A stretch of DNA of 64,000 bases from Escallonia rubra. Its lineage: Eukaryota; Streptophyta; Magnoliopsida; Escalloniales; Escalloniaceae. The stretch is taken from assembly GCA_033065855.1 (NCBI GenBank), contig JAVXUO010001034.1:124001-188000 (forward strand), read 5' to 3'. The notes below the pieces were generated by a model, which was not told where the DNA came from, searched no databases, and was given only the letters and a program-made list of their open reading frames with translations. The position numbers and the translations under genes were made by a program. Numbering within the stretch: position 1 is the first letter of the stretch; each line of letters opens with the position of its first letter. Shown here one piece after another: positions 1 through 64,000 of the stretch.

Positions 1-554
1 GAAGATTAGGGAATCAGAACGAATATGCTACCAACAAGAATTTGACTATAGCGAACTGTCTGCATCACACTATAGTCAAACAAAGTAAATCTACTCCATT
101 GCATTTGCATTGTCAAGCTTCCAGAAAGAACTGATATCAAGTCGCGATTTAACAATGCCAGTTTCAACGACTAGAGCATTAGACGAACTTTAAAACTAGC
201 CATTCCCATACGTGATTCTAGCTAGTCCAGAAACTACAAAAATCCTGGTTTCCTTCTCTCTTTATGTTATCCTTCTTCAGTCGTGAACCAGCCACGAAAC
301 AGTTGGACCCTTTTTCACAGATCTAGTGATGCTTTAATGCAAAAAGAACTGTTCCATATTGGTTAGACCAGGGGGTAGATTTTTTTAGCTGACAGTTCAA
401 GACGGGTGACTTCCTTGAAGAAAATTACATGAACGTCAAAAGCATATGTAATCGTAGTTGGTTGAAAGTTTATACAGCTGATTTCATATATATGTAAGGC
501 GGTATATATATTATTAACTCCATTAAAGCGGATTACCCGTGTGCAGTTTCTTTC
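1..554 (-). other. 3' UTR and downstream flank of the SHMT gene
   Basis: This stretch follows the SHMT stop codon (555-557) on the minus strand. It is AT-rich with no credible coding frame; part of it must be the 3' UTR, but no polyadenylation site can be fixed by eye. Nothing else was recognised. Confidence 0.5.
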
Positions 555-3500
555 TCAGTTTTTGTACTTCATGGTCTCTTTCTCAAACCCAATTGTTGGG
601 AATTCTTTTGCAAACTCCTCGACCTCAAGGCGGAGCTTTGAAATCTCAGATTTGATGCTAGCACTGGACTGCATTGTGGCGACAAAGTCCTTCAATTTTG
701 TACCTGGCTCACAAGAAGCAGCAATAATGAACAGACAAATAACTGCTATAGCAGTGTACAGTGAAGGGATAATGAGAGATGAATGTTTACAAGGAGAGAT
801 ACACACGGTCAATGCCAAATACGACCGATAAGGAGGATTAGCTAGAGGGCTGAGAATTAGGGGTCCGACTAAGAGAGAAAATAGGAGGTCTCTATATCAC
901 CAAAATTACATTTAAGAACTTGCCCTTCTGAATCCCTTCAGGTTGGACCAGGGCACCTGGAGCCTCCCAAAGCCCTGTAACACACGGGATCAGCTCCCAC
1001 AAGCAGCTCCAGTGTAAAGCCTTTATCATCCTTTGTGATGGATATTGGTTTTTCACTTTTTCTGCTTGGCCTTTGGTCTCATGGGTGGTTCCCCATGAAT
1101 TGCTCTTTTTGCTCCTAAAACTGCAGACCCTAGGAGGTATATCTTTGAACTGATATTGGCAACATGACCAGTCAATGTGGTCAGCGCTTTCCAGGTGGCT
1201 TTATCTCATTGCCAGGGATGGTTACAAAATCCATCCTCACAACAACATCCCGTTAAAGCATGCTTGAAATTAACAATGAATGTGCACAACTGTATCGTAT
1301 AGCATCATATAGCACAAGCAAATATGTATAGAGTAATACTCATAGTTGCTGCCAAAGACATTCGAGTCAGGTAACACGAAGACACTACTGTAAATGATAC
1401 ATGAGCATGCAGATGTGATCAAGTCAGGAACCTTTAGCTTCGGCCTTAATCTTCAGAGCCAACTTCACAGCAGAATCAAAGAAGTGAGCAACTTTAGCAA
1501 AATCCTCTTCAATGAATCCCCTCGATGTGAGGGCAGGGGTTCCTGAAGCACAAGTTTTTGACCTTGTTAGTTAGTAAACTAAAAAAATAAAACAAGAACC
1601 TGATCAAAGAAAAAGATAATACCCATCCTGATGCCCCCAGGAACCATGGCAGACACATCTCCAGGAACAGTGTTCTTATTGGCTGCAATATGAACAGCTT
1701 CCAACACCTTTTCAACCCTCGAACCATCAATACCCTGTAGGAAGTTAAATCTTAAGAAGTTAGTGTCACCCTAATTCCATGATTAAAGGTAATGAATCGA
1801 CATCATCGTCTCCTATCTTTAATAAAATATTCAACAAAGTCTTGAATTTTTAAGTCAAGCTCAGCAGAGAATTATTTCTCAACTTTGTGGGAATTGTCTT
1901 ATATTACAAGTACTCGATATTGTTGGGAACTTCCCAAAACAAAATTATAAAGTCACCAAACAGCCAAAAAGAGAATTTCTCTCTGGCTCTCTGCTACTTT
2001 CTTTTAGAGGAGAAAGTAAAAAAGACTGTTGATTATCGAAGTTGCACAAACCCACCAAACAAAATACATGCATTATTCTCCAAGTAGCTACAGATCCTTT
2101 ACCTTCTTCTTCAAATTCACCAACACTAAGTGGTTATCGGTGCCACCAGAAACAAGCTCATAGCCATTCTCAGCCAAAGTCTGCAGGATTGTAAAATTCA
2201 ATGGTTTATTTTCAGCAATTTATCATGCTGGTCAGACAGACTTGATCGTCGGAAACTTAGTTTTGGAAACGCAAGAATACCATGTATGAGATATTTCTAG
2301 GTATCATTTTCAACATTTCACAACGCCATAGTGCCATACCTGCGCAAACTTTGAGCAATTACTGAGGACTTGCTCTTGGTAGGCTTTATATTCTGTAGTC
2401 GTTGCCTGCACTTGTACGAAAGTAAGAAAACAGTTATCTTTATGGTTCCTAAGCAGATGGCATGCTTCCCATGCAAATTTTGCCTACAAAAAAGAATCAA
2501 GTGGATGTACACCCTACACTGGCCACTGGCCAGCAAGAAACATTTTCTCGAGGTCATTTGAAATCTCCATCGCAGTTGCTAAAACAGCCTAGATACAACT
2601 CAGATCGTCACTTTAAGGTTTGGCCTCTTACTGTGTGTATTTCGATTTCCCTGCTTTCCAAGAATTATTTCTTTAATTGCATGCTTACCACTACGTAAAG
2701 ACTAGAACGGTGACTATTGAAAAAGTGAAGAAAGCGCCATTGAATTAATGACGCGCTGCCGATCATACGAAGGAAGCCAGTGCTATATGAACCAACCGAG
2801 AAAATCTGGAGCTCAACATGAACAATTTGGAGATGCGAAATTCAAAGCCAGCCACAAAACACTGTCAAACTACTTGCCAAATTTGCAACGTCCAACAACT
2901 TGACAGATACAAGTTTACTGGCTCTAATGTGTGATTTAGCCGATGTAATCTAAATCTCTGGTTTGTTCCTTAATTATTTAACCCTCGAATGACTAAATAT
3001 ATCTATCAGGATATTTCTTAGTAATGGCTTATGGCGCTCGAAAATTCTCAAACATCAATACAGACAAAAAGTATCCTATAGATCAACGTGAATTCAGAAT
3101 ATCCGACAAATCTTTTGTTGCTGGTTAAGCTAATGAAGTATCCACTCAATAGAGTAATTCAAGAGCATTTGGGATCTGTTCTATCCTCAATCTCATCAAA
3201 GCTTCCCCACCCCGGGCGAGTCCCCTCTCAGATAACGTAACAACAAATGAAAGCTGCTCACTTTAACATTTTGTTCCAAGGAGACCAATCTATTTTTCCA
3301 GTAAGTATTACTTCTTCACAGAGGTACAGTGATCGTTTGTTAGATCCTACTTTGAATGTAATGTTATAACCAGGTCTTCTCGTCAAATTAATACCTGTTT
3401 CAGTGCAACAGCTAAGCCAGTGATTGTGTGGTTGTGGGGGCCACCTTGAAGTCCAGGAAAGACAGCCTGATTGATTTTGTCTTCATAGTCATACAACACC

Positions 3501-6500
3501 TTAAAAAGAAGTCAAGAGCATAGTTGTGTTTAAAAAACCATATATAGATGCAAAGAAGCTTAAGGAGTAAAGCACACTGCTGTCGTTCAAACATCTAACC
3601 TCTTTTCCTTGTTTATTTATCTCTTTCACCCCCTTCCTGAAGAAAATCATGGCACCACGTGGCCCACGAAGTGACTTGTGGGTTGTGGTGGTTACAACAT
3701 CTGCATACTCAAAGGGTGAAGGGATGACACCAGCTGCAACCAGCCCACTGATGTGTGCCATATCTGCCAATAGAATAGCTTTCTGCTTGTCACAAACCTG
3801 TTGGATATACTCAATCAAGCTTCGCTTCAGTGTACTGAAATAAGTTGGAGTTGATTAGCTTAACAAATTTTACCTTGCGTATACGTGAGTAATCATAGAG
3901 ACGAGCATATGCACTAGCACCAGCGACTATTAATTTCGGCCTGAAGAGTGTGGCACTTTTCTCCAACTGCCATATCATATGACTTAAGGTTACAAGCCTT
4001 CCATAACTAAGTAGGTAAAGAGAACAACATATACGGTAAATGAGTTACACAACATTAAACAAGCATTTCAAAACTGGCTTACTTACGACAGGCTGACTTA
4101 GATTTGCTTAGCAAACCAGAAGAACACCAGGTTTCTTTTGTTTCCCTTGTAGGGTTTGGCGGAGGTGGGGGGTTAAGGGGGCACACTGACCCAGGTATAT
4201 CACCAAGTGGACTGCAAAGCAGGTTGGTCAACTCAGGGCAAAACTAGGATGAGAGTACCAAGCTGACCACAAATTAAAAATTTCTGCTTAATTCAGATAT
4301 TAACTTTGATCAGGATCTGAAATCCCTAGGATTTTTCATTTCATTCCTATGTTACAGCCATTCCAATTTGTATGTAACGTGTCACCACAGTTTAGTAACT
4401 CTATGAAGTTTGGCCTGCTCTCTGTGTAGTGAAGCCTCACTAATATGCCTCGATAAGCTTTGCATGAAAGAAACAAGAAAGAAGAAAGCCAAAAGAAAGA
4501 GAATGGTGTTAAAGGAAGTTGCCTTTAATAAAAAGAATGGTGGAAAACTACCTGATCATAATCAATATAACCTGTGCTCTCGTCCAATCTATATGGCATA
4601 GTTTCAAAAAATATAGACACCGCAGATATCTTCTTCGTGTCAGTCTGCAAACAAAAGAAGCTATGACATTAAGCATGAGATGATACTCAGCATTAGATAA
4701 TCCTAACAGAATAATGCTGTAAACAAGGAGAGATCTGCAAAATTGTTATATGTTCCGTAAAGTGACTACAGTTCAGATTCAGACCCACTAATATTATTGT
4801 ATGTTTGTCTACGCATGTTAGGTCCAGTGAGGGAAGATTCTGAACTTAACAAAGTTACAGAGTACCATATGAAAAAACACCAAAGACTAACTCTTATGCA
4901 TTCTAAGTTATCTGGTACAATTTGAAAAGTGTCGATAATCTACTCAAGATTTTATATACGCCTAACAACATCTAATTGTCCACTTTCCAAGTCCAGAGGT
5001 TCCTGTTACTCTCTTCTGAACACAAACAAGTTGGCATTTGCCAAATGCTAATGGTGTAGAAAGGTATGAATCCTTATAGGTACCTGCCCTGTGCTGGATA
5101 CTCCACATATGAATAAGGATATGGGTTATGTGTATGATATTGTTTGTGGTTGTAAAAGTCCTTGAGATGTAACATTTTCGGCAGGTTGCATGGAAAGGAG
5201 TGAAGCGTCCATGCATAAAACAACACCGTGCATTATTTAACCCTAGGAAATAAATTCATGTTCTCAAGGGTAACATACTACAATCCTGGGTTTGAAGATT
5301 GTGTCCCCACTTGTCATTAACATGCAGTAAAATATGCTGCTGCTTGCCTGACACCCGTGCCCCAGTCTATGTGAAAGAGTTGTGACCTTTTATCACTTTT
5401 AATCTAACCTAGACAGTGCTTATACTTGCAATATAGAGGGGAGTTATCTACAGGTTCTCATGGACAAAGACCACATTTAGGATTCTGTAAGATGTCATAA
5501 TGTCTTTGGGTTGAGGTTGATTCTTCATAAGGTTTCTCCTGCCATCTTTCACGCACAAGCAAGTTGATATTAGACTTTCGTGATTAGAGATCAGTTCAGA
5601 AGCTGATGCCTTTGCTACCTTACTGCACGTTTCATGGAAGGAACTTCATGATTTAAACTACATATTCTAAACACTTCGAATATCCAAAAGATTAAAAGAG
5701 TGCAGTTGTGCACTCGTCTGACCAAAAGCACACAAGGCATTCCGATTTTCCTTTTTCTGTCGCTGCATTCTTGTCTGCTATCAAGCAAATACAGTTTTAA
5801 AGCACAAAAGTTGAATGCATTCATAACCAATTCAATAGCACAAAATTGAGGGGAAACCTCCCAACAACCACCTTTGAAGATATAAATTCCATGTACATGT
5901 GTCTTGATGATAACAGAGTGGTCATCATTTAGAAGCAGAATAAGACCAATTATTCAGCATATACATTGGAAGCTGTAAGCACCTGATAGCCGTGTGAAAG
6001 ATGCCCACCGTGGGGAAGATCAAGAGCCATGATTCTGTCATGGGGCTTTAGTAATGCAGTGTAAACTTGAAAATTAGCTGGAGACCCTGAAAGTGGCTGC
6101 ACGTTCACTGCGATATAAAGGGTGATTAGTGATTAGACGCTGAAAATTGCTGGGACACTGTTAGATCACAACCCAATGGAATGGGGAAAACACAGTCCAC
6201 TTCGTCAATCTTTTATTTCAACAGGAATGTAAATAATTACAAAAAAAAATACCCCGGGTACCCACTATTGACAACAGTCAACAAACTTCAAACAACTGAT
6301 GGCAAAAAATTATTCAAGTCCTTAAGAATATCTGGTAGTCGTAACTCACATTGCCCGCAAACCAACCAATTGGGAATAACACAGCCTAGGAGGTTTCATT
6401 CAACGAAGTTGATCCTACTGGCACTCAAGGTCATCAAAATACAATGTTATATGGAAATTATGGTTGCAAATAGATATATGATGCTGAAAAATCTCCAACA

Positions 6501-7846
6501 ATTAGAGAAAGGCACAGGTGTAACATTTTTCAGCATAATATTTAGATTTCTACAGGATTTGCCGTTTCGCAGGCAATTACCTCCCCATTTCGCAGGATCC
6601 AATCGAAATGCTTCCAATGCACGCTTCTGGCATAAAGACTCTGCCATGTCAATGTACCTGAAAACAGAGTATCATGAACAACAGAAAAATGGATCAACCA
6701 TGCATGATATATGCTAATGCTAACTAAACATCAATGGGCCATAAATATCTATTAGATCAAGAGAATCAACAAGGAAAAAAAAATATAGTAGTCTGCATAC
6801 TCATTTCCTCCATAGTATCTAGCACCAGGATATCCTTCACTGTATTTGTTAGTCATAACAGACCCAACTGCTTGCATCACAGAGACGGAAGTGAAATTCT
6901 CTGAAGGAATGAGCTCAAGTCCCTTCAAAATGAGAACAAACCCCTTTTAATCATTTAGTTCAAGCCAAGGTTCTTCATTAATCACCCTAAACAGAATTTA
7001 TACGACATATAAATTTAGTTGTACTTGAAGCAATCAAATGAAACTAGACAACACTTTCAACTAGTTTCGGAGTTTTTGCTCATCTTTGTGAGACAAGAGA
7101 ATCAGAATAAAGTTCTAGACTAGACTTTCTTCACATAAATAGCACTCCCTCCATATATTTGTCTCCTATCACTTTCGACGAGTTCCTAGAATATAATCTA
7201 AACATGTATTTAAACTTTAACTTTGCCCATTATTTCTGCCATATTTTGACTTGTCAAGCAATACTAGCTCGGTCAGCAATTATGCCCGAGTTCAATTCAA
7301 TGCCTCGAGGTTCTCATATTATTCTAAAGATACGCATTTAGTCTAAGGGGACAAAAATTACGAAACAGCGGGAGTATGAAGTAAGACAAGAACCTTCCAC
7401 TGTCTCGCTTTCTCGTGCTCGATTATATCAGCAATCTCGGGATCAACAACCTCCAGCGGAGCGTTCAACTGCTTTGGCCACTGCAAACTCACAGAGTTCA
7501 ACATCATCAGCAATCACTACAGAGTACCAATACAACTACGAAAGACGTAGTTTCAATACAGAAAAGCAAGGAAGGCAAAATCAAATCAAATTGAACACTT
7601 GATATCCTTACCGAGACACCTGGTTTTTCTTTCTCATACACAGCTTCATTCGGCAAAGATGTCTGCAAACACAATGACAACACAATAAGAAGATTGGTTC
7701 CCGAAAATGTTTTTGAAAAGCTGTTTTTATGAAGAAAAAAAACCATTGAAGCGAACCATGTAATAGATGGAGCCGCCATTGAGGAGGCGCTGGATTGGCT
7801 TGTCGACGGAGGAGGAAAGCCTGCGAAGCGCCATTGCCATTGCCAT
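555..7846 (-). CDS. SHM1: Serine hydroxymethyltransferase, mitochondrial type (15 exons, complete)
   Basis: PLP enzyme that interconverts serine + THF and glycine + methylene-THF; with glycine decarboxylase it runs the photorespiratory glycine-to-serine step in mitochondria. Exons in transcript order: 7757-7846, 7612-7662, 7394-7480, 6801-6922, 6581-6657, 5983-6107, 4552-4644, 3874-3966, 3600-3797, 3395-3499, 2340-2405, 2103-2180, 1623-1734, 1432-1542, 555-703. All junctions are GT-AG and in phase; the total is 1557 bp, 518 aa, the usual plant length. The N-terminus [13 protein letters not shown] looks like a mitochondrial presequence. The family signature [15 protein letters not shown] is in exon 9, with the PLP lysine at about residue 287. 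[12 protein letters not shown] is in exon 4, and the C-terminus ends in [11 protein letters not shown]. The start at 7846 is the first Met of the conserved presequence. No break was seen, so it should be functional. Similarity was judged from memory of Arabidopsis and grape SHM1, not from an alignment. Confidence 0.97.
7145..7374. mobile_element. Stowaway-like MITE in SHMT intron 3
   Basis: The left end reads CTCCCTCCATATATTTGTC and the right end is its imperfect inverse, ending in CGGGAG. That matches the CTCCCTCC termini of Tc1/mariner-derived Stowaway MITEs. Length about 230 bp. The dinucleotide on the right is TA; on the left it is CA, so one target TA appears to have mutated. It has no coding capacity and lies wholly inside the intron between exons 7394-7480 and 6801-6922. 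Confidence 0.6.
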
Positions 7847-8890
7847 CTCGCTCTGCTAGCTTGTCTTTCCAAAGGCAGGGCCAAACTCAATGCGCGCGGT
7901 GTGTTGGTTTGGTAAGCCTTTTTTTGTGGGTGAGGTTTCGGTGGTTGAAGAAATTTGTGTAATTTTTCTGGTGATTGTCGGGTTTAATGTTATCCGACTA
8001 AGGGGATTTTTCACAGAGTGACCAACGGCTAGCATCAATTGGCTCCCACCAGCTAGAAACGAGAACAACTAAATCAACTGTCGTTTCGAGGCCCCGCGCT
8101 CCTTTCATGGTCTATTTTTACTTCCACATAATTGTCGCTAAAATGCAAATAAAATTGCATTTTCTACGTAATTGTAAATATTGCTCGATAGTAGGGATCC
8201 GCAAACTCTATAGGATTCGACGAGTTACCCTTAACACGATTGCAACTGTTGCACCTGCATCTCATAAAAGAAGGTAAAGGCATCGCCATGAACAGTATCT
8301 CGCATCCTCATATGCGTAGCTACATCCATTGAGGTATTAAATTGGTCTTGAAACACACTAGTGAGTATCTTATTTCTTCTTAACCACTAAGCTTGTCTAA
8401 CAATTTATTGTCTAACAAATTAAATTGGTAAACTTTGTAAGCACCAATCAATCAGTGCAATTTGTAGATTTTTTTTTTCACTGTGAGTCGTAAAGTTAAT
8501 TACAGAGGTTATATGTGACCCAACCCCAAAAAAAATAAAAGGGTTCGTTTATTACCTCTAGAGACCCAAATCTGTTACAATATTGGCAGGAAAACATTAT
8601 TCGAAAGGTTAATACCAGCAAAAAGTTCTAAAAGTGTTTGCTGTGAAGAAGAACGGATCACATTGTAGTGAAGCGATTTACTATCTTCTGTAATTCTTCC
8701 AATTGAATCCGAGATCGTGAGTGTATGTTACCAGTTGCACTTTTGAAAACAAAACTCACTTAACGATAGGGTCTCTATGTTTTTCGGTAATGATCTGTTG
8801 TCCATTTATTGCTAATGCATCTTTAGTGAGAGTTATGTGTTACGATATATAAGATAAACTAGTAGTAAGCAGAAACACAAAATAATCGTT
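7847..8890. other. SHMT upstream region and intergenic DNA
   Basis: This holds the presumed promoter and 5' UTR of the minus-strand SHMT gene. No clear TATA box was seen within about 150 bp upstream of the ATG. From about 8120 onward it is AT-rich sequence with no frame or repeat that I recognise. Confidence 0.4.
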
Positions 8891-8894
8891 AATC

Positions 8895-9033
8895 CAAAGG
8901 GGTTGGTTGAGTTGGCAAGGGCCTCGCGGAGTGACCTCGAGATCCCGTGTTCGATTCATCCCTTCTCCTAGGGTTACCCATATTTGCAGTTCTATTATTT
9001 CCCAATTTGAGAAATTCAAAAAAAAAAAAAATT
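8895..9033 (+). mobile_element. tRNA-derived SINE (candidate)
   Basis: GGTTGAGTTGGCAAGGGCC resembles an RNA polymerase III box A, and GTGTTCGATTCATCC about 35 bp downstream resembles box B. This is the spacing and wording of tRNA-related plant SINE heads. A short body follows and ends in a run of 13 A at about 9019-9031. No clear target-site duplication was found, so the ends are approximate. Confidence 0.5.
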
Positions 9034-9068
9034 TGTTGTATTTGTATGACATCGCACCAAATCTAACC

Positions 9069-9128
9069 AAGCAAGGCCTATCCAAACTTAGACATCCCAA
9101 GCAAGCCCTATCCAAACTTAGACATCTC
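9069..9128. repeat. Two tandem copies of a 30-bp unit
   Basis: The unit beginning AAGCAAGGCCTATCC occurs at 9069-9098 and again at 9099-9128 with two differences. It lies just 3' of the SINE candidate. Confidence 0.75.
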
Positions 9129-9443
9129 TTGGCCACAAAGTGAGGTTCAGCTTTCACTCATAACCTGATAGGAGAGTATCTTGTTTGTGAGACAAATTAA
9201 GCCACCTATCCCCTTGCGCGTTTGTTTCTTCTTCCTACGAAATCACCACCATCTGGTCGCAATCACTACACGAAGAAGTTGACAGCAAGCCGAGGCCCTT
9301 TACGGCCAAGCCCCAGAGCATGGGCTAATAACTGTCAAAGCAAAAGCTTGGGCCGCTTATATGTAATGTAGATAGGCTTTTGTTTCTTGGGCCAAAAGCG
9401 ATTATGGGCTTTTGACTTAATCTGCACTTTATTTGTCCGACGT
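9129..9443. other. Intergenic stretch without recognised features
   Basis: No coding frame, repeat or terminal structure was recognised between the 30-bp tandem repeat and the target duplication of the MULE-like element. Confidence 0.4.
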
Positions 9444-9452
9444 TTTTACTTT

Positions 9453-10561
9453 AGATTAATTACATTCATATCCTTGAGGTAAGATAAAATTACCGTTAAT
9501 GATACAAAGTTTTAAAAGGTAATAGACCGTGATGACAAACGTTAAAATGGTAAGGCGTTAGGGATCCGGCCGTCCAAAAAATGTACTTTTTTTGTTATAT
9601 CATCAATACGTATTTTTAAAATGGCAATACTACCCATGTACTGTATATATTGAAAAAGTTTTTGAATTTTTAACTTAGGGTTTCAAACCCTAATTTCAAA
9701 TTAGGGTTTCCAAATTAGTGTCCTTGAAATTTAGAATTTTCAAATTAGATTTTCAAACACTAGTTTAAAAAATTAGGGTTTGTAACATTAGTCCTTGAAA
9801 CTTAGAGTTCTCGATCAAATTAGAGTTTAAATTTTAAAAATCTTCATTTCCAAATTAGGGTTTCCTGAAAACCCTTATCTTTCTCTTCACCCCCCTCCCT
9901 GTCGCCGCCCCCAACCTCACTTCTCTTCGTCGCTGCACCCACCCTCCCCTCACCTCGCCGTTGCACTCGCCATCCTTCTACCCCGTCGCTGCACCCACCC
10001 TCCCCCCTCCCTATCGCCACACACATCTTCCCCTCACCCTGTTGCCGATGACCGACATTGGTTTATGTATAGTGGTGGTGTGGGTATGGCTAGAAATGTA
10101 TGGTTTGCTTTTATGTATGATGGTGGTTTGTATGGCTTGACTGGGCGTGGTGGTGTGGGTGGATGGCTGTGGTTTTGGTGTTGTGGGTTGGAGTTAATGC
10201 CAGTGGTGGGTCTTCTGGTGGCGACAAGTCAATTGAAGGCGGTGGTGGGCTGATTGGAGGTAGTGGTAGGCTAATTGGTGATGGTGGAAGGCTGCTTTGG
10301 CGCCGACGCTGTTCCAGTGGTGCCATGGTGAAAGTTTCTGAAGCGGAAGAAATGAAAATTGAAGAGCCAGAAGAGGGGGGGGGGGAGAAGATGGGCAAAT
10401 CAGGAATTACAGTTCTACTTATGAGCAATATGGTCATTTTAACCATTCTGTTATATATTTGAGTATTCCGTTAGGTCAAAGAAAATAAGTGCCTATTTTT
10501 CAAACTTATGGACACGCGTGTAGTTTCACCCAGACCTCAAAGACATGGGTGTAATTAACCC
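9453..10561. mobile_element. Non-autonomous Mutator-like element with 9-bp TSD
   Basis: The left end (TTAATTACATTCATATCC then TTGAGG) is the inverse, with 4 mismatches in 24 bases, of the right end at about 10536-10559. The perfect direct repeat TTTTACTTT flanks the element at 9444-9452 and 10562-10570; a 9-bp target duplication is the hallmark of the Mutator superfamily. Total 1109 bp. The interior (about 9870-10400) is GC-rich low-complexity sequence with G/C strand bias and no transposase. It might be captured host sequence, but no protein family was recognised. Confidence 0.8.
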
Positions 10562-10567
10562 TTTTAC

Positions 10568-10850
10568 TTTTATCTGTGCTGGAGCAAATTTCTAAAAAGT
10601 TGCCAATAATATTTTCACCATCACCATAGGGTAAAATGATGAATATTTTTACCTAACTTCTAAATATACATAAATCGCCTTTTTTCAATTGTTTATCTTT
10701 CTTTATTTGTTTTATCCGTGTTGGAACAAACTTCTAAAAGCTGCCAATAATTTTCACCACAGGGTAAAAAGACAAATATTTTTACCTAACCTCTAAATAA
10801 GTAAATATACACGAATCATCTTTTTTTTAATATATTTTCTTTATATATAA
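10568..10850. repeat. Diverged tandem duplication, period about 142 bp
   Basis: A block starting TTTATCTGTGCTGGAGC at 10568 recurs at 10711 as TTTATCCGTGTTGGAAC. Both continue through matching text (TGCCAATAAT, CAGGGTAAAA or TAGGGTAAAA, ATATTTTTACCTAAC). The first copy begins exactly at the right-hand target duplication of the MULE-like element. Confidence 0.7.
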
Positions 10851-10915
10851 AAAACAAAGTTAGAGTAAAAATGGTATTTGGCCTTTTTACTTTGAATTTT
10901 TATGATAGATTCCGT

Positions 10916-11899
10916 TAAACCTAGCAAAAATTGATCCGGACCTGCGGGTCTACCCGTACCCGTGCAAAAAAATCGGGTATGAGTACATATTTAGAATACC
11001 CGTTAAAAACAGACTCGTACCCGAATCGACCCGTAAAATCCGGGTAAGTTTGGGTCGGTTACGGTTTACCCGATTATATGTCTATATATATGAATTTTAG
11101 GGTTAAACATCTCATTCAACTCCTCTTTTCACCTGCTTTAGCCGCCCCAACCTCTCAACTCTCCCTCACAGTCATATATCCCTTCTCTCAAATCTCTCTT
11201 TCTTACAGATCTACTGAAGTCACGACCACCATACTTAACCCACATCTCCGCGGTGGCTAGTCACTCTCGATCTACCGCATCTCCGCCGCCATCGGTCGGT
11301 CTCTCTCATATCGTCGCCATCGATCTATCACCACCGTGGCCCGTCGCCACCGATCTGTCACCGCCGTGGCCTCGACGCCACCGATCGTTCATCACTATGG
11401 CCCCAACGCCATCGATCGGTCACCACTGTCGCCGACCGTGGCTTTATGGGTGTTGGGTAGACTGAAGAGTTTCAGTCAATGGATCTTCATGGTTGTCGAC
11501 TTGTCGTGTGTTGTTGATGTGCAGATTGTTTTTTTTTAATTATTATTATTCAAAAATGTTCATATTGGTTTTTTTTATATTTTTATGGAAAGATGTTCAT
11601 ATTTTTGTGGAATGAATTTTGGTGGAGGAACAATGAGTGGTTTGATTGTTGGAGGTTAAAATGTGTGTAATTAGTAGGTAATTGAAGTCTATTTATTTAA
11701 AAAATAATCAATCAGAAATTCATGATTTACCCACGGGTAATACCCTACCCGCAGGAGTAGTGTACGGGTTCCCAAAAAGCTTATCCGAGAAAAATCGGGT
11801 AAATTTTACCCGACCCGTTTTACCCTGTACCCGTTCGGATTGTACCCGTACCCGGCGGGTTTACCCGTACACGGCGGGTTTACCCGTTTGCCAGGTCTA
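10916..11899. mobile_element. Non-autonomous hAT element with perfect 8-bp TSD
   Basis: The termini TAAACCTAGCAAAA (left) and TAGACCTGGCAAAC (right, inverted) form a hAT-type TIR of about 14 bp. Flanking repeats GATTCCGT at 10908-10915 and 11900-11907 are identical, as expected for hAT. Both subterminal zones are packed with short CGGGTA/TACCCG motifs in both orientations, typical of transposase-binding arrays. Length 984 bp. The core (about 11130-11450) holds proline/histidine-rich low-complexity frames but no transposase. Confidence 0.9.
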
Positions 11900-11907
11900 G
11901 ATTCCGT

Positions 11908-13295
11908 ACTCATAATCAACAACTTTGCTCATTTACTTTACCATAACTTGACGTGCAAAAAGATACCGTATTTGTTTAAGAGTAAATGGTTACTTAACAA
12001 GTTATCAGAAGTTTAGTTTGATAAGGTATTGAGTTCAATTATTTCCGCTTGATCAGTCTTCCTTGATATTGTGCAATTGACAATCTATTTATTTATGCAC
12101 TCAGTGCCAGTGTACCTTAATTAATCTCTCCACGAACAAGGACTTGCAAGTGAGGATGAGTGCTAAAGTATGATAGGACTTGCATGTGAAGAAGCGTGTT
12201 AAGGTACAATATACGTAGTTGGACTCATTTTTTAACGGTTTAAACTCTTTGAACAGATATAAGCCCAATACATTGTACTAGTAATCAAGAGAATCAGTTA
12301 CAAGAGTGTTTCTTACGTCAAAATATATCTTGATTTTTGTGTTTTAACTGTACCATCCCGAACTCTGAGTGAAAAATTGGCTTTGCTATAAGGGCAGACT
12401 CGATGAGGGCTTGCATACCATGTTCAATAATTTGGTCGAAGAAAGAGGATAAAACCAGAGGGATCCAATGAGAGGGCCAGAGCACGCAAAATGAGAGCTA
12501 GGAAATGGGGGTCCTCGAATCCTACAGTGTAAATGTTTTTCTGTCTGCGCTTTGCTTTTCTGGGTTGATCTCATCTCACGGCATTCACTCAGTATTCAGT
12601 GGTGATGACAAGATTCGAGTCCCCACAAGTTTTGGTGGGTTTAGGCTGGCAAAAGTGTTCGGTTGTACCAAAACTCACATGATCACTTACCTATCTATTT
12701 CCCCTTTTTCCGTTGTTTATTTCAGCTCTTTCTTGTCAATTTATTTATTTTTTTAAGAGTGGCTTTTAGTTTGTTTTGTTTGATATAAGTAGATAGGCCT
12801 TTTACTAGCAGTTCACTAAAATAAGACAATTACTCTCTCTCAGTTGGACTCTAATTACTTTTTCTTAATTATTTCAACCTTTTTCTTTTTTGGTACTTTT
12901 TAAGTTCGAATTTCTATTTTAACGTTTATTTCAATTAATGTTGCACATCTTACCCAATCCACGCTCAATTTGTTCAAAACCCTTTCTCTATGAACTTTTT
13001 ACGTAGACACATGAAGCCTAAACTGCTACCATCAATCTTCTCCAACAACCAGGATTTCAAAGATTCTTATGACATTATTGGAAATCATTGACTTGCTACC
13101 ATCAATCTGCGAAATGATACTTGTATTAAAAAGAATTTGTATGGCATTACTCTAAAGAAAAACCTAAAACAATATTACAGCAGTTAAATGACAAAAAAAA
13201 TAAAAAAATTGAATGACAAAAGTTTTAGGCCCACAAAATTATTATGGTGCAGAAAGGATAAACATTTGCACCTTTCTACCATTGATTTTGATAGC
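11908..13295. other. Intergenic DNA upstream of the small gene
   Basis: Mostly AT-rich. One 83-codon frame at 12505-12756 resembles nothing I know and has no supporting context. Poly-A and poly-T runs occur near 13190-13210. No terminal repeats were recognised. Confidence 0.4.
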
Positions 13296-13301
13296 CTCTA
13301 A

Positions 13302-13308
13302 TATAAGA
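13302..13308 (+). promoter_or_regulatory. Possible TATA box of the 106-aa gene
   Basis: TATAAGA lies about 80 bp upstream of the ATG at 13387, a plausible plant core-promoter position. Assigned by sequence and position only. Confidence 0.4.
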
Positions 13309-13386
13309 AAGCCAAAGACCATCATGCCTTCTCCCTCTTCTAAACTTCCACAAGTTGCTTGAAGACCACATCTTTTTTCATGCGCA

Positions 13387-13707
13387 ATGGGGACTGATCT
13401 GATCACCACTCCCCGGCGGTCATCCTACTTCTCCGTTTCCGGGTGCATGTCGCCTTCGTGCGTTTCGGTGCACGAAGATTACTCTCGGATTCGTGCTCGC
13501 GGTGGTGACAGTGGGAGCCGGAAATGGCGAAAGATGCTTAAGAAGCTAGCCGCAGAAAGCAAGAGCATATACGGATCCAAGCCCATGACTTTCCATTACG
13601 ATGCTGTTAGCTACGCACAGAATTTCGACGAGGGGCATCATGGCGACGAGTACGCCCACCGGCTCCAAGTGTTTCGACAGTATAGATGGCATGTGCAGAA
13701 GCAATGA
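13387..13707 (+). CDS. Small plant-specific protein of unknown function (106 aa, single exon)
   Basis: The frame is open from ATG to TGA, GC-richer than its surroundings, and its composition looks like real protein. Visible segments: a Ser/Cys-rich N-terminus with the phrase FSVSGCMSPSC, a basic stretch RKWRKMLKKLAAESKSIYG (about residues 45-63), then KPMTFHYDAVSYAQNFDEG (about 65-83) and a polar tail. I recall similar short uncharacterised proteins in many eudicots with a WRK-LLKKL block followed by F-YDA-SYAQNFD-G, but cannot name a function. It has no signal peptide or membrane segment. A six-codon upstream ORF (13380-13397) overlaps the start in another frame and could lower translation. 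The nearest genes are SHMT (upstream, opposite strand) and transposons, so context does not help. Confidence 0.85.
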   Translation: MGTDLITTPRRSSYFSVSGCMSPSCVSVHEDYSRIRARGGDSGSRKWRKMLKKLAAESKSIYGSKPMTFHYDAVSYAQNFDEGHHGDEYAHRLQVFRQYRWHVQKQ

Positions 13708-15424
13708 TGGGAGGTTTTGTGAGTGCAAATTTCGATTATGATTGCCAATACGTACTACTTGGTTTTTCTTTACCTAAGATCTGAATACTGGGTTATCGGG
13801 ATATGTATGCTTTATTGTCTTTGGCCGAGACGAAGACATATGTATGGTGCTGGTATAATGTGCTCATCTTCCGCATATCCTTGGCTTCATTGAGGCTCAA
13901 AGACCGCACATGGAGTACTATTACTAGCCAGGATTTTGATTGAATGGCTTCCATGTTTATCATATAGTTTTAGCTGTGAGGTGAGATGGAAGAGAACATT
14001 TTTGTGTGCACAGAATGTCCTTTAAATTTGAGCCAAATATACGATAACAGTAACCAATAAGCGCTTGTTTGGTTTAGCTGCTGAATTTTATGCACTGCTT
14101 TCCAATTGAAACCTGGTTTTACCGTAATCTAGATGGAGGGGATCCTCTGATAAATCACCAAAATGGTACTTACCGCAAAATAATAATGATGTAGGAACCT
14201 TAAAGAATAAGTCTCTTTTAACTTGATGATTTACTGAAGATGATAAGACATCATGATTTCGACGTTCAAACATGAATAAGGCCATTTTAATTGATTAGAA
14301 ACAATTCTATCGCCTTAACAAGTTTCTGAGCCACAACACATTTTCTGTTGTAGTTAGAACTTCAATGTCTATGTTATTAGCAAAAGAAGGGTCTGCATTC
14401 TTTCTGCTTGTATATAATATTTTTTTGCGTACGATATTGCACACATGCTAACCTATTATATCGTCACTACTGTAGTGAATTAAAAAAAAAAAAAAAGAGG
14501 AGATCAAGAAGATGTTAAGCTCATCAAGTTCGAAATTAATTCGCTTATGGAAAATGAAAGCTACGTTGCCAAAGTAATTTGGTTTCCTGTGCGGCCCAGT
14601 CAACAACAGCTGCAATTGCACTGATGCACATGAGACTCTGAAAGCAAGGAACAAAAAAAAAAAAAAAATTCCGAGAACAGTGACTATAAGCAAATGCAGG
14701 AACGCTTGTTGTCATTATAAGAAAAATTCTTAAAAAGTAACAAATTGGAAATTTCTTTTTCTTTTAAATGTCGCTAAAATGCCTCTATTGGACGCTACTG
14801 GGGTTCACCCGGGACTCTTTGGTGTCTATTTGCCCATGGGCAATCGTTCAATCAGTAGTTTAGTAGGATTTAGTAAATCTATTCTTCATGTACTGCATTA
14901 GTTCTTTTCATACCTAATTTTCACCACCGCCTGCATTTACAGGATCTGAAGATGCTATGACCATCTCTCCCGGAACAAAAGCTAATGGGTGTTGGTGAAT
15001 TAACATGAGATTTTATGCTTTAGAGCAACATGTGACTGTGCCATTTGAGCTCATCATAACTCTTTGGTTCTCCAAAAAATCATGCCATGTTCATCGTGAT
15101 TACGGAACTTGGTTGGACGAGACACTGGTTTTTTTATGCCCGCGAACCAACCTTCCCTTTTTATCTTGTTAAGATAAGAAAAGGCTGAACGACCATGCCA
15201 TACAAAAAAGGCCATATTGTGCAAGGAGACTTGCACACCATATTGATTTTGGAAAGGGAGAGATTATTTTCACTCCAAACAAATTGAGCTATTCACTTGT
15301 TAATCGTTAGAAGGTAACAATTATCATTGAAGTACATTTTTAGCAACAAAAGAATAGTGAAAATTATATAAACAGATAGAAATACCATTTCCTTTTGAAA
15401 ATAGTAAAATAAATATGGTGGTCT
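13708..15424. other. 3' flank of the small gene and intergenic DNA
   Basis: The first few hundred bases probably contain the 3' UTR of the 106-aa gene. The rest is AT-rich, with A/T homopolymers near 14478 and 14655. No coding region or repeat was recognised. Confidence 0.4.
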
Positions 15425-17364
15425 TTTTCACAAAGGTAAACATTGATGGGGCAAGAAGTTAAATATGGGCTTGAGACTTCGCACGTGAACTGGGGATGAA
15501 ATACAAAAAGTTTTGGCCCCAAAGCTATGGAGGCTGAGGCTGCTATAGGCAACAACTAAAGGTGCAACATGTCCTTGTAGAAGGAGACTCGACATGTATT
15601 TTTGCTAGCCCATTCCGTCTACACACCTTTGGTAGCTCTGGGTTACCACCTTCGCGACGTGTCAACAAATTTTCAACAAGCAAAGTTCAATGCTACCAAT
15701 CTAGTCAACTCAGAGTGCACGCTCCAAGTCACGTGCCATGCCTCCATCACCCAAAATATTCTAAATGTTGGCATTGGTGTCCCAGGCTTTCCCCATAGAG
15801 ATCGGCCCAAGTCCTCCCCTGGGATGGGGAGGCCGGCTAGAGCCCTTCCCTTGGAGGCTCCTTGCCCCTCCCCCATTTGGTTTTTCTTTCATTGGGAACT
15901 CCTTGCTCCATTACCTCCCGTCACTGCGCCAGAACGCCTCGACGTCCAATCGTGTCAAAGCACCGTTTGCGTGTTACGTGCCCCTAGCATAACACTCAAT
16001 GCTGCCTGAGCGCTGTGACACCCGACCGTGCCCGGGCGTCGTCTCTGCACTATGTGCCACTAGCACTGCACTCGTGCGCCGCCTCCTACTATATGGATCA
16101 TGGCACTACTTCCTTAAGTTATTCCCATGTGCTATCGACGTGTCATGTGCCCCAGCACGACACTTAGTGACCGCGCCCCCGCACTATATCCATTGAGACT
16201 GCCCCTAGCACCACAGACATCCTGCGCGCCTATGCGCCACTTATACAGTTGTGCCCCTGGCACTCTGTCATACTGCCACACCATTGGCATTGGTCTTACC
16301 TTCACCACACCATGAGCACATCACCTTGGTCGTTGAACATGCTTCGACCTGCTATCCAGAGTGTGCAAAATCCCTCAGGGTAGATGACTCGTCCTGGACA
16401 CTAACCCAAGGAGCTCTGAGTGCTTCGGCATGAGGACTCCCCTCCCGCCAAGTAGGAGACTCCTCTGACATACTACCTCGGCCCATCGAGCAAGCGATTC
16501 CGTCTGAACACTACCTTAGTGCGCTCCGAGTACTCTGGCATGGGGACTCATCCCAGACAATAACTTGGCGAACACCGTGTGCTCCAGTACAAGGAATCAC
16601 TGCGAGACAGACGATTCTCTCGGGACATTATCTCTGGCAGGGAGCTCCGAGTGCTTTGATATGAGGACTTTCTTCGTGCCATTTATGTGACTTCTCTGGT
16701 ACACTACCTTAGTTAGTCGGTTAGGTGACTCATCGGGACACTACTTTAGTATGTTGGTAGGTGACTCATTCATGTCACTATAATGGTACATTTTTGAATG
16801 CTCAGTAGAAAGGCTTAACCATGAAGTGACTTCTCCAAGACATTACCTTCACCATGGTGTCTGCTCAACTAGTTTTACGTGCTCTGGCACTGGTGACTCT
16901 TCATCGACACCTCTAGGAACTATGACCCCAAGGCTTCGAGACACTACTTTCCTTACAGTGTCTGCTTGACTAATTTACGTGCTCTGGCACTAGTGACTCT
17001 TCATTGGCACCCCTTAGCTAGGGATTTATGATCTCAATATCACTTCGAGACGGGAGCAGATCTTCGTAGTGCGTCACACCTAGTCCTTGTGGCATTGGGC
17101 ATCGATCCTTCCCCACCGCTATCAGGTTCTCTGTATCTCTCGACGATCCTATTAGACTTAGAAAAGGGCTTTGGACTGATGGCTAGATAACAAGGGTTCT
17201 CTGGCCACACCGGCACTGTGTGAGCCAATCTTTCTAGACAGATAGAGCGAAGCTGTGCAGGCAGACTATGTGCATATGTGATCCAATAGTCAGTGGAGCA
17301 CCAGTATTTATGGCCCCCTTTTGATGAGGTGTCACTCCGAAGGAACACCATGTATCGTTTGATT

Positions 17365-18030
17365 ACATCACACGCAGATGTGTGTGCAATAATGAAGTTA
17401 GCAATATCATATTTTCATAATATCAGCTTGGCCTTTTAGAATATATTTTAACTATATTTTTAATGAATTTTAAATTGTGAAGACCAAACATGTCCTTCTA
17501 GATAGTTATTTATTACTTAAAATTCTACCTTTTAGGATGCAAAGTGTCGTAATTTTAGATAGGTAATAATGTAACATCAAAAGAAGTGTTACACCAAAAT
17601 GTCCATTTTCTATATATACTAGTCACCATAGCACACGTGATACGCTTACAAAAATAAAGTTAATGATATAAATTTTGTTAAAAAATCAAGCATCACTTAT
17701 AAGTATTTATTGTTAAATTCGGTAAAATGATTCTTAAATTGCAAAACAATAAGTTAGCCATGCGTGTGCAGAATTAAGTTTGCAAAATATTATCATCGTG
17801 CCAAACTTGACCTTAGATTTAATATTTAACTACACTTTTTTAATGAATTTTATATTGTGAAAATCATATATGTCCTTATAAATAGTTATTTAGTATTTAA
17901 AAATGTTTATTTTGTGTAACCTTTCAAAGATTTTCTTAAAATGTCAAGTACCATAAATATAGATACGTAGTTATGTAATATTAAAGATGTGTTATACTAA
18001 AATCGGTGCTCCCTTTATATATATAGAGTA
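17365..18030. repeat. Two diverged AT-rich copies (period about 390 bp) nested in solo LTR A
   Basis: Matching text occurs near 17368-17610 and 17760-18005: TGTGTGCA, AACTATATTTTTAATGAATTTT or a near variant, ATGTCCTT, ATAGTTATTTA and a closing GTGTTA-type segment. The block sits between the LTR's upstream part and its TATA box and is absent from copies B and C, so it is a later insertion. An ACTAGTCACC segment near 17618 recalls an inverted Helitron 3' end, but this is not firm. Confidence 0.5.
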
Positions 18031-18333
18031 GATTAGTATAAATAGATAGTAGACTTGAGAATTCATTTTAAGAAGAACACGACTCATTTGCAAATCTCAG
18101 TTTCTCACTCTACAACTTCATAGCTAGAGAACTCTGGAGAGAGAAAGACTCTGAACTTCTGACCCCCGACTCTAAACCCAAGCACTAGTCTAGTGACTGC
18201 TGTTGTGCATTCACCATGTCCCTTCAACACTGTCACTCCTCAAGTTTTGTCTGCGAAGCCTTGATCTTTACCCTTGTTTCATCCTTATTTTGTCTCACAA
18301 TACTTAATTTTTTACTCAAACTACATTTTTATG

Positions 18334-18334
<1 letters not shown>

Positions 18335-18406
<72 letters not shown>
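18335..18406. repeat. (CA)n(TA)n microsatellite
   Basis: About 14 CA repeats run directly into about 20 TA repeats near the 3' end of solo LTR A. Confidence 0.95.
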
Positions 18407-18408
<2 letters not shown>

Positions 18409-18488
18409 GAACTCACCTCGACATTAAAGTATTATATTGATGAACCGTAAGACAATGTTCAGCCGAGTGTGGACATGACTCCCACAAG

Positions 18489-19823
18489 CATGGGCGGAGG
18501 AAATGAGGGGCACAGGTGGGCCAGGGCCCACCTACTTCTTAGTAAATTTTCTATTCTATATGATATATTTTACCCTTAATGAGAAAAATGCCCACCTAAA
18601 AATTTTAAAAATACTTTAAAGAGATATATTTTTACTCATTTTATATGTTAAGTTATCTGAAATTTCTAAATTTAGTTAAAAAGAATGTCTTTTTAGCCAT
18701 TAAAAATGCTAAACTTACACAAATAAATAAAAAAATGTTTGCACTTAAAGTCGACACAAAAAATTCTCTACATTCTCTATTGTTTTCAAAGCCTAAAAGT
18801 GACATAATGGAGAGAGGCAAGGAGCACATTATTATCTCCGTAGTCCCCTCACCGACCTTACGCCCTCAACGCCACGACCCACTCACTGCCTCCACCGGCA
18901 GGTCGACCTTTGGCGACCGAAATAGTTCCGTAGACGTAGATTCAATAACGGTAGAATGGTTGAAGTCATGGTGTATTGCTCGAATCAACAATTCATCTAT
19001 TCCTCTAACTTTGTTGATTCATCATGGCATATTTGCAGTGACGCTCTCCTCAAATTTTCTTTCCTAAATTATCAATGTCTTACCTAATTTCTCCACGACA
19101 ATCCCTTTAGCTTAAAAATCATGAAGAACCCTAGCTTTTTTCGCCAAATATAAAGCCACCAACCTTGCACTGATTACTGAAATTGCTCCACCACCTCCAT
19201 GCAGAGTTGCAAACGCTAATCTTCCGAAAGCAAGGTAAGATCTTGACTTTCGGTGTTTATTCTTAGAATTTCTAATTCCTTGAACTTGACCCTTTCTTTT
19301 TGTTTCAAATTAGAATTTAATAATTAAGTTTAGGAACTTACAAGTCCCAATTGGAGCTGCTAGTGGGATCCTTAATTTCAGATTGAGATTTTGAATTTTT
19401 ATTTTCAGATTGCAATTGCTGCTTGTGGGTGATGAGTGTATAGGTTTCAAATTGAGGTTTGTTGGGATTTTTCATTTTGGATTGAGAGATTGGCAATTGT
19501 TATTTCTGGTCGCATTTAGGAATTAGAATTTGGCATTTGGGTGAATTTAATACTAAATTTGGCAATTAGGGTTTGAGAATTTGGAGCTTTCATGAACAAA
19601 TTGAATATACTGCCCACCTGACGAATTGAGAAGTTCGAATTGCCGAATTGGAGTTCTAGTTTCTTGCCCCTTTGGCCCATGTTCATCAGTTTGTTAGGTT
19701 TTTTTTTTTTTTTTTTGTCATATCAGTTTGTTAGGTTTAACTCATTGACGACGATATTTTAAGCAAATTTTTTTTTTGACTATTAGGTGTCCACCTTAAA
19801 TTAAATTTCTGGCTCCGCCGCCA
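18489..19823. mobile_element. hAT-like non-autonomous element with 8-bp TSD
   Basis: The ends CATGGGCGGAG (left) and CTCCGCCGCCA (right) are inverse and match the CAGGGGCGGAGCC terminal type also seen at 42214-43128. The direct repeat CCCACAAG flanks it at 18481-18488 and 19824-19831. The interior is AT-rich with a GC-rich patch near 18830-18960 and no transposase frame. Length 1335 bp. Confidence 0.75.
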
Positions 19824-20504
19824 CCCACAAGCGAAGGTGTCTGGTAGGCATCGATATCATGCAGTTACGTAACATTGTATTTTGTCCAGAGAAACAGGTA
19901 ATGTGGTGGCTCGTTCTGTGGCCAGATGTGTCCTTAAGATAAGACGGTCATGTCTGGTGGTAGATTATTTCCTATATGGCTTGGTAGAGCCTGTGATGAT
20001 GCTATGGCATATGCCCTTTCGTCCATAAATCTTCTATCCTTTGACCAAAAGATTAAGAAGAGAGGGAAAAAAACCTTCTCGACGATATAGAAATAAATAC
20101 AAAATCATGCTTCCTGCACATTTAGCCCTTGAGTTCTTTGGCAGTTGTGGATACAGGATGTTATCACAAGGTGGTCAAACTATAGGGACACAAAATCTCT
20201 ATTAGATTAAAAGTGCACGTAATTTGTTGTTGTTCTCAACCTATTCTGGTCTTACCCGAAGGCCCCCTGGGGTCCCCTTTTGCATGACACATCCGCACAA
20301 GCAACGGTCAATTTTCCAACGCATCGAACCGACCAGCGCGAGCACACTCAAGTCACGTGCATTTTTCACTTCGCGCGCCTTGTGCGACTTAGGCACGATT
20401 TATTTCACGTTGACGTCACTCACGCTAGCGCGATCGTCACGTCGAGACCACCCGAACACCTTTTCACCAAAAAGGTCGACCGACGACGCAACCGGAGCAA
20501 CGGG

Positions 20505-20920
20505 GTCAAGGGGCAAAGGCCTTGGCCAACCCCATGGGGTCGGCCTCGGCCTCCCCCAAGGCCATGGGGTCGGCCTCGGCCTCCCATGGGGGGTTGGCCT
20601 TGGCCTTCCTCCCCCGGTTCTTCACTTTTCGCGCAAAGTCCTTTTCGCACTTTCTTCGCTTCGTATGTGACTCTGGCACCTTGTTCATCATGTGGGTACA
20701 ATTCTTGACAACATGCTCGTCACAAAACAACTTCTGGATTTGTCATTGCCCATCAACACACCTACCAACGGCGCACCCAAAGTTCACCGAATGGGGGAAT
20801 GGCCTTGGACTCCCTTCATGGGAGTTGGCCATTGGCCTTGGCCACCCCCTAGGGTCGGCCTCGGCCTCCCCAGGGGTGGTGGCCTTGGCCTTCCCCCCAA
20901 TGTTTGGCCTATGGCCTCCC
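20505..20920. repeat. GGCCTCGGCCT-type minisatellite in solo LTR B
   Basis: Degenerate units of the form GGGGTCGGCCTCGGCCTCCC recur at about 20505-20610 and 20800-20915. Long open frames across it are compositional, not genes. The same motif, inverted, fills 54195-54505 in copy C. Confidence 0.85.
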
Positions 20921-20964
20921 CTCCCGCGCGCACTTGTTTTCTCGAGTCTTTGCACCACCGCGAT

Positions 20965-21385
20965 GTTTACGGACGTTCGTACATCAACCTCGCGACGTCC
21001 GTCGTGTATGAACCTCCCGATGTCCGTCATGTATCAACCTCTCGATGTCTGTTCGTACATCAACCTCGCGACGTCCGTCGTGTATCAACCTCCTGACGTC
21101 CGTCGTGCATCAACCTCCCGACGTCCGTTCGTGCATCAACCTCGCGACGTCCGTCGTGCATCAACCTCCCGACGTCCGTCGTGCATCAACCTCGCGACGT
21201 CCGTCGTGTATCAACCTCCCGTCGTCCATTCGTCCATCAACCTCCCGACGTCCGTCGTGCATCAACCTCTTGACGTTCGTTCGTACATCAACCTCCCGAC
21301 GTCTGTTGTGCATCGACCTCGCGACGTCCGACGTACATCGACCTCACGACGTCTGTCGTCTATCAACCTCGTGACGTCAGTCGTC
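20965..21385. repeat. About 25-bp minisatellite with GACGTC cores
   Basis: About 17 units of the form ATCAACCTCCCGACGTCCGT, with variable spacers. Most units carry an ACGTC core and several carry the palindrome GACGTC. Confidence 0.9.
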
Positions 21386-21559
21386 CGTGACCGCACATGC
21401 TCCCGCGATGCCCATCGCCCAAAGTCGCGCGCTACCGCCGAATGACCCGTCACCGACGACCACATACCATCACTCCCGAATTTTTCATTACTACATGTTG
21501 CATTCATTATCTTGTTATGACAGGTACACTCAGCTCACATACCATCTTTGGGACACCCG

Positions 21560-22195
21560 ACGCGCGCCCGTGCGCCATCTCCGCGACGTTCGTCGCTGCG
21601 CCCGGGCGCCATCCTCATGATACGTGCCCCGGCACCAAGTATTGTCTCCGTGACGTTTGTTGCCGCACTCGTGCATTATCGTCATGATACGTGCCCACGG
21701 CACCAAGTATTGCTCCGCGACCTTCGTCGCCGCGCACCGTGTGCCATCGTCATGATACGTGCCCCGGCACCAGGTATTACCTCCGCAACATTCATCGCCG
21801 CGCCCGTGCGCCATCGTCATGATACGTGCCCCGGCACCAAGTATTGCTCCGCGACGTTCGTCGTCGCGCCCATGTGCCATAGCCGTGATACGTGCCCCGG
21901 CACCAGGTATCGTCTCTGCGACGTTCGTCACCGCGCCCGTGCACCACTTCAATGATATGTGCCCACAGCGCCAGGTATTGTCTCCGAGACGTTCGTCGCC
22001 GTGCCCGTGCGCCACTTCCATGATATGTGCCTCGGCACTAGGCATTACATCCGCGACGTTCGTCGCCGCGCCCGTACGCCACTTCCATGATACGTGCCCC
22101 GGCACTAGGTATTATCTCCACGACGTTCGTCGCCGTGCCCGTGCGCCACTTTCATGATACGTGCCCCGGCACCAGGTATTGTCTCGTGCTATAGG
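21560..22195. repeat. 67-bp tandem repeat in solo LTR B
   Basis: Units begin ATGATACGTGCCCCGGCACC; the first two start at 21617 and 21684, exactly 67 bp apart, and about nine follow in all. The sequence is very CpG-rich. Confidence 0.9.
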
Positions 22196-22229
22196 CACCG
22201 TGCCCATGCGCCACAATCATGTTACATGC

Positions 22230-22645
22230 TTCCGGGATGGGCTCACAACCTTATAGCCATCGCCGTTTCAATCACATGAGGGCTTCGGCCCTCGTACCGG
22301 GATGGGCTCATAACCTTATAGCCATCGCCGTCTCAATCACAGGGGGGCTTCGGCCCTCGTACCGGGATGGGCTCACAACTTTATAGCCATCGCCGTCTCA
22401 ATCACAGGGGGGCTTCAGCCCTCACACCGGGATGGGCTCACAACCTTATAGCCATCGCCGTCTCAATAACAAGGGGGCTTCGACCCTCGCATCGGGATGT
22501 GCTCACAACCTTATAGCCATCGCCGTCACAATCATGGGGGGCTCCTACATGAGGACCCCTCGCAGCGGGATGGACTCACAACCTTAAAGCCATCGTCGTC
22601 ACAATCATGGGGGGCTCCGGCACGAGGACCCCTCGCAACGGACTC
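22230..22645. repeat. About 66-bp tandem repeat in solo LTR B
   Basis: About six units start CGGGATGGGCTCACAACC and contain TATAGCCATCGCCGTC and a GGGGGCTTC or GGGGGCTCC segment. Confidence 0.9.
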
Positions 22646-23450
22646 TGAGCATTGAGCTGCGAGCATGTCCACTCATGTTGCTGTTGATCGTCTACACCAC
22701 CAGGGCAATGACCCACAGGTCACTCCGGGACGGGAGCAGGTCCTTGGAAGGCATCGCGTCTAGTCGGCCTGACAGTTGGCTACAGGGGCAACCCTCACAG
22801 CTGTCAGGTTCTTTGCGCGTCTCTTGACGCACCTTGTGGGATTCAGTGAGGGCTTGGACCGGTGGCTGGAACAACGGGCTTACTCTGATCATTCTACCGT
22901 GGTGTGGCCAGTTTTCTCAGACAGGTAGAGCGACGCTGTGCGAGGCAGGCAACGTGAATTTGGGAACCGGCAGTCCAACGGAGAACCGGTATTTTGGGAC
23001 CCCCTGGTGACGTGTCACTCATAGGGGACGACATGTGGCACTTTATGACATAAGCACACTGTTTCCTATAAATAGTGAACCCTATGACTCAAAATAGATT
23101 TCTTCTTCATTCTCACCAAAATCACTTTCTCACTCTAGAATTTGGGGAGCGCTTGGATTCTAGCGAGAGAAAGACAAATTGAACATAACTTTGGACCGTA
23201 ACATTAGACCTCGACTCAGACCCTGACTTGGACTGTCGACTGCCAGCCTTATTCGTCTCAACCTTGCCTTCGCATCAATTACCCTCCTCACGGCCTGTCT
23301 GGGAAGCCTTGCTCTCAGCCCTTACTCCGTCCTTGTTGTCTCTCACTTTGCATACTTGGAAGATGACACATCATTTGGAAGCTGACACAGACTACAGCCT
23401 TTGTGGCACCTCCACGTAAGTACGAACTCACTTTCCTTGGCATCAGTTGT

Positions 23451-24853
23451 GCTCCGAAAATATATAGAAAAAAAAAAAATGCTCCCTCTATTTCTTCGAT
23501 CACTTTATGAAGATAAACTGTACAACCCGAAAAAGAAAGATCAAGGCAAGATTTTATTATTCCCTTGAGTTTTACCATTCTCGATTCAGAAGTTCACGTT
23601 TCCTTTATTGCTTTTTTTTTCCTTTTTGGGGATAAGTTTTTGCTCCCACTCCACTTGGGGCACACTTCTTCCAACTCATATTTAGTGATAGAAAACGTGG
23701 CTAAAGTTCATTATTGACACTTCTAATGAATGTAGTTAGCAAATCAGTGTCCTTAAAACCAATGGTGGAGCAGACTTCTGGCAGCACTCCAATAAATAAA
23801 AAAAGAAAAAAGAAAAATCTGTGTACCATTATGTATTTCCGGTCGCAATTTACTTTGACAGTATAGCTTTCCAAAGTTAAGACAAACTATAACCAGAAGA
23901 GAAATTAACCAGATTGCTTGCAAGCTTTCCTTTAGAGCAAAGGTCGTAAAGAGGTTTTACTTTCAAAAAAAATAAAAATTGCTGCATATTTTTCTGATTA
24001 AAATTATGTTATGGTGGGAAACGCTTTTCACTTTGATAAGGAGAGGCTGCTGAACAAGGCAGTCTCTGTCATATTTCGAAAAACAATTTTTGCTAGCAAT
24101 TACTAAAACAACGTTTTTTTCGGAATAACAATGTGGTCAAGTGACCACCTTAAACATAAACCTTTATCCACCCCTGCGGCTCACAGAAATGTCTCGTAGT
24201 CAAAGCATCAAGACATTTTATGCCGTTGATATGTGAGGATATTGGTTCAATTAAGGTCATTATATCAAATTTTGAACATATTAAAACAACACGCTTTTTA
24301 TGGTTTATAATCTGGGTATCAAAATTTTGGAATAACACGCTTTCTAGATGTCAAATTTGGGCAAGACATCTGATATTCATAAAAAATGGACGAGATCTCT
24401 GATGGATCCTCATAACCTCATTAAGTCGTAAAACCGCGGGAGAGTATTTCTGCGGGGGGGGGGGGGGGGGGGGATGGGATGCGGCAGAAAAGCTCAAATC
24501 TTATAGCTACAATTTGTTTACAGAAGTAGGCAAGTCTGGAAAAACACACTTGCCTTCTATTGTCCAGAAAAAAAAAGAGAAAAAAAAAAGTGTTAACTTT
24601 TTATGCAAAAGATGGTTTCTATTTTCCCACAAAAGGTGGATTGCAAGTTTATGAACCGTTTGACCAACTAGATGATCGCAATTGACAGGCATGGAAGCGG
24701 AAAAAATGGATGAAAACGAAGGTGAAAGGAAAATGACCACTCAAAATGCTACAGAAACTTGCTTCAGAGAATAGCTGTTCAACCAAAGAATTTGCACTCA
24801 ATTATTTGCTTCAGATCGGCCTGCATAGACAATCACCCAGCTGATTGCTCTGC
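23451..24853. other. Intergenic DNA with a 20-base poly-G run
   Basis: AT-rich sequence with several A or T homopolymers and a run of 20 G at 24454-24473. No gene or element was recognised. A 71-codon frame at 24859-25074, just beyond, resembles no family I know and has no gene context. Confidence 0.45.
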
Positions 24854-25105
24854 CCTTATTGTTTGGTATGCAATTTGTTGAATTTGCATGCAAACCTGAC
24901 AATGGTTGCCTCTCCTGGTATAGTGCCATGCAACGGTTGAATCCTGGAGACACTCTTATTGTACCAGGCATGTTCATCTATACGAAGATTGAGCATTTTA
25001 TTACCAGGAGTTCGCGAACTAGGAAAGCTATTCAGGCAGAAGATGAATCAGGTAACTGGAAAAGTACTGATTAATGCATCAGAATCCGCGAGCAATTTAA
25101 TATAT

Positions 25106-26651
25106 TGTTGAGACACAAAGGGTCACTCGATTTACACACTCACATGTTAGCAGAGAACATAGAAAGATCTTGAACAGAACACACAATGACACTTTTACCT
25201 TACTTTTTACTCCATACAATTGATTAGACATATATAACTTTTATAATGTTTTTAAGTGACTCCTGTACATGTGTAATGAAGTTATCACTAACATACTATT
25301 TCAACAACATATTAGTCACTATTTCTATTGACGCATGGCACTTGTAACTTGGACAAACGTGCACCACACCATATTAATGACTCCTATCCTATTACTGGTC
25401 ACCACCCCAAGATTAATACACATAAAATCCCATCAACTGTTAAGTGTTAAAATCCCATCAACTGTAACAATTTTTTTTGAATCACTTTTATGCTGCATCG
25501 CATGTGGGTCATTTTTATATTACACCTCTTGACATTTCTTCATTACTTGTGTAGATATTTAATTTTAACCATTTTCTTGAATATTTGTATTAAGTCCTTC
25601 GCCTCCGATGTTCACCTAACCTGCATCACTCGACAAATACTCCACAACAAGTTGAGAATATTATTTATCTTTCACAAAATCATGTTCAACAATTATAACA
25701 AACTTGTCACCATAATTTTTACTGACATGATTTATGAAAACATTGAGAATATTTTAGTTGCACTACCTCATCATTCTTAGCCATAGAAATGTAGTAGTCA
25801 CCAAATTCTTCTTCATGTTTTACGGGTTTGTACAATGTAGATGACCCAAACTTTTTTTTTCTTTTCTCTAGAGTTATACATGAGTTGTTCACATTTTGAC
25901 CCCCGTGAAAAAAATTACCTCATTGTATAAATGCTCATATCCTCCATTTTGTCATTTCGACCATTATCATTGCCATTTGTGATTTCGTATTCTTATATAT
26001 ATATATGTTCAACAATTTCTTCAATTGCTTCATTCTCAATCTCCTTCATAATTTTCAGATTGCTTTTGTCAACTCTTCATTCTCACTGACTACATAAGTC
26101 CTGAATTCTTCTTCATTCTTCAACTTATTTTTATACTCCATTGGAGTTTCTTCCTCAAGATACTCACAGTCTTTCTTTTTGAACTCAATGCTTCTCAGCT
26201 ATGTACCAATTCTCGTGAATAAAAAATCACATCTACAGTTGGAAGTAACGACCTCGCTCAATTGCCAAACATAACTTGGAGATCTTGAGTTTGCAATGCA
26301 CATCCACATCTTTTGATGGATGGCAATCTGCAGCACTCGGAATGCCTTTTCTTCTTTAATTTGTCAAACTCTCTTCGACAACCCACTATGTGGTTCTTCA
26401 CCAACCACATCCCATAACTCATACCATTTGAGATATAAAGGAAAAGACACTCCTCATTCTCATATAGTTTGAGAACATCAATTTCTCAGACCATGTATTC
26501 ATTTTGGATATTTTTTTAAAAATGTAGAGTCTCAAACAAAGAATAATACAATTTGCACACTTATAAGTTGGTTGGATATAGAGAGATCTTGAAGACAACA
26601 CGTAACACTTGAATTTCATCTCTCATTCTACACCGTACAAATGACTAGACA
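25106..26651 (-). mobile_element. Small decayed LTR retrotransposon (Copia-like)
   Basis: Two direct repeats of about 125-129 bp lie at 25106-25230 and 26523-26651. Read on the minus strand both begin TGTCTA and end in ACA. Between them, about 26270-26420 minus resembles the UBN2/gag region of copia elements. The flanking pentamers (TATAT and TGCAT) match only in part. The LTRs are much diverged, so it is old, and it is broken in many places. It begins 14 bp downstream of the stop codon of the MADS-box gene. Confidence 0.5.
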
Positions 26652-26664
26652 TGCATAGCTCTGT

Positions 26665-28551
26665 TTACCTCAACTGTGCTGCTGATTCTTCAAAATTTTG
26701 TTGCTCTGGTTGGCTTAGCATGAGATTGATGGGAAAATGAGGCTCCTTTCCAACGGTGAAACTATATGGAGTGTATGCATCTCCAGTTACTGCGTTTTCT
26801 TCACTTGTTCCGTAAATCTGAAACATGAATTGCATTCTTAGACATTGTGAGATTACTACTAGTGTCTAGCCTGGAAACCAGTGCCAAGCACGAGACAGTC
26901 TTATTGATTACCAACTACTTTAGAATATTTGAACTGCATAATAAAACTATTCCACAATCTATATTTTCATGATTATTTTATCAAAGATAGTCACATTTAT
27001 TTTTAAACCGATGAACTTTCTTTTAACAAAATAAATTAACCCTCGTGGTGAAATATCAATAAGCATTGTTCTTGTGCATATAGGGAATTTTAGTTTCGTA
27101 ACCATATAGAGGAACAAAAGTTAAAACTTTGAGTATATGTGAGAAAATCTATACCCTTCACAATGATATATTATTTTTGATGTAATTTTACAAAGCTTTA
27201 GCACTTAAATTACGATCATATATAGACAAACAATCTATTTTTCAAAGGACCCTAACGACCAATAGTAAAGAGTATTTTCTTATCATTAATTAAATTCACA
27301 TCAGTTATAAGACCAATTAGTAAGTCTAAGACTAATTATAAGCTTTAGCACTTAAATTTGACCGTACTATAGTCGATTATAACTATGAGTGGTGATTGCA
27401 GTGTTCACTCAAAAACAGTTATGTAGACTAATATCCACCCAATAATTCTTAGCTTAATGTAAGGATACTTGCTAAAATTTACAAGCTCATTGTAATTAAC
27501 AAGTATAACTTGGCAAAATTATTATATTGTGATAAAAATATAAGTATATGTATAAGATAGCAAATGCAAAAATGAATAGTATGATATATAAATTTAATAA
27601 ATGAATTACAAGTCAAATTTTTTTTTAGATAAGACTCATTATCAATGAACTGGTTATATCCCATATATAAGGATTTACAAAAAAAAGTTAAATATGATAT
27701 TCAAAAAAGAAAAATTGATACCATTATTTTTAATTATTTCTAGTATATTTTAGAAAAAAATCCTATTAAATCAACAATGAATTTTTTTAACTCAATTTTC
27801 CAAAGCTTATTGTAATTGAACGTAGACCAACAACCTATTTGTAATAGGACCTGACAACCAATAATACGAGCTTTTTTTTTATAATCAATTGAATTGGAAT
27901 AAGAAGACCAATTAGTAAATCTCAGACTAATTATAACCTTAACACTTAGTTTTAACTATAACAGAGTCGGTTATTACAATGGGTGACGATTGTTGTGTGC
28001 ATCCAATTACAGGTATTGTTGTGTACATTGAATTACAGGTATGTGGATTAACCTCCAACGAACAAAGTATATGTAAGGATATCCGTTGAACTCTTCGAAC
28101 TCATTATAGTTAACAAGTATAACTTGACTATATTTAATATAGACAAGTTACAATATTATGCTGTAATGAGATAACTATATGTATAAGATAGTCACTGCAA
28201 GAATGAATAACACAAAATATAAATAATAAACGAATTATAGGTCAAATTTTGTTTTAGAGAAGACCTCAAGACCAATAAAGTGGTTATATTCCATATAAGG
28301 ATTTAGAAAGAAAAAAAAATCAAATATGAGATTTGGAGAAAAAACATGACACAATTAATTTTTATTGCTTTAGTATATTTGAGAGAATCCATAACCTTTA
28401 CAATGAAAAATTTTCTGAATGTAATTTTACAAAACTTATTGTAATAGAATCTATGCCAATAATATATTTTTATAAGACCCTAACAACTAATAAAAAGAGT
28501 ATTTGATTATTTAATAAATTAAATCACCTGAACAAAAAGACTAATTAGTAA

Positions 28552-28586
<35 letters not shown>

Positions 28587-29776
28587 GGGAGTTGATCCGT
28601 TGAGAGTGCTAGTAAAATAGGAGATCTTGCAAACGCGATCTGGCCGTCCACGGGCGATCTGTGGACGGTCCAGATCTTTTTTTTACGTTTTTTTAAGTCC
28701 ATCCGCTATATTATGTAGCGGACGATTTTTTGACAAAAATACCTCAAACTTAAAAACAGCCCATCCGCTACATTATGTAGCGGACGGACTTTTCTGACAT
28801 TTTTTTTCTCTTTCTCTCTCCTTTCTCTCATTAATGCTCTGACTTTTTTCTCTCTTTCTCTCCCCTTTCTCTCCCCTTTCTCTCATCCGCTACATTATGT
28901 AGCGGACAAGTTTTTTGATTTTTTCTCTCTCTTTTCTCTCATTAATGCTCTGACTTTTTGTCCTTTCTCTTCTTTCTGACTTCTCTTTCTCGCACCACTT
29001 TTTTCTTCTCTCTCCCCCTCCTCTCCCCCCCCTCTCTCTCTCTTTCTCTCTGTGGGCAGACTCCAATCATCTAGGTAGACTTTTTGTGGTTAACATAAGG
29101 ATGGTGTTTTGTTACCAGAAGAGCATTTCGGAAGACTTGACTATGTTAGAATCAGTTACGTAAATTAAGAAACTTCTTTGTACTCAAAACAATTGAGGAA
29201 TCAACATAAATCAGTGAGGAATCAAAATTAATGGGCAGTTACACAATATGAATTGGTGTGACGGCATGTAACGCCACCCCAGTCATACACGAACCACCGG
29301 ATCTCACACCTTCTATGTACTCAAAACACTTGCCTCCACCCATCACAGCCATCCCCACATCCTCCACCCCATCACCACCGCCGCTGCCGTCGTCCTCTTC
29401 TATCTCCTAACGATCACCCAAAACGCCGTCGCCAGTGAGCGGAACCAGTTGGAAGGTCAGTCTCCCGTCCGACCGATGCGCCCTGAAATACTCGTGCCGC
29501 TCGACCTTCTCTTCGGTGATGACCAGCCGCCCGTCCACAGTGTAATACCGCCTGAACGCCCACGGCATGTGGGCGCTCGACATGTTCTCGGTGCACGTCA
29601 GCCACTGTATCGCCGGTGGGTACTCTTTCTCGCCCTTCTCCGATCTCTTCCCCCACCACCGCTGACGGGTCTTGACGCCGGCCCTGCAGCGCTGGCCAAG
29701 AACCTCCGCCTCAATCTCGATCTTGCCCTTCAGCTCAGCCTCAATCTTGAACTTGACAGATGATTGAAGTCTGCCC

Positions 29777-29808
<32 letters not shown>

Positions 29809-30366
29809 AAATGAGGGGAGATGAGGATGATAGAAAGGACAAAGAGAAAGAAGAGAAAAAAGTGGCGAGAGAAAGAGACAAGTCAGAAAGAAGAGAAAAG
29901 TGTGAGAAAGAGAAAAAAGTCAGAACATTTATGAAAGGAGAGAGAGAGAGAGAGAGAGAGATAAAGATAAATGTCAGAAAACTTATCCGCTACATAATGT
30001 AGCGGATGAGAGAAATGGGAGAGAGAGAGAAAAAAAAAGTCAGAGCATTAATGAGAGAAAGAGAAAAAAATGCTAGAAAATTCCATCCATTACATAATGT
30101 AGTGGATGAGAGAAATGGGAGAGAGAAAAAAAAAGTCAGAGCATTAATGAGAGAAAGAGAAAAAAATGTCAGAAAAGTCCGTCTGTTACATAATGCAGCG
30201 GATGGGCTGTTTTTAAGTTTGAGGGTTTTTTTGTCAAAAAATCGTCCGCTACATAATATAGCGGACGAACTTAAAAAAAAAGATCTGGACTGTCCACAGA
30301 TCGCTCGTGGACGGCCAGATCGCGTTTGCAAGATCTCCTATTTTGCTAGCGCTCTCAACGGATCAG

Positions 30367-30425
<59 letters not shown>

Positions 30426-31701
30426 TGGTCATTATGTTAAACATATCTTAGCAAAAGTCAATGCCTTATTTGAAACTAATAGAATGTCTATAAGTCGTAC
30501 TAAATTCGAAATGTAACTCTAATCCACTTAGGTTTTTATTTAATCAATATAGTAACCTAAGAGTACTTATGCCTGGTTATTAGCACCTTCAAAATCCTAT
30601 GAACTTAAGGGATAAATTTATATATAAGCATTTTTAGAATTAAAGGTCGATACATGAATCCGCGCAACCCTTTTTTAATCGCAATTATAATTGTACTTGC
30701 TATGTAGGGTTACATGTTATCACACCACTATTCAATTATCCTAAACGGTAAATCACCCAACACTCCGTACTTAGGGGTCAAGTGCCCTTAGCACTCATGC
30801 TTCTAATTTTGGTACCCAACACTTCATATTTCCAAAATCTTGGTGCTCAACACAAGATGACAGTCAAGATGGCATTTGATCATACGTCTGTTAGTTTTTT
30901 AAGGACAAATGCATATTTGTTTACTGTTAAATCCACGTTAGCTCCAAATAGCCCAATAAATGACACCTTATACCCTCAACGTCATTTCCTCACTCTCTCT
31001 CGTCTAACTTGCCAACTTCCTACCCCGCATAAATTAAACTACCACGCCCCCTTTTTAGCCTGCTCCCGATCCTTCCTCTACTGTTGCTACCAATACATAC
31101 CAAGCCCCATTCCCTTACTCCAAGCACCTCCTGAACTCTTAGCATTTCTAACACTTTCCCATGACCCCCACCACTTATTCGACTATACGCCTCACCAACT
31201 CCAACAACACCCATAAATACCCCTTCATAGCTTACATCGACCTCCCTTAACCACTGTCGTTACCGCCTCTGTCAGCCACCATGTTACCACCTCAGCCCCA
31301 CCCACAGCCCTCCCTCAACCCTTACCATAACCCGCCCATCACACCATACACAATGCCAACCCTTACCATAGCCCCACCCATCACCCAAACACAATGCCAC
31401 CACATGAAAACCACAGACATGCGCACAAGGATCGACCTACCACCATCACCAGTCACCACCATTAGATATAAGCCGAATAACCATAACCATTGCATCACAA
31501 CCTTTAAGCACTATCATTGCTTTAGTTCTGACTCTGCCGCATCACACTCGTAACAACCACCATCCGACCTATACTGTACAACCACCACAACACATCATAA
31601 CCGCCATCGCCGTACTAAAAACCACCAGCATTACCACATCCACACAAACACACACAAATTGATGCAAATAGAGTCGGTCCACGAGTTAACCAGGTTGCCA
31701 C

Positions 31702-31742
<41 letters not shown>

Positions 31743-34700
31743 TGCGCGTGTGTGTGTGCGCGCATTTGTATAGATTTGTTAATGCGAGTGTGTGCTTTAA
31801 CTTGTGTGCCTAGATTGGTGAGGTGGTGGTCTCGTGGTGTTGGGGTGGTGCGGTGTTTATGATTGGTGGCTTTGGGATGATGCAGTGGTGGTGTTAAGGT
31901 GGTTGGAGTTAAATGGGAACAAGAAAGAGAAGTGGGAGATATATATAACAATTGGGCTGCTGATAGCTAAAAACTCCATTTAGCCGAAAATTTGGTTTTT
32001 AAATATTTTAAATAACTTTTATTTAGAACGTTAAAAAAGTTGTTAAGAATTATCGCCGAAAGTGTTAGCAAAAGATCAGTCACTAACTATATGTAGCGAC
32101 CATTAATTATCGTTACATGAGAGGTTGTAATTATCCTCCACACCCATCTTGGACACAAAGCGGATTGACTTTTTTGACCTAAAAACTAATAGACGCGTGG
32201 TCAAAGGCCATATTGACCGTCATTTGGTGTTCGAGAATCAATATTTTGGAAGTACGAGGTGCTGAGTGTTAAAGCACCCCTAAGACTTTGGAAATACGAG
32301 GTGCTGAGTGGTAAAGCATGGGATGCTGAGTGCACCTGACGTCTAAGTATGTGGTGATGGGTGAACTTTTTCAGCTTTAAGATGACAAGTATTCAGGGAC
32401 ATCACTGTAATGCAATCCACTAATTATTCTTTCAACTTACATATCAACGCAATTAAAGCAAACATACGTATGCAAATATTACATAAGTATTGCATGACAA
32501 TCTAATAAAGCCTTCAATTTTAATACCATATAAGACTCTAAAATGTTCTGGTGTATATCATGTTTATATCTTGAAAAGTTAGTGATTTCTCAAAATAATG
32601 AATCTTGACGAATATATAAAGAAGTCTTATATTTCTGATTCCAATTATAAAGGAATTCTTTAGCAAACTTTTCAAAGCATAGAGACTTGGTTTTGAAAGG
32701 GTACATGTTGGACAACTAAAGATCCCAATAGTACTATAGCCTTGAAAGGTTACTTGAAGTTGTTACAAAGGAGCTACAATAATCATGGTTTTTGGAACTA
32801 TGATTAATTTTACAAAGATCCCAATAGTACTATAAATTTTGATAATTTATTTAAGTTAGTCATGATTAAATTTGATATTCATCTTATTCTTTATAGCTCA
32901 AAACACGCTTTCTATAAGCAAAATCTCTCTTACTAACAATTATACTTTAAGCAAAAGTACATATATGGTTTATAAAAATGTTAATCTTTTTATTATTTTA
33001 TGTTACACGGTATGCATATATGGTTTAATAGTCGAAGCGAGAAACGCACTAAAACATAATGATAGCTTCTTTATGCGACATATCATGCTTTCGATATAAT
33101 ATAAAATTATGGAGACTGTATACTAAACATATTAGTGTCACTAAAGATCTCCACAAATCATTTCGGAAGAGATCTTTAATTTATATAAGCTTACAAGCAA
33201 TTAAATTTGCGAGATTAATATTTAAACATCTAAATTAGTAAGCCTTATCAAATTCAAAAGTCAATTCGAAACATTCTAAATTTGTATCTAATAAGCAAGA
33301 AGTAACTTATTAGGACTTCAATTGAACTTTTACATATCACAAAAAAACTCTCTAACCTGAAATAATTACCTATAGTACAAAATTACTTAGAGATTATTGA
33401 TAAAAACTAGATACTATTTTGAATTCATATTTAATATTTATAACATTATGATATACGAATTACAATAAAAACTATTATTCTGATAAGGTCCTTAATTTTA
33501 TATTTGTTAACTTTTCAAGACATAGTTAATCCAATATACCAATCTAGAAAAAATTAAAACAAAAACAGCAAATTTTATATTTTTTTTGAAAAAATATAAT
33601 GTAGAAATTAAAACCTTAAAAAAAATCAAGGAAAGTTCTCTATACAGGGTGCTTGGTCGTCAAAAAGTGCAATAGCAAAATACATTTATTTTCTAGCCAA
33701 GAAATAAGGTATAAAGCATAAACAAGCACACATGGGTGTGGAGATCGATAGACGCTCTCATAAATTCCAACATTATTTGATGCACAAAGCTTTTATACAA
33801 TGTAATAGACAAATTATAAGCTAAAGTAAATAAACTTTATGTGTAGGACAATATGAACTAATTTTTTTTATGGTGCCTTATTTTACTACTAATTCATTTT
33901 TAAGTTCTACATCAGCAATATGCCAACATATTAGGACTTTATTTTAATTTTTATATTCATAAAAAACACTACTTGATATGAACAGAAAACACTGTACATA
34001 TGTATACATATAGATAAAAAACTAAGTTAGTTATATTATGATAAAGTGAGATGCCAATTCGATTCATAACATTAGTACATGCAAAGATGAATCTGAGTTC
34101 ATAAACATGTTGGTTAAATTTTTTTGTTAAATTTTGGTAAATGATGTGCTTATTTTAATATTTTGCACTATATTATTCAGTCGCGCCGGTCAAATGTAAC
34201 AATACCATAGTATGCAAGTGAGATATATCTAAGGTTATACACCATCTTTTGTCACGTCATCTTTTAAGCACAAAATAAGGTTTGGATAAGCATGTCAACT
34301 GTAAAAATAGGGCTCTCATAAATCTAACATAAACAAAAGTATTTATACAACATAATGGATAAATCATGTAGTAAATTCAGCTAATTTTTTATTGAAAAAT
34401 GTTTAAACAAATTTTTTCTATGGTGTTATGATGTTATGAGTAATTAAGCTCTTAAGCATTGAACTAAAGTCTACCTTAGTAATATACGCACATATTATGA
34501 TTTTATTTTAACTTTTCATACTCCTAAAGACACCCTCTCATATGAAAAAAAAAAAAAAAAACTAGATATCTAGAAGATACATAAAATCTAAAAAGATATT
34601 AGTTATAATGAACTTAAGTTAGTATCCTACTTAAATTGAAAATCTTATTATAGTCGAAGATGAACCTAACTTAGTTAGCATGTTTATTGATTGATTTATT

Positions 34701-37700
34701 ATATATTGGTTAAATTTTAGTCAACAATTTGCTTATTATGAGGCATTTAGCTATCCTATTTAGTCAAGTTAGTTAATTGCCTCATGCGACAAGGTATTAA
34801 TCTTATTATTTTCTCTATATGCTTTTATTGGTAGATTATTATATGCTTATGAAAGCGCCACCTCATCATCATTTAATCAGTTGTGAAATTAACATGTAGT
34901 TAATGTTATGGACATTCCATTTAAATATATGCATAGTATTTTCAAAAGATACTTGCACAATGACAATACAACCTGATCCTAATACATTCCCCTTGTATTT
35001 TTATCAACGGAGTCTACAATTGTCTTTTTTTAATTTGTGTACTCAAAATAGTTAAGATTAATCGTATCAATTTCTTTTTTTCCAAATCTCATATTTGATT
35101 TGTCTTCAAAATCCTTACATATGGGATACAACCACTTTATTGCTCGTGAAGTCTTATGAATAAAAACTGACCTACAATTCGTTTAATTAGATGTATATTG
35201 TATTATTTTTTTATTGATTATGTTGTACACATTAGATTTATGAAAAATACATTTATCTCAATTGTGACATCAATTTTTTCTTCAAAATCTATATGTTATT
35301 TTTGAAAATTAGATAAATGAATTCGGTATTCATATTGAGTAGTGGTTTGTCATTGAAAAGTATTTGTTATTTTTTTTAGGTAAATAAAGTCGATATTCCT
35401 ATTGAGGAGTGGTTTTAAGAATACAATAGTAAAAAAATAAGTCCTAATAAATTGGTATATTTATTAGGTTGAGTTTAGAATGATTAGAAGTATTCTTTTA
35501 GATTAGATAAGGCTTACGAATATAACCCTCATTATTTGTGCGAAGCTAACTAAATTTAAATATTGAGGACTATCCCAATTTAAATCACTTGTTAGGTTAT
35601 TTTTTTGTGCTAATCTCACGAGTTGTTTGTATTTCAATTGTAACATTATTTTTTTCTTCTAAATATAATATGGTATTTTTGTTTTTCAGACATATAAATT
35701 TTATATTCATATTAGAGAGTGATTTTAAGGATACAAGAGTCAAAACTAAGTTCTAATACGTCGGTATACTGAATAGGTTTGGGTTTTAGAATGATGAGTA
35801 GTATTAATTTTCAGGTTACATTTGGCTTACGAATATAACCCTTGTTATTCTTGTAAAATTATCCCTATTTAAATCATTAGTTAGAGCTTTTTGTTTTAAA
35901 TCTCATAAGTAAGTTACAGTCTTTGGATATTCAAATTTTTACTTTCAATTGGGTAGAGTTTAAAATGTTTAGTATTAGTTTTCAAATTTTACCAAGCTTG
36001 TTAATATTCAAATTAACTAATCTAAAAACAAGGATTCCTTTCAAGATAATAATGGAAACCTTTAGCGGCACTTTTATATTGAGTATATAGTGTGTATAAA
36101 TTCTATTTCACATTGAAAAAATGATACAATAATGTGTAGCATTTCTCATTTCACTTATTCTATACTCTAAATACTAATAATCACATTCAAAACCATGCTC
36201 TAAGCACAAGAGATTTCTTTTGATCATTCTGAAGTTCTAAATGTTTTCAGAATCGTCTATTGCACCCTCTGGTCTCTAATGCAGTTTTCCAAGATAAATG
36301 TTGTGCAGAAAGGCATAGCAAGGCGTGAAACTAGACTTTCCATGTTTATTTTTTTGACAAATAAGGTTTACCTTCTTACAAAGTTCCAAATTCTCTTGAT
36401 GAATAAGGCTTCCCTGTTATATATTCAAAACAGTTCGCGTCATGCAGTGTACAATTCAATCAGAAATAGAATCACTAAGGTCTTAGACATACCTTTCTGT
36501 TTAGCTCTTGTATCTCGTTAGTTAAAATATGTTCCTGCAAATGTTTAAAAATCAAGTTCTAGAAATTAGAAGACCATGACGTACAAAATAAATCATGATG
36601 GACTTGGAGTTGCTGACCTTTTTCGTGCGAACACCTCGTAGACTTATTTCCAGTTGGTTCTCTAAATTTTGGAGCTCGTTGACACCCAAACCACAAAGTT
36701 CTTTTCCCATCAATTGCCTTGCTTATCAAGATAGCAAAGTAGATTCACCAGTCAAGCTTTAGACGCAGTTCCAAATATCATAAGAATTACAAGATTGCGT
36801 TGCATTCCTTTTAGGGTTCTTGGCCTTCTCGGAAGATCTTACTGTTTTCTTATTCGTCATGCACTTAGTATCAGTTTGGTACTTCGGTGAATAATAGTTG
36901 AAGAGCATGCATGTGACGTGGATTTATGAAGATAGCGCGAAAACTGAACTGTGTGATATGGAAGACTCATCGTACGGGTACATAAAACCGTAGGAATTGC
37001 CAATTGTGCCAATGGCCTGCCCAGTTGTCACCTTTGCATTTCATGTTTAATGCTCCATGCATAACATTTCATTTTGTTTCTGCAGTTTTATCATTCACCG
37101 ACTACAAATTAATTTTTTCTAAGTTCAAATTTAATTCCTTAAAACTACAGAAGTTAAGCCGTGAAAAAATAATAATTAGCTGGCCAAGATTTGCTTTGTT
37201 TATAACTTTGACTGGAGGCCGACTATGTGTCGTGTTACTAGCAGTAAACGACTAACAATTCTTTACCATGCTGCTTGAAGTTGCAAGTTCCCAAGCCAGA
37301 GAAATAATATTTTACCGATGGTTTTCTTGCAGGTTCTGCAATTGATGCTTTAAGCTTGCCGCCTCCCTTTGCCAAAACTAGCAAGAACATGTAAAACTGA
37401 GTAAAGCATAGGATAATTTGAACATCATTGAACTTATTGCAACCACCGGTGCCGTAAATTTTACTTCATGAACACCGTTTCATAGAATCAGATGAATGAG
37501 ATTGGCTGTTTATTTGTTGTATGTCCATGTTTCACAGACTTGGAACTAAAACTTCTGTATTGTTTTTCTCTCTCACACCCAATTGGTTGTGAGGTCTTTG
37601 CATTTAAAGAACTTACAGGATAATGAAGATAAGAATGATAAAAATTTTGAATACAAATTATGAAATGTAATCCTATCCTAACTAACCAGGATGTTAGCTA

Positions 37701-40700
37701 AATATGTACAAAATCTCTATAATCTTGGTGGAAGCTGTTGGGAAGATTTGAGATCTAATACACCCCCTCAAGATGAAGGGGGTCGCGAGAGGACCTTCAG
37801 CTTGCTAGAAAGAAAACGGTGGGGGGAATATGATAAGCCTTTGGTAAAAATATCCGCAATTTGGTCATGGGTAGAGATGAACTGAACGTTCAGTTCTTTT
37901 TGACGAACCTTGTCACGAACAAAGTGAAAGTCAATCTCGATGTGCTTCATTCGAGCATGGAACACGGGATTGACAGATAGATATGTTGCACCAGTATTGT
38001 CACACCAAAGAATGAGAGATTGATGGAGGGGGAAACCAAGTTCAGTATGAAGAGAGCGGAGCCATGTGAGTTCAGAGGCACAATCGGCAAGAGCTTTATA
38101 TTCAGCCTCGATCAAAGAGCGAGCTACAGTACGTTGTTTACGAGAAGACCAAGAGATATATGGCAAAGCCCCCGGTGGATTTATGGTCGTCAACATTGCC
38201 AGCCCAATCAGCGTCAGTAAAGGCTTGTACATCCCAAAAGCGAGAACTAGTAAACATAAGACCATAATCAATTGTGCCGCAAAGATATCGAAGAATGCGT
38301 TTGACGTAACTCCAATGAGTTTCATTTGGAGAGTGCATGTATTGGTATGCCTTATTAACGGCAAAGGCAATATCAGGTCGGGTAAGGTTAAATATTGTAG
38401 GGCACCAACAACGGATCTGTAGCGTGTGGGATCAGAGAAGGGAGCATCCTCTGGCACAAATGATTTTGGAGGAGTAGAGACAGGGGTAAGGACCGGTTTG
38501 GAATGAGTCGTACTAGCTTTTGAGAGAAGATCAGTGATGTAGCGACGCTGAGATATGAACAAGCCAGTCGGAGCATAAGAAACTTCAATGCCCAAGAAAT
38601 AGTGAAGTGGACCAAGGTCTTTGATGGAGAATTCAGAGCGCATAGAGTTGATCAATGACGTTATTTGAGTAGATGAGTTCCCAGTGACAATGATGTCATC
38701 GACATAGACCAATATATATATGATAGTGCCAAAAAGATTGAGTACAAAGAGTGAGGGATCTGTCTGGGAAGGAACAAAACCTAACGAGACAAGAAAGGTG
38801 GAAAGATGATGGAACCATGCACGCGGTGCTTGTTCAAGGCCGTACATGGAGCGATGGAGTTTACAAACATGGTGAGGATGAGATGGGTCTGTGAAACCAG
38901 GGGTTTGGTGCATGTAAACCTCTTCAGTAAGAGAACCATGTAAGAAAGCGTTATTAACATCAAGTTGAGTTAAGGACCAGCCACGATTGACAGCGATGCT
39001 AAGGATAGTACGAATCGTGGTATGCTTGACAACTGGACTGAAGGTTTCCTCAAATTAAAGTCCACACCATGCTGTTGGTGGAAACCTTTAGAGACCAATC
39101 GAGCTTTATAACGCTTTAATGAACCATCAGCCCTTTTCTTCACCCGAACACCCATTTGCAACCCACAAGATTCATGTGAGGATGGTGAGGTACGAGGGAC
39201 CGAGTAACATTACGAAAGAGTGCATTAAATTATTCATTCATGGCATGGCGCCATTCAGGATGCTTTTGAGCTTGAGAGTAACAAATAGGTTCTGGGAGAG
39301 TAGTGGTTTCAGATAGGGATGCAAAGGGTCGTTTAGGTTTGGGATTCTTGTGTAAAGTCATAGGATGAGTACGAGTAGGGTTAGAGGAGGTGTTAAAGGG
39401 AGGATGGTGAGGGATGACAGAGACTGAAGGTACATGTGTGGGGGGTAAGGTGGAAGGAAGGTGAGCTGAAGTAGAAGTTTGAGAGGGGGGTGAAACAGCG
39501 GTGGGTGATGTACGTAGAGAGGATGGAAGACGAGTGGGAGCAAGAGCCCATGGTTGAGGTGGTGGTGGAGGATTACGAGGAGGAGGTGAGCCAAGAAGAG
39601 ATGAACCAGTGAACAGATAAGTAAACTCATCGAAGACGACATGGCGAGCAATATATATTTTGCGAGTCAGAAGATGAAGACATTGGTAACCTAAGCGAGT
39701 TAGACTGTAGCCAAGAAAGACACAAGGAGCAGAACTGTAGTTGATTTTATGCGCATTATAGGGGGTAAAAATGGGTAACATAGGCATCCAAAAAATTTAA
39801 GGAACTGATAATTTGGCGGAGATCAGGAAACAAGTTCAAAAGGGGACTTGTAGGTTGAAACTTTGGAGGGCATTCGATTGATTAAAAAGACAGCTGTTTC
39901 AAAAGCAAAATCCCATTAAAGTTGTGGCACCGATGCATGAGCCATAAAAGCGAGACCAGTCTCGACAATGTGACGATGATGACGCTCCACCACCCCTTGT
40001 TGTTCGTGAGTGTGGGGACATGAGCGGCGGTGAATAATGCCAATTTGAGGAAAAAAAAGTATGGAGTTTGCGATATTCACCGCCCGAATCAGTTTGGATT
40101 ACTTTGATTTTGCGCTCAAATTGGCGTTCCACCATGACTTGGAATTGCTTAAAAATAATTAAGACATCAGATTTACGAGCAATAGGATAATACCACAGAA
40201 ATTTTGAATAATCATCAAGAAATAGCACAAAATAGCGAAATCCATTCAAAGAAGAAATTGGAGCTGGTCCCTATACATCGTTGTGAATTAAATCAAGAAA
40301 ATGCGAGCTACAAGAATGGGTAACAGGCAAGGTACTCCGAGAAGCTTTTCCTAGTTGACATGAAGAACAAAGAGTCTGAAGCTTAGAGCTTGTGCATGGA
40401 AATTTATTTTCGAAGATGATGTGACGCAGGACACGAGCATGAGGATGACCAAGGCGCCAGTGCCAATCATCTACAGTAGTATGAACATCAGAAAGAGCAG
40501 TAGGCCTAGAGGAAAGAGATGATGGATGGACATCATTAAGACAGTACAAACTATTTTTACTCGGACCGCGAATAAGAGTAGCCCTCGTGACCTGATCCTT
40601 GACCAAAGAATATTTAGGATGGAATTCAAAAAAGACATTGTTGTCTTTAGTAAACTGCTGGACAGAGAGTAATGACTTGGAAAGAGAAGGAACATGGAGA

Positions 40701-43700
40701 ACATGAAAAGGGGAGCAGAATAAGTGTGAATTAGAGACTTGCCTATATATGAGAGATTTGAAGGGCTTTACCATTGCCAACATGAAGCTGATCATGGCCT
40801 TCGTATGGCTGCGTAGTGGTAAGCGAGTGCAAGTCAAGAGAGGCATGATGAGTTGCACCCGTGTCTGGAAACCACTGGAAGTCTTCAGGAAAGGTGTCAC
40901 TAGAGTGGTTGGTGTGGTAAGTAGCTGGTCTAGAAGTAGCAGAACGAGGATTTGAGGGGTTTTGGCAATAAAAACTATCATGAGATGTGGTATTGCAAAA
41001 CTTGCAATATCGTGGGCGATGGTTGAATCTACCGCCATGAGTGCCATCGCGTTTGTTACCACCACTATGAGGTTGAAAAGGCTCACTATTACGGCCTCCA
41101 CGACCACGGTTGCTACGATAAGGCCCATTGCCACGACCTCCTTGATGATGATTGTAATGGGTGCTAGGGGAATGAAAGGTAGAGTTGGGGTGCAAATTGC
41201 GGTGAGAGAGATAGGCAGAGGGCTGGGTATCGGGGATAGACGAGGTGGATGAAGAACTAATGTGAAGTTTGGTTAGATTGTCGGAATGCGAGAACTCATG
41301 ACTGAGAAGAAGGGAATGAAGTTCAGAAAATAAAATAGGCTCAGTCCTAGCACTGAGAGTAGTGACAAGATCTTTAAAATCTGGTTTCAATCCACGAAAT
41401 ACATAAACATTGAAGTCTTCAATAGAGATTGGTCTACCGGCAGAAGAGGGCTCACCAGAGATAGATTTGGCACGTTGAAGATAGGTAGAAACACTATCAT
41501 CCTTTTGATCAAGTTCATGAAGGTTTCTGTGGAGGCCAAGAATCCTTGTGTTAGATAGAGAGAGTTCAAAGATTTCTTGAGAACCTGCCATAGATCACGG
41601 CTGGTGTCGCAGCCAACAACAAGAGGGAGAATTTCCTCGGAGAGAGAAGAAAGTAACATGCTCAAGATTGCAGAGTCTTGACGGTGCCAAGGCAAAAATT
41701 CAGGATTGAGAATTGGCGTAGTCTCACCGGCGGGAACAAGGTGCTTCGGAGGAGGAAAGGTGGTGCCATCAACAAACCCAAAGTGATCTTGACTGCGAAG
41801 ATAGGGCACAAGTTGCATGCGCCAATAGAGGTAAGTTTTGGTGGTGAGTTTGAGAGAAATATAGTGATGGGCTTGAGAAAGAGTTGGAGAGGGAGAGGTG
41901 GAGTTAACTGAGGAGGAAGAGATACTGGAAGAAGCCATGTGAAAGGGAAAAAAAAGGTAATCGTTGGACAAAAGGCTCTGGTACCAACTTGGAACTAAAA
42001 CTTATGTATTGTTTTTCTCTCTCACACCCAATTGGTTGTGAGGTCTTTGCATTTAAAGAACTTACAGGATAATGAAGATAAGAATGATACAAATTTTAAA
42101 TACAAATTATGAAATGTAATCCTATCCTAACTAAACAGGATGTTAGCTAAATCTGTACAAAATCTCTATAATCTTGGTGGAAGCTGTTGAGAAGATTTGA
42201 GATCTAATACACACAGGGGCTTAGCCAGGATTTCATCCCAGGAGGTGCTAAAAATATATCGAAATTGATAAAAAAAATTATAAGTAAAATAGCACAAAAA
42301 AGGTGCATTTTTCGAAATAAAATACATTTTATTTTCAATATCAATCCATCAATTATCAATCAAATAACCTAATTAATAAAAACTATTTTATTCTTTTACT
42401 TTTTTAGTCATGTTTCATTATTGCTTTAACCTAATTTCAACCCACCATTCAACTAAATCACACATTCGATATCTCAATCCAATTGGGTCCCATCCTCCAT
42501 CAATCTTAATATCGCAATGCTAAACAATAACCATAATCAATATCTCAAGATTATCCATAATCAATGCTAAACATTATCCATAATCATTAATCAATGCTCA
42601 AGATTATCCATTCATTATGCTCAAGATTATCCATAATCCATTCCTAATTTCCTATGGCTATGAGCTATGATACTAAAAAGATAACAAACAAATTTTGGAG
42701 TTCTTGCCCACCGGAGTTCTTGGCCGCCGGTGGACTGTTGGAGACTTGGAGTGAGGACTGAACTGAAGGTTGGATCCAGATCCTGTGTCGTCGCCGACTC
42801 GCCGTCGGCGTAGATCTAGAAGACAGAGATAGCCCAGATCGTGGGCTCGCCGCCGGCCGCTTGTGTCGTGGGTTTGTGTCGGTCAGTCGGTGTCGTGCCG
42901 TCGTGGGTTTGTGGCTTCCGGAGTGAGGCGCCGGCCGCGCCGTGAGCAAGTTAGTCGGCCGTCGGTCGGGGAGAAGAGAGAGAGAGAGAGGTCGACAGGA
43001 GAGAGAGAGAGAGAGAGCCGAAGAGAAAGTGTGAAATTATGAAAAAAAAACTATATATAAATATATATTTTTTCAAAATCTGAGGGGGTACATTAGCCCC
43101 CCCTCGTACAAGCGTGGCTCCGCCCCTGAATATACAGCCTCTCTTCTAGAAATGTGCTGCTTGAGGTTTTTTTTTTTTTGGGGGGTGGTCCTTTTGACTA
43201 GCGACATCTCTATTTTGATTTTCTTGTCCATTTTTGTTATGCTTATGGATTAGGGTCCTCCAGATGGCTTTTGCTTGGTTATTTTATTCGGAACGAACTT
43301 AAAGGCGCTTATGATGTTTTGCCCACAAACCCATTGGCTTTTCTCAGTATCTCACATATAGGCGCACCTCCCTTTAATGTGCTACCCACAAACCCTATCA
43401 ACCCCACCCCCCGGCGTGCAACCAAGATTTGGAGTTTGTATGTTCCATGAATGCTCTTTTGGCCAAGACAAACGAACTATCTTGTAATGGAATCATGGTC
43501 AAGATGTGTGATAACCGAGATAACCTTTGCAAGTTAACAGTAGGGGACTGATCCTTTGTCATGTTCTTTTACAAGTATCAACTTTTGGGGATTTGCTCAA
43601 TTCCTCGGCTAGTTAATTAAACAACATAAAATGTATGGGATGATAAAGTTTTAACTTGTTTTTGGAAGTGGTATGACGAACATGGAAACTTTAGAGTTTC

Positions 43701-46700
43701 TCATCAATTTGTTATTAGTCCTCAAATTAATTATTTTTTTCGTATGTAATTTTGTATTAATTTTGCATTATGCCTTTTCACATTCCTATAACCAAATTAT
43801 TAATGCCATTTTCTTTCACCTAGAGTCAAATTTGGAAGTCCATTATTCGCTCAACTAGCTAGATTCGATGTAATATTTTAGTCCAACTATATACTATATA
43901 TGTGTTTTGCTAAAGCCAAGGAATTGTAGAGCACATCCATATTTCACTTGCCGAAATCTAGGAGGTCTAGTCGAGTTTAATACGGCTCTATTGGTACCTT
44001 ACAAGCTTAGTATTGCAAAGATTAGCACTTGAAATGCAGATCGACAAGCAGTCCAGAGCCTTGACATGGTGTTTTTTCATGGTTGCTGCTGGCTGCTGTC
44101 TTCACATAATTCCATTAAAAGATAGTTCGTTTATCTCGGCCAAGCAGGAATTTGGAACAACTTATTTGCCCCGATTTCAATTGTTTTTTTATCATTAGAG
44201 GTCTTCTTGCACTAGGTTAGGGACCTAGTTTCTCGGGAAGATTTTGATATTGGGCTGACAGATGCGTGCATATAGCCATCCGGTAGGATTTCTAGTTCAA
44301 CTGTAGTTATCAGCATCTACAGTTCCATTTCCATAAGGAAATATACTTCGGTACATTATGGAATAATAGAAGGAAGGAAAATGCTAAGTCTACCAGGTCT
44401 ATGCACCGCATGCTTATATCATGGTTTTACATGCTGATTGTACCATACAATCACTTCCCGGGCATGGAACCCTATCTACCTATACAAGTTTGTTCTTGGG
44501 ACCTTGTATACCCACAAATCCAGTGACAGAGAGCTTCATCCATGCATCAACTACTATTCGGAAATTGCAATGACAATGGATTCATCGTACTTACAAATTT
44601 TGAACTATTATTTCCACTAGACCTAAAGGTAAAACGGTTTGTTCAATAGTACACGTACATCCCGGCTAAGTATTTGCACTATTTTGCGAATATTTGAGAG
44701 AACTAGAAATTTGAAGTTGTCCATAGAAGTAGTATGAGAAACTCTATACCAACGAAATCCGATGGAAATTTCTTTTTACCTTTGGTGGCCAAGGAGGAGG
44801 AAAACTTATTTCCAAGCTTGTATATATCTAGGGTGAGGCTACTTGTTATACAGCAATTGCACTCAATAAATTAAAGGATGCGGTGATGAATATATATAGG
44901 TTTCTTCACTACTAAATTTTGCAGCGGGAGGATGAATGAAGAATGGGAGTGTACCTTGACTTGTGATCCTTGATTCAGCAGCTGATAATGTTCTTCTTTT
45001 GATTTATTGTATCGGTCGATCAATGATCTCATGCTGGTGTGACATGCCAAAAAAGGAAAAGAAGAGAGTGGTCAGATGAATGAATAATGTAATAACATGT
45101 AAAGTAATACCAGTTCCAACCAACAGTCAGACCTAATTTTCACTGTCTAGACCTATTCATGTTTAACATGCCGGCAAGGCAAGATATAGTAAACCGTTAT
45201 GGCGAAACCGTAATTCAAAGTAACCCCATCCGAAACCCACAACAAAAATCACTTATATACAATGAAAGACAAGAATTACGTGGTTCGGCTATGCCAACAT
45301 CCACAAAAATTGAAAGCTGTGGCATCTACTAATTACAAAGATAGCTCAATTGAAAAGGAAAAGGAGTTTAACCCCTAATTAAATTTGCCTTTTGAAGACC
45401 AGCACAATTGACTACTTATGCAACTACTTGGATAAAGCCACTTCGGTAGCTTCTTGATAAAATGAAAACAAAAATTAATGGTCACCAGAGTTGAATACAC
45501 TTCTTCGAACCCTAGGCTAGCTTAGCTAATCTCATCGGTTCTAATGGTAAAGCTAATCCCTATGAAGAAAGAGCTAGAAATGATTCCTAATTCAGTTAAA
45601 TCTGTGTTAAATTAGCAGGTATCAGCTAGTCTTTACACTTCCCTTTCTGTTATCCAATCATGCTTTCCGCTTCCATCGAATGGGAAATGAAAATAGAAAT
45701 TTCCATTCTTAGCTTACAAGTCCTTTTCTGATTAGTGCTATTCATTTATCCAAACCAGTTGTCAAGCGTACTCGTCCATCATGTCCTCAATTGGCCCACC
45801 CAAACCATTCTTATGAAAGAAAAAGTTGGTTGGACCTTGCATTGCCGCGTGCGACCATGCTTTTAGTGGCACAATAGTGTAATTATACGGAGTATATCTT
45901 TAGTGGCACTTTTGATAACATCTTTAGTGTAATTTTAGCGACGGTTTTAGAGCGTCATTTTATTACTTAATAAGGGTACATCAGCCTCAAGAGCGGATTT
46001 AATAAAACTAGGAGCTTTGCCACAATCCTCAACATGATCTAGAAAACATGGCAAACCTCTGAGTTACGCTATTCCCCATTCCCTCGACTACGGAGACGAA
46101 AACCTAGAAAGGCAACTCAAATGTAGTTTGATATCATCTACTTAAACTCCACGTGGAGAGAGACACTCCTCGACACTTCTCTTTTTATTCCAGGATCCGA
46201 ATTACATTCTACGTGTTTCCCACCAAAAGTACTTTTGATAAGCCTAGATCAACTGCCATGGTTGAGGCCTCCATTTAGCTCATTACTTGGCTAATTTAGC
46301 AATAGGCGTGACCTAAAAAGATTCTGAGAGACCTCTGACACGTTTTGACCGACCGCAAATTGCCTTGTATTACCTTATGTTTTGTATTAATTACCATGCA
46401 TATATATAATTGTCTTCGTTTACCTTTGAGTTTGCAACTATTTGTTTGAAGTTTTCCTCCTATACACGTTAGATTCAGGAAAATTGTGGCAACCTTTTGT
46501 ACGTAAGAAAAATCAAGCAACCTTTGAGGTACTTGGGAGTGTGGCGATTGCTGTGGAGCGAGTAGAAGTGGGTTGGGACATGTCAGGTGCAAGTACTTCT
46601 GCAATAGGCTCAAATATTTCCGGAATAGGTTTAGAAGGTGGAGAACATGATGAATTATCATAATGAACGAGAAGCAGAGGCAAGATATACGACGTGGTGT

Positions 46701-49700
46701 TTGTAGGAGAGAAACACATGTAACAAAACATATGCTCATAAAAATAACATCCCAGTGACAGATTTTGCATGTAGAAAGCTTGAAAACTGTAGATCTTTTG
46801 GCTACTTTTTTGACTTATAATTGTCTTTCTACATGTTACGTACCTTTATATACATACTTCCTTATTTATTGCTAAAGAATCCGCAGCATTTGTCCAAGCT
46901 ATAAGTTTCAAGAATGGCTTGATGCTATGTAGGCTGATCGAAAGGCAAACATAATGCGTGGTCTGTTGAATCTTTACCTCATGGAAAGAAAATTGTCTCC
47001 ACATATGGTTAATGAGACCTATGACAGTCCCTTTCTAGTATCTGACCTATTTACGAACTTTCTGAAGCCCAGGACATTTGTGAGTTTCAAGCTCGAACTT
47101 GAAGGGAAGTGTTACCATATGGACATTTAGTTTGATATTCTTATATAAGTCTTGGATTTATGAGAATCCGTATCAACCTTTTGTACATGTTTGTTCGAAA
47201 CCAATTAACATGAAAAGTTGACTCCTAAATCTCGCCATTAATCGCCTAATCAAGGATGTCAGGCATGAAAGTAAACCAACTTCTTATACTTACCTCTCAT
47301 TCCTTGAAATCTGTGTTCAATTTCCTCTCCTCAAGCTTCATGGCATGTTTGCTAGATGGCCCTAGATTGTATCACCCTTTTCACTCTTAAAATAGGAACT
47401 GAAGTGTTTGCCCCCAAAACCAAGGCACTTTCTTCGCATTTCTTTGTCTAACTATCAATAGCTTAGTGCTGTATCACAAAGCATCTCTAGACCTCAAACC
47501 CGAGAATCTCTCACGGCTTTCATCATTTCAAATCTTACTGATTAAGCATGCATATATAACATGTGAAACCCATGGAAAGCAATAACTATTTGCTTTCTTT
47601 CTCATGGTTCGTCCTTGCAAGTCGAAAGACAACTGCTATAAAGCAAATATGTTGCTCACCTTAGCTTTAAGCCTTGAATTATGCGTGGAAACACTAGCCA
47701 TTCCATAAAGTGGCAATATCTATGTTTTAATTACTTTTCTGAAAGATCAAGTTAATTCGGCGCATTTCCAACATCCATTTTCATGTCCTTTTGAAGATTT
47801 TCGAAGGCAATCAATTTGAAAATACGCGTACCTTGTACAATTATTGATTACATAAGTATAGCATAAAAATGTCATAATGTTCTACAAAAGCTTTACAAAT
47901 GTTTGAGATTAAAAATGTTATAGAGTGACCGGTGATTATTCTTATACCGTCATATAGATTATGGTAAACGGGAACGCTTGCAATTGCGTAATGTAACAAA
48001 AGGCTTAACTTACTTTATATTTTCTTTGGAGATAGTCGTTGAGTTCTTATTATGTAGTATATTCAGGTGATTATATAGCCTCACTAAGTCCTAAGTAGTT
48101 CATTTAAGAGTATAATACAACTTTGAACTTGTGAACTACGATGTTTATTTTCAAAATTTGATTTTTTATTTCAGATACTATTACAAACATTTTTTTTTTT
48201 TTTGGTATAAAAAGCATATCTAAGTGCTAGTAATCAGATTAACTTCTATCAAGTTAGTCAATTGATCACGTCAAGTGCTAAAAGTTTGTGAAGTCATATT
48301 GTAACATTTATTCAGTTTTATTCTTTAAAAGAATGCCGACGTGTATTATAGTTGCAATCACTAGAATCTAATTATATATATATGAAAGCCGAAGCTGAGA
48401 GAATATTGCCACGTCACCGCCTACGTGGACAGTCTTTTCTTTCACCACGTGGATTTAATTTATTTCTTATATAAAACTGATAAATTATTACTTTCCTTTT
48501 TTAATTTGGTTGTTAAATTGTCACTTCCCTTTTTGAATTTGATTCTCTCTCACCAATCTGTTGGAGTTTATCTTATCAATTAATTATCAAAACGTTAATT
48601 AACCTCATCATTTAAATTTAAAAGTAAATTTATAATTAGAGCATTCTAGTCGAGTTCCCATCATTTTTGCTTCCTCATTAATTCAATTTAAATCTGATTT
48701 CACAATCATTCGCAAAACGTTTGCACAAAATCAAAATATTTGAATAAAGTATACCTATTTATTGATATATCCTTTAATATTGCCAAGTAAATGCTTACTT
48801 GAAGTCTTCCCTTTTCTTGCATAAACTCTTCAAATTTGAAATAATAATCATATCTTTTATCTACATCCCTCCTTTACATATCCTACCTCTCTGATTTTGC
48901 TGAAAGTTTTGGTAATAAAAAAAATATTTATGAATATCACTCTTAACAATATTTGATTGTGTGACCGAACCTATTTAGTTTCTCTTTCTCAATAGTGTTT
49001 GACAACATGAAATGAATTTTTTTTTGTTTAATAAATTTTTGGTTGTTCTAGATGGAGCTCTCAGTTAAAATCACACCTTTATTTAGTTCGAGATTAAAAG
49101 TTATGGTGAAATCAAGTAGGCCGCCATGATCAATCTTAATGTACAATAACACGTAGTTATCGCTAATCAATTTAAAATTATGATTATTCCTTGAAAGGGT
49201 CAACAATTTATCAGCCTGTTGTCCACTCATATTACTTACAAACGTTTACCGCTTGGTTGGTGTTATTGTTGCATGTTATACATGTTCTTTTGATTTTATG
49301 TACATTAAGAAATTGTTTTAATATTATTGATAAAGCTAATGATAGTTTTAATTCAGTACTTTAATAGTTGTTGTACAACCCTCTGCATGCACTCGATGGA
49401 AAAATATTACATTTACGATCATGTGATATTATCGTTTTCTTCCCCTTCTTTTTGGATATAAGAACTTCACCAATAGAAATCATCTATGGTATAAAAATGG
49501 AAACCAAAATTTATTATTAGCATTTTGATTGTTCTTGATATTATTTCACTTTATTATGATTGGTACAATATAATTGAGTGAATATTTTTGCACTTAGCAT
49601 ATGTCGCTCCCCGTGTGCAACGCGCGGGTTAAAACTAGTTTGAATGAATGTCGGACGTATTGCTCATAAAAAAAGAATTAGTCTTATAAAAAAGTTTTAC

Positions 49701-51084
49701 AATTGAGTGAGGTGAAAACAATTATGAATTAGTGATTATTCATGCAATCTACCTAGATAGTGATAGGTAGGGATGAAATTTTATAATATTACAAAACTTT
49801 TGTATAACACTTAATTTGTTTTTTGTGCTGTAGATTTATTTTACTTATCTTGTTGAAAATTTAGGTGATAATAGTCATTGTTGAGTCCTAATAAGTTAGT
49901 TTATTGAGTGTGTGTAGTATAAGAAAATCTCCGACTTGTAAGCTACGACATTTATTTGAATTTATAATTTTGTCTCTCATGACATTACATTCTCTTTTTT
50001 TTTTTTAGTTTTCTAAGATCCTATAATCTAATTAGCTCTTATAAGTTACTTTAATGGTAAGGACAAGTTTTATGACTTCTACTTACAATCGACTTTTTTC
50101 TCATTTACTGGAGTATATAATTAGGCTATACCTACGAATTCGAGTAATCAATATTCATACTAACTGTTAATAAATAGGGATAAAAAAAAGAATAGAAACA
50201 AAGAGGATGATGTTGCACAACTAAAAGGGGTAATGAAAAGGAAAAGAACGCTAAAAAAAATGCTTTAATCTTCATAAATATGCCTTTGCATTTTACATTT
50301 GTGAAATTTTATTTTAGTATTTCAAAGTGATTTTGAGGTCTTAGTAGTCAATATTAATGCCAAATTAATATGTATTTATATAGATTAGATAGAGTTCTAG
50401 AAGCTATAAAATTGGTTTTCTAATTTTATCGGATTTATAGTATTCTGGCCAATTATATCTACAAATTTTTAATAAAATAAAGAAAAGGACATCGAAACAT
50501 GTAAGATGACTCATATAAATAAAGAGGGTTAAACAAACGAATGCTAGAAAAAATTTATGTCACCTCCACTATCGACGATGCTTCCTCTGTCAGATGTTTT
50601 TATATGGTGAGATGATATAATATGAGATAATATAGATCGTCTACCTGAGCATGACAGTATGCAAACAATTGTTGCCCTTAAAACCTAAATCTTGTTTACT
50701 GCATATCCATGTAAAGCAAAATTGCAAGGCGTTTTACAGATTGTTGTGATTGGGCAGTGATACCAAAGAGAGGCTTACCCGGTGATCGACATATCTATCT
50801 GACATGTTACAGGATTCTGAAGAGCGCAATAGTATATATGCAGAGGCCATCAAATAAACAAGATGATAAGTATGACAAATATCACAAGCTGTTGTCACAC
50901 ACCTTGTGCTTGAATATTCATAGAGCTTGCCGGTACTGGAGAAGATAATCACTCCAACTTCAGCATCACACAGGATGGAAAGTTCCTTTGCCTTTTTCAA
51001 CAGCCCATTCCTTCTCTTCGAGAAAGTCACTTGCCTGTTGGTGGAGTTATCGATCCTCTTTATCGCGATCTTTCCTCTACCCAT
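26665..51084 (-). CDS. MADS-box (MIKC type, AGL17/ANR1-like) transcription factor, 7 coding exons over 24 kb
   Basis: Nuclear CArG-box-binding regulator; the clade includes AGL16, AGL17, AGL21 and ANR1, with roles in root nitrate response and flowering. Exons in transcript order: 50903-51084, 44955-45033, 37316-37377, 36618-36717, 36493-36534, 36372-36413, 26665-26817. All introns are GT-AG and in phase; 660 bp, 219 aa. The MADS domain is residues 1-60 ([20 protein letters not shown] onward), then the I region with [12 protein letters not shown]. The K domain runs about 88-155 ([29 protein letters not shown]), followed by [13 protein letters not shown]. The C-terminus ([20 protein letters not shown]) ends at TAA right after an AG/GTAAAC donor-like site, so a further short exon may exist; related proteins often end in a GLQL-type motif absent here. 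Introns 1, 2 and 6 (5.9, 7.6, 9.6 kb) are swollen by transposons. Confidence 0.92.
26820..28560. repeat. AT-rich tandem family, period about 610-630 bp, in MADS intron 6
   Basis: Corresponding text (ACAAAGCTT or CAAAACTT, then GACC(C)TAACGACCAATA-type phrases, GACCAATTAGTAA, ATAACTTGGC or ATAACTTGAC) starts near 27190, 27800 and 28430, giving two full and one partial diverged copies. A segment at about 35080-35215 is the reverse complement of about 28205-28325. No coding capacity; origin unknown. Confidence 0.6.
29407..29763 (-). pseudogene. Captured FAF (FANTASTIC FOUR-like) domain fragment
   Basis: The minus strand is open for about 118 codons to a TAG at 29407-29409. In order it reads [54 protein letters not shown] and [18 protein letters not shown], then FQLVPL. 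The PPAI..L, YYT.DGRL and FRAHR.DGRL phrases match the FAF domain of FANTASTIC FOUR / FAF-like plant proteins, linked in Arabidopsis to the shoot meristem and WUSCHEL. No start codon is in frame before the purine-rich TIR, so it is a 5'-truncated piece. The surviving frame has no internal stop, so capture was recent or the fragment is under some constraint. Family assignment is from memory of the domain. Confidence 0.7.
29780..29803. repeat. (GA)n microsatellite
   Basis: A run of about 12 GA repeats opens a purine-rich zone (29780-30180) that includes another GA run at about 29940-29962. Confidence 0.9.
30370..30421. repeat. (TA)n microsatellite
   Basis: An uninterrupted TA run directly follows the right TIR end of the long-TIR element. 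A shorter TA tract precedes its left end at about 28553-28586, consistent with insertion into a TA repeat. Confidence 0.95.
30745..32370. mobile_element. Second long-TIR (MULE-like) element in MADS intron 6
   Basis: About 30750-30920 and 32200-32370 are imperfect inverse copies of about 170 bp. Shared pieces include TCACCCAACACTCCGTACTTA / TCACCCATCACCACATACTTA-type ends, CAACACTTCATATTTCCAAA / CAGCACCTCGTATTTCCAAA-type text and a TCTGTTAGTTTTT / TCTATTAGTTTTT-type segment. The core (about 30960-31950) is C-rich on the plus strand, then (TA)n(GCGTGTGT)n and G-rich. No recognisable gene was found inside and no clear target duplication, so the ends are good to about 10 bp. Confidence 0.6.
31707..31762. 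repeat. (TA)n followed by GTGCGC/TGTG repeat
   Basis: About 16 TA units pass into alternating GCGTGCGCGTGTGTG, a purine-pyrimidine alternating tract with Z-DNA-like sequence. Confidence 0.9.
32380..36270. other. AT-rich remainder of MADS intron 6 with diverged repeats
   Basis: No coding regions are credible. About 33715-34060 and 34260-34640 are diverged direct copies (GCTCTCATAAAT..CTAACA or CCAACA, TTATACAA, TATGGTG, then ATATTATGATTTTATTTTAA-like text), about 545 bp apart. The segment 35080-35215 is inverted relative to the tandem family at 27-28.5 kb. Poly-A occurs at 34545-34561. Confidence 0.45.
37538..37762 (-). repeat. 3' LTR of the Ty1/copia element
   Basis: 225 bp; the downstream LTR in the element's own minus-strand sense. 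It lies 161 bp upstream of the acceptor of MADS exon 3. Confidence 0.93.
41987..42211 (-). repeat. 5' LTR of the Ty1/copia element
   Basis: 225 bp, 97.3% identical to the other LTR, directly followed in the sense direction by the primer-binding site. Confidence 0.93.
42214..43128. mobile_element. hAT-like non-autonomous element abutting the copia element
   Basis: The termini CAGGGGCTTAGCCAGGATTT and, inverted from the right, CAGGGGCGGAGCCACG share the CAGGGGC-GAGCC terminal type of the 18489-19823 element. The octamers AATACACA (left) and AATATACA (right) match at 7 of 8, fitting a hAT target duplication. The left end shares bases with the CACAG target duplication of the copia element, so insertion order is unclear. 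The GC-rich core (42690-42990) has no transposase; (GA)n lies at 42975-43018. Length 915 bp. Confidence 0.7.
43129..44954. other. Rest of MADS intron 2
   Basis: AT-rich intronic sequence between the hAT element and exon 2. Three short open frames of about 60 codons show no recognisable protein character. Nothing else was seen. Confidence 0.45.
45034..48366. other. MADS intron 1, exon-2-proximal part
   Basis: AT-rich. Apart from the copia-like remnant, a short GTGTAATTTTAGCGACGG segment near 45930 recalls CACTA subterminal repeats. The text at 48050-48160 recurs loosely at 49860-49970, on the other side of the Helitron. Confidence 0.4.
46440..46790 (-). mobile_element. Copia-like pol remnant in MADS intron 1
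   Basis: The minus strand shows a phrase like FYEHMF followed by a Ser/Pro/Thr-rich stretch ([12 protein letters not shown], then [11 protein letters not shown]). This resembles the region between integrase and reverse transcriptase of Ty1/copia elements. No LTRs were found around it. It is a short, old, broken fragment. Confidence 0.4.
48367..49639 (+). mobile_element. Non-autonomous Helitron in MADS intron 1
   Basis: It begins TCTAATTATATATATATG and ends GGTTAAAACTAGT. It is preceded by A (48366) and followed by T (49640), as expected for Helitron insertion between A and T. A hairpin-forming stretch CCCCGTGTGCAACGCGCGGG lies at 49609-49628, about 11 bp before the CTAGT end. The 5' phrase GAAAGCCGAAGCTGAGAGAA followed by ACGTCACC is of the type I recall from plant Helitrons. 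It has no Rep/helicase coding. Length 1273 bp. Confidence 0.8.
49641..50902. other. MADS intron 1, exon-1-proximal part
   Basis: AT-rich intronic sequence next to the donor site of exon 1. No element ends or genes were recognised. Confidence 0.4.
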
Positions 51085-51115
51085 CCCCTCCCTACCCTCT
51101 CCCGATTCTAGGTTT

Positions 51116-51216
51116 CTGCATAAAAATTGCGTAATTAAGAACGAAACAGAGAGTGTTAGCTGGATCTTCAGACGATGAACAGACCAAGAGGGAAACAGAT
51201 ACGGAGAAAAGCTTAC
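51116..51216 (-). other. Probable 5' UTR intron of the MADS-box gene
   Basis: On the minus strand AACACCAAA/GTAAGC at 51217/51216 is a good donor, and TTTTTATGCAG/AAACC at 51116/51115 a good acceptor, 31 bp upstream of the ATG (51084). The 101-bp size is typical. There are no transcript data, so this is inferred from consensus sites. Confidence 0.6.
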
Positions 51217-51290
51217 TTTGGTGTTGAGCTCGCCTCAGAGTTGGAGCTTGTGAAAAGCCAGCCTATGTTTCCAGATACAAATGAACAGCT

Positions 51291-51296
51291 TTTATA
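51291..51296 (-). promoter_or_regulatory. TATA box of the MADS-box gene
   Basis: On the minus strand GCTTATAAAAGC contains TATAAA, about 75 bp upstream of the putative 5' UTR intron donor and about 210 bp upstream of the ATG. Confidence 0.55.
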
Positions 51297-51309
51297 AGCA
51301 GAATGAGTG

Positions 51310-52070
51310 GTTTTTAGGGCAAATCTAAAACCACTTCACTTTGAGTGGTTTTTAGTATCTGAAAAGGGCCAATCGAGGAAGTGGTCTGAGCCAACTTTTA
51401 AGATTAAGAGTAGGAAGGAAGTCAGTCCTTTTGTATATTTATTACTACTATTTGTGTAATGGGGCGGCCGGTCTTATTAATCACAGACACGTGGGGATAC
51501 GAGTGTTAACCTCAGTATCCTAAGTATCCTAAAAATGGAAATGGATTCCCAGTTGAGCAGCTTTAACCTGAAACTGGCACCTGATTATGTCCAATGAAAC
51601 TTTTAGGCCAGAACAGCAGTAGTAAACCTTTAAGGACCTTCACGTGAAGTACACATCTACGGAAGAAGGAAAACCTTCCCTATCTCCAGTACACTCTGGT
51701 TATTCTTTTTGTCATAATAATAATATTCTCACATCCGCTTTGACTAATATTCTAAGAAAACATGTATTCGCATTAGATACTACAGTAATTTTTTTTTTAT
51801 TTTTTAATTGAAGAACGCTTTCAAATATAGCTAGCATTTGTGATGCCGACAAGAGCTTTTTTTCCAAATTATCTCAAAAATAAAGGCCACACCACTTTAT
51901 TTTGTGTCTTTCGTTCTTGTCATGTTTTCGTGTAGTAAAGGAAAAACATGTTTTGGCGTAAAGAGAAAAAATAAAACTATGTTAGGTATACATGGATTTA
52001 GTTTTTGGAAAGTAAAATAGCACACCGACCTCCAAACTTTTAGATTGTTGACCTTGTTGTTCGCTACTTC
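51310..52070. other. Upstream region of the MADS-box gene
   Basis: Presumed promoter region. AT-rich, with no clear long repeat; a T-run lies at about 51789-51797. No specific factor sites could be called with confidence. Confidence 0.4.
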
Positions 52071-52073
52071 ACA

Positions 52074-52195
52074 GGGAGGGACGGAGCCACTTTAGGACAA
52101 ACATGGGTCGCGGTCTCCTCCAATAATTTTAATGGAACTGTATCATGCGTTTGATGTATTGTACCATCATTTTAGCTTTATGTTTGTACAATGGT
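52074..52195. mobile_element. Fragment of a CGGAGCC-type (hAT-like) element end
   Basis: GGGAGGGACGGAGCCACTTT resembles the terminal motif CAGGGGCGGAGCCAC of the two hAT-like elements in this window. The downstream part is cut by solo LTR C, and no matching right end was found beyond it. Confidence 0.35.
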
Positions 52196-52849
52196 TGATG
52201 CCAAGGAAAGTGAGTTCGCAGTTGACGTAGAGGTGCCACAAGGAATACAGTCTGAATCAGATGTCAAGTGTGCTGATGTGGGACACAGCAAGGGTGGAGG
52301 AAGGGCAGAGACCAAGGGCTTCCCAGACAGAGCCTGAGGGTGGCAGTGCTACCAGAGTCAAGGTCCTGTATGTTTCTCTCTCTAGAATTCTAGAGTGAGA
52401 AAATGAAAATGCTGAAAAAGTCCCCTAAATGAATTCTCAAGACCCCTATTTATATTTAGAGGTTGAGATGATGATGTCATCAATCGACACATGGTGCTCC
52501 CCGGGAGTGACACGTCACCGAGGGGTCCACAGCTGCCGATGTTCCACGAACTGTCGAATCGCATATTCACTCATCCTGCTCCGCACAGCGTCGCTCTATC
52601 TGTCTGAAAAGACTGGCTTCCACAGCGTTGGTGTGGCCAGAAAACCCCCTTGATCTAGCCACCAATCCAAGCCCTTGCAGAGTACCACAGACCTGGTAGC
52701 GGTGGGGAAGACCCAACGCCCAACTGCCAGGCGGACTAGGCGCGATGCCCTCCAGAGACCTGCTCCAACCTCAGAGTGACCCGGGGGTCATAGTCCCTAG
52801 GGGTGCCGACGAAATCCCCTAGTGCTGGAACACGTAGGCGAGTCACACA

Positions 52850-53470
52850 GATACCTAGCGGAGAGTGTGTCCCGGAGGAGCCGCCTATCTCGCGGGCCGA
52901 GGTAGCATCCCGAAAGAGCCGTCTACTTGGCGGAATGAGAGTCTTCATGCCGGAGCACTTAGAGCTCCCTGGTAGAGATAGTGTCCCGGTCAAGTCGCCT
53001 AATCCCACGGGTGAGTCCTTGTGTCAGAGCACTCAGAGCGCGTCAAGGTAGCATCCGAGAAGAGTCGTCTACCTGGCGGAAGGGGAGTTGAAGCTACTTG
53101 ACAGAGATAGTGTCACGGAGGAGTCATCATTCCCCACGGGTGAGTCCTTGTGTCGGAGCACGTCAAGTAACATCCCAGATTGGAGGAGCCGCCTACCCGA
53201 CGGGCCGAGGTAGCATCCCGGAGGAGCCGTCTACTTGGCGGAAGGGATGTTAAAGCTCCCTGGCGAAGATAGTGTCCCGAAGGAGTCGCCTAATCCCCCG
53301 GGTGAGTCCTTGTGCCGGAACACTTGGATCGCGTCAAGGTAGCATCCCGAAGGATCCATCTACCCGACTGGTCGAGGTAGCATCCCGGAGGAGCCATCTA
53401 CCTGACGGAATGGGAGTCTTCATGCTGTAGCACTTAGAGCTCCCTGGCGGAGATAGTGTCCCGGAGGAGC
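52850..53470. repeat. Tandem repeats in solo LTR C
   Basis: Degenerate units contain AGTGTCCCGGAGGAGCCGCC, GGCGGAATGGGAGTC or similar, and CACTTAGAGCTCCCTGG, recurring roughly every 60-130 bp. They differ in sequence from the repeats of copy B, so repeat content turns over within the LTR family. Confidence 0.75.
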
Positions 53471-54194
53471 CGCCTATCCCCGCCGGATGCTGCACACTCC
53501 AGAAAGTGGGTCGAAGCATGTTCCACGACCAAGGCAAGGTGCGCATGGAGTGGCGAAATGATGGACCAATGCAAGGTGCGTGGTAGTGTGACAAAGAGCT
53601 TGGGGCGGGACTGTATAAGCAGCGTGTGGGTACGGCGGGGTGTGTATGGTGCCGAGAGCATGGTAGTGTGACAGAGAGCCAGGGGGCACGACATTATCAA
53701 CGACGCGGTGGAGTGAGTGAGGTGCCGGGGGCATGATAGTGTGAAAGAGAGCCCAGGGGTGCGGCTATATCAGCGGCGCTGTGCATGGGCGGGACGAAAG
53801 GAGTGAGGTGCCTGGGGCAGGATAGTGTGAAAGAGAGCCTAGGGGCACAGCTGTATCAGCAACGCGGCATATGGGCGCGGCGGAGTGTTATACACGGCGC
53901 GTGGGCGTTGGCGATGGGGGTTGCGGAGACGGGCGACGAGCTTTGCGGAGATGGCGTACAGTCGGGGGCGACGTGGGTCGCGAAGACTAAGCGCGAGCGC
54001 GGGCGACAGGGGTCGTGGATACGGTGCTCGGGCAATGGGCGACGAGCGTCGCGGAGACGGCGCCCGGCTGACTGATGACGAGATTCGTGGAGACGGCGCC
54101 CGGGCGACAAGCGTGGCGGAGTTGGCTCGCGGACGCGGGGGACAAGCCTCGCGGATGATGCATTGTCCCTTGAAGAGGAGTGAATGTGCTAAAG

Positions 54195-54505
54195 GGGAGG
54201 CCAAAGGCCAACCCTTGGGGGAAGGCCAAGGTTAACCCTTAGGGGGTGGCCAGGGCCAACCCCAAGGAAAGGCCGAGGCTAACCCCAAGGGATAGGCCAA
54301 GGCTGAGGTCGAGCCCAAGGGGAAGGCCAAGGCCAACCCTTGCGGGAAGGCCAAGGCCCTCTCTTGGGGGAAGGCCAAGGCCAACCCTTGGGGGGAGGCC
54401 AAGGCCAACCCCAAGGGGAGGCCGAGGCCGAGGCCGACCTCATGGGGAAGGCCAAGGCCGAGGCCGACCCCAAGGGGAAGGCCAAGGCTAACCTCCTTGG
54501 GCAAC
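54195..54505. repeat. GGCCAAGGCCAACCC minisatellite in solo LTR C
   Basis: About 14 short degenerate units of GGGGAAGGCCAAGGCCAACC form. This is the inverted counterpart of the 20505-20920 array in copy B, and open frames across it are compositional artefacts. Confidence 0.85.
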
Positions 54506-54749
54506 TGCCAAGGCGCGCTGACGGGCAATGTGCAACATGCGACGGTCGAAGTGCGATGAGGCGTCGCACAAAAATGAATTTCTTAGTGACGAAGTAACAT
54601 AGAAAAAGTGAAAAATGCACGCGACAGAGCGTGCACGTTTTGACCGGTTGGGAGCGTTGAAAATTGACTGTTGACTGTGTCAACGTGTCATGAAAATTGG
54701 GACCCCCAGTGAGTCCATGGGTGCAACAAAGATAGGTTGGGAACAATGA

Positions 54750-55910
54750 TTTTCCTTCATATCTCGGCAAATACTAAATGGAAGTATCTTTTTTACACCG
54801 TATATGTTAAACCCTAGTTAGAGCAACTTCCTCCAACCCATCTTTTCAACTTCAAAAAATTATCGCTGCATGTTTTTGGTGACACTAATGGGAACATTTG
54901 AACGCCAATTGCAAATTAGTTGCAATTTCTTGTCACTGAATTATCTACCAAATTTGCCACCAATAAGCTTTAGCGACAAATTTCTGTTGCTAAATACGGG
55001 TTAGACGAAGTTTGCTCCAACCTGTAAAAACATGTCCTTTCAGCTTGGGATTTTGTTTATAAGAAAGTCTGTTTTCACACTCTAATGCTTTTCCACCCCC
55101 GTGCCCTTCTAGCGGTAAAATGAGATAAACAAGCATATGCTCCACGTAAAACAAACATTTTTTTCATTCATTCTTTTTAGCTCTTTTGGCCTGGATTTGT
55201 TAAATTGGTCTTACCCTCAACATGCAATTGTCATCGGCACTTTATGTCGAAGAGACTCTTCAGAACCAAAAAACGGAAAAAGAAATTTAAGAGCGTAACG
55301 ACCTACGGACTAAAGAATCTTTCTCTCTCAAAATAATTATGTGCTGATGACGGTCCATATTAGAAAAGCACTTGTGCATTTCTCTCTCTCCCCTTCGAAC
55401 GTATAATGAGAATCAAAGAAGTACATAACCATTCGAAAAACTATTAATTAACTAGTAAAACGTAATCTTTTTCTAAGAACGGGAAAGTAATCTCTCTCTC
55501 TCCACAAAGGATATCTCCCAAAGCCATAGGGAAAAAGTGGCATGTCTCATAGCTGTGACTTCTGCAAGTACGGATCGTTTGGCATTGGGTAGAGCTCGAT
55601 GAAGAGGCGTGCCAAGACCTCTCTCGATTGGCGGATGACAACTTGAACCTATCACGTGTGTGTCGGATACATGCTTGGCTCTTCACATGTGCTGTTGCAG
55701 TAAGATTATCATAGCTCCGAAAAGGCAAAACCCCCCAAATTAACTAGTTATATATAGCTATCATGTATCTCTTTAGGCTGAATACTACGCGTATATATAC
55801 GAGAACTACAGAGCGAAATTCTATAATAATATCGAGTATAGAAGAGTCTTAGAGCGGGGCGTCTTAGTTGAAGTTAGTAACAACGTAAAATAAAACTCTA
55901 GTAGGTGGCT
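54750..55910. other. Intergenic DNA with faint CACTA-like remnants
   Basis: TTTAGCGACAAATTTCTGTTGCT near 54970 recalls the subterminal repeats of the CACTA element at 60195. A 94-codon minus frame (55444-55728) resembles no family I know. Otherwise AT-rich with nothing recognised. Confidence 0.4.
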
Positions 55911-55913
55911 AAC

Positions 55914-56458
55914 TAAGGTCCCGTTTGACAGGGTTTTTTTTTCAGTTTTGAAAACTGAAAAAAATAAACGCGTTTGATAATTTTTTTTTTTTTTTCCTTC
56001 TGTTTAAAAAACCACTTTTTAAACCAAGACTATTTTTAAAAACTCCAAAAATGAGTTTCGGTTTTCAATTTTGGTTTTTTTTTTTTTTTTTAAGACTACC
56101 ACAACCCTCCTACCGCCGGCAGCCACCTCTGGCGACCCTCGCCGGCCGGCAGCCACCTCCGGTAACCGCCGCCGGTGACTGCCGGCGGCTGGCGGCAATC
56201 TCCGGCGACCACCGTTGGCCACCGGCAGCCACCAGCCACCGCCGGCCACAGCCACGCCCCACGGCAAACCAACTAAAAAAAAACTCAAAATAAAAACTGG
56301 GTTATCAAACACAAAAAAAAAAAATTAAAATAAAAATTGAGTTATCAAATACCCACTTGTTTTTGTAAAAAATAAATAAATTGTTTTTTAATTTTTTTTT
56401 TTTGGAAAATAAAAAAAAAAAAAAAATATTGTCGAACAGAGCCTTAGTTGATCTATTA
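55914..56458. mobile_element. Small TIR element (GTCCCGTTTG type)
   Basis: The ends AACTAAGGTCCCGTTTGACA (left) and AACTAAGGCTCTGTTCGACA (right, inverted) are similar for about 20 bp, followed inward by long T/A homopolymers. The core (56095-56270) is a GC-rich, CCGGC-repeat patch. The interior carries GTTATCAAA phrases twice. No coding capacity; superfamily not determined because no clear target duplication was seen. Confidence 0.55.
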
Positions 56459-59400
56459 GCAACATAATAATGGGAAGTTCACCGTTCTTCTGGTCCTTCT
56501 TGTGATTTATTTAAGTTCTTGGTCGGAAAGTTTCCGGTGGACCACATGGCATGATGGCAACCACATTTTTTGTTAGTGTTCATGGTTGACATGATGACAA
56601 GCCCTCAACTTCATTTCTGCGCGTACTAGTAATACCTGAAAACAAGGATTTGGACTGATCAACCGAATTGTAAGGATAAATTATTTCAGCCTTCGTTGCA
56701 AGAAACACTTGTAGTGAAGTTCATAAAGTCTAAGCCATCGCTAGAACCTGAAAATTCTTAAAGCGACAACATTGACAGGTATTTTATCAAGAGTTACGTC
56801 TTATACCTATTAATGAGTAGCAGATTGAAGTTGGTTTATCTTGATGATGCTTACGTCCACTCATAGGAAAAAGTTTTGCTTACCTCCATTAATGTCACCC
56901 TGGCATGACATATTGTTTACTACTGAAGCACTCCCACTCCTATCATCAGGAATACTCGCAAAAAATTAGTGGGGACATAATTAAGTCATTGAAACGATGG
57001 GTCAAAAAAAGTTGCTCGAACCGGAGCCAGAGCAAACAATTTTCTTTCTTTCTTTCTTTTTCTTTTTACACATACCATGTAAAACGGTAGTGTTAAAGTT
57101 TGGTGTCGATGCCAAAATAATGCTCAAGTAGAGGAGAAGCTCATCTTGTATGAGAACTGATCTCAATCATCATGTATATTTGTTGATGTGAAACTTTAAC
57201 TAGCACCAGCATTTACACAGCACGGAATATGAAGTGATATCCAGGCTTGATATCCAGCACGGAATATAAAGCGGACTGTAAATTTTAAAAAAGGGCAAGG
57301 TGACGACATGAAGACCACGATTTTTGGTAGGGTCTAACTCTGATACTTTGTTGAATATACTTAAAAGGAGAAAAAGCCGAACAGGTATAACAACTTATCA
57401 CAAATTTCATGTAACATTCGCAGGAGGAATTTGTAGGGAAGTGTTATGATTTGGGGAGATCCTTCACGAATCAACCCCAGTGATCATCATACAGGATTTA
57501 GCCACAACGTGCTTATGGAATCATAGCAACCTTTCATTCTTTTTAATCGTTGGGGAACGGTGTATACACTGTAATTGTCTGCAAAAGTGTCTCGCAATCG
57601 GCTGCTGCCCACGTGAAGACGATTTGTTCGACCAATGAGATTCGTTCTACCCCAAAAATAATTTCTTTGACTAAGGAGATCCCAAAATCAAGGACTCGGA
57701 CTAAATTAATCCAGCTTTATTACCTCTAAAGTACGAGCTAAGACAGGTGTCAATCATCAGCAAATCATAAACATGCAAAGTCCAAGAAAAAAGGTAGTTT
57801 GAGCTACAAACTGCATTTATCAATGAAAGTGCAACTTTGCTGAGTAATCACACCATTGAAAATGGTTTCTTTCAAGGTTCTTGATGTCTACACGGTTGCA
57901 TAAAATTTAGAGAGAGAAAGGAGACACATGAAGACCATCAAACAGGAAAAAGATATGCCTCTTTTGGAAGGGAGAGGTTTACCGTTTGAGCGCACATGCT
58001 AAACTCAGTTGCGAAGGGTTGATGTATAGGGTGGCTTTGCAAACTCTCAGTTACTGTGCATGGTTTTTACTCTTACATCTGCCTACGTGCTAGGGTTTGC
58101 TCATTATAATACAAGGTTCAATATATCATGTTAACTAGCAGATTCATTTGTACTATATATTAATCACGAGGAATGGCATAGAGCCAGGAATGTTGAGCGG
58201 GGTAGGCATTCGAAAATATATTTATGATACAACGATAAAAATATCCCTAAACTCATACCCTAATATGTTTAGTGGCTTTTTCTTTTGCAGCTAAAAGTCA
58301 ACAGGTGCAGACACAAAAAAGTATGATAAAATTATTAGACACATTTTCTAACAGCTTAAATGTTCAGGAGGTTTAATCCGTGAAGGTGAACTCATGGATT
58401 AATATAAACTCATTTTCCCTTTTTCTCAATTTGCAACTTCCCTCAAAATGACAGTACTGCCCTGTTTGGCAATGCTTGGACAGAGGAATTAGAGAGGGGC
58501 ACAATTGTTCAGAGCATCACATTTATGCCTATAGACCTAGGTTTTCGCAAAGGGGCAGGTGGGCACGTACCCATTGGTGCACCGTACTGCCTCTGTCCGT
58601 GATAACGAGACGAATTACGTGATAGAGGTCATTAAGAGCTTAATTACAAAACCAACGTATGGCAGGATTTATGCGATACTCCCCTTCCTTTTGGTTTTAC
58701 TTTTTATTTTGCAAAAATCACCCATAAAGGAAGCTAATGTCAACCCTAAAAAGTTGATGATGGATGAACACGTTCTTCAGAGGTGTTTTTTGTCTAAAAC
58801 AAATGGGAGACTTTGGCTAGATAAAGACTACTGTTTGCTAAGGAAGATGATATTTTGGTTTGACGGTCTTCCAGTATAAACTATTTAGATAGATAGCAAA
58901 AAAAGTTTCAATGCTTTGGACCCTAGTTATGCAGCACTCTCTGTACAATTAGTTAACTTAACTGCGTCCTTGCACTAGCTAGGTTCATTGAAAGATATAT
59001 AACGGCAAAAGTCATAGGAGTTTTTCACGACAAAATATTCTAACAATTTTGTACACCAACGAATATTAGTCTGTTGTCACTAAATTAAAGAGCTCTTTAG
59101 TGGCTTTTCGAGGAACAGTAAAGCCCCCACCATCAAGAGTTTCGAACTGTATTTAGGTGGCATTTGAAAGCTAGAGAAAGAAACGATGATTGGCATGGCA
59201 AGGAGTTTTAGTTTTGTTTTTCTTCAGCTTCATAAACCAGATTACAAAATGGGGCTGGTTTGAAAATTCCAATCTAAGAAAGTTTTCAGTTTTAGTTTTG
59301 GTGTGTGTGTATATATATATATATCGTGTCAACTATTGTTGAAAGCATTTTGATTCTCTTCTTTCTTTTATCTTCGTCTTTATCTTCATCTTTCATCTTC

Positions 59401-60190
59401 ATCATCTATCTTCATCTTTCATCTTCATCGTCTATCTTCATCATCAAAACTTATCACTACCGAAACGCCAACATACACTACTAACCACCATAGTCACAGA
59501 CGACCAACATCGCCAACTATCATAGTCATTGACCACCACAATCACCAACCAATATTTCACTTTATCGATTAGCGAACACATTAATCAAATCTGACGAAGT
59601 GAGCAAACCCACCAGAAACAAAAAACCCCTAACTAACAATAAAACCACTAAACTGCCACAAGTCTTCAAGTTCCCTTCGTCGATCCCCGGCCTGCATGTT
59701 GCCACTACCACCTCACCTACATTTACCACCCTAGTTATGTGCCAACTCTAATGACGGCCATGACAGCGTGGGATGTCGATGAAGGCGGTGGATTGGTTCA
59801 CGGTGGTAGCAGGGTATTCCGACCTGTTTTCTTTTATACTAAATTTATTGCCATGTGAAAGTGGTAGCCGGGTCTAAGCAAGACATACTCCAGTTTACCA
59901 GCTAGAAACTAATTTTGATCTCACGCCTTACACATGAGAGTATTCCAATTAGTAAATAGAAAAATAGCAAAAACAAAAGGTCAAAATATGCATTTTGCAT
60001 TGAACAATAAGATAAAATTTTAAGTAACAAAAGCAAAAATTAAACTAAATTTCACAGCAGTTCACACTTGAAAAAAATAACCATTATATCCATAAGTAAA
60101 AATGCATTTTAACAATCAAGACAAACCTATTAGGAGAATAAGTAAACGTTTGTCGCAATTTGCTGAAAAATAACAAAGGGAAAATAATAT
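56459..60190. other. Intergenic DNA between the TIR element and the CACTA element
   Basis: About 3.7 kb without a recognisable gene. A 106-codon frame (58559-58879) contains a hydrophobic stretch (AILPFLLVLLFIL) but matches nothing I know. (TG)n(TA)n lies at 59300-59325, followed by a pyrimidine-rich TCTTCATC repeat to about 59445. Confidence 0.45.
59340..59445. repeat. TCTTCATC-type pyrimidine-rich simple repeat
   Basis: Degenerate repeats of ATCTTCATCTTTC cover about 100 bp. Confidence 0.8.
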
Positions 60191-60219
60191 ATTTCACTAC
60201 AAGAAAATTAGGATTTTGC

Positions 60220-60400
60220 GACGGACTTTTAGCGACGGAAGTAATTCTGTCGCTAAAACGTCTTTCAGCGACGGATAAACCCGTTTGTAAAATGTCCGTC
60301 GTTAAAACATTATAAGCGACAGAAAGTTACCGTCGCTAAAAATTCCGTCGTTAAATACATCTTTTGTCTACGGGCTTTTAGTGACAGTGTCATTTTGTCG
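60220..60400. repeat. Left subterminal GCGACGG repeat array of the CACTA element
   Basis: At least eight copies of GCGACGG, CCGTCGC or close variants such as GTCGCTAAAA lie in 180 bp, in both orientations. Such arrays bind the CACTA-encoded TNPA-type protein in characterised elements. Confidence 0.85.
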
Positions 60401-61757
60401 CTAAAAGTCCTTACATAAAACACCTTCGTCTTTTTTTCACTCTCCCCGTTTCTCTCTGTCTCTCACTCTCACCCACTCACCGGCGATATTGGCGTTCTCC
60501 CTCTCCGACGACCCACCTCCGGCGACATCACCACCCCCCCTCCCCTGACGTCGTGCCCCTCCATATCCGCGTGCCACCAACGCTGCGCCACCAATTCCCT
60601 CCACTGCCGCGCCACCAAGGCCCTTCATTGCCGCCGCGCCACCAACACTTCCGCCGCCGCACCACCTCTCTGTATGTCCATTTGCCCTAATTTGCTTTAA
60701 TGCATGTTTAAGCGCCATTTGCCCTAATTTTCTTCAGTTCTGATTTATGTCAATTTGCCCTAATTGGAACTTGCCCTAATTTGTTTATGGAATTATGATA
60801 TGTTTCTTATAATTTCAATTATTTTTAATTGCTGATGGAATTGATTTTGTAACTGATGGAATTAGGTTGTTTAATTGCTGATGGAATTGAGGGAAAAGGG
60901 GTGTGTATTGAGTGTTTGTGTGTGTGTTTTAGGAGTGTACATGGTGTGTGTTTAAGTGAGTGTGTGTGGAAGTAGTAGCAGTGGTGTTGTGTGTGGTGTG
61001 TAATGTGCTGCAGCAGTGGTTTGGCATGTGTTTTAAGGGCTGCAGCGTGGGGGTGGAGGGGGTGGGGATGGGTTATGGTGTGTGTTTTACAGGCTGCAAT
61101 AAGGGCCGGAGGTGTATGTCTTAGGGACTGCAGCAGGTGTGTATGGGTGTGCAAACAGTGTGCATGAGTGTGTGTATTTGTGCAGCTGTTTTGAGTGTAT
61201 GTGGGTGTAATGAGTGCTTGTCTGTGTGAGTTTAGTGAGTGAGTGAATGGAGGGAAATGGGTGTAGCTTATGACGTGTCGGGTGTGATTGCTGTGAGGTA
61301 TGGAGTAGAAACAAATTCTATACCTCATTGACAATAACATCGACCTTAATAGGGGAAAATAGACTCACCACGAGAACAAAAGTAAGTTACTATCTTATAG
61401 TGAATATGAAACCGACCCCAAACCTAGAATCCACAGATGCGTTTCACTATTTTTCAAGCACATGGAAGAGCGAGCACACAGTAGAGTCACATGGCGATGT
61501 GTTCAGCCTGATTGAGGGAGCACATTGCCATAGATGGGCTATGCACATCCAACAGGGGTGAGTTGCGCCAAGTTGATGGGGGTAGGCCAAGGTCGCTGTA
61601 AACCAAGATAACATAACCTGGAGACAAGTAATGAGAAAGTACTTGATTTTCAGGAACTTGCCGAAAAAGATCAGATGACGAAATATGTAGACCAAAATGT
61701 TTATGTAGCCGGTCCAACTAGTTTGCAGCCTTGATCTTCTGAAACGAACCAGATTAA

Positions 61758-61849
61758 AAGCTTTTACCCGCTGGAGCATAGCACTAGTTTATGGAGGGGT
61801 TGGAAGCTTTTACTCGCCGGAGCATTGCACTAGTTTATGTTTAAGGGGG
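61758..61849. repeat. 46-bp tandem duplication inside the CACTA element
   Basis: AAGCTTTTACCCGCTGGAGC starts at 61758 and a near copy with the same continuation starts at 61804. Confidence 0.8.
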
Positions 61850-62399
61850 CAGCAAAAGTTCTCGCTAATTAGGAGGTAGTGATGGCTAGATTTGGCCCTT
61901 TGTCGCTAAAAGGTTTAGAAGTGTCGCTAATATCCCTTTTAATGACAAAGGACGCAAATTTAGTAAAAAATGGTGCAAGCTTATTTGAAATAATTGATAA
62001 TAATAGCCGATAAATATTGAATATTCATCCTGCTTTCATTTTATTGACATAATATTCCTGCGACACCACCCCACTTGATAGATCACAACAAATCCTAACT
62101 ATATACTACACCACAACGGCCATAGCTAAGCTCCTTAGTGTCACCACAACGGCTTTGTTACTACTTTTGCTTTTGTCGCAACACTAACAAGACAAGCCAT
62201 TAATCATTTGCACCAACATATTTTTTCCATTCACAAGGATTCGAGCAGTATTTTTTTCATTATGAAACAATTTTTCCATCTTCACGCCATAAAAAGCGTC
62301 CGAGTATACTTTCCTGGAGACTAGTAAAGTTTACTGTGTTGCACATGAAATAGTGGTTCTTGCAAGCATGAAAGATTAATCTTAAAAAATAAAGCAATG

Positions 62400-62500
62400 T
62401 CTTCGGACGTGTCCGGAGGTTTCGGACACTTGTCGGTAGGCGTCGGACACGTGTCCAGAGGTGTCGGACACATGTGATAGGCGTCGGACACGTGTCTAAC
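62400..62500. repeat. Tandem GTCGGACACGTGTC palindromes upstream of the B3 gene
   Basis: Five variants of GTCGGACACGTGTCC lie within 100 bp. Two contain the perfect G-box core CACGTG within ACACGTGT, and the others are one base off. They lie about 420-520 bp upstream of the B3 start codon. Confidence 0.85.
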
Positions 62501-62918
62501 GAGCTTAATTAGTTTTAATTAACCCTAAGAACCCAATGAATATCAAATTAGCTGTAACTACCCCAAGTTAGCCCTAATTAGCAAATCTTTGAACTTTGGT
62601 GGTTTTTTTTTTGTCTTCGTTGAGATCCAGTGATTGGATTTGCACTAGGGTTAGGTTTCATTCAGTGATTGGTTTGAGATTTTTGGGGTGTTATTTGTAA
62701 TATGTGAGTGAGGTTCAACAGTATAGGTGGCTATTTGGGTGGTGAAATGATGATGTGCGTAGTTGAGATTTATGTGGTAGTCATTTTAGCTACAACTCAC
62801 TGTGGATCTATTTTTTTAGCATCACTTTAACATAATTTGATAGATTTAATTCAGCTATGAAATTGATGCTCATCGATTGAATAATCCTCGATTGGTTTTT
62901 CATGTTAAAGTAGGTTAA

Positions 62919-63343
62919 ATGGCTTCTGCTTCGGTGAACAGGGACGTTTCAGTCAGCAGGCACTTCTTTAAGGTCATGATGCCTGGTTTTCATACAGAAC
63001 TTGTATGTCATCCCGATTTCTCTGTGTTTTCATGTGTGTTAAAAGTTTTATCTTTGGTTAAAAACTTACATGTCTTACTGTATTATGAATATGTTAGGCC
63101 ATACTGGTAACATTTTGGAGATTGCTTACCACATTGAGATTTGAAGCAACTTTAACCAGCCGCAAGGAGTCATGGCTTGTTAAATTGAAGAAGAAGGTTG
63201 GCCAAGAGGTTCTTTGCTTCGAAGAGGGTTGGAACGAATTCGTGCAACAACATGACCTCCATCTAGGAGACTTTGTAATCTTTCAACACATGGGGCAAAT
63301 GCGTTTTCAAGTGCTGGTGTTTGATCAAAGCACTTGTGAATAA
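62919..63343 (+). CDS. Short B3-domain (REM-like) protein gene inside the CACTA element
   Basis: A two-exon model, 62919-63002 and 63098-63343, joined by a 95-bp GT-AG intron in phase 0, encodes 109 aa without a break. The whole protein is one plant B3 DNA-binding domain. It starts with SRHFFKVMMPGFHTEL (about 13-28) and continues with FEATLTSRKESWLVKL, then FEEGWNEFVQQHDLHLGDFV and a final strand FQVLVFDQSTCE. The FFK start, W-VKL, GW-FV--H-L--GDF and VFD-S-CE are the standard B3/REM signposts. REM proteins usually have further domains, so this is either a trimmed copy or a minimal single-domain protein. The in-frame splice and lack of stops suggest recent capture or selection. The acceptor at 63097 was chosen because it alone keeps the frame and supplies the expected LAI-VTFW segment; it is untested. 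Confidence 0.75.
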
Positions 63344-63639
63344 CCTTTCCCCCAATGTTGAACTCTGAGGCGTAATTAGACAATATTTTAAATTAATCGC
63401 ATCGGATATGTACATTTTGAACAATTTTGTATTATTTGAACATTGATTATTTGTTTGATAATTTTAGGTTGTTAATTGTGATTATTGATCGATGATTTGT
63501 TAATCGATGATTTTAGATTGTTAATCGTGCATTTGATATATTGAGATTGCTGACGGAGGATAGGACCCAATTGGTTTGAATTTTTTATTACAGGTTTGGG
63601 CATTAAAAAATTAAAAAAATATTTAAAAATGACTTTAAC

Positions 63640-63930
63640 ATTTAGCGACGGATTAATTCTGTCGCTAAAAATTTTATCCCGTCGCTAATTTCGTAAAAAA
63701 GAAAATAAATTAAAGTATGTAAAACAGAATTAGCGATGGATATTCCGTCGCTAATTTAGAAATAAATCCGTCGCCAAACGTTCTATATTAGACGACGGAT
63801 TTTATAATTCCGTCGCAAAACTTTTAGTAACGGCCTTTTAATCGAAGGACTTTTAACGACGGTAATTCCGTCGCTAAAAGTTTTAGCGACGGAATCTAGG
63901 CTTTTAGCGACGGATTTTCCTGTCGCTAAA
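63640..63930. repeat. Right subterminal GCGACGG repeat array of the CACTA element
   Basis: About ten copies of TTTAGCGACGG or its inverse lie within 290 bp, mirroring the left array. Confidence 0.85.
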
Positions 63931-64000
63931 GGCCTTATTTCTTGTAGTGTTTCTTTTTATATATCTTTATATATATCAACTGCTGACAACTTAAGCCATT

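Follow-up and report, generated by a model that had tools for sequence, protein, structure and literature searches.

A REM-type B3 gene is, as judged from the copies compared here, a standard component of the right end of a Pack-type CACTA transposon family in the genome of Escallonia rubra. The element that led us to this family lies at 60195–63949 of the window, by which we mean the whole 64,000-nucleotide stretch of DNA analysed. The original prediction presented it as a lone element whose captured gene is unusually intact. That picture fails: set beside its relatives, the window copy proves to be decayed and to belong to a large family, in which it is probably not the copy of consequence. 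Our account as a whole, to which we give a probability of about 0.5, is that this is a non-autonomous Pack-type CACTA family with a captured REM B3 right end, in which the protein encoded by source copies matters. The excerpts of the literature compared mostly describe plant transposons as capturing pieces of genes; in this family, one element end has a complete spliced DNA-binding gene as a fixed part, in at least 150 and possibly about two thousand copies, and is joined to several left halves. Two questions follow: does the capture of regulators favour the spread of transposons, and do B3 copies in such numbers influence the targets of host REM proteins or give rise to small RNAs directed at host REM genes?

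The window element and its B3 gene

The window element is a 3,755-bp CACTA element with TIRs, a TSD and arrays at both ends. On the plus strand, the left TIR reads CACTACAAGAAA (60195–60206) and the right TIR TTTCTTGTAGTG (63938–63949). The flanks read TTT on both sides (60192–60194 and 63950–63952), a 3-bp match with a chance probability of 0.022. To score the subterminal arrays, we counted units of TTAGCGACGG with up to 2 mismatches and compared the counts with those in 300 shuffles. The left array (60213–60404), with units of the TTAGCGACGG type in both orientations, gave 10 units in 60195–60420 (shuffles: mean 0.3, maximum 2), and the right array (63638–63933) gave 13 units in 63630–63949 (shuffles: mean 0.5, maximum 4). 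Both end arrays are dense and of the GCGACGG type. The predicted CACTA element, complete by its ends and with a 3-bp TSD and two arrays, is thus borne out.

The interior of the element contains a 21-bp minisatellite of the TCGGACACGTGTC type (62407–62496) and a weak array-like patch (61899–61972), a possible fossil of an element end. The score of this patch against the right end was equalled in 1–2 of 400 shuffles, and that against the left end in 10–22 of 400; of 150 segments taken outside the element, 1 scored as high. Its reading as a capture-junction fossil is only suggestive. An Rfam search over 59000–64000 gave nothing at the gathering threshold.

A six-frame scan found B3 as the sole Pfam family above cut-off in the window element, in agreement with the earlier claim that it is the only recognisable gene. 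Exon 1 (62919–63002, plus strand) comprises 28 codons, with an in-frame stop directly 5' of the ATG. It is followed on the same strand by a 95-nt intron (63003–63097), whose GT–AG borders are conserved across copies, and by exon 2 (63098–63343). Codon 110 is a stop in the window copy; many other copies have a longer frame, reaching at most 63361 in window coordinates. The two exons join into an open frame of 109 aa. An 81-codon run was reached in 216 of 1,000 shuffles, so frame length alone is no evidence.

The protein of the window copy matches Pfam B3 (PF02362) at positions 33–100 of 101 only, with 45.0 bits, and exon 2 without exon 1 scores 45.4 bits, slightly above the full protein. The first 50 residues gave no B3 match when searched alone, and three control B3 domains match the profile from position 1. 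For three other copy types, the protein matches positions 1–100 of 101 with 48–50 bits, above the curated cut-off. Because these copy proteins match from position 1, exon 1 and the splice are part of the B3 domain. The copies show that the unrecognised N-terminal part of the window protein is due to decay of the window copy together with low power; taken by themselves, the N-terminal 54 residues of an intact copy gave no score either. The window copy departs from the copy majority at several residues and has lost the IP-motif proline (CCG to CTG). Intact copies encode 113–115 aa, and their C-terminal end is the end of the domain. Of the gene as originally described, the two-exon structure and the open frame therefore stand, but the words 'unbroken' and 'whole domain' do not, given the partial profile match and the stop at codon 110.

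Host REM-type gene clusters are present in the same genome. In three of four host B3 exons, recognisable B3 starts at the IP motif, the point at which exon 2 of the element starts, which fits an intron position shared by host and element genes. Three of the four host REM-type exons read align with the element protein at 36–42% identity (L116 gave no alignment); with identities only this high, the donor gene was not found among them. The host-type character attributed to the B3 gene holds, and we infer that the gene was captured as genomic DNA with its intron kept.

A right-hand cassette across the family

We searched the genome assembly (566 Mb in 3,222 contigs) for further copies. The B3 protein query gave at least 150 genomic places, the window included, with all those listed at 84–99% identity; the 150 scored places are the best of 1,921 first-look candidates, and the search header counts 175 matches. 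The non-coding 3' flank, used as a DNA query, gave 1,920 candidates, the best 40 of which are nearly full length at 94–100% identity. The right array gave 2,139 candidates, its best 40 likewise nearly full length (93–100% identity). Copies were sampled by likeness to the window copy, and copy counts are lower bounds. Of the copy loci fetched (L009–L108), 20 span ~10 kb each, another 20 span up to 1.9 kb, and the remaining 60 are mostly short. The final alignment has 100 rows, consisting of the window and 99 of the 100 fetched loci, with L095 giving no match. No relative of the B3 protein appeared in viral or prokaryote collections, and the TIR pattern was unmatched in viral contigs.

Both TIRs are present in 16 of the 20 loci of ~10 kb, with an identical 3-bp TSD in all 16 and element lengths of 3.5–7.5 kb; the four loci without a TIR pair (L009, L019, L021 and L025) were omitted from the element comparison. 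A further complete element of 3.4 kb, flanked by TCT on both sides, lies at L089. An identical 3-bp TSD thus bounds 17 of 17 TIR-bounded copies outside the window, several of which have a one-base variant at the start of the left TIR. Subterminal arrays occur in all 17 elements counted (the window element and 16 others), with 10–15 units on the left and 11–13 on the right.

For the window element and 16 other complete elements, we aligned the ends of 1.2 kb pairwise. The last 1.2 kb is common to all 17 (pairwise coverage at least 0.81, median 0.99), and the first 1.2 kb falls into seven types under a 50% rule, which differ from one another in their CACTA-type end and array. The right-hand cassette defined by this alignment (62723–63949 in the window, plus strand) holds the B3 gene, the right array and, in most copies, a 5' flank of up to ~200 bp. 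Its left limit lies further upstream in several copies and up to ~120 bp further right in others.

A B3-free query of 310 bp from the right array gave 40 scored places, including the window. At 38 of the other 39, a set chosen for closeness to the window copy by DNA and no random sample of all right ends, B3 is present at least in part: 20 adjoin a B3 place already known, and 18 of the 19 fetched hold part or more of the B3 region. The one exception is L095, which is without B3; L099 has part of exon 2 only. Because a B3-free query gives this result, B3 belongs to the right end and is no artefact of the B3 query. The possibility, raised with the original prediction, that all other copies lack the B3 region is thereby contradicted.

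The structure of the gene recurs in these copies. The bases of the ATG are present in 99–100 of the 100 alignment rows, the splice donor G in 100 of 100 and T in 99 of 100, and, at the acceptor, 97 of 98 rows have the A and 96 of 99 the G, rows gapped at a position being left out. The splice predicted for the window gene is supported by these other copies. Two more divergent copies, L111 and L112, which were found by B3 profile and have 87–90% DNA identity, keep the exon pattern, each with one damaged splice site. When in-frame deletions are counted as open, the frame is open in 36 of 57 copies ranked by DNA and in 16 of 31 ranked by the right array (15 broken; B3 sequence was in hand for 31 of the 39).

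Six-frame Pfam scans found no transposase (PF02992) in the window element, L020 or L026, nor in those stretches of L014 and L027 that were scanned, which lie away from B3. In the genome, PF02992 occurs at no fewer than 150 places, all above cut-off and the best 150 of 2,228 candidates. At least 16 contigs have both PF02992 and B3 places, as compared by eye among the matches listed, and by coordinates none of these listed transposases lies inside a B3 element. In the two cases where they come closest, the transposase is outside the B3 element. On contig C2450, a transposase lies ~11 kb upstream, and the B3 element there (L089) is 3.4 kb long; on C161, a transposase lies ~4 kb beyond the right-end side, as placed by strand and coordinates only. 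The window element is, by its structure, a non-autonomous member of the CACTA (En/Spm) group. Because the scanned element parts are without a transposase, the family is most likely moved in trans. Bounded by TIRs and a TSD, without a transposase and with a host-type gene inside, these elements are of the Pack-TYPE, or Pack-CACTA, kind.

Selection on the B3 frame

The non-coding mutation spectrum gives a neutral N:S of 3.01, which, divided by the ratio of sites (261 N/66 S), corresponds to a pN/pS of ~0.76. We compared this value with copies ranked by DNA outside the frame, 45 of which keep the frame. These 45 rows come from 57, and a mixed set of 86 rows comes from 100; rows with an exon length that is not a multiple of three were dropped, as was L095. 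In the 45 DNA-ranked copies, pN/pS is 0.51 over all codons (bootstrap 0.31–0.87), 0.41 in exon 2 (bootstrap 0.23–0.77) and 1.11 in exon 1 (interval 0.50–2.79). A degraded fragment with dN/dS near 1 had been named as the outcome that would speak against the original prediction. The whole-frame and exon 2 estimates lie below the neutral value, but their intervals just include 0.76, so the values point neither clearly towards that outcome nor clearly away from it, and the constraint suggested is not statistically secure.

Singletons in the DNA-ranked copies look neutral (76 N : 25 S : 9 stops). In the 45 rows, variants found in at least 3 copies number 13 N : 8 S (P = 0.13), and those in at least 5 copies 8 : 4 (P = 0.35). 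The same two classes in the 86 mixed rows contain 31 N : 19 S (P = 0.029) and 13 : 11 (P = 0.021).

Copies ranked by protein gave a pN/pS of 0.41 overall and 0.31 in exon 2, with the frame open in 53 of 61; the frameshifted L011, L027 and L047 were dropped from the protein-ranked counts, and L076 also in a later count. We rejected this sample as evidence of selection, as it is biased and overstated both constraint and intactness relative to the DNA-ranked copies (0.41 in exon 2 and 36 of 57 open). Its variant counts are not significant (P = 0.07–0.18). In 41 protein-ranked rows, exon 2 diversity at codon positions 1, 2 and 3 is 0.030, 0.015 and 0.041; in exon 1, position 2 is the most, not the least, variable. 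For deeper comparisons we used 9 chosen sequences in 11 pairs, whose deep copies were found by B3 profile and are therefore protein-ranked. The nine pairs with L111 or L112 gave pN/pS of 0.37–0.80, at or below 0.60 in seven, and six of the nine gave 0.37–0.45 at an intron distance of 0.09–0.15. The two pairs with L109 gave 0.34 and 0.40. Taken together, these values suggest that the frame was probably weakly constrained in those copies that gave rise to others, and that it decayed freely afterwards.

The main alternative is that B3 is a pure passenger, which hitch-hikes beside an efficient right end, has open frames only because many copies are young and encodes an idle protein. We regard this as a substantial possibility, short of even odds. 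It agrees with the unconstrained singletons and their 9 stops, with the pN/pS of exon 1 and the overall interval that includes the neutral value, and with the 15 of 31 right-array-ranked copies that are broken; Pack-type captures are, moreover, mostly non-functional in the part of the literature compared (PMC13317346). The low estimate for exon 2 in DNA-ranked copies is harder to reconcile with an idle protein, as are the 6 of 9 deeper, protein-ranked pairs at 0.37–0.45, the reduced diversity at codon position 2 of exon 2 and the retention of B3 with seven left types.

Possible origin and relation to known systems

In the account that we favour, a host REM gene would have been captured as genomic DNA beside a right end. 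The chimeric right end would then have recombined with different left ends, probably via neighbouring copies, as in the Pack-CACTA model. CACTA transposases from other genomic loci would mobilise the elements in trans, and the B3 frame would be weakly selected in source copies, with neutral decay after insertion. In the leading and least certain step, source copies would make a B3 protein of 113–115 aa that aids spread, for example through element expression or accessibility; a role of the B3 protein in the spread of the elements is possible. It is unlikely, in our estimate, that a host REM-type B3 has gone as far as to become the family's own trans-acting DNA-binding protein, selected in source copies of transposase-less elements and recognising or de-repressing the family. 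If it has, any left half joined to the right cassette would gain mobility.

TnpA of En/Spm is a sequence-specific helper for its own family; VANDALs are Mutator-like, and VANC is not known to be a B3 protein. A VANC- or TnpA-like function, in which the B3 protein would be a putative sequence-specific helper that binds the arrays or other element sequence of its own family, seems to us improbable. The sole gene recognised is indeed one for a DNA-binding protein, and 38 of 39 right ends retain it, at least in part, together with the right array, but the array core CGACGG/CCGTCG is absent from the B3 5' flank (62723–62918). Four B3 target words occur 1–3 times each in the element, against 12–48 in the window, and none lies in the arrays. 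The binding sites of VANC proteins, according to the excerpt compared, are tandem repeats within non-coding regions of the elements that encode them (PMC10398659). The likeness to VANDAL/VANC anti-silencing (PMC10398659) lies in an element-encoded DNA-binding protein; a comparable activity of the B3 protein would be hypothetical. A one-off capture of part of a host gene, its frame intact by luck, would suit the element-level anatomy in the window alone and is refuted by the 150 or more genomic places and by the right cassette common to 17 complete elements.

Among known systems, as represented by excerpts of the papers cited, Pack-CACTA elements and the chimeric-end capture model appear to fit best (PMC8903248, PMC13317346). 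The B3 family shares with Pack-CACTA and Pack-TYPE elements the CACTA TIRs, the TSDs, the lack of a transposase and the host-type gene inside (PMC8903248, PMC13317346), and the chimeric-end model would suit its many left halves. Unlike the Pack-CACTA elements in these excerpts, the B3 family has one captured gene fixed in one terminus in at least 150 copies, and its splice sites and frame are kept at family level. Grapevine CACTAs (Cactavine) and MULEs (Kaonashi) carry Ulp1 (PMC2528002, PMC13317346), and are similar in that a host-type domain is carried repeatedly by transposon families. By contrast, their domain is a protease, whereas that of the B3 family is a single-domain DNA-binding gene in elements without a transposase. 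Soybean Tgm-Express1, as far as its excerpt goes, is a CACTA with spliced fragments of five genes (PMC1947982). Common to both are host exons and introns with splicing retained, as predicted for the B3 gene from its conserved splice sites; the B3 family differs in having one small gene throughout. Chenopodium CACTAs, in the excerpt compared, carry short AP2 and Neprosin fragments (PMC8978399). Within open-licence PMC text, we found no description of a CACTA family with B3 as one of its regular components, and the papers compared that name both dealt with other matters.

With REM-type B3 genes such as At1g16640 (1yel) and VRN1, the element gene shares membership of the B3 family and, as in At1g16640, its protein ends at the end of the B3 domain. 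Unlike these genes, it is mobile and high-copy. In none of the three host REM-type exons that aligned (36–42% identity) has the frame closed by the end of the fetched piece, whereas the element protein ends with the domain.

Extent and variation of the B3 element family

Matches to the B3 domain profile PF02362 in the Escallonia rubra assembly included many scattered exon-2 places with an 88-aa frame, scoring near-equally at ~49–50 bits. Most of these places were absent from our first list, which was compiled by searching the assembly with the B3 protein of the CACTA element (window 60195–63949). Among the exon-2 places that were read, two (L109 and L110) share 94% DNA identity with the window copy, indicating that the B3 element family extends beyond the members captured in that list.

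One family member, at 1821–9310 of locus L027, extends over 7.5 kb and contains a ~3 kb stretch between the B3 5′ flank and the B3 gene. The GC content of this stretch is 61%, compared with 37% in the remaining locus. Within the CACTA element of the window lies a TCGGACACGTGTC-rich minisatellite (62407–62496), and similar units occur in several other copies, for example at loci L013, L014, L022, L025 and L028.

Host REM-type B3 exons

REM-type host B3 exons are clustered on contigs C1471, C2145 and C1869 of the assembly, and three exons from these clusters were read (L113, L114 and L115). The clusters are candidate relatives of the element's donor gene.

Other features of the window

A 166-aa open frame on the minus strand (50737–51234), ~9 kb left of the CACTA element, contains a complete MADS-box (SRF-TF; E = 1.8e-27) and is possibly a host gene. 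Minus-strand remnants of a Copia-type LTR retrotransposon, broken across several frames, occupy 37771–42001; these comprise RVT_2, SH3-like and gag-pre-integrase domains, with the integrase core and gag both below the cut-off. Units of the AAGGCCAAGGCCAACCC type form a tandem array at 54192–54493. Three further tandem arrays, with units of ~25, ~67 and ~65 bp, lie at 20974–22641, in a block of 49–56% GC.
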